Source: Actinomadura graeca
Lineage (GTDB): Bacteria > Actinomycetota > Actinomycetes > Streptosporangiales > Streptosporangiaceae
Length of the DNA: 64,000 nucleotides
Direction of reading: 5' to 3'
Assembly: GCF_019175365.1 (NCBI RefSeq)
Contig: NZ_CP059572.1
Span: 5,766,001-5,830,000 of the forward strand
A model generated the notes under the pieces. It was not told the DNA's origin and did not search any database. It was given only the letters and a program-made list of their open reading frames with translations. Both the position numbers and the translations under genes were made by a program. Below are positions 1 through 64,000 of this stretch, in pieces; position 1 is the stretch's first letter, and every line of letters starts with the position of its first letter.

Positions 1-3000
1 CCCGCCCGCAGTGGCTCGTCGGCCGCCGTCGTCGGGACGACGGCCAGGTCACCGAGGGTCCCGGCCCCGCCGGGCTCCAGCCGCCAGCCGGGCTCCGGCG
101 GAGGTGTGAGCCCGCCGTCGGAGGCGGCGCGGGCGAGGCGGGGCGCGTACGCGGTCCCCGCCCGGACGGCGAGCTGCGTCTCACCCGCGGCGACGGCGGC
201 GCCGAGCAGCGCGGGCAGCCCGTCCCATGACGCCTCGGAGCCGTCCACGTCGGCCAGCAGCAGCCGTCCGGGTTCCTCCGCCTGGGCGCTGCGGACCAGG
301 CCCCACAGCGGCGCCGAGTGCAGGCCCGGCACGTCCTCGCCGTCGAGGGCCTGTACGGCGCCGCGGGTCACGACCACCAGGCGGGACTCGGCGAACCGCG
401 GGTCCGCGACCCAGTCCTGGACGAGACCCAGGACACGCGCGACGAGCGGCCGGACGTCCTCGGGCCGCTCCGCCGCGCACGGCAGGAGGACCAGGTCCGG
501 GACGTCGTCTCCGAGCGAGCCCGGATCGGGGTCGTCGGCGTCGAGAACGGCGGCCCGGGGGGCGGTGCCTTCCACGGCGGGCACCGGCGTCCAGCCGACA
601 TGGAACAGCGAGTCATGGTGCGCGGGGCGGGGGGCGAGCCGGTCGGCGGAGACGGGCCGGACGGTGAGGGCCTCGACCGTGGCCACCGGGGCGCCCGCCG
701 GGTCGGCGACGCTCAGGGACAGGGTGCGCGGCCCCGTCGGTGACAGACGCACGCGCAGGGCACCCGCGCCGGTGGCGTGCAGTGTGACACCGGCCCAGGT
801 GAACGGCAGGAGGACCTCCGGTTCGGAGCCCTCGGACGTGTCGGACCGCCCGGCGAAGGCGTCGGCGCCGAGCGCGTGCAAGGCGGCGTCGAGAAGGGCG
901 GGATGCAGGCCGTAGCCGGTGCCGTCGAGACCGCCGGGCGGCGCGATCTCGGCGTAGACGTCGTCCCCGAGCCGCCAGGCGGACCGCAGCCCGCGGAACG
1001 CCGGGCCGTAACCGACGCCGATCGCCTCGAAACGCTCGTACAGGTCACCGGTGTCGAGACGCTCCGCACCGGGCGGCGGCCACGAGCCGGTGTCCGCGTC
1101 GCCGCCCTCGGCTTCCGCGGCCGGGACGTCCGGGCTCAGCAGCCCGGTGGCGTGCAGGGTCCACGGGTCGTCGGACGCGGCGCCCTCCGGCCGCGAATGG
1201 ACACCGACCGGCCGGCGGCCCGACCCGTCCGGGCCCTCGACCCGGACCTGCACCTGGACCCCGCCCTCGTCCGGCAGGATCAGCGGGCTCTCCAGGGTCA
1301 GCTCCTCGACGCGCCCGCAGCCGACCTGGTCGCCCGCCTGGATCGCCAGCTCCACGAAACCCGTCCCCGGCAGCAGGACGGCACCGTGGACGGCGTGATC
1401 CGCCAGCCACGGATGCCCCTGCGAGGAGAGACGTCCCGTCAGCAGCAGCCCATCGGCCCCGGCCAGCCCGATCGCGGCGCCGAGCAGCGGATGCCCGGTG
1501 GGGGCCAGCCCCGCCGACCGCGCATCGGCGGCCGCGGCCCGCGCGTTGATGCGGTACTGCTGCCGCTGGAACGGATAAGTGGGCAACTCCACCCGCCGCG
1601 CCCCCGCCCCCGCCGCCGTCACGGGCCACGTCGGCGCCGCTCCGGACACGTGGAGGCGGCCCATCGCCCCCAAGAGCTCGTCCACCTCGGGACGGTCACG
1701 ACGCTGCGTGGGGACCAGCACGGCCGTGTCGGCCGCGTCGTCGAGGCACTCATGCACGAGCTGGGTCAGTGTGGCGGTGGGGCCGATCTCGATGAAGCGG
1801 GTGGTGCCGTGGTCCTGAAGGGCGCGAACGCCGTCCGCGAAGTTGACGGGTTCGCGGATGTGGCGGGTCCAGTAGTGGGGGTCGGTGAGTTGTTCGGGTT
1901 GGGCGGTGGTGCCGGTGATGTTGGAGATGAGGGGGATGGTGGGCGGGTGGTAGGTGATCTGTTGTGCGGTGTGGTGGAAGTGGTCGAGGACGGGGTCCAT
2001 GTGGGGTGAGTGGAAGGCGTGGCTGACGCGCAGGTGTTTGGTGCGGTGTCCGCGTTCTTTCCAGTGCTGGGTGATGGTGGTGACGGTGGTGGTGTCGCCG
2101 GAGATGACGGTGGTGGCGGGGCTGTTGATGGCGGCGATGGCGACGCCGTGGTGTGTGTTGAGGGTTTCGGCGACGTCGCTTGCGGGGGCTTGGATGGAGG
2201 CCATGGCGCCGTCTGGGGGTGCGGTGTTCATCAGGCGTGCGCGGGTGGTGATGAGGTGGGCGGCGTCGGGGAGGTTGAGGGTGCCGGTGATGTGGGCGGC
2301 GGTGAGTTCGCCGATGGAGTGGCCGATGAGGATGTCGGGGTGGATGCCCCAGTGCTGGAGGAGGCGGGTGAGGGCGAGGTGGAAGGCGAAGAGGGCGGGC
2401 TGGGTGTAGGTGGTCTGGTTGAGCAGGGTGGGGTCGTCGTCGAACATCACCTGCTTGATGGGGTGGTCGAGGTGGGTGTCGAGGTGTCGGGCGGCCTCGT
2501 CCAGGGCGTCGGCGAAGACGGGATAGGCGGTGTAGAGGTCACGGCCCATGCCGGGACGCTGGCTGCCCTGACCTGAGAAGACGAACGCCGTCCGTCCCGG
2601 CACGACACCGCCGAGCACAGTGCCGGTCTCCGGCGCTCCATCGGCCAAGGCCGCCAGCCGAGCCAGGCCCTGGGCCCGGTCGGCGACGATGACGACCGCT
2701 CGCCGGTCGAGGGCCGCGCGGGACGTGGCCAGGGAGAACGCGACATCGGCGGGTTCAAGTTCGGACCTGTCCTCCACGAAGCCCCGTAGCCGGGCCGCCT
2801 GGGCGCGCAGCGCCTCGTCGTCCTGAGCCGCGAGCACCCAGGGCACCGGACCCTCGGCAGGAGTCGCCGGTCCGGTGGCCTCCTCCTCAACGGGCTCGGC
2901 GGCGGGGGCCTCTTCGAGGATCACGTGAGCGTTGGTGCCGCTGACCCCGAAGGACGACACGGCGGCCCGCCGGGGACGGTCGTCGCCGGGCCAGTCAACA

Positions 3001-4298
3001 GATTCCCGCAGCAGCCGGACGTTCCCGGAGTCCCAGTCCACGTGCGGTGTGGGTTCGTCGGCGTGGAGGGTCTGGGGCAGGGTGCCGTGGCGCATGGCCA
3101 GGACCATTTTGATGATTCCGGCGATGCCTGCGGCGGCTTGGGTGTGGCCGATGTTGGATTTGATGGATCCGAGCCACAGCGGGTGGTCTTCGGGTCGGTC
3201 GTGTCCGTAGGTGGTGAGGAGTGCTTGGGCTTCGATGGGGTCGCCGAGGGTGGTGCCGGTGCCGTGGGCTTCGACGGCGTCGATGTCGTGGGGTGTGAGG
3301 CGTGCGTTGGCCAGGGCTTGGTGGATGACGCGTTGCTGGGAGGGTCCGTTGGGGGCGGTGAGTCCGTTGCTGGCGCCGTCCTGGTTGACGGCCGATCCGC
3401 GGATGACGGCCAGGACGGGGTGGCCGTTGCGTTGTGCGTCGGAGAGTCGTTCGAGTAGCACGAGTCCGGCGCCTTCGCCGAAGCCGGTGCCGTCGGCGTC
3501 GGCGGAGAAGGACCGGCAGCGGCCGTCGGGCGACAATCCGCGCTGGCGGCTGAACTCCACGAAAAGGCTCGGTGAGGCCATGACCGTCACCCCGCCCGTC
3601 AACGCGAGTTCGCATTCGCCGTTGCGGAGCGCCTGCGCGGCCAGGTGCAGCGCGACCAGCGACGACGAGCAGGCCGTGTCGACGGTCACCGCCGGGCCCT
3701 CCAGCCCGAACGTGTAGGACAACCGGCCGGACGCGACGCTCGTGGTGTTCCCGGTCAGCAGGTAGCCCTCGACATCCTCCGGGACGTCCGGCTGCCTCGG
3801 CGCGTGCTCCTGGGCGATGACGCCGACGAACACCCCGGTCCGGCTGCCGGACAAGGAGAGCGGGTCGAACCCGGAGCGCTCGAAGACCTCCCAGGCCGTC
3901 TCCAGCAGCAGCCGCTGCTGCGGGTCCATCGCCGCCGCCTCGCGCGGGCTGATCCCGAAGAGGCCCGCGTCGAAATGGTCGGCGTCGCGCAGGAAACCGC
4001 CGTGCCGCGTGTACGTCCGGCCCGGACGGTCGGGGTCCGGGTCGTACAGCTCGCCGACGTCCCAGCCCCGGTCCGACGGAAAGGGCGAGATCCCGTCCCC
4101 GCCCTCGGAGAGCAGCCGCCACAGTGCCTCAGGTGAGTCCGCCCCTCCGGGGTAGGAGCAGGACATCCCCACGATCGCGATCGGCTCGGCGCTCCTTGCC
4201 TCGATGTCGCTCAGCCGCCGCCGGGCCTGCCGCAGGTCGGCCATCGCCCGCCTGAGGTAGTCGCGGAGTTTCTCCTGGTCGTTCATCTGGGAATGCAT
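1..4298 (-). CDS. Type I modular PKS (PKS-C), partial: start of module 6, KS-AT-DH-ER...
   Basis: The 5' end of a polyketide synthase gene whose 3' part runs off the left edge. It starts at ATG 4298; a second in-frame ATG at 4286 is possible. The first ~35 residues form a charged helical N-terminal docking domain ([17 protein letters not shown]), matching the C-terminal docking tail of the gene upstream. The KS follows, with catalytic Cys near residue 210 in DTACSSS. The AT has GHSIGE and HAFH (about residue 759), the signature for malonyl-CoA. The DH has an intact [10 protein letters not shown] motif (about residue 967). At positions 105 down to 1 the frame reads [19 protein letters not shown], the usual opening of an enoylreductase, so the module is predicted to be fully reducing. 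Part of the KS and the AT are nearly identical in DNA to other modules here (see findings). It lies 34 bases after the PKS-B stop and is presumably co-transcribed. Confidence 0.96.
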
Positions 4299-4332
4299 CA
4301 CTCGGCCCCGTCGGATCGTTCGGTCATCGGAT

Positions 4333-15839
<11,507 letters not shown>

Positions 15840-15872
15840 GCGGTGTCGGTTCCTTCCAAGGGGGCGGAGGTG

Positions 15873-34811
<18,939 letters not shown>

Positions 34812-34903
34812 CGGTGCGAACCTCTCGCGGTGAACGGCGGTCCTGCCATGGCCCTCAGGTTGCTGGGACGAGCTAAAGATCACCCTTGAGAAGACCTAAA
34901 AGG
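34812..34903 (-). promoter_or_regulatory. Leader and candidate promoter region of PKS-A
   Basis: Upstream of the PKS-A start lie GAGAGG (the ribosome binding site) and, on the minus strand, TTAGGTC (34899-34893). CAAGGGT (34888-34882) sits exactly 11 bases further on. TTAGGTC also occurs in the candidate promoter of the tetronate operon at 40187-40193. The second heptamer matches poorly (AGG only), so a shared activator site is only a suggestion. No convincing -10 is visible. Confidence 0.3.
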
Positions 34904-34925
34904 CGGTGGCATCCGGGACCACGGC

Positions 34926-34983
34926 GGCCGGCGCGCCGGCCCATGCGCCAGCGCCCCCGGGGCCGGAAAACGCCCTCGGGGGC
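34926..34983. repeat. 16-base perfect palindrome and a GC-rich inverted repeat between the hydrolase gene and PKS-A
   Basis: GGCCGGCGCGCCGGCC at 34926-34941 is its own reverse complement. Next to it GCCCCCG (34953-34959) and CGGGGGC (34977-34983) form a 7-bp stem with a 17-base loop. No T-run follows on the transcribed strand, so an intrinsic terminator is unproven. An operator or an attenuating hairpin in the PKS leader is equally possible. Confidence 0.4.
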
Positions 34984-34986
34984 CCG

Positions 34987-35056
34987 TGCTTCGGGAGCGG
35001 TGCTTCGGGAGCGGTGATTCAGGGACGATGCTTCGGGAGCGGTACTTCAGGGATCA
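34987..35056. repeat. Five tandem 14-base units at the 3' end of the hydrolase gene
   Basis: Three identical units TGCTTCGGGAGCGG (34987-35000, 35001-35014, 35029-35042) are interleaved with two diverged ones, TGATTCAGGGACGA (35015-35028) and TACTTCAGGGATCA (35043-35056). The last unit contains the stop codon of the alpha/beta hydrolase gene. The array fills most of the 3' untranslated stretch between the tetronate genes and PKS-A. Confidence 0.9.
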
Positions 35057-36163
35057 GAGGGCGGGACGGGCCGGGGTGAGCCGGTTGCGCGCCCGCTGCG
35101 CACGGAGCAGCGCGCCGAGCGCGGCGCGCTGCGGACGGTGCGTGCCGCCCAGCTCCAGGAGCGAGCGGACGATCCACAGCCGGGTCTCGACGAAATGCCG
35201 GGGCGACCCGTGGACGTCGTCGTTCTCGATGAGGCGCAGGTCGCGGACGTGACGGCGCAGCAGCTCCGTCTCCGAGGCCGGGATGATCTCGTCCCGGCGG
35301 CTGGCCATGTAGTGGACGGGCACGTCCAGGGCGGCGAGCCGGTCGCCGTCCAGTGCCATGCCGCGCAGATGTCCGTGGACGTCTCCGGACGAGACGTCGC
35401 TGATGTGGGCGAGCGTGTCGATGGTGATGCGGGGCACCTGCCGCTGCCAGGCGGCGTCGGTGAAGAACCCGCCGACCGGCGCGCCCACCGTGATGACGCC
35501 CCGGATCCGGGGATCGCCGGCGGCGCACCCGAGCGCGAGGTGGCCGCTGAAGCTCAGCGCGACGGCGTAGGTCCGGGCGGTGTCGGCGCGGTCCGCCACG
35601 GCGTCCAGGATGCGCGGCAGCAGCTCCCGGCTCCCCGGGCCGTACCGGGCCATGTTCTCGCCCACCCCCGGCATCTCCGCGACGACACCGGCCAGGCCGA
35701 GCTTGCGCGCCTGCGCCAGCACGGGCGCCCACTGCTCCTTGACGCTGACGATCCCGCCCATGACCAGCAGCAACGGGCGGCGGTCACGTGCGTCGAGGCC
35801 GGTCGTCCAGCAGCGGACCCGCGCGCCGCCGGGGCCGTCGTCGAGGTCGACGTCCAGGCGCTCGATCCCCGTGCCGTCCCGCCACCGGTCGAACGCGGCG
35901 ACGCACCGTTCGAGGGCGTCCTGCCGGGCGGGCCCGTCGACGTAGGGGAAGCGGGCCATGTTGTAGCGCCGGCAGGCGTCCAGGTACCGGCCGCGCCGCT
36001 CCAGCGCCGTCCCCGCGCCGACCCACGCCCGCACCCACGAGCCGGGCTCGTCCCCGTCGTCGGACTCGACGTGCCGCAGGATCGACTGGTGCTCGCGTCC
36101 CGGGATGCCCTGCGCGCGGGCGTGCACGAGCACGAACCGCTTCAGTTCCGCGATGTCGTTCAC
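35054..36163 (-). CDS. Alpha/beta hydrolase of the tetronate cassette (AbyA5-like)
   Basis: 369 residues; its ATG overlaps the stop of the acyltransferase gene by four bases (ATGA). An N-terminal helical part (to ~residue 125) precedes an alpha/beta-hydrolase fold of the FrsA/DUF1100 type. The nucleophile elbow is at residues 203-208 (LSFSGH), with Ser206 as likely nucleophile; the usual first Gly of GxSxG is Ser204. Asp291 (SRRDEIIP) and His318 or His323 are candidate acid and base. In agglomerin and abyssomicin, the enzyme at this place (Agg5/AbyA5) eliminates acetate from the acetylated hydroxymethyl-tetronate to give the exocyclic methylene used as dienophile. That role here is inferred from gene order and family. 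Confidence 0.85.
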   Translation of the reverse strand: MNDIAELKRFVLVHARAQGIPGREHQSILRHVESDDGDEPGSWVRAWVGAGTALERRGRYLDACRRYNMARFPYVDGPARQDALERCVAAFDRWRDGTGIERLDVDLDDGPGGARVRCWTTGLDARDRRPLLLVMGGIVSVKEQWAPVLAQARKLGLAGVVAEMPGVGENMARYGPGSRELLPRILDAVADRADTARTYAVALSFSGHLALGCAAGDPRIRGVITVGAPVGGFFTDAAWQRQVPRITIDTLAHISDVSSGDVHGHLRGMALDGDRLAALDVPVHYMASRRDEIIPASETELLRRHVRDLRLIENDDVHGSPRHFVETRLWIVRSLLELGGTHRPQRAALGALLRAQRARNRLTPARPAL

Positions 36164-36936
36164 CGGGGGCCGTCCTCTGCGGGCGCCTTGAACGACTCCA
36201 GCCCGTCCTTGATCTCCGCCAGCACGTCCGCGGCCTCCGCGCCGTCGATGACACGGTGGTCGAAGGCGAGGCCGAGCCGCATCGTCGGCGCGACCACCAC
36301 CCGCCCGTCCCGCGCCACCGGACGGTCGGCGACCCTGCCCAGGCCCAGCGTGACCGTGGTGCCGCCCACCGAATGGAACCCGTCGACCGGACGGTGCCCC
36401 AGCGACGTCACCGCGAAGGTGCCGAGCCGGTCCGCCCGGCCCCGCAGCGGCCGGACCACCCGCCGGAAGGCCACACGGCCCACCGGCACCGGCAGCCGGT
36501 GCAGCGCCCGGAGCCCGGCGAACTCCTCCATCCCGGCCGGGTCGCCGTCCCGGTACCGCTCCACCTGGCGTTGCAGCTCGTCCAGCCCCGCCTTGTCGGC
36601 GTCCCGCAGGACGGCCGAGAGCACCACCCGCCGCCCGTTCAGCGTCTTGTCCAGCGTGATCTTCGCGTGGACGCCGGGATAGCGGGCGAGCCGGGGGTTG
36701 AGCCGCCCCCGGACGGCGGCGTTGGCGTCGGGATGGCGGGCCAGGACCCGCGCCGCCGTGTGGACGGCGTACGTCACCGTCGAATAGTGCCGGTCCGCGG
36801 ACGCCCGGTGCGCGGCCAGCTCGGTCATCTCCACCTCGGTGTCGAGGAAGACCGGCGCGAACGCGCGCACCTCGTCCAGGAAGTACAGGGTGTGCCGGCG
36901 CTCCCGGGGGAGCGGCGTCACGGACGGGCCGGTCAT
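36160..36936 (-). CDS. 2-oxoacid dehydrogenase E2-type acyltransferase of the tetronate cassette (AbyA4-like)
   Basis: 258 residues with ATGA overlaps at both ends. It is only the catalytic domain of the E2/chloramphenicol-acetyltransferase fold, with no lipoyl or peripheral-subunit-binding domain, so it cannot be a normal dehydrogenase-complex subunit. The catalytic motif FDHRVIDGAEAA is intact (His227, Asp231, Gly232). In agglomerin and abyssomicin the homologue (Agg4/AbyA4) acetylates the primary hydroxyl of the tetronate, making acetate the leaving group for the next enzyme. Function here is by family and context; the acyl donor (presumably acetyl-CoA) is not visible from sequence. Confidence 0.88.
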   Translation of the reverse strand: MTGPSVTPLPRERRHTLYFLDEVRAFAPVFLDTEVEMTELAAHRASADRHYSTVTYAVHTAARVLARHPDANAAVRGRLNPRLARYPGVHAKITLDKTLNGRRVVLSAVLRDADKAGLDELQRQVERYRDGDPAGMEEFAGLRALHRLPVPVGRVAFRRVVRPLRGRADRLGTFAVTSLGHRPVDGFHSVGGTTVTLGLGRVADRPVARDGRVVVAPTMRLGLAFDHRVIDGAEAADVLAEIKDGLESFKAPAEDGPR

Positions 36937-37160
36937 GCCGCCACCGCCACCTGGTAGATGGCCGCGAGGCTCCCCGCCTCCAGCAGGTCGGGCAGCACCA
37001 GCCCGCGGCCCGTCGCCCGCTCCAGCGCCCCGGCGAGGGCCAGCAGGTGCACCGAGTCCCAGCCCGCGACCTCGTCCAGGCTCCGTTCCGCGTCGGCGGA
37101 TGTCACCTCCAGTCCCAGCTCGTCCCGGACGAGGGTGAGGAAGTCGTCGATCGTGGTCAC
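36933..37160 (-). CDS. Stand-alone acyl carrier protein (glyceryl-ACP carrier, AbyA3-like)
   Basis: 75 residues, overlapping both neighbours by ATGA. The phosphopantetheine attachment Ser36 lies in GWDSVHLL, in the usual acidic helix context. It is a free ACP, unlike the ACPs inside the PKS proteins. Placed between the FkbH-like protein and the acyltransferase, it is expected to carry the glyceryl thioester made by its FkbH neighbour and present it to the KASIII-like enzyme for tetronate formation. Confidence 0.93.
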   Translation of the reverse strand: MTTIDDFLTLVRDELGLEVTSADAERSLDEVAGWDSVHLLALAGALERATGRGLVLPDLLEAGSLAAIYQVAVAA

Positions 37161-39085
37161 CGTGTCTCTCCTCCCAGGCCGTCGATCAGCCGCAGGTGCG
37201 CGGGCGCCGCGGCGATGGACCGCAGGTCGTGCCGGAACTCCGCCGCTCCACCGTCCCCGTTCCCGCCGTCCCCGGTTTCGTCGTGGTCGTCCACGCCGTC
37301 ACCGCCCACGCGGCGGAAGCCCTGCCGCGGGTAGAAGTCGCGGACCTTGCCGTTCTTGGCGGTCGGCCGGTAACCGGCCAGCACCGCCGTCGCGTCGGTC
37401 GCCGCCGCGTGCCGCAGGACGGCTGCCAGGCACGCCTGCTCGATCCCCCGGGAGAAGACCCGGCAGCTCAGCAGGAAGTTGTCGATGCGCAGGACGGATC
37501 CGTCCCGGCGCAGGAACACCGCGCCGACCAGGCCGTTGTCGCCGAACCGGTCGGCGGAGTGGACGGCCAGCACGGACGCGTCCGGATCGGCGGCGAGGGC
37601 GCGCACGTCCGCCGGCTGGAGCCGCCGCGTCGTCAGGTTGAACTGGTTGGTCCGCAGCGTGAGCTGTGACACCCGCGGGACCTGCGCCTCGGTCACCGGC
37701 TCCAGCCTGACCCGCACGTCCAGCTCGGCGAGATAGCCCTCCAGCGAGTCGAAGGTGTCGAGGAAGTCGCGGCGGGCGAGGTCCTCGCGGTAACGCGCCG
37801 GGCGCGCGCGGTCCTCGGCGGTCAGGTCGCGGGAGTCGAACCAGCCGTCGGCCAGCAGCCGCCCGGCGTGCAGCGCGGGCTCCCCGTCCAGGTCGATCAC
37901 CGCGACGCCCGGCAGCTCCCGCCGGACCAGGCCCCGCTCGAAGTCGCTGTCGTCGGCGAAGACGAGCGAGTCCACGCCGATGTTGAGGCCGCGGGCAAGC
38001 TCGGCGAGGTTGTCGTGCTTGGGCCGCCAGTTCGCGACGACCCGCACGAAGTCGTCCTCACGCAGCACCATCCCGGGATGCTCGCGCAGCACCTGCCGGA
38101 CGGGCTCGGGGTCGTTCTTGCTCACCGCGGCCAGCAGCACCCCTTGGGACCCGATCTGCTTCACGGTCCGCTGGAAGGCGCTGAACGCCTCGCCCCTGCG
38201 GCCGTCCCCGACCTCGATGCCCTCCGGTCCGTCGTCGCCCAGCACCCCGCCCCACAGGGTCCCGTCCAGGTCCACGACCAGGCACTTCTTGGTACGGCCG
38301 GTGAGGTGGCGGGCCAGATGCCCGATCTCGCGCGCGTACCGGCCGAGCAGCTCGGCCGACAGGTGCATCCGGGCGTACAGGTCCATCCGCGGGTCGGTGA
38401 CGGGGATGCCCTCGGCGACCAGCGCGTCCAGGTCGATCGTCACCAGCGACTCGTGCGCCTCGGACAGGCGCAGCAGGGCCGCGCCGGCCTCCCGCCAGGC
38501 CGCGCCGAGCCGCGCGCGGGAGCGGTGGTCGGTGAGCTGCGCGGTGAACTGCGACGGCAGCGGGAGCGTGTTGAGGACGAGGGTGCCGCGCGCGGTGCCG
38601 GTGAAGCGCCCGGCGAGCCCCTCGATCAGGCGGAGCTTGCCCGCCAGCACGCGTTCGACGTCCTCGGGACGCCAGGGCGCCGCGACCTCGTCGAACACCA
38701 CCGCCGGGTCCAGCACGCAGAGGGCGAGGTCGGGGTCCGCCGCGTACAGTGCGCTGCCGGGGTCGGACAGCTCGAAGACGTAGCCGTCGAAGTCGCCCGC
38801 GGCCGGCCGCAGCAGCAGCCCGTGCCGGGCCAGCTCGGCGGTGAGGGCCGGGACCAGCGGGGCGAGCGTCCCGTGCCCGGTGATCGCCACCGTGACGGAC
38901 GGGACCCCCGGATGGGACCGGGCGACCTCGTCGGGGTCCAGCCGGGACAGCAGCCGCCCGGCGTGCGCCAGCTCCCCGGCGTCGAGGCCGGTGAGCAGCC
39001 CCGGCACCTCCGGGTACCGTTCCGCCAGCCGTCCCGACCGCAGCCACGCGGAGATCTGCCCGATGCCCGTGGGCACGGCGCCCAT
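37157..39085 (-). CDS. FkbH-like HAD-family glyceryl-ACP synthase (AbyA2-like)
   Basis: 642 residues. The frame is open further upstream, but ATG 39085 is chosen because it overlaps the KASIII stop as TGATG, the same coupling pattern as the rest of the operon. The HAD motif is VVDLDGTLWGG (Asp272, Asp274), followed by the conserved VSKND and DDSDFER segments. A GNAT-like C-terminal part follows (about 470-630), giving the usual FkbH architecture. The N-terminal ~260 residues match the long-form FkbH proteins. The family dephosphorylates 1,3-bisphosphoglycerate and loads glycerate onto a dedicated ACP. The C3 unit becomes the tetronate ring carbons. Confidence 0.93.
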   Translation of the reverse strand: MGAVPTGIGQISAWLRSGRLAERYPEVPGLLTGLDAGELAHAGRLLSRLDPDEVARSHPGVPSVTVAITGHGTLAPLVPALTAELARHGLLLRPAAGDFDGYVFELSDPGSALYAADPDLALCVLDPAVVFDEVAAPWRPEDVERVLAGKLRLIEGLAGRFTGTARGTLVLNTLPLPSQFTAQLTDHRSRARLGAAWREAGAALLRLSEAHESLVTIDLDALVAEGIPVTDPRMDLYARMHLSAELLGRYAREIGHLARHLTGRTKKCLVVDLDGTLWGGVLGDDGPEGIEVGDGRRGEAFSAFQRTVKQIGSQGVLLAAVSKNDPEPVRQVLREHPGMVLREDDFVRVVANWRPKHDNLAELARGLNIGVDSLVFADDSDFERGLVRRELPGVAVIDLDGEPALHAGRLLADGWFDSRDLTAEDRARPARYREDLARRDFLDTFDSLEGYLAELDVRVRLEPVTEAQVPRVSQLTLRTNQFNLTTRRLQPADVRALAADPDASVLAVHSADRFGDNGLVGAVFLRRDGSVLRIDNFLLSCRVFSRGIEQACLAAVLRHAAATDATAVLAGYRPTAKNGKVRDFYPRQGFRRVGGDGVDDHDETGDGGNGDGGAAEFRHDLRSIAAAPAHLRLIDGLGGETR

Positions 39086-40116
39086 CAAACCCGCTCCAAC
39101 GCGAAACCCGCCTTGATCCACTTACTCGACTCGACCGCGATGCCGACCACCCGGTCGCCCTGGTCGAGCAGGCGCAGCGCGGGCTCCAGCTGGAAGAACA
39201 GCAGCCCGTTGCCGCAGTTCCCGGTCTCCTCCACGCAGGCGATCTCCTCCGCCAGCGGCAGGTCCAGCCGTGCGCCGATGCGTTCGCTCATCCGGCCGGA
39301 GAGCTGCGGCGGCAGCACGTAGTCGACGTCGGACGCCTTCCAGCGCAGATCCGCCAGCAGCTCCTCAAGGATCTCCGCCGACATCCGCGGGACCGACTCC
39401 TCGATCGCCTTGTAGTCCTCCGCGACCGCCGCGCGCCGCGACTCCCGCTCGGCCAGGCCGAACCACTCGACCGTCTGGCCCGCGGCGCGGCCCCGCCCGG
39501 TGAACCTGGTCAGCACCCGGCGGACCGCCACCGAGCCGGGCGGCGCGTCCGCGGTGAGCACCGCCGCCCCGGCGCCGTCGCCGAACAGCACCACGTTCAC
39601 CAGCTCCGCGGGCGCCATGGCGCGCAGGTCGGCACCGAGGTCGAAATGCTTGGCGCAGCTGTCGCCCGCGATGACCAGGGCCGTGCGGTGCCCGCCCGCG
39701 AGCAGCGCGTGCCGGGCCACCTCCAGCGCCTGGACGGCACCCGAGCAGCCGCTCTGCAACTGGTAGGTCGGGATCCCGTCGATCCCCAGCCGGTCGGCGA
39801 TGACGTTGACCGTCGTCGGCATGAGGGTGTCGGGCGTCGCCGTCCCCATCACCACCACGTCGACGTCGGCGGCCCGGAGCCCGGCGGCGTCCAGCGCCCG
39901 CCGCGCCGCCCGCTCGCCCAGATCGGCGAGCGTGGACCGGATCTCGCCGGTGCCGAGATCGACCGACAGATGCCGGGTCCGGGTGCCGATGAAGACCTCG
40001 ACCCACTGCTCCCACAGCGCGTCCATGCCGAAACGCCCGGCGAGCTCTGCGTTGGTCACCGGCGGGCCGGGCAACGCCGTCCCGGCCGACAGGATACGGA
40101 TGTCCGACGCGTCCAT
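39085..40116 (-). CDS. KASIII/FabH-like tetronate-forming synthase (AbyA1-like)
   Basis: 343 residues. The start is ATG 40116 rather than the longer frame to 40176, because AGGGGAGGA sits 7 bases upstream. It has a thiolase fold with catalytic Cys124 in QSGCSGAVQA and Asn300 in ETGNCGNG. At the place of the FabH PHQxN histidine the protein reads LPPQLSG, so His is replaced by Pro270. The C-terminal GGGFTWG loop of FabH is replaced by ESSKWIKAG. In tetronate pathways this family joins glyceryl-ACP to the beta-ketoacyl chain by one C-C and one C-O bond, releasing the polyketide as a hydroxymethyl-tetronate. It is the first gene of the operon and is probably driven by the promoter at 40163-40193. 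Confidence 0.92.
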   Translation of the reverse strand: MDASDIRILSAGTALPGPPVTNAELAGRFGMDALWEQWVEVFIGTRTRHLSVDLGTGEIRSTLADLGERAARRALDAAGLRAADVDVVVMGTATPDTLMPTTVNVIADRLGIDGIPTYQLQSGCSGAVQALEVARHALLAGGHRTALVIAGDSCAKHFDLGADLRAMAPAELVNVVLFGDGAGAAVLTADAPPGSVAVRRVLTRFTGRGRAAGQTVEWFGLAERESRRAAVAEDYKAIEESVPRMSAEILEELLADLRWKASDVDYVLPPQLSGRMSERIGARLDLPLAEEIACVEETGNCGNGLLFFQLEPALRLLDQGDRVVGIAVESSKWIKAGFALERV

Positions 40117-40162
40117 CCCCGGTTCCTCCCCTGGGGTCGAACAGGCTTGCGCATCGCCGCAC

Positions 40163-40193
40163 ATCCTGTCCGGCACGCCTAAACGTGACCTAA
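40163..40193 (-). promoter_or_regulatory. Candidate activator-dependent promoter of the tetronate operon (SARP-like heptamer repeat)
   Basis: On the minus strand TTAGGTC (40193-40187) and TTAGGCG (40182-40176) form a direct heptamer repeat with an 11-base period. CAGGAT (40168-40163) follows 7 bases later as a possible -10. Direct heptamer repeats with ~11-base spacing about 8 bases before the -10 are the known arrangement for SARP activators. No SARP gene is in the window; the only nearby regulator is the LAL protein. The site is inferred from spacing alone. Confidence 0.4.
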
Positions 40194-40231
40194 GAGCCCC
40201 CCGGGACGGACGCCCGGCCGGGCCCGGCGAT

Positions 40232-40307
40232 CAGCCGGACCCCGCCATCGGCCGGGCTCCGCCGGACGTCCGTCAGCCGGACTCGGCCATCAGCCGGACT
40301 CGGCCAT
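40232..40307. repeat. 17-base direct repeat around the LAL stop codon
   Basis: CAGCCGGACTCGGCCAT occurs at 40274-40290 and again immediately at 40291-40307, with a diverged copy (CAGCCGGACCCCGCCAT) at 40232-40248. The duplicated unit encodes the last residues of the regulator (LMAES), so a second copy of its C-terminal codons lies just past the stop. Confidence 0.85.
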
Positions 40308-43160
40308 CAGCCGCGCGAGCGCCGCCCGCGAGCTGATGCTGAGCTTGCGGTAGATGCGCGTCAGATGGACGTCGACCGTCCGCGGGCTCAGGGAGAGCGC
40401 GGCGGCGATCTCGCGGGTCCGCAGCCCGGTCCCCGCGATGCCGGCGATCTCACGCTCCCGCTCGGTGAGGACGGACAGGTCCGCGTGTGGCGCCGCCTCG
40501 GCGGTGCAGGTGTCGAGATCCCGCAGCAGCCGCTCCGCCGCCTCCGCCGCCCGGTCGGCGCCGCAGCGGCGTGCCAGCTCCCGGGCCAGGACGAGGTTGG
40601 AGCGCGGCTCGTGGCGTGGGACGTCCCGGGAGAGGTCGTGCGCGGCCAGCAGGAGCGCCCTCGACTGCGCGTGGATCATCCCGGCCTCGGAGAAGAGGTC
40701 GGCGGCCTCCTGATAGGCCGCGGCGGCCTCCGCGGAGCGCCCCTCGTGCTTCAGCATCATGGCCCGCGCCACCCGCGCGTAGGCGCGCGGCGACGGCAGG
40801 TCGAGCCCCGCCGCCTCCTCCTCGGCGAGGTCCGCGCACTTCGGGAGCGGCTCGCCGACGGCCAGCGACGCCGCGAGGATCAGCGTCAGGGCCTGCACCC
40901 GCTGGAACGGCGGGATGCGCGGCAGGTCGCTGCCGCCCCCGGCGTCGAGCAGCAGGATCATGGACCGCCGCGGGCCGCCGTCGTACCAGGCCGCGGCCGC
41001 CACCGCGATCGCCCCCGCCATGCTCCAGAAGAAGTCCCGCGAGCGCAGGATGAAGAACGCCTGCTCCGCCAGGCGCACCGCCGTCTCGCTGACCCCCTCG
41101 CCGGTGCCCTCGGCCATGGCGAGCGACTCCAGCGCCAGCGCCAGGCCGGACAGGTGCTCGGCGTTGAAGCGCTCGGCCAGCTCCCGCGCCTCCACGGCCG
41201 TCCGCCGCGCGTCCGCCAGGTGCCCGGTGTGCCGGTGGACGTTGCCCAGGCCGAGGAGCATGGCCGGGAGCATGAAGCTGCGTCCGAACTTGCGCGCGAT
41301 GTCCATGCCGCGGGCGAAGTGCCGCTGGGAGTCCTGGAAGAGCCCCGCCAGGGTCTCGGCCCACCCGAGCAGCCCCAGGTACTCGGGGCGGGTCGCCAGC
41401 TCCGCGTCCGACAGCCGGTCGATGTACTCCGACCCCGCGGCGAGCGAGGCGCGGGCCGTAGGAACACTGTTGAACGCGTCGCAGAGCCCGTTGAGGACCA
41501 GGGCGCCCGCCTCGGCCACCCGGTCCCCGTGCCGCCGCGCCAGCCGCACGGCGGACTTCACCTGCTCGCAGCTCGGCATCTGCCCGTCGAACGCGCCGAT
41601 GATCCCGTGCTCGATCAGCAGGGTCGCCGCCTCGGCGGGCGGGTTCTCGCAGGTGAGGATGGTGTCCAGCTCGCCCGCGAGCAGCGCCCGCGCCTCCGCG
41701 AAATGCCCGAGCAGGCATTCGATCACCGCGCAGAACGCCACCGTCGAGGCACGCAGGTCGCGGTGATCGTCACCGACCGCCCGCAGCACCTGGTGGAGCA
41801 GGTCGCGGCTCTCCGACAGGCGTCCGGCCAGGCCCAGCGTCCGGCTGCGCAACAGCAGCAGCTCGATCCGCTTGCGCGGCTCCATCCGTCCCTCGGGGAA
41901 CGCCTGGAGCGCGACCTCCAGCCAGTGCGACGCCCGCTCGGGGTCGGTGAGCAGGGCTTCTTCGGCGGCCCTCGTCAGGATGTCCAGGTCCGGCGTCTCG
42001 GCGCGGGCGATCGAGCGCTCGACGTGCACGGCCTGCTCCGCCGTGGACGCCCCGCGCTTGGCCAGCGCCGTGAGCGCCTTGCGGTGGGCGCACAGCCGCC
42101 AGGTCAGGTCGGCGTTCGCGTAGACGACCCACCGCATGATCGGATGCCGGAACGTGAAGCCCGCGCCGCCGTTGGCGGGACGCAGCACGTCCCGGGCGAT
42201 GAGCGCGTCGACCGCCTTCTCGACCTCGCCCGGGCCGATCTCCGCGACCTCGATCAGGGTGTCCATCACGCAGTGCTCTCCCAGCACCGCCGCGGCCGCC
42301 GCGACGAACGACTCCCGCGTGTCCAGCGCGGCGATCTCCCCCAGCAGCAGGCCCGACAGGTGCGCCGGGGGGTCGCCGGACGGCAGGCCGCCGTTGAGCG
42401 CGTGGCCGTCGGCGGCCAGCGCCGACAGGTACAGCGGGACACCCCCGCTGGCCATGTGCAGTTCCGCGAGCCTCGGCTCCCCGCAGGGCATGCCGAGCAG
42501 CCGCGCCGACTGCTCCAGCGACAGCGGCCCCAGTTCGATCCGCGTCACCGAGCCCAGCTCGATACCGTGCGCGAGGGTGCCGCGCAGCCGCGGGGACGCC
42601 TGCCGCGGCCGGTGCACGATCATGATCAGCAGCGGGCCGTCCACCGGCCGCCGGACGAGGTAGTCGATCAGCTCGACCGACTCGGCGTCGGCCCAGTGGA
42701 AGTCCTCGATGACCAGGACGACCTTCTCCGACAGCCCCCCGAGCAGGGTGCGTATCGAGAACGACAGCCGGTAGCGGTGCCAGGCCGCCGGCCGCTCGGA
42801 CTCGGCGCACCCGGTCTGCGGGCGCGTCACGACCTTGCCGATCAGGTTGCGGTCGTCGGCGGGCAGGCGCAGGAGCCGCTCGGTGATCGGCCTCGCCGCC
42901 AGCAGATGGGCGAACACCTGGTACGGGATGCCCTGCTCGAACTCGGTGCAGCGGGTGTGGAACACCCCGAAACCGCGGCGATGCGCCTCGCCCATCATCT
43001 CGGCGAGCAGCCGGGTCTTGCCGATCCCCGGCTCTCCCACCAGCTCGATGATCTGGCCCTGCCCCTGGTCGAGCGCGTCGAGCGCGCCGTGCAGCCGCCG
43101 CGTCTCGCCGTGCCGGACGACTTCCGATCGTGATCGCGCTATGGATTGTGTACGGCCCAT
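40290..43160 (-). CDS. LAL-family LuxR transcriptional regulator, likely cluster-specific activator
   Basis: 956 residues. The P-loop is GEPGIGKT (residues 42-49), a Walker B-like VVLVIEDFHWAD follows, and there is a long helical/TPR-like middle. The C-terminal LuxR helix-turn-helix is TEREREIAGIAG...TREIAAALSLSPRTVDVHL. The start is ATG 43160; a TTG one codon earlier (43163) has better spacing (8 bases) from GGGAGG. LAL regulators commonly control polyketide clusters, and two (AbyH, AbyI) occur in the abyssomicin locus. Here it is the outermost gene of the cluster, 173 bases upstream of the tetronate operon on the same strand. Direct binding to the operon promoter is not shown. Confidence 0.95.
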   Translation of the reverse strand: MGRTQSIARSRSEVVRHGETRRLHGALDALDQGQGQIIELVGEPGIGKTRLLAEMMGEAHRRGFGVFHTRCTEFEQGIPYQVFAHLLAARPITERLLRLPADDRNLIGKVVTRPQTGCAESERPAAWHRYRLSFSIRTLLGGLSEKVVLVIEDFHWADAESVELIDYLVRRPVDGPLLIMIVHRPRQASPRLRGTLAHGIELGSVTRIELGPLSLEQSARLLGMPCGEPRLAELHMASGGVPLYLSALAADGHALNGGLPSGDPPAHLSGLLLGEIAALDTRESFVAAAAAVLGEHCVMDTLIEVAEIGPGEVEKAVDALIARDVLRPANGGAGFTFRHPIMRWVVYANADLTWRLCAHRKALTALAKRGASTAEQAVHVERSIARAETPDLDILTRAAEEALLTDPERASHWLEVALQAFPEGRMEPRKRIELLLLRSRTLGLAGRLSESRDLLHQVLRAVGDDHRDLRASTVAFCAVIECLLGHFAEARALLAGELDTILTCENPPAEAATLLIEHGIIGAFDGQMPSCEQVKSAVRLARRHGDRVAEAGALVLNGLCDAFNSVPTARASLAAGSEYIDRLSDAELATRPEYLGLLGWAETLAGLFQDSQRHFARGMDIARKFGRSFMLPAMLLGLGNVHRHTGHLADARRTAVEARELAERFNAEHLSGLALALESLAMAEGTGEGVSETAVRLAEQAFFILRSRDFFWSMAGAIAVAAAAWYDGGPRRSMILLLDAGGGSDLPRIPPFQRVQALTLILAASLAVGEPLPKCADLAEEEAAGLDLPSPRAYARVARAMMLKHEGRSAEAAAAYQEAADLFSEAGMIHAQSRALLLAAHDLSRDVPRHEPRSNLVLARELARRCGADRAAEAAERLLRDLDTCTAEAAPHADLSVLTEREREIAGIAGTGLRTREIAAALSLSPRTVDVHLTRIYRKLSISSRAALARLMAESG

Positions 43161-44335
43161 CAATGAAAAGACCTCCCATGTGCGAGCCGCGGCACGGTTC
43201 TGGCAGGAGTTAATGATCGCGGTCTTGTCCGCAACGCTTACACGGAAAATCGGTCCTGGGTCGCCCGGCGGTCGGAGTGGGCCCTCTTTCTTCGCAGCAC
43301 ACGCACAACAATTCTCGGCAATGCCGATGGAACGTCACAACGCTTGTCCCAACGTCTCTGGCGGCTTCTTCCGGGGGAGAGTGACGGAGCGGCGCTCGTT
43401 ACCGTTAATCCTACGCGCAAGCCGTCCGCCGCCCCCGGAAGGGAACCGGCCCGCCGATGCATCGGGTGACCGGGAAGTAGCACATTGTGACGTCCTCGGT
43501 CTTTGTCTTATGTCGCGCCTTATCAGGGAAGTGGCACGTGTGAACTGGTTATTCGTCAGAAGCCCGGCTTTCGCCGTCCGCATCCCGGCACGCGCGCGTC
43601 GTCCGTACGCCTGCGGATGGCCGTTACCGGTCAACTCGAAGCCCCCGGAAGGATGACGTCATCGCGGGCGTCCCCGTACCTCCCTCGTCGCGCCCACCCG
43701 TTCTCGGTCGATCACGTAACGGGATTTCGGACATGTCCCGGACCCGGTCTGCGACGCGTGGCACTCGCCCGGGCCGCCGCAAGATCAGCCCGACACCGTC
43801 CTGGAAGGGAACCGTCGAAGGAATCCGAGAGAGTCATGTTGTCCGGCTGGGCACCCGCGGCCCAGGACCCCGCGCCACCGGGACCGATCAGGAAGCGGAG
43901 ACCGTGCCGGAGAGTCACGGGTCTGTCCCCCCAAGCGCCCACCCGCAGAAAACTCTCGTAGACAGACCCAACAGATATGCGCCACCAGCTTGGCGCCGAC
44001 AAAACGTGCATCCCCCGAAGCCGCCGCCTTTTACTTTGCGCAACCCTTCAAACGCGCGCCTGGCCGGCGCCCGCCGCCCACCGGCATCACGTGCGGGCTC
44101 GCGCAAAGCCGTGTCGAGGACGGTGTCCGCGCTGTCGGCCTGATCAGCCGACGGATCCCCGCATCGGCTAGGAGCGGACCACCCGGCATGACGCCATTCA
44201 CCACGACCGTGGCGCACGACACCTCCAGCCGGCCCCGACGACTCCCATGCAACGGCGCCGAGTCCCACACCGAGGACCCGGCACAAGCATGGAACGCCGA
44301 CACCGGCCCACCGCTTACCTCACCCCGAAACAGGC
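43161..44335. other. Gene-poor stretch at the right border of the PKS locus
   Basis: About 1.2 kb with lower GC in places and only short frames lacking third-position bias or a recognisable motif. It includes the leader of the LAL regulator (GGGAGG at ~43170). I see no transposase, tRNA or other RNA signature. It probably marks the end of the biosynthetic locus. Confidence 0.5.
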
Positions 44336-45007
44336 TTAGGCGGTCAGGGCCTGGTCGATCGGGGTCCGTCCGCCGACCAGAACGTAGGCGCGTCCGGCGG
44401 TGTAGGGCCGGTCGAGGAGCGCGGCGAGCACGGCGGCCACGTCGTCCCTCGGAACCGGGTCGAACCTGGGGACCGCACTGCCGACCGTTTGCCCGACGGT
44501 GAGCAGGACGGTGCCGGTCCCGGGGTCGTCGGTGAGCACGCCGGGTCTCAGCAACGTCCAGTCGAGCCCGTCACGGGTCATGATCTCCCGTTCGGCGGCG
44601 CGCTTGGCCCGCAGATAGGTGGCGTACCCCTCGCCGATGTCGGGATTGTCGGCACAGCCCACATTGATGGAGCTGACGTGCAGGAACCGTCGCACACCAG
44701 CCTGTTCCGCCGCGTCCATGAGCAACACGGGGGCGGCCCGGTTCACGGCGTCCTTACGTGCCGCGTCAGCGCCGTCGCCCGACCCAGCCGCGAAGACGGC
44801 GGCTTCGGCACCGGCGAGGGCGGCGGCCACCTCCTCGACGGTGGCACGCTCAAGGTCGAGCACCACGGCCTCACCGCCCGCCTGCCTGACATCGCCGACA
44901 TGGCCGGGATTGCGCACGATGCCCACAACGGCGTCGCCGCGTCCGGCCAGAAGCCGGGTCAGCCGGAGTGCGACCTTGCCATGGCCGCCCGCGATGACGA
45001 TCCTCAT
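44336..45007 (-). CDS. NAD(P)-binding (NmrA/atypical SDR-like) protein
   Basis: 223 residues starting at ATG 45007. The N-terminal Rossmann dinucleotide loop reads IAGGHGKVALRLTRLLAGRG. Later segments AVFAAGSGDG, FLHVSSINVG and WTLLRPGVLTDD match atypical short-chain dehydrogenases with an NAD(P)H-binding NmrA-like fold. The classical YxxxK pair is replaced by YATYLRAKRAAE, which keeps a Tyr and Lys in a plausible place. It could be an epimerase, a quinone/flavin reductase or a redox sensor. It is separated from the PKS locus by more than 1 kb, so a role there is not supported. Confidence 0.85.
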   Translation of the reverse strand: MRIVIAGGHGKVALRLTRLLAGRGDAVVGIVRNPGHVGDVRQAGGEAVVLDLERATVEEVAAALAGAEAAVFAAGSGDGADAARKDAVNRAAPVLLMDAAEQAGVRRFLHVSSINVGCADNPDIGEGYATYLRAKRAAEREIMTRDGLDWTLLRPGVLTDDPGTGTVLLTVGQTVGSAVPRFDPVPRDDVAAVLAALLDRPYTAGRAYVLVGGRTPIDQALTA

Positions 45008-45487
45008 ACCGCTCCAAGAAGCCGATCACAGTGTGGCAGGCCACCCTAAACGCCCAGACCCCGCCAGCTCCCGATCGGGACCTGCAAGCCCTCCGGAAAG
45101 CCGCCGTGCAGCGGCTGGTGATCGTGGCAGGCCCACCTGGTCTACAGGTCTGGTCGGATCAATGCTGTCCTCAGTCAGCTTCCTGGCCCCGGCTGGAGTT
45201 TCTCCGGCAAATGCGGGCTGCCAGCCAGCCAGCGCGGTCGGCGGGCCTCCAGTTCCACTCGTACTAGCCGACTCGCGCACGGTGCATCCTTTTGGCCGCG
45301 ATGAGTTCGTGTACTCGACCGATCGAGTCAGTAATCCTGCGCTTGGAACGAAGCCGGTGGGTTGCGACGTCGGGTGGCCGAGTCGGCTTTGACGTTGCAT
45401 GAGGATTCGGGCCGTCGTGCTGGCGATGCCGGGCTTCAGGGTTGGAGGTCGTTGCGGTTGGGGCTGGCCGACGCTCTTGCGAGTGGG
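45008..45487. other. Intergenic stretch without a recognisable gene
   Basis: About 480 bases. A 100-residue frame on the minus strand (45264-45566) overlaps the end of the TraR/DksA-like gene and has no recognisable domain. I see no RNA gene or clear terminator. Confidence 0.4.
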
Positions 45488-45838
45488 TCAGGTGTTCGCG
45501 CAGGCGAAGCAGGTACGGGTGGACGGCCGGGCGGCCAGGCGTTCCGCCCCGACCTGGCCGCCGCACTGTTCGCAGGTTCCGTAGGTGCCCTCACTGAGCC
45601 GGAGTAGCGCGGCCTCTATGTCGGCCAGGCGTGCGCGGGCCCGGACCAACGATGTCTCGACCTGGGCGCGTTCAAATGCGATGGTGGCGCCTTCCGGGTC
45701 GTGCTCGTCGTCCGCATTGGCCTGAGCCGAAGCCTCAACGACACCGTCCCAGTCCCCGCTCAAGGACGCCAGAAGCTCCAGCGTGCTGGCACGGTCAGCG
45801 ATCAGGCGTTCCTTTGCGGTCGCCATATCAGTCACCAT
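45488..45838 (-). CDS. TraR/DksA-type C4 zinc-finger protein
   Basis: 116 residues from ATG 45838 (MVTDMATAKERL); ATG 45826 is a possible alternative. A helical hairpin (ERLIADRASTLELL... and VETSLVRARARLADIEAAL) precedes the C-terminal zinc finger, with CEQC and CFAC pairs separated by about 17 residues, as in TraR/DksA and RNA-polymerase-binding DksA-like proteins. In actinomycetes such small proteins are common and mostly uncharacterised. Binding to the RNA polymerase secondary channel is a family-based guess. Confidence 0.87.
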   Translation of the reverse strand: MVTDMATAKERLIADRASTLELLASLSGDWDGVVEASAQANADDEHDPEGATIAFERAQVETSLVRARARLADIEAALLRLSEGTYGTCEQCGGQVGAERLAARPSTRTCFACANT

Positions 45839-47031
45839 GCCCCCCACGCTTCTTCCCGGACGCGACGCCGTGCTGCCTGCGAGCACGCGCTCATGGTCAG
45901 CACAACCGCAGGGCACCCAGGCTGTGTTCCCGGGTTCCCCGGCACCCGGCTACGTCCATGACTCAGCAGGACGCGCTGCTCAGGCTGTTGAAGACCGGTT
46001 CGTGCTGATCATCACCGTGGATCAGGAGTGAGAGACCACCCAAGGCCCCGGCGGGCGATCGCATGCGGCGGGATACCGAAGACAGGTCCTCTGGGGCGCG
46101 GCGGATGATCCTGGGGAAGTTGCAGATCGAGACGGATGCCGCCGACTCCGTCCCCATGCAGCGCACGCGGGTACTCATCGGAGCGGGCCTCATCACTGTC
46201 GACCTTGTTCAGGTCCCGCCAGCAGGGGGCCGCCCTCGTCCACGGTGGCGTCAGACGGAATGGTGGCGTTCCTCTCGGCCGCCTGCCGCGTGCCGCGTGC
46301 CGCCAGCAGTCTGCTGGTCGGCGACCCGGCCGCTGATGACCTCCGGCGCGTTGCCGCCGTGGCGGCGGGGCGGCCGACCCCCGGTCAGCTCGGAGATCGT
46401 CGCCATCTGATCATTGCCCGGCCACCGGGAACGTGCCGCCGTCTTCTGCGCCGCATCCGCCAGACCAGTACATCGCCACCACCGCCACCCCGGGCCGCGC
46501 TGTCACCCGCCTCACCTGCTGAAACCACCCACCACACGGCCGCGCAGACCCGAGCTCGGTACATGTCTCCGCACCGGCGGCAGATAACCGCATCAGCCGC
46601 TCCCCGAAAATCTGTGCCCACCGAGGTAGATATTCGCGGCGGAGTGGGGTAGTCTTCCTGACATCGAAGAGGAACAAGTCCATGAGACGTGGCAGATGAC
46701 GAACTGCCCGCACGGATGGATGACGCGGGCCAGACGTGCCGAGGTCAACGCAGTGAAAGGGACCCCGGCAGCTGGCCGCGCGGCTGGCGGCCGACAGGTC
46801 GCCGGCGATGTGAAGGCAAGTGGTAACGCAGGTAGGGAAGATACGGAAGGAGGTCGTCGGCACCATCGGGATCGCCCGTCGCAGGCTCGAATCACGCCGC
46901 GCGGGTACCGCAGCCCCACAGATTGGACGGTGGTCTACGGTCACGCATCCGCGATCCCCGCGCCCCCGCCTCCGGCGGCTGGCGTGGAAGCTAACCGGCC
47001 GCAGCGCCGGATAGATGGTGTTGTACCTCAT
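45839..47031. other. Long gene-poor stretch
   Basis: About 1.2 kb with several short frames on both strands but none with convincing codon bias, start site or known motif. I cannot name a remnant here. It ends at the strong hairpin before the MerR-like gene. Confidence 0.4.
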
Positions 47032-47060
47032 GGCCCCGGCGCCGCTTTGGCGCCGGGGCC
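47032..47060. terminator. Perfect 12-bp hairpin upstream of the MerR-like gene
   Basis: GGCCCCGGCGCC (47032-47043) and GGCGCCGGGGCC (47049-47060) are exact reverse complements around a 5-base loop GCTTT. CGTCGTTTCCC follows. It is either a terminator of something to the left or an attenuator in the leader of the MerR-like gene, whose start is 57 bases downstream. Confidence 0.6.
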
Positions 47061-47116
47061 CGTCGTTTCCCCGGAACGCATCCGGCACGTACACCTATGA
47101 CACTACGGAAGGTTTT

Positions 47117-47509
47117 GTGAGAGCACCTCAACCGTCTGGGTTCGGCACCCACCCAGCACAGGAGGGCCCCGACACCGGGCTCGACAGCAGGCTGGACGAC
47201 AAGCTGGACGATGAGGACTACCCCGCCTACAGCATGGGCCGTGCCGCCGAAATCCTCGGCGTCACCCCGGGGTTCCTGCGCGGCCTGGACGTCGCCAAGC
47301 TGTTCGTCCCGCAACGCTCGCCCGGCGGTCACCGCCGCTACTCCCGGTACCAGCTGCGCTTGGCCCAACGCGCCCGCGACCTTGTCGACCAGGGCACCGC
47401 TCTGGAGGCGGCCTGCCGGATCATCATCCTGGAAGACCAGCTCGCCGAAGCCCAGCGCATCAACACCCAGCTCCAACAGCGCATCAGCCAGGACACCGAA
47501 CGGGACTGA
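47117..47509 (+). CDS. MerR-family helix-turn-helix regulator
   Basis: 130 residues from GTG 47117, preceded by GGAAGG four bases upstream; the frame is open back to 47015. The N-terminal ~38 residues are acidic and disordered. The winged helix reads YSMGRAAEILGVTPGFLR, then FVPQRSPGGHRRYSRYQL, the MerR recognition helix and wing. A short coiled coil (ILEDQLAEAQRINTQLQQRI) forms the C-terminus. There is no effector-binding domain, so it resembles the short MerR-like regulators with a heat-shock HspR-type layout. The target is unknown. The perfect hairpin in its leader suggests transcriptional attenuation or insulation. Confidence 0.88.
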   Translation: MRAPQPSGFGTHPAQEGPDTGLDSRLDDKLDDEDYPAYSMGRAAEILGVTPGFLRGLDVAKLFVPQRSPGGHRRYSRYQLRLAQRARDLVDQGTALEAACRIIILEDQLAEAQRINTQLQQRISQDTERD

Positions 47510-47666
47510 TCGGCCACGGCCGCCCGCACCAACACTTCCACCGACACCCCCGCCCCCTCGATCCTCGCGATATACGCGCTCGATCGAGTCCGCGTGCACG
47601 GCCGCGCAGGGCAACGTGCAGCACGAAACTGTCGCCCTACGGTCTCCCACTCCTGATCAAGGACAA

Positions 47667-48371
47667 CTACGTTGCGTCTCCGTCCGGGCCGTAGAGCCGG
47701 GCGACATCGGGAGAGTCGAGCCACTTGGAATAAGTAGGCGACTTCGGCCAACCGTCAGGTGAGTCCTGCCATTCCTCTTGGCGGCCCCACGGCAGGACGT
47801 CGATCAACGCGAAGGTGTAGCTGAGCTGTTCGGTACCGCGGCCGTCGGTGTGCCAGGTCCGGTAGACCTTGTCGCCGTTGCGCAGGAACACGTTCACCGC
47901 GAAGCCCGCGCCGGGGGGCGCGCCCACGTCAGCACCGAACGGGCTTTCCGACGACGAGTACCAGTCCATCGTGTTGCCGACCTTGGCTTTGTAGGCCAGT
48001 GCTTCTTCGAGGGGCCCGTTGGTGACGATGACGAACCGGGCATCGTAGTTGTCGAGGAAGCCCAGCCGGACGTACTGCGACGTCAGTCCCGTACAGCCGC
48101 CGCACTGCCACTCCGCGCCGTCGGACCACATGTGGTTGTAGACGATGAGCTGGGAGCGCCCGTCGAAGACGTCGACCAGCCGGATCGGGCCGTCCGGACC
48201 GATGAGTGTGTAGTCCGGGAGCTCGACCATCGGCAGCCTGCGGCGCTGCGCAGCGATGGCGTCGAGTTCACGGGTGGCGGCCTTCTCCCGCAGACGCAGG
48301 TCGTCGAGCGCGGCCTGCCAGGTCTGCCGGTCGACGACCGGGGGTAGGGCGTTGGTGGTCTGCTCGGTCAC
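47667..48371 (-). CDS. DUF899 family thioredoxin-like protein
   Basis: 234 residues. The start is GTG 48371, because GGGAGAA lies three bases upstream; a longer frame to 48404 lacks a site. The N-terminal helix (WQAALDDLRLREKAATREL) and the core LPDYTLIGPDGPIRLVDVF are typical of DUF899, a predicted thioredoxin-fold family. CGGC (in EWQCGGCTG) sits at the thioredoxin CxxC position. The C-terminal half has the family's DWYSSSESPFGAD and TWHTDGRGTEQL stretches. Biochemical function is not established. It is transcribed convergently with the MerR-like gene. Confidence 0.9.
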   Translation of the reverse strand: MTEQTTNALPPVVDRQTWQAALDDLRLREKAATRELDAIAAQRRRLPMVELPDYTLIGPDGPIRLVDVFDGRSQLIVYNHMWSDGAEWQCGGCTGLTSQYVRLGFLDNYDARFVIVTNGPLEEALAYKAKVGNTMDWYSSSESPFGADVGAPPGAGFAVNVFLRNGDKVYRTWHTDGRGTEQLSYTFALIDVLPWGRQEEWQDSPDGWPKSPTYSKWLDSPDVARLYGPDGDAT

Positions 48372-49004
48372 GGTTTCTCCCACTCTCGGATGGATCTCCT
48401 GCAACTGTGTTGACCACCGAGGGGTGCGGAAGTCATCGCTCCCGGGTCCAGTCGGTCGAATCCCGTACCGATTGAGACCAAGTCCTACTTGGTGAGTCGG
48501 GCGCGATCGGGGCAGGGAGGGAAACGAGCGGGATGGATCGTCCTCGATGGCCTGTAGGAGATCGCCCGTCCGCTGCTACCGCTGCGGCGCTGCGGCGCTG
48601 CGTGCGCAGGGGGACAGGAAGCCTGGCTGCCGGTCGGTCGCGTCCAACATCTGCACCAGCGGTGGGCAGTAGACGCCGAGTTCTCCGGCTCAAGCCCGCC
48701 GTGCCGCGAAGTCCCACGGCGTGGCGACAACGGTCACGCGGGCCTGACGTCATTCCGGCGGACGGTGGTAGCGCTGGCTGTACCGGGTGGTTCCCGTAGG
48801 CGGGATTGAGTGCCGGGGCCTGTACAGGCAAATTCACTTGTATCGGCATGCCTGTTGAGCAACCGCCCGCCGCGAACGGTTCGCCGCACGTGGGCGCGTT
48901 CCACGAAAAGGACGGTGAGGAACTCGTATGCCGTTCCGCAGGCACGAAAGTGTTTGTCGAGTTCACGTCACCTCCGAACGGAATGAACCACGAATGGGTA
49001 CATC
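48372..49004. other. Intergenic stretch before the secreted protease-SGNH gene
   Basis: About 630 bases. It holds the divergent leaders of the DUF899 gene and the trypsin-SGNH gene. A short frame at 48806-49126 overlaps the latter and looks spurious. I see no RNA gene. Confidence 0.4.
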
Positions 49005-52000
49005 ATGATGAGACGGGTCGGCCGCGAGAGACCGTGGTCGCGCGGCCTGGCCATAGCGCTGATCGCGGTGCTGGCCGTCCTGGGCGCCCCGGCCGCGCCG
49101 CCCGCACGCGCCGTCATCAACGGTGAAGCGGCCTTGGCCTCCTGGGGGCAGGTCGAGGTGCTGCTGGATGGAAACTACAGATGCACCGGAACGCTCATCG
49201 CGCCGAACTGGGTCCTCACAGCAGCGCACTGCGTGCCCGCCACAGGGACCATTTCGGTTCGGGTCGGCGGCAGAGTCCGTGGCCTCGGAGCGCACATGGA
49301 CGTGAGACGCAATGTGCCGCATCCCAACACCGATGTCACCCTGCTTCAGCTCGACACTGCGGTGGGTTGGAACGCGGGCATTGCCTACGACGACACCCGC
49401 AGGCCGCCGATCTATCAGCAGGTCGAGATCCACGGCTTCGGACCGACCGAGCCCGGCGGTGTGCCGGCGTTGGAGCTCAGAACCGCCAGGCTCGAAGTGG
49501 AGCTGAACCGCGCTGTGCCGCCCATGCGCGATTGGGGCCCCGACGGGGCGCTGCTGCAGATGCAAGGGGTCCGTGGCACCCCCCTCCAAGGTGACTCCGG
49601 CGCCGGTGTGATCCGTAACGGCAGGCTCCAAGGGGTTTACGTCGGCCTCCATGGCCCGCAGCAGTTCGCGGTAGCGCTGCAGGCCATTCAGGGATGGATC
49701 TACCAGCAGACGGGGGTGCGGCCGGCGGACACCACCGAACGGATAGATGATCTGGGGGTCATGCCCCTGGGCGACGTCCGCATCCAGGGCCTCGGCAGCT
49801 CGCATGGATCCGGCTTCCGCGACGAACTGCGCCGCAGGACGATCAACGAGGTCCACAGCTTCGACTTCGTCGGCTCGCAGCGGTCCGGGCAGACGCCCGA
49901 CCCCGACCACGAGGGCCATCCCGGCGCGACGATCAGCGAGATCGCGCGCAGGGCCGATACCGCGGTCCCGCAGTACAAGCCCAATGTCGTCCTTCTCAAC
50001 GCCGGGACCACCGACATGGAACGCGGCGGGATCGCCGGCACCGCCGCCGAGCTGGGGTCGTTGATCGACCAGATTCTTGAGGACGCCCCCAAGGCCACGG
50101 TGCTGGTGTCCACGCTGGCGCCCGCACGGGTCGAGGCCGTCCAAGAAAGGATCACTTCCTTCAACAAGCAGATCCCAAGCGTGGTCGCGCAGCGGGCGAG
50201 AGCCGGCAAGCACGTCGGCCTGGTCGACATGCGCGAGATCACGACCGACGATCTGACCGGCGACGGCCTGAACCTCAATGACCGCGGGTACACCAAGATG
50301 GCCGAGGCGTTCGACTCCGCCATCGAAATGGCATCGGCCCAGAACTGGATCGTCGGCCCCCGTAACGAGCAGCGGTACGCCTACCGCGCCATGCCGCTGG
50401 GGTCATCGACCACCTATGGCGAGAAAAGCTCGGACGGAAACGGCTACCGAGACGTCCTCGACCAGGGTTTGCAAGACCTGGCCGAACGCAACGGCGGGGA
50501 GACCGGCGAGGGGGGCACCAAGGCCAAGCTCATGAACGACACCGACGACACCCCCCAGGTGGACATGGTGGGCTCGGTCCGGGCCGGCCGGATGGCGGAC
50601 AGGGACAACGAAGGCTGGCGGGGACGCAAGATCCATGAGATCGCCGACAAGGCCAGCTGCTCCGTCAAGCTCTACAAACCCAACATCATCACACTCATCG
50701 CGGGCGGGAACGACGTCAACCAGAACTATCAAATGGACGGCGCGATCGGACGGCTGGAATCGCTGATCAGGCAGATCAGCAAAGACGCCGATAACACCCT
50801 CGTGCTGGTGGCCGGAGTACAGCCCTACCCCGACCCGGCCTGGGACGCGCGGGGCAAGTCCTTCAACGCCAAGATCCCCGGCCTGGTGGAAAAGCTCGGG
50901 GACGAGGGTGTGAACGTCATGTGGGTCGACACCGGACTGCAGCTGTCCGACATCGGCCCGGACGGCAACCATCCCACCGACCAGGGCTACGACAAGATCG
51001 GCGCGGCGTTCGTCAAGGCGGCCAACGAGGCGAATGGGCAGGGACGGCTCGTCGATCCTGTTTACCAGAAATCCGAAGAGGTGTCCGACGCCTGCGGCAT
51101 AACCGACGATGGCACAGGCACCGATGACAAGAGCTCCAAACTGGGCCCGCACTGGGAGGACCGCGGGGTCATCCAGGCCAAACAGTTCCCCTCCAGCGAC
51201 AAGTTCTGGCTGGTCGACATCAACCAGGACCGCAAGGCCGAGTTCGTCGCGGTCGACAAGAACCAGAACTTCCGGTTCTGGTGGAACGGCGGCCCGTCCG
51301 GTAAGGCCTGGGTCCCCTTTGTCGAAGGCCAGAACTCCTACAAGCCCCGGACCGGGGCGGTCGGCAATCAGTTGCGGTTCGGTGACCTCGACGGCGACGG
51401 CTTTCCCGACTGCATGGTCGTCGACCTCAAAGGCACCGTGGACCTGCACACGTGGAAGGCCGACAACCCGTCCGGCTCACGCATGTGCATGGAACCCCGC
51501 GACAACACCCACGTCTACTCCAACGGTTCCGCGGGAGAGCGGCTGAACATCGACCCGAACACCAAGATCCGGTTCGCCGACGTCACCGGCGGAGGCCGCG
51601 ACGACTATCTGCTGATCAAGCCGGACGGCTCGACGACCGCCTGGTACAACCGGGGTTTCGCCACCGAGCGGCAACTGAACTTCCTGGACTGGACCCCTCC
51701 CCAGCAGATCAGCGGCGCTCTGCAAAACCCCAGAGAGATCAGGTACGCCGACATCAACGGTGACAAGCGCGCCGACCGGATCCTCATCACCCTCAAGGGC
51801 GGCGCCAGGGCCTGGATCAACGAAGGGCCCAGAGGCTCGGGCGGCACCTACCGCGACATCGGCAAGATCGCCGATGACGGCGACCTGCCGCCCAAGGACA
51901 TCCAGTTCGCCGACCTCGACGGAGACGGCAAGGCCGACTTCGTGCGCATCGGCTGGACCGGAGTCACCCACGCCTGGCTCAACAAACTCCCGGCCAACTA

Positions 52001-52022
52001 CTTCGACACCTTCCACCCATAG
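49005..52022 (+). CDS. Secreted trypsin-like protease fused to two SGNH-hydrolase domains and an FG-GAP repeat region
   Basis: 1,005 residues with a Sec signal peptide (RR..., hydrophobic 15-28, cleavage near PARA-V, residue 36). Residues 37-235 form an S1 trypsin fold with His75 (LTAAHC), Asp110 (NTDVTLLQLD) and Ser198 (GDSGAG), so the protease looks active. Residues ~252-445 and ~460-675 are two SGNH/GDSL-type hydrolase domains. In the second, MPLGSSTTYG (Ser467), GGND (569-570 region) and DGNH (Asp653, His656) are intact. The first has lost all three. Residues ~705-1000 carry five FG-GAP/VCBS-like calcium-loop repeats (such as FGDLDGDGFPD and FADLDGDGKAD), a likely beta-propeller that binds substrate or the cell surface. 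A strong terminator follows. The substrate is unknown; a secreted esterase/protease acting on polymer or host material is possible. Confidence 0.95.
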   Translation: MMRRVGRERPWSRGLAIALIAVLAVLGAPAAPPARAVINGEAALASWGQVEVLLDGNYRCTGTLIAPNWVLTAAHCVPATGTISVRVGGRVRGLGAHMDVRRNVPHPNTDVTLLQLDTAVGWNAGIAYDDTRRPPIYQQVEIHGFGPTEPGGVPALELRTARLEVELNRAVPPMRDWGPDGALLQMQGVRGTPLQGDSGAGVIRNGRLQGVYVGLHGPQQFAVALQAIQGWIYQQTGVRPADTTERIDDLGVMPLGDVRIQGLGSSHGSGFRDELRRRTINEVHSFDFVGSQRSGQTPDPDHEGHPGATISEIARRADTAVPQYKPNVVLLNAGTTDMERGGIAGTAAELGSLIDQILEDAPKATVLVSTLAPARVEAVQERITSFNKQIPSVVAQRARAGKHVGLVDMREITTDDLTGDGLNLNDRGYTKMAEAFDSAIEMASAQNWIVGPRNEQRYAYRAMPLGSSTTYGEKSSDGNGYRDVLDQGLQDLAERNGGETGEGGTKAKLMNDTDDTPQVDMVGSVRAGRMADRDNEGWRGRKIHEIADKASCSVKLYKPNIITLIAGGNDVNQNYQMDGAIGRLESLIRQISKDADNTLVLVAGVQPYPDPAWDARGKSFNAKIPGLVEKLGDEGVNVMWVDTGLQLSDIGPDGNHPTDQGYDKIGAAFVKAANEANGQGRLVDPVYQKSEEVSDACGITDDGTGTDDKSSKLGPHWEDRGVIQAKQFPSSDKFWLVDINQDRKAEFVAVDKNQNFRFWWNGGPSGKAWVPFVEGQNSYKPRTGAVGNQLRFGDLDGDGFPDCMVVDLKGTVDLHTWKADNPSGSRMCMEPRDNTHVYSNGSAGERLNIDPNTKIRFADVTGGGRDDYLLIKPDGSTTAWYNRGFATERQLNFLDWTPPQQISGALQNPREIRYADINGDKRADRILITLKGGARAWINEGPRGSGGTYRDIGKIADDGDLPPKDIQFADLDGDGKADFVRIGWTGVTHAWLNKLPANYFDTFHP

Positions 52023-52040
52023 TCCGCGTGACCCACACGA

Positions 52041-52073
52041 CGGTCCTGCGGCCTCAAACAGGCCGCAGGACCG
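52041..52073 (+). terminator. Strong intrinsic terminator after the trypsin-SGNH gene
   Basis: CGGTCCTGCGGCCT (52041-52054) pairs perfectly with AGGCCGCAGGACCG (52060-52073) around a 5-base loop. It lies 19 bases after the stop codon. The right arm (GGCCGCAGGACCG) is repeated once more at 52127-52139. Confidence 0.85.
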
Positions 52074-52394
52074 AACGCCTTAAAGGCGGACCACCAAGCA
52101 ACGACACGATCAAAATTTCGACGATTGGCCGCAGGACCGTATGGTCGCCGAAGCCCTCGTCCGCACAGTTAAGTCAGCCACCGACACCCAACCGCCGTCA
52201 CCCTCACCTACGGCCGATGTCCCCAATGGCTCCAGGACCGTCCGCGGGACGGCCTGAGCTCTTGACCGGTCTTGTCCTAGAAACAGATCCAGGCGCTCAG
52301 GTCGCCGCCCGCGGCGCTTCATCTGCGGTGGGTCTATCCAGTTAACGGCTCTGCCGTATATTCAGTGGTGACGGACAGTGGTGTCAGCCGAGCA

Positions 52395-53305
52395 GGATCC
52401 GGTGTCGAACGAGCGGGAAGGCGCGCGTCCGTACATCTGACGCTTGATCATTTGTGTCTTGGTGTTGACGCCTTCGGTACCGACGTTGTGAAACGGCAGG
52501 GTCAGGGCAGCGTTCACGGCGTCGCGGACCAGGTCGAGCCCGCGGGTGAAAGCGTGCAAGTGAGGCAGGTCTTCCGCTCTGGCCTGCTGATCCACTCGGT
52601 CAGGTGTTCGGCGTTGCCGTCGGCGACGCACGCGTCGAGCCGCTCGGTCTGGTGGTCCTTGAGATGGTCGGGGGCGGTGAGCAGGCCGCGAATAAGGCGG
52701 CGTGGTGAAACGGCGGGAGGTCGGCCTCGACGCGTCCCTGGATGATGTAGAGCAGGTTCTGGCTGCCGATGTAGCCGAGCTGTCTGATCTATTCCAGCAG
52801 TTGCAGCACCGGACCGCCGGATCTTGCTCGCGGCGTCGGCGCAGATGGTCGCGGTAGGGAGATCGGCCAGCGTGGGCCGGTACTGCGGGAGCGCGCACCA
52901 GCCGCTCGGGCTCGGGGACACGCGCGTAGCGTTTGACGGTGTTGAGCGCCGGTCCCCGGCGGCGGGAGCATTCCAGCGCCCTTGTTCAGCACCGGCCGCT
53001 CCGGCAGCGGCAGCCGCAGCAATACGTGCAGCGCGGTGTGCCGGGACACCAGCACACCCAGCCTGGATAACAGAAGTGTGCCGGCGCGGCTGGCTCTCGT
53101 ACGACCACGCCGAAGTGCGAGGCCAGCCGGGGTGTACGGCGCTGGTAACGCTCCAGGACACCGGGCAGTTGTTCACGGAGGGTCTGGACGCAGCCGCGGA
53201 TCGGGCACACCAGCCGACGCACCCGCACACCGACCACGGCCTCGTAACCGCAGCTTCGGCTATGGCATACGCCGCAGACCGGCAGGCCATATGCGGCAAT
53301 CATCT
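52395..53305 (-). pseudogene. Decayed ISL3-family transposase
   Basis: The minus strand holds transposase fragments in three frames. The N-terminal zinc-finger region (VCGVCHSRS... and VRRLVCPIRGCVQTL, LPGVLERYQRRTPRLASHFG) is at 53303-53000. A middle part (DHLKDHQTERLD) follows. The C-terminal signature (FTRGLDLVRDAVNAALTLPF, TQMIKRQMYGRA) is at about 52590-52400. These are typical of ISL3-family transposases. Frame changes between the parts and a missing DDE core mean it cannot be active. I could not find its terminal inverted repeats. Confidence 0.75.
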
Positions 53306-53388
53306 ATGCCGAATGGATGGACCTTAAACGACCTCTACCGCCGTCCCATCTCATAGGCAGCGGAGACGCTAGTGGGCGGGGAGCGAAG

Positions 53389-53886
53389 ATGGTTGAGATC
53401 ACCGCTGGACTGCTCGGGGCTCTCCTGGGTGCCGCCTGTACATTCGTGGTGCAGCGGCTGGAGTCACGTCGTCGCTGGAGGTTCGACCTAGCGCAGGAGC
53501 TCTACCGGACCTGGCAGTCCATCGAGCACATCGAGGCGCGTGTGCGGGCGTACTACCTGCTGACCGAGAACCTTCGAAGCCAGCATCCGCAGAGCTTCCT
53601 TGAGCTGGCCACGGCCTGCCGCGCTGAGGGGCGAACCGAGGACTGGATCGCCATCAGCCGAGTTCTGCACTTCTTCGAGGAGTGCGGCGCCCTGCTGGAC
53701 TGCGCGGCCGTCGATCACGCTCTGCTCAAGCACTTGATCGGACGCTACGTGACATATTGGGTCGACGGGTTCCTCCACCCCTGGTGGGAATTATCAACCG
53801 GACGCGATGATCCGAGAGAGCTGGGATGGCACACCCCGATATCCAGGCTTCGGGCCCGTGTGGGCGCGCCACAGCCCTCACGATGA
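53389..53886 (+). CDS. Small membrane-anchored protein of unknown function (DUF4760-like)
   Basis: 165 residues. The start is ATG 53389 with GGGGAG about 5 bases upstream; the frame opens earlier at 53317. A single N-terminal membrane helix (ITAGLLGALLGAACTFVV) is followed by a basic segment (ESRRRWRFDL), placing the rest in the cytoplasm. The remainder is helical (YRTWQSIEHIEARVRAYYLL, VLHFFEECGALLDC), similar in layout to DUF4760 proteins. No catalytic motif is seen. It lies next to a transposase remnant in a gene-poor area. Confidence 0.75.
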   Translation: MVEITAGLLGALLGAACTFVVQRLESRRRWRFDLAQELYRTWQSIEHIEARVRAYYLLTENLRSQHPQSFLELATACRAEGRTEDWIAISRVLHFFEECGALLDCAAVDHALLKHLIGRYVTYWVDGFLHPWWELSTGRDDPRELGWHTPISRLRARVGAPQPSR

Positions 53887-54615
53887 CGTGGCATCGTGGC
53901 GCGTGTGCGAGGTCTGCTGGGGATACTCCCGCCCTTCTCGTTGAAAGAACGCTTCGTCCGGTCACTCCGGAAGCCCCGGCCCCGTCCGTTCACGATCCCT
54001 GCAAGCCCGGTAGCAGGCTGGCGAGTTCGTCTGGAAACGGGCGGGCTCGAAGCCCAGTGTCGAAAGCCTGCAAGCGGGAGTGATGACGCGGTCTGGGACA
54101 TGAAGCGGAGCTTGCGGGGTCGTTGCTCAACCTGCCCGGTGGGTGGGACGAGGGAGTGCCGAGCTTCTCGAATTCGAGGCGAAGGCCATGGACGAAGGCA
54201 GGCCCTTTTCGCCCGGTGACCTGCGGATAGGTGCGTCCGGGGCGGCTCGCTCCAAGACCGGTGAACCCGGGAAGCCGATGGGTGCCGGGTGTGCCTCGGA
54301 GGCGGCCGTAGTACCGCTCGAGTCGACCGGGCAAAACGACCGACGGTGATGGGTACCTGCGCTTGGAGTTGAGTGCCGGTGCGGAGGGTCGTCGGCGCCA
54401 TGTCCACTGGGGCGGTTTCCGGACGCGGAAGGCCGCGTTGGAGGAGTGGGTGCAATTGGGGGTCCGCGTGGCTGCAGATACACGTAGTGTCCGGTCTAGT
54501 CGCCCGCGCGGCCGAGACCGGCCCCACCGTGCGCAGCTTTTACCGTGCGCCTGGTGACGGCGCGGTTCTATGGTCGGATGCGTGCAGGCATCAGCGGGGC
54601 GGCGGGCGGTGGCCG
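53887..54615. other. Gene-poor stretch with a possible group II intron 5' fragment
   Basis: No frame here has good codon bias. Between about 54090 and 54400 the sequence has features reminiscent of the leader of actinobacterial group II introns. These are GGTGAACCCGGGAAGCC and a segment translating as GAGCASEAAVVPLESTGQ, a pattern I associate with the region before the intron reverse transcriptase. No reverse transcriptase or domain V/VI is present, so at best this is a 5' relic. Confidence 0.25.
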
Positions 54616-55323
54616 GTGGATGAGATCGCGCCCGGCCTCACCCGGGACCACCTCCACCCCTTCGCGGACCTGGCCCGCGTGAACCTGAAGACTGCGGACC
54701 TGACCGACGTGAACCTGCATGGCGTTAACCTGACCCAGGCGGACCTCAGCTATGCGAACCTGCGTGGAGTAGACCTCACGCGCACGGACCTGAGCCGCGC
54801 GAATCTGGCTGGCGCGAATCTGAGAGACACGCGCCTGGTCGGCGCGAACCTGAAAGGCGCGCAACTGCGCGATGCCGATCTGACCGCCGCAGACCTGACC
54901 GGCGTGCACTTGACCGACCTGGACGATGGGTCCTTGCGCTCAGCCGAGCTGTCCAACACGTATCGGAGCCGAAGCTCGAACCGCGCGAACCTGAGCCGCG
55001 CGAACTTGACCGACACGAATCTGAACGGCGCGATCCTGACCTGCGCAAACCTCTACGGCGCGATCTTGGTTCGTGCCAGCCTGATCCTCGCGGACCTGAG
55101 TGACACGAACTTGACCGAGGCGGATCTGACCGGCGCGGATCTGACCGACACGAACCTGACCAGCGCGACGCTGGAAACCGATGCGACCCTGGAGGGAGTC
55201 CGATGGAATTCCGGGACGCTATGGCCGTTCAACATGGCCGAGTCGATGCGGGTCCGGTCGGATGAGAGAGCGCCAGAGGTGTGGGTGGTCAGAGCCGCCA
55301 TCGCACCCGATGGGGTCAGGTAA
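54616..55323 (+). CDS. Pentapeptide-repeat protein
   Basis: About 235 residues if it starts at GTG 54616; the frame is open to 54373 and no start has a good ribosome site. Residues ~17-195 consist of A(D/N)LXX pentapeptides (DLTDVNLHGVNLTQADLSYA and so on), interrupted once by DDGSLRSAELSNTYRSRSSN. They predict a right-handed quadrilateral beta-helix. A short C-terminal tail (WNSGTLWPF) follows. Such proteins include DNA mimics that protect gyrase (Qnr/MfpA), but most have unknown roles. No partner gene is adjacent. Confidence 0.85.
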   Translation: MDEIAPGLTRDHLHPFADLARVNLKTADLTDVNLHGVNLTQADLSYANLRGVDLTRTDLSRANLAGANLRDTRLVGANLKGAQLRDADLTAADLTGVHLTDLDDGSLRSAELSNTYRSRSSNRANLSRANLTDTNLNGAILTCANLYGAILVRASLILADLSDTNLTEADLTGADLTDTNLTSATLETDATLEGVRWNSGTLWPFNMAESMRVRSDERAPEVWVVRAAIAPDGVR

Positions 55324-56612
55324 GAGGACGCGGGACGACGGCGCTGGCGAGGGAGTCAGTCCTCGGTGAGGTCGGGGTGGTGGTGCTGGGCGAGGGCCTG
55401 GAGTGCGGCCGCGCGGATGGTCGAGGCGGTTCGCCGGCTCGGCGTGGGGCCGGGGCCCGCTGCGGACCGGGCCCGGCAGGCGGGCACCCTCTACACCGGT
55501 AGGCCCCCGGGCAGGCGCCGCTGACCTGCGTGGTGGGCGGGGGTACAGGGGTGGCGGTGTGCTGTCCTGACCGGAACGACGGCACGACGCCACACCGGCA
55601 CGGCAGCTCTCGCGGCCGAGTCGCCGATGAGCCCACCAGCTTGGCCGTCGGCGGGGTCGGTGGTGTGTATCTGCTTCAATGCCCGGGTGAGCAGCGGCCG
55701 GTGTTTAGCTGCATTCGATAAGCGCTGGATTCCACAGAGTGCCGTGCAATCTGTAACGGAGATCTGAGGTCTCCCCGTGGCGCCTCAGCCGCCGCCAGCG
55801 GAGCACACTGCGCTCGCCGTTCCACCCGATCGGCTCCCAAACGCCACGCAGCCCGCTGGTCACTCAGAGCGGCGATGCCACTGCTGCACCTGTGGGACGG
55901 CCTAGAGGGCGGTGGTGGCCGGTTTACGACGAAGGCCACGCTGTAGCGCGCTCGCGTCACGGCGACGTGGACGTCATCACGATCTGTGAAAGCACGCGTA
56001 CGCTCCCGACCGATGCCTTCGTGCGTCTGAATGCCCTTCTGCGCACCATGTCTGCGCGGAGTTCGGCGTACCTGGGAGCGTGCGGCGTCGTCGGCATGGT
56101 TTCTCGGGTGGTGAGGACGTCAGAGTGGTGGACGCCTTCTTGAGGTCGGGCATGTCCTGTCCCAGGGCTGCGCGGATGCTTGACCGGTTCGACGGCATCC
56201 ACTGTCATTTCTCTTCTGCCGCATGCGTGCTCTGGCGTCAGCTACCGGACGGAGGCGCCACCGGGGGTGACCTTGGCTTGGGGTGGGAGGCGGGACCGTT
56301 CGCCGCTGAGGTGGTCGGCCGGGGGCACGGGCGGTGGTCCCGCAGACCTGATTGAGCCGGATCTTTGCGGAGGCGGACGACCGGGGCGTCTCCGTCGGCC
56401 TGACGTTCCTTCCCGGGTGTTGGGCGAGGCCATGGTGAAGAGGCAGGTGCCGGTGGGTGCGGCGCGGCCTGGGACACGTATGTTTCGGTGGCCTGATGGC
56501 TGACCGCTGTGGTGGTGGCCCGGGTGGTGTCCGCGAGCCGACAGGGGAACGTAGTGGGGCGAAGTTGGCGGCGGGCGAAGCGGACATCTTCATCGTTTGG
56601 GCTGGTCAGGGG
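55324..56612. other. Gene-poor stretch between the pentapeptide gene and tRNA-Lys
   Basis: About 1.3 kb with short frames on both strands but no recognisable domain or strong start. A minus-strand frame ending near 55356 reads RRTASTIRAAALQALAQHHH and may be the tail of a decayed gene, but I cannot name it. Confidence 0.4.
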
Positions 56613-56615
56613 TGG

Positions 56616-56688
56616 TGGGTCGCGTGGGACTCGAACCCACAACCTACGGATTAAAAGTCCGGAGCTCTGCCAATTGAGCTAGCGACCC
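56616..56688 (-). tRNA. tRNA-Lys (anticodon TTT)
   Basis: 73 bases plus an encoded CCA (56615-56613). The acceptor stem pairs GGGTCGC with GCGACCC. The D-arm is AGCTCAATTGGCAGAGC. The anticodon arm is CCGGA CTTTTAA TCCG(T) with anticodon TTT. The T-arm is GTGGG TTCGAGT CCCAC. It is a standard bacterial lysine tRNA. Such genes are frequent integration sites, but no attachment-site duplicate of its 3' end was recognised in the window. Confidence 0.97.
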
Positions 56689-57191
56689 TCGATGCCTGCG
56701 GTTCTCCAGTCGGTCCCGACGTGATCGATCGTACATGGGTGCCTCAGGCGGGGGAGACGGCCCGTCAGGGATGTCACGAGTGTAGAGGGCTGTCCTGGTC
56801 CATCGCATCCCGGTTGCCGGGCGGGCGGGGTGTGCGGGGGCGGTGGGAGGTGTGGGGTGCGGTGTACGGGGTACAAGCGGCCGGATCGCGATGGAGTTCT
56901 TCGGAAATAGGTCGGCTGTTACCGCGGTCGTCACCGGCGTGTGCCGGGATTGCAGGTTCTCACTGTGTGGATGGGGTCTGATAACGACGAAGTCCGGCGA
57001 CGAGGCGGGCTCTTCTGTGAAAATGGCACTGCCCGCGGCGCGGCGGGCGGGCGGAACGGCGGACGGGGCCGGCAGGGGTCCTGAGGGCCGTACGGGCCTG
57101 TAGGTATCGGTCACGAGTTGACCTGGTCGATCGCGGTCGTTGCGGGTGCGTGGGGCACCCGTCGTCGTGGTGGTCAAGTAAGGAGGTTCTG
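56689..57191. other. Leader region between tRNA-Lys and the endolysin cassette
   Basis: About 500 bases with no credible gene. The only clear element is the AAGGAGG ribosome site at about 57179-57185 before the first micro-ORF. Confidence 0.4.
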
Positions 57192-57242
57192 TTGGCTCAA
57201 CTGCACATGTCCATTCCGGCCGACACTCCGGAGGAGCAGTGA
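57192..57242 (+). CDS. 16-codon micro-ORF heading the endolysin cassette
   Basis: TTG at 57192 preceded by AAGGAGG six bases upstream, the best ribosome site in this area, encoding MAQLHMSIPADTPEEQ. Its TGA overlaps the GTG of the next gene (GTGA). No known family. The tight coupling suggests it is translated, as a leader peptide or a tiny phage protein, but there is no direct evidence. Confidence 0.4.
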   Translation: MAQLHMSIPADTPEEQ

Positions 57243-57403
57243 CCCCCCAGTCAAGAAAAGATGAGAATGAGGCGGCCTATATGGATCGGGTCGATGCCCA
57301 CCCCGATGTCCATAGGGCCACCGAGGCCGACGAAGAGCAGATCCTGAGGGAGCTGTACGGCGACCCCGATTCCGACGGCGTCTTCCGAGGGGAGGGGCGC
57401 TGA
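57239..57403 (+). CDS. 54-residue acidic protein, phage-type cassette
   Basis: Starts at GTG 57239 overlapping the previous stop and ends with TGA overlapping the ATG of the endolysin gene (TGATG). The product is acidic (DEENEAAYMDRVDAH..., EADEEQILRELYGDPDSDG) and lacks a known domain. Its size, composition and coupling to a CHAP hydrolase resemble small proteins placed before lysins in actinophages. The role is unknown. Confidence 0.6.
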   Translation: MTPQSRKDENEAAYMDRVDAHPDVHRATEADEEQILRELYGDPDSDGVFRGEGR

Positions 57404-58197
57404 TGGGGACGGTGACGGGAATGCTGGCCGAGGCCCGCAAGTCCCTCGGGATGTCGGGACGGCCGAACAAGATCACGCGGGAGTACGCGTCCCGGCATGG
57501 GGACGAGTTCCTGCGCGCCTCGTGGTGTGACATGGCCGTCACCTACTGGGCACGGCACAGCGGCAACGCGGGTGCGGTCCTGCTGAGCGGTGACCGCGCC
57601 TACACCGTGTGGCACGCGGAGGACTTCCAGAGGGCCGGGCGCTGGCGCAAGGGCAGCGCGGCCGAGGTCGACCGTGCCAGGCCCGGCGACATCGTGTTCT
57701 TCGACTGGGGTGCGAGCAACTCGGTCGACGCCATCGACCACGTGGGCGTGGTCGAGAAGGCGCTCGGCGGGGGGCGGCTCCAGACGATCGAGGCGAACAC
57801 CGGGGACGCGTGCCGGCGCAGGGTGCGCGCGGCGAATGTGATCGCGGGCTATGGACGGCCCGCCTACAGCGAGGAGGACGACATGCCCCTGTCCAGCGAC
57901 GACCTGAAGAAGATCCGCGACATCGTCTGGAACACCGACACCGCGCCGGCCCCGGCCGGGTCCGCGGAGGGCAATCCGACGTGGCGGCACATCAACGTGC
58001 TGCGCGATACCTATTCGAGCGTGCAGGAGATCAAGGCCGCCGTCGCCCAGATCGCGGTGCGGTCGCCCGGCGTGGACGAGACGGAGCTCGCGCGGCTCGT
58101 CCTGGCGGGACTCAAGCCGGACTCGATCGCGGCGGCGATCCCGGACGAGTTCGCCGAGCAGGTCGCCAGCGCGCTCGGGAACCGCGCGCGCGGGTAG
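57403..58197 (+). CDS. CHAP-domain endolysin-like amidase, probable phage remnant
   Basis: 264 residues. The N-terminal CHAP domain (1-155) has the catalytic Cys42 (ASWCDMAVTYWA), His113 (AIDHVGVVEK) and Asn/Glu near 130-132 (IEANTGD). It also has the family's RARPGDIVFFDWG strand. The C-terminal ~110 residues are helical (DDLKKIRDIVWN, DETELARLVLAGL, DEFAEQVASAL) and resemble the C-terminal part of actinophage lysins. There is no signal peptide, which fits holin-dependent export, yet no holin is seen. CHAP enzymes cut peptidoglycan peptide or amide bonds. With the two tiny coupled genes before it and tRNA-Lys 0.7 kb away, it looks like a prophage fragment or a domesticated lysin. Confidence 0.88.
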   Translation: MGTVTGMLAEARKSLGMSGRPNKITREYASRHGDEFLRASWCDMAVTYWARHSGNAGAVLLSGDRAYTVWHAEDFQRAGRWRKGSAAEVDRARPGDIVFFDWGASNSVDAIDHVGVVEKALGGGRLQTIEANTGDACRRRVRAANVIAGYGRPAYSEEDDMPLSSDDLKKIRDIVWNTDTAPAPAGSAEGNPTWRHINVLRDTYSSVQEIKAAVAQIAVRSPGVDETELARLVLAGLKPDSIAAAIPDEFAEQVASALGNRARG

Positions 58198-58237
58198 TCT
58201 TTGATCGTCGGCGGGTGGTGAAGCCCGTCCGGCATGG

Positions 58238-58266
58238 CGCCCCGTCCTCCTCTGGAGGGCGGGGCG
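58238..58266. terminator. Bidirectional terminator between the endolysin and P450 genes
   Basis: CGCCCCGTCCTCC (58238-58250) pairs with GGAGGGCGGGGCG (58254-58266) around a three-base loop, with one G-T pair in 13. TTTC follows on the plus strand. It serves the two convergent genes. Confidence 0.85.
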
Positions 58267-58268
58267 TT

Positions 58269-59540
<1,272 letters not shown>

Positions 59541-59564
59541 GTGACCAGCGTGCATCATGGCCGT

Positions 59565-59978
59565 GTGACGTTGAAGGCGGCGGACGGCCAGAAGATCCTG
59601 CGCGAGAACTTCGCGCCCTGGGTGCTCGAATTGGGGCTCGTGGTGGAGGAGGTGGGGGACGGGTCGGCGGTGCTCCGGTTGCCGTGGTCCGACCGTCTTG
59701 CCCGGGAGGGTGGCGGTCTGTCCGGCCAGGCGATGATGGCGGCGGCCGACACCGCGGTCGTGGTGGCGGTCGCCGGGGCGCGCGGCGGGTTCGTGCCGAT
59801 GACCACGGTGCAGCTCAGCACGTCCTTCCAGCGGCCCGTGGTGGGAAGGGACGTCCTCGTGGCGGTGACAATCGGCAAGCTGGGACGGACACTGGCGTTC
59901 GCGGACGTGACGCTGACCGTGGACGGGGATCCGGCGGTGGTGGCCCGCGCGAGCGCCGTCTACGCGATCATGGGGTGA
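59565..59978 (+). CDS. PaaI-type hotdog-fold thioesterase
   Basis: 137 residues if it starts at GTG 59565 (MTLKAADGQKIL); the frame is open to ATG 59535, overlapping the divergent P450 start. The hotdog core shows GGGLSGQAMMAAADTAVVVAV (the HGG/G-loop region with GQA) and FVPMTTVQLSTSFQRPV (the TVEL-like strand), as in acyl-CoA thioesterases of the PaaI family. The lack of a leader suggests a leaderless transcript. Its stop overlaps the next start (TGATG), so it is co-translated with the dienelactone hydrolase. A role in clearing acyl-CoAs is inferred only. Confidence 0.85.
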   Translation: MTLKAADGQKILRENFAPWVLELGLVVEEVGDGSAVLRLPWSDRLAREGGGLSGQAMMAAADTAVVVAVAGARGGFVPMTTVQLSTSFQRPVVGRDVLVAVTIGKLGRTLAFADVTLTVDGDPAVVARASAVYAIMG

Positions 59979-60676
59979 TGCGTATCGAGAGAGTGCGTGT
60001 GGCGGACGGGGAGTTCGCCCTCCATGTGTGGGCGCCGCGGAAGCGGGGCCCGGGGATCCTGCTGGTGCAGGAGATCTTCGGGGTCGGCGACTACATGGAG
60101 GCGGTGGCGGAGGATCTCGTCGCGCTGGGATACGTCGTGGCGGCGCCCGACATGTTCTGGCGGATCGAGCCGGGATGGGCCGTCGCGCACGATGAGCAGG
60201 CCCTGCCCAAGGCGATGTCGATGGTGTCGCAGTTCGACTGGGAGAAGGGCCCGGAGGACCTTGAGGCGGCGCTTGCCTCCCTACGCGGCCTCCCGGAGGT
60301 GGACGGACGCGCCGGGGTGCTCGGGTTCTGCTTCGGCGGGACGCTCGCGTACCAGCTGGCGGCGCGGGCCGAGGTGGACGCCGCAGTGTCGTTCTACGGT
60401 TCGGGGGTTCCGGGTGCGCTCGGGATGCTCGAAAGTGTCCGGGCACCGTTGCAGCTCCACTTTGGTGGGTCCGACCCTTACATCTCGCGTGAGGATGTCG
60501 CGGCGGTGGAGCAGGCGGTCGAAGGGAGGGAGAACGTCGAAATCCACGTCCAGGAGGACGGCGGACATGCGTTCCACAACCGCAAGGCCCCGATGTTCTA
60601 CCAGCCCGGACCGGCGGACCGGGCTTGGAGGCTCACGGAGGACTTCCTGGCCCGGACCCTTCCTCCTGGCACATGA
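59978..60676 (+). CDS. Dienelactone hydrolase family protein
   Basis: 232 residues; ATG 59978 overlaps the thioesterase stop by one base. The catalytic Cys is in GFCFGGTLAY, preceded by QEIFGV (the Glu that interacts with the nucleophile). Asp is in GGSDPYIS and His in GGHAFHNR. These are all the hallmarks of dienelactone hydrolases, which open 4-carboxymethylenebut-2-en-4-olides in chlorocatechol and related pathways. No other ring-cleavage genes are near, so the actual ester substrate is open. It ends 6 bases from the convergent LuxR-family gene. Confidence 0.93.
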   Translation: MRIERVRVADGEFALHVWAPRKRGPGILLVQEIFGVGDYMEAVAEDLVALGYVVAAPDMFWRIEPGWAVAHDEQALPKAMSMVSQFDWEKGPEDLEAALASLRGLPEVDGRAGVLGFCFGGTLAYQLAARAEVDAAVSFYGSGVPGALGMLESVRAPLQLHFGGSDPYISREDVAAVEQAVEGRENVEIHVQEDGGHAFHNRKAPMFYQPGPADRAWRLTEDFLARTLPPGT

Positions 60677-60682
60677 CCCTCG

Positions 60683-63451
60683 TCATGTAGCGGACTCCAA
60701 GGCGAGCCGGGACAGTTGCCTACGGGACGAGACGCCGAGCTTCGGGTACGCCTTGTAGAGGTGGTATTCGACCGTCCGCGGGCTGAGGAAGAGCTGCGCG
60801 GCGATCTCGCGGCTGCTGGTTCCGGCGGCGGCGAGCCGGACGACCTGGAGTTCCTGCGGGGTGAGACGGTCGAGGAGGTCCGGCGCGGTGGGGACGGACA
60901 CCGTCGGGGTGCCGGTGCCCGGCTCGCCGGTCGCTCGGAGTTCGGCGCGCGCGCGGTCGAGCCAGGGGACGGCCCGGAGCTGCTCGAAGATGTCCGCTGC
61001 GGAACGGAGCGGGATGCGGGCGTCCGAGCGGCGGCGGTTGCGGCGCAGCCATTCGCCGTAGAGGAGCTCGGTGCGGGCCCGTTCGAACGGTCGCGTTGAC
61101 CGCTCATGCAGGTGGACCGCGCGCGTGTAGGGCTCCTCGGTGTCGTCCAGAAGAGCTTCGCAGCGTGAGGCCACGGCGAGCGCCCACGGCTGCTTTCCCG
61201 CCTCGGCCCATGCGCGGAACTGGTCGAGAACAGGACGCGCCTGGGCGGGACGTCCGGAACGGACCGCCGCCTCGATCCGGTCTGCGGCGGACAGCATCAC
61301 CTCGGCGCTGTACCGGCGCGGACCCTGCGCGATGTCGTCCAGGCGGCGCAGCGCGTCGTCGTAACGGCCGAGGCCCAGGTCGAGCAGGGCGAGCGCGTTG
61401 GCGGCGAGTCCGCAGTGCGGGGGCGGCGCCTTCTCGATCAGCTCGTGGAGGCGCGTCTCGTCCCCCTCGATCGCGGGGATCCGCGCCAGCACGGCGCCGA
61501 GCCGTCCCTCGCGGCGGGACAGGCCGGTGTCGCGGGCGAGCGCGATGGCCTCGGCCACGATGGACTCGGCGTCGGCGTGCAGGCCCGCGGCGATCCGCGT
61601 CTGCGCCTGCGTCTGCAGGACGGTCGGCAGCGCGCCGATCAGGCCGTGCCGCCGGCAGTGCGCCGCGTCGGCGGCGGCGAGCGCCGACGCGGCCTCGTCG
61701 TCGCCGATGATCAGCGCGAGCCAGGCGGCCCGGACGTGCCCGGCGGGGTCCGGCGCGTCGCGGCGGGACGCGATCTCTCCCGCGACGCAGTCGTCCTCGT
61801 CATGGCCCCCGGTGGTCTCCGATGTGCCCAGGCCGGCGCGTGCCTCGCCGACCAGCGCGGACAGGAGCGGCAGGCCGCGTTCGTAGTCGCCGCCGGCCAG
61901 GTGGGCGAGGCCCTGGACCGTCCGGTCGCCGGGGAGCAGCCCGGCCGCGCGCAGGACGGCGGAGGACTCGCCGGACGTCCAGGCGTAGGTGGCGCCGGCC
62001 CGCAGCATGGCGGCCCGGTCGTCCGGCGCGGCGTGGGCGGCGTGCTCGACCATGAGGCGCGCGGCGGCCCGCGGGTCGCCGCGTTCGTACTCGACCGCGG
62101 CGCGGACGCGGCCCAGGCGCGCGTGCTCCACCGGGTCGCCGGTGAGCTTCGCGGCGCTGGCGGCCAGCTCCTCCGCTTCTGCGGGCTGCCCGGCCTGGAG
62201 GATCGTCTCTGCCGCCGCACCGAGGCGGGCTGCGCGCGCGCCTGCGGCTGGGGTCAGTTCCGCCGCCTGGCGGAAGAGCGCTGCGGCGGTCGCGTAGCCG
62301 GTGAGGTCCCGCGCGCGCTCTGCCGCGGCCTCTAGGTCGGCGGCGACGTCCTCGTCCGGTGCCATGGCGGCTGACGCGCGGTGCCGCGCGCGGCAGTTCA
62401 GATCGTCCGACGAATCGGCCAGGGCCTGGTGGACGGCGACGCGCTGCGCCGTGACAGCCCCCTGGTAGGAGGCGGCCCGGATCAACGGATGCCGGAAGGC
62501 GATCCTCCGGCCCGTCACTTCCACCAGGCGTGCTCGCTCCGCCGCCTCTAGGTCGGACAGGCCCACGCCCAGCGCGCGCGCCGCGCCCAGCAGGCTCGGC
62601 ATGTAACCGCGTCCCTCGGCCGCGGCTATCAGGAGCATCAGCCGGGCCTCGTCCGGGAGGCCGCCGATCTGGTTCCGGAACGACGCGACGACCTGGTCGG
62701 TGACCGGGAGCGGACGCGAGCCGTCCGGCATCGAGAGCCCGGCCGCGCCGAACTCCAGCAGGGCGAGCGGGTTGCCCTTCGACTCCCGGACGACCCGGTC
62801 GCGGACGGCGGGCGGCACGCGCCGCGCGGCGGCCAGGCTTGCGGCGGCATCGCGGTCCAGCCGGTCGAGGCGCAGTTCGGGCAGGCCCGTGCCGGTGAAC
62901 GCCTCGTCCCGCGCGGCGAACAGCATCACCACGCCCTCGGCCGCCAGCCGCCGCGCCGCGAACAGCAGCGCCTCGGCGGTCGCGGTGTCCAGCCACTGGG
63001 CGTCGTCGGCGAGGCACAGCACGGGCCGTCCCGGGGGGTGCGGGGGGTCGCCCTCCCACACGAGACCGGGACGGTCGTCGTCGGCGAGGTCGGCGAGCAG
63101 CGTCAGCACGGCGAGCCCGGTGGTGAAGCGGTCCCGCGGTCCCGCGCCGGTGGCGCCGGGATCGGCGAGCACCGACCGCAGCGCCGCGGCCTGCGCGTCC
63201 GGGAGGGCGCCGAGGCGGTCGCGGACGGGCCACAGGAGCTGGTTGAGCCCGGCGAACGCGATGCCCGACTCCGCCTCGATCCCGACCGCGCGCAGGACGC
63301 GCGGCACGCCGTCCGCGGCACTCTCCAGCAGCGCGGACTTGCCGATGCCGGCCTCGCCGCGCAGCACGAGGGCGCCGCTGCGCCCGCCGTCGCGCGCCTC
63401 CGCGAGCAGCGAGGAGATCCGCGCCTGTTCGGTTTCACGCCCGTAGAGCAC
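60683..63451 (-). CDS. LuxR-family regulator with AAA ATPase domain (LAL)
   Basis: 922 residues from GTG 63451. The N-terminal Walker A is GEAGIGKS (residues 32-39) and the Walker B region is VLCLADDAQWLD. A helical/TPR-like middle of about 550 residues follows. The C-terminal helix-turn-helix is TPQELQVVRLAAAGTSSREIA...LSPRTVEYHL. It belongs to the same broad family as the PKS-locus regulator but is clearly a different gene. It is divergent from the ene-reductase 101 bases away, so that gene is the most likely target. The inducer is not predictable. Confidence 0.95.
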   Translation of the reverse strand: MLYGRETEQARISSLLAEARDGGRSGALVLRGEAGIGKSALLESAADGVPRVLRAVGIEAESGIAFAGLNQLLWPVRDRLGALPDAQAAALRSVLADPGATGAGPRDRFTTGLAVLTLLADLADDDRPGLVWEGDPPHPPGRPVLCLADDAQWLDTATAEALLFAARRLAAEGVVMLFAARDEAFTGTGLPELRLDRLDRDAAASLAAARRVPPAVRDRVVRESKGNPLALLEFGAAGLSMPDGSRPLPVTDQVVASFRNQIGGLPDEARLMLLIAAAEGRGYMPSLLGAARALGVGLSDLEAAERARLVEVTGRRIAFRHPLIRAASYQGAVTAQRVAVHQALADSSDDLNCRARHRASAAMAPDEDVAADLEAAAERARDLTGYATAAALFRQAAELTPAAGARAARLGAAAETILQAGQPAEAEELAASAAKLTGDPVEHARLGRVRAAVEYERGDPRAAARLMVEHAAHAAPDDRAAMLRAGATYAWTSGESSAVLRAAGLLPGDRTVQGLAHLAGGDYERGLPLLSALVGEARAGLGTSETTGGHDEDDCVAGEIASRRDAPDPAGHVRAAWLALIIGDDEAASALAAADAAHCRRHGLIGALPTVLQTQAQTRIAAGLHADAESIVAEAIALARDTGLSRREGRLGAVLARIPAIEGDETRLHELIEKAPPPHCGLAANALALLDLGLGRYDDALRRLDDIAQGPRRYSAEVMLSAADRIEAAVRSGRPAQARPVLDQFRAWAEAGKQPWALAVASRCEALLDDTEEPYTRAVHLHERSTRPFERARTELLYGEWLRRNRRRSDARIPLRSAADIFEQLRAVPWLDRARAELRATGEPGTGTPTVSVPTAPDLLDRLTPQELQVVRLAAAGTSSREIAAQLFLSPRTVEYHLYKAYPKLGVSSRRQLSRLALESAT

Positions 63452-63552
63452 GTCTCCAAACTACGGGGCCGACTACCGAAACTTTACGGATTCGCTGCGG
63501 GGCCGGCTCTCCGTACCTTCATGGCCGATGCGCACGCCATGAGGAGGACGTC

Positions 63553-64000
63553 ATGAAGGAACTGTTCGAGCCGCTGCCGGTCGGGAAGCTGGAGTTGCCC
63601 AACCGCCTGGTGATGGCGCCGATGACCCGCAGCCGGGCGTTCGAGGACGGCGAGGTGACCGGGCTGACCGCCGAGTACTACGCGCAGCGCGCCACGGCCG
63701 GGTTGATCATCTCGGAGGGCACGCAGCCGAGCGTCCGGGGACAGGGCTACGTCTGGACGCCCGGCCTGCACTCCGGCGGGCAGGTGGAGGCGTGGCGGGC
63801 GGTCACCGGCGCCGTGCACGCCGCGGGCGGGCGGATCTTCGCCCAGCTGATGCACACGGGCCGCGTGGGCCACCCGGTGCTGTACCCGGACGGCGCGCCG
63901 CCGCTGGGCCCGTCCGCTATCGCCAGCGGCGAGCAGCTGTTCACGCCGGAGGGGATGCTCGACCACCCCGAGCCCCGCGAGATGACCACGGACGACATCG
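63553..64000 (+). CDS. Old Yellow Enzyme family ene-reductase, partial
   Basis: ATG 63553 with GAGGAGG six bases upstream; the gene runs off the right edge after ~149 residues. The start MKELFEPLPVGKLELPNRLV and MAPMTRSRA, then EYYAQRATAGLIISEGTQPS and FAQLMHTGRVGH, are the FMN-binding N-terminal half of alkene reductases of the NemA/OYE family. These enzymes reduce activated C=C bonds of enones and nitro compounds with NAD(P)H. The divergent LAL regulator suggests dedicated control. Confidence 0.95.
   Translation, partial: MKELFEPLPVGKLELPNRLVMAPMTRSRAFEDGEVTGLTAEYYAQRATAGLIISEGTQPSVRGQGYVWTPGLHSGGQVEAWRAVTGAVHAAGGRIFAQLMHTGRVGHPVLYPDGAPPLGPSAIASGEQLFTPEGMLDHPEPREMTTDDI

Follow-up and report, generated by a model that had tools for sequence, protein, structure and literature searches.

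A polyketide tetronate gene cluster of Actinomadura graeca predicted to encode a decalin acyl tetronate related to tetrodecamycin

The genome of Actinomadura graeca (8.98 Mb in 3 contigs) harbors a modular polyketide synthase (PKS) accompanied by tetronate genes. The window analysed here is a stretch of 64,000 nucleotides, C1:5766001-5830000, and the cluster reaches left past it, over 10.7 kb for the PKS (genome 5755279-5766000, which supplies modules M7 and M8) and to about 27 kb for tailoring, export and import genes. Genes were called with a simple codon-usage script, and the left flank was fetched and added to the window. Parts left of the window are given in genome C1 coordinates, from which subtraction of 5766000 yields window coordinates. 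From the regulator leftwards, the cluster comprises:

Window 40290..43160, minus strand: g35, large LuxR-type (AAA_16/GerE) regulator, 89-92% identical in A. macra and A. litoris
Window 39085..40116, minus strand: g34, KASIII-like tetronate synthase
Window 37157..39085, minus strand: g33, FkbH-like glyceryl-ACP synthase (TIGR01686)
Window 36933..37160, minus strand: g32, free-standing ACP (PP-binding)
Window 36160..36936, minus strand: g31, 2-oxoacid-dehydrogenase-type acyltransferase (PF00198)
Window 35054..36163, minus strand: g30, hydrolase fold (weak FrsA-like match, below cut-off)
Window 15873..34811, minus strand: g29, PKS loading module (KSQ) and modules 1-3
Window 15683..15839, minus strand: docking domain and first KS4 residues, in a frame that differs from the rest of the gene
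Window 4333..15387, minus strand: g28, PKS modules 4-5 within the limits of the script's gene call, the same frame being open further upstream
Window 1..4298 (whole gene genome 5758575-5770298), minus strand: g27, PKS modules 6-7
Genome 5755279-5758539, minus strand: g26, PKS M8
Genome 5753602-5755164, plus strand: g25, second FAD protein
Genome 5752112-5753605, plus strand: g24, FAD protein of the PyrE3 superfamily
Genome 5751227-5752048, plus strand: g23, SDR
Genome 5750754-5751230, plus strand: g22, SnoaL_2/NTF2-fold protein
Genome 5750517-5750750, plus strand: g21, ferredoxin
Genome 5749270-5750520, plus strand: g20, P450
Genome 5747971-5749017, plus strand: g19, luciferase-like monooxygenase
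Genome 5745753-5747948, plus strand: g18, MFS exporter
Genome 5739170-5745653, minus strand: g17 binding protein, g16 permease, g15 amidohydrolase, g14 permease and g13 ABC ATPase

Profile and motif reading identified the five tetronate genes and the KSQ-started modular PKS on which the initial annotation had based its assignment to a tetronate polyketide, and that assignment stands. The cluster encodes KASIII, FkbH, an ACP, an acyltransferase, an eliminating hydrolase (a role in which g30 is placed by its weak match and gene position) and a modular PKS without a thioesterase. Offloading by glyceryl-ACP would form the tetronate, and g31, which we take to be AbyA4/Agg4-like, together with g30, presumably AbyA5/Agg5-like, may then install the exocyclic methylene by acetylation followed by elimination.

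According to Pfam profiles and motifs, the loading module is KSQ (DSAQS)-AT(HAFH)-ACP. M1 and M2 are each KS-AT(YASH)-DH-KR-ACP, M3 and M4 each KS-AT(HAFH)-DH-KR-ACP, M5 is KS-AT(YASH)-DH-ER-KR-ACP and M6 is KS-AT(HAFH)-DH-ER-KR-ACP, while the left flank contributes M7, KS-AT(YASH)-DH-KR-ACP, and the unreduced M8, KS-AT(HAFH)-ACP, at which the PKS ends with no thioesterase found. The DH motifs HxxxGxxxxP and D...H are kept, with their His and Asp, in 7/7 DHs, the KR motif xDD (LDD, IDD or VDD) is present in 7/7 KRs, and both ERs carry GGVGMAA. By textbook rules, HAFH denotes malonyl and YASH methylmalonyl selection, and xDD marks a B-type KR. The predicted chain is CH3-CH=C(Me)-CH=C(Me)-CH=CH-CH=CH-CH2-CH(Me)-CH2-CH2-CH=C(Me)-CO-CH2-CO-, in which the output of M1-M4 is a single unbroken tetraene, followed by a four-carbon saturated tether (ER-ER), a Me-ene dienophile and a keto terminus; a chain with this diene, tether and dienophile is capable of forming a decalin. 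The module order and the chain agree with those first proposed and are now extended by M7 and M8. M7 does contain the DH expected of it, its dienophile completes the set begun by the four saturated atoms noted between the second diene and the next unit, and the tetronate logic runs to an M8 without a thioesterase ending. The single methyl formerly assigned to the decalin part becomes two with M7. With the glyceryl C3 unit and the exocyclic methylene, arithmetic gives an unoxidised core of C25H32O4 (396.2301).

The cluster is conserved in two named relatives. A. macra (G024) harbors counterparts for all genes from g13 (importer) through g35 (LuxR), including a ferredoxin matched at 86% by tblastn, which is merged with SnoaL in its gene call, and A. 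litoris (G020) has all cluster genes except g25. Identities to these two species are 80-84% for PKS proteins and 83-97% for the other proteins, and the module string is identical to that of A. graeca in both, with the KSQ motif of the A. macra loading KS unmatched by the search pattern. In a scan of named genomes, A. macra alone emerged as a close relative; among the 22 loci, the runner-up stood at 43%. In addition, a genome from another genus of the same family (G512) shares the identical eight-module order and AT motifs (its M7 DH motif was unmatched by the pattern), five tetronate genes at 67-76%, and the LuxR, luciferase-like and importer genes. However, G512 differs from A. graeca in encoding an FAD protein inside the ChlE3/TedJ clade, next to one that is 51% identical to g24 and lies outside the g24 clade, and in that a 100 kb stretch gave no match above the thresholds to a P450, ferredoxin, SnoaL or SDR. 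The recurrence of the module string in two other species and another genus indicates that it is more than chance.

In the numbering of nomimicin (PMC8404215), M3 and M4 supply the C10-C13 diene, M5 and M6 the saturated C6-C9 tether with its C8 methyl, and M7 the C4=C5 dienophile and the C4 methyl, adjoining the acyl tetronate. As predicted from the domains, M3-M7 thus provide the atoms from which class II spirotetronates build their decalin: a diene, a four-atom tether and a dienophile next to the tetronate. The A. graeca cluster shares this C4-C13 decalin logic with chlorothricin, kijanimicin and nomimicin, down to both the C4 and C8 methyls and a similar methylated spiro diene. However, according to PMC8404215, C14-C17 of nomimicin stand between the decalin and the C18-C21 diene, whereas in the A. 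graeca chain the terminal dimethyl diene begins at C14, directly conjugated to the decalin diene; the spacer modules between the decalin and spiro dienes are missing, and there are 8 extension modules against 11 in kijanimicin. If a spiro closure followed the regiochemistry of nomimicin, it would generate a 7-membered ring (C2, C3, C4, C13, C14, C23, C24). The same count gives eleven atoms for nomimicin, whose macrocycle is called the smallest of its class (PMC8404215).

The beta-barrel spirocyclase of the AbyU/PyrI4 type (PF18678, a barrel resembling allene oxide cyclase), anticipated by the initial annotation to the left of the window, was not detected by profile search in or near the cluster, and the whole A. 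litoris genome gave no match either. In the A. graeca genome, only one gene exceeds the cut-off; it lies 2.3 Mb away, at 8114809, and was rejected as a spirocyclase, being a broken secreted-type gene with a signal-peptide-like start and no query genes beside it. The PF18678 gene of A. macra, also of secreted type, lies 18 kb left of the LuxR gene with no tetronate or PKS homologue between and was not counted in the cluster. Across 65 genomes of the genus, PF18678 exceeded the cut-off in 15 and FkbH homologues of at least 64% identity occurred in 18 (23/65 at E 1e-60); PF18678 was found in 13 of these 18 genomes versus 2 of the 47 others, counts that take in secreted-looking proteins like the A. 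graeca one. As a positive control, PKS homologues were present in 5/8 stretches around PF18678 genes (G056, G058, G033, G049 and G035, the last also with an ACP and acyltransferase beside PF18678), and none stood beside PF18678 in the stretches of A. graeca (G000), G006 and A. macra. A further check of 12 genomes revealed no PF18678 in 8. The cluster also departs from class I spirotetronates (abyssomicin type), as it lacks PF18678 and its chain holds a decalin pair. Because spacer modules are missing, no PF18678 barrel lies near the cluster and neither FAD protein groups with the characterised cyclases, the label 'spirotetronate' given initially is not supported by these sequence data.

The product could still be a contracted class II spirotetronate, in which, once the decalin has closed, addition of the pendant C14-C17 diene to the exocyclic methylene would give a spirocyclohexene as part of a 7-membered carbocycle; an enzyme other than a barrel (NTF2-fold g22 or FAD g25) would drive this step, or none would. 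The dimethyl diene, ending in a methyl, and the pair of genes that would form the methylene match class II pathways, and g22 has an enzyme-like NTF2 fold (AlphaFold mean pLDDT 87.8) kept at 83-84% in A. macra and A. litoris and 55% in G028. However, the nearest structures to g22 are the isomerase-like YesE, digoxigenin binders engineered on the NTF2 fold, PhzA/B and limonene epoxide hydrolase rather than a cyclase, with only generic NTF2 relatives among the 50 matches listed, and A. litoris lacks g25. Given further that PF18678 genes do occur beside PKSs in this genus yet not in this cluster, and that the spacer modules are absent, we regard such a contraction as unlikely.

The FAD proteins were examined as enzymes that might close the decalin. 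PDB matches to g24 were, in order, ChlE3, Tmn9, 4k5r, OxyS, TedJ and PyrE3, and those to g25 were ChlE3, then 4k5r and other oxygenases. The g24 protein shares fold family and length with ChlE3, TedJ and Tmn9 of the PyrE3 family at 45-48% identity, and is 48% identical to OxyS as to ChlE3. In an IQ-TREE phylogeny of 37 rows, from which PyrE3 itself was left out, the cyclase clade (ChlE3, TedJ and Tmn9, joined by eight rows from genomes; 100/100) is separate from the g24 clade (11 rows; 100/100), and neither g24 nor g25 is placed inside the former. Thus, the PyrE3-like protein foreseen leftward was found as far as the superfamily goes, but outside the characterised cyclase clade. The branch uniting the g24 clade, the cyclase clade and six other rows against g25 received 81/67, so that this grouping is weak; a similar branch in a FastTree of a larger set scored 0.914.

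In PyrE3, ChlE3 and TedJ, His74 is the residue to which the substrate docks (PMC12380092, PMC13273814). The corresponding residue of g24 is Pro, as in 87 of 114 g24-like database rows (His 26, Ala 1), whereas 11 of 13 cyclase-clade rows have His, the exceptions being Tmn9 (Arg) and G033 (Phe). In addition, g24 retains the H-x-R motif common to 4k5r and OxyS and the QGLN of monooxygenases, including its Asn. The Arg of H-x-R is lost in 13/13 cyclase-clade rows but kept in 10/12 g24-clade and 5/5 g25-clade rows, and loss of NADPH-site arginines is taken as a sign of cyclase function in PMC7489565. A conserved-residue comparison using the 'universal' residues of PMC13273814 was dropped because TedJ itself lacks His97 in the alignment.

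These features speak for a scenario in which both FAD proteins act as oxygenases, with the decalin formed non-enzymatically or absent and an oxidised acyl tetronate as the end product; the occurrence in G512 of a g24-like protein besides a cyclase-clade one points in the same direction. However, Mad10, a member of the cyclase-type family, keeps the H-x-R Arg in its printed sequence (PMC7489565), and His74 is missing from G033, a row of the cyclase clade. Moreover, the tether geometry is kept, yet no closer ChlE3-like or cyclase-clade protein was found in the A. graeca or A. litoris genomes at E 1e-110. This scenario is considered improbable. Of the FAD proteins, g24 alone is retained across the three Actinomadura clusters, and it is a good but unproven cyclase candidate. 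Since the 51% relative in G512 lies outside the g24 clade, g24 is not shown to be a shared part of every cluster with this architecture.

Close relatives of g24 are rare, being present at E 1e-130 in 7/394 class-level and 8/298 family-level genomes, two samples that both include the A. graeca genome. Among 13 groups of stretches, 6 contain a g24-clade protein (G028, G226, G271, G332, G411 and G591). All six genomes encode an FkbH homologue of at least 60%, and five have a tetronate gene within the fetched stretch, the FkbH gene of G411 being on another contig; as several contigs are short, partner genes may be out of sight. The g24-clade flavoproteins occur with tetronate genes in several actinomycete families. 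PF18678 had no match in 6/9 g24-clade genomes (G020, G028, G226, G271, G411 and G591); A. graeca and A. macra have the secreted type, and G332 has two matches on another contig that carries another FkbH gene too. By comparison, PF18678 exceeded the cut-off in 8/9 genus genomes with a cyclase-clade protein (G033, G006, G058, G013, G018, G038, G039 and G035, with G057 as the exception). The FAD proteins of G512, G583, G039, G082 and G217 lie outside the g24 clade, with a cyclase-clade protein in addition in G512 and G039, and that of G033 is cyclase-clade; G012, a 3.5 kb contig, was left out of tree placement. P450 homologues of 62-68% with a ferredoxin adjoin g24-related genes in G082 and G271. 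No FkbH match was obtained in the genomes of G082 and G217, and a six-module cluster of G082 once considered tetrodecamycin-like was withdrawn for that reason. A bolder scenario is that the g24 clade represents a second, independently recruited flavoprotein ring-closer, standing in for the canonical ChlE3-type and beta-barrel Diels-Alderases, perhaps with an NTF2-fold partner, and that the spacer-less chain leads to a new fused 7-membered spirotetronate skeleton, which we consider quite unlikely.

The reading frame of the M4-M5 gene is interrupted near window 15.69 kb, where the docking domain and first KS4 residues (15839 to about 15683) are out of frame with the remainder (called from 15387), whereas the orthologues, of 3855 aa in A. 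litoris and 3836 aa in A. macra, each read through in one frame. The break is either an assembly error or a recent lesion. That it is real, stops modules 4-5 and leaves the cluster dead in A. graeca is very unlikely, as motifs are intact in the other PKS domains and such breaks commonly stem from a single-base assembly error.

Our best reading is that the cluster directs the synthesis of a tetrodecamycin-like decalin tetronate, a stretched relative oxidised by the P450/ferredoxin pair. The C10-C13 diene and the C4=C5 dienophile would undergo cycloaddition over the saturated C6-C9 tether, a decalin closure most likely steered by g24 because it is the sole FAD protein common to the three Actinomadura clusters, and the P450 would then oxidise the product, perhaps by epoxidation as reported for TedH. 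The C14-C17 diene is likely not joined to the tetronate by a canonical enzyme because no beta-barrel cyclase was found. In structural terms, we give about an even chance to a C25 3-acyl-5-methylene-tetronate in which one intramolecular Diels-Alder reaction yields a dimethyl trans-decalin bearing a dimethylhexadienyl side chain. The decalin tetronate is favored by the identical module string, with its decalin features, in A. macra and A. litoris, by the presence of g24 without g25 in the latter, by the tetronate gene set, by the failure to find PF18678 in the cluster, by the FkbH homologues of the six further g24-clade genomes and by the cyclase-clade FAD protein that accompanies the same modules in G512; against it stand the separate clade of g24, its Pro at the His74 site and its monooxygenase residues, as well as the frame break in A. 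graeca and the lack of a known product.

The tetrodecamycin (ted) pathway (PMC12380092) builds an acyl-linked tetronate and a trans-decalin from a diene and a tethered dienophile, and includes an FAD protein and a P450. The A. graeca cluster shares this acyl tetronate/decalin logic, with a decalin-capable chain, a tetronate, an FAD protein, a P450 and no spirocyclase in the cluster, but lacks a TedJ-clade FAD cyclase, g24 lying outside that clade. In addition, it has two more Me-ene modules than ted, which would produce the pendant dimethylhexadienyl chain, and its product would carry a second decalin methyl. Tetrodecamycin itself is C18. Compared with class II spirotetronates, the cluster is devoid of a PF18678 spirocyclase and a ChlE3-clade enzyme, and its tether is fully reduced. 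The predicted skeleton would fall between tetrodecamycin and the spirotetronate antibiotics.

Among the titles and abstracts listed from CC-licensed literature, no product of the predicted skeleton was found, nor was a tetronate attributed to A. macra or A. litoris, in line with the initial failure to match the chain to a named product. Spirohexenolide, presumably of the same carbon number, seems a less likely product, as the two ER modules argue against its polyene; of 12 such papers that mention it, none dealt with its gene cluster to judge by the titles. Nomimicin (C30; PMC8404215) and kijanimicin (loading plus 11 modules) are ruled out by size.

The novelty of the cluster lies in a variant of a known tetronate type, and its decalin-closing enzyme is a testable question. 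The chain carries both class II reactive pairs, and neither canonical cyclase type was found in the cluster. The system thereby allows a test of whether g24-clade flavoproteins are a second Diels-Alderase lineage or oxygenases, and of how an acyl tetronate behaves with its two dienes directly linked. For the predicted antibiotic-class skeleton with its C25H32O4 core, to which no name was found, named strains exist in A. macra NBRC 14102 and A. litoris.

Left of the window (genome C1:5739170-5749017), an oligopeptide-type ABC importer with its binding protein and a luciferase-like monooxygenase are encoded. In A. macra, A. litoris, G028, G271, and G512 (the same module order in another genus), such genes accompany those for tetronate formation or those of g24 type, g24 being one of the two FAD proteins of the cluster and a candidate decalin cyclase. 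The importer permease and ATPase and a luciferase-like gene were likewise found in G035. The importer in question lies next to a PKS of antibiotic type.

Within the cluster, a frame break at window 15387-15839 (minus strand) puts the docking domain/KS4 start of the module 4-5 PKS gene out of frame with the remainder of the gene, and the orthologues of A. litoris and A. macra carry no frame break. The hydrolase and loading-module genes directly adjoin in A. graeca and A. litoris; in A. macra they are separated by ~10.8 kb (G024:C6:742904-753714), a segment that gave no match to the A. graeca cluster genes.

Two spirocyclase-like PF18678 proteins have signal-peptide-like N-termini:
G039:C5:178651, L109
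G035:C11:177746, L111
L111 lies within a tetronate cluster of G035, and this location, combined with its N-terminus, would suggest an exported cyclase.

An FAD protein related to g24 occurs beside a further assembly line:
G082:C1:249611-286650 (L085, L086, L166), six-module PKS, the last modules being methyl saturated, saturated, methyl alkene, and keto
This locus additionally carries a P450 and a ferredoxin, and a search of the G082 genome for FkbH, the glyceryl-ACP synthase marking tetronate pathways, returned no match.

Elsewhere in A. graeca, the following were identified, the PKS region including a KASIII-type gene at 8819778:
G000:C1:8744548-8823854, second large modular PKS region of the genome
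window 49068-52022, plus strand, one protein with trypsin, GDSL-lipase, and FG-GAP domains
window 54616-55323, plus strand, pentapeptide-repeat protein
window 58269-63451, right of the pentapeptide-repeat gene, P450, dienelactone-hydrolase family protein, and second large LuxR regulator
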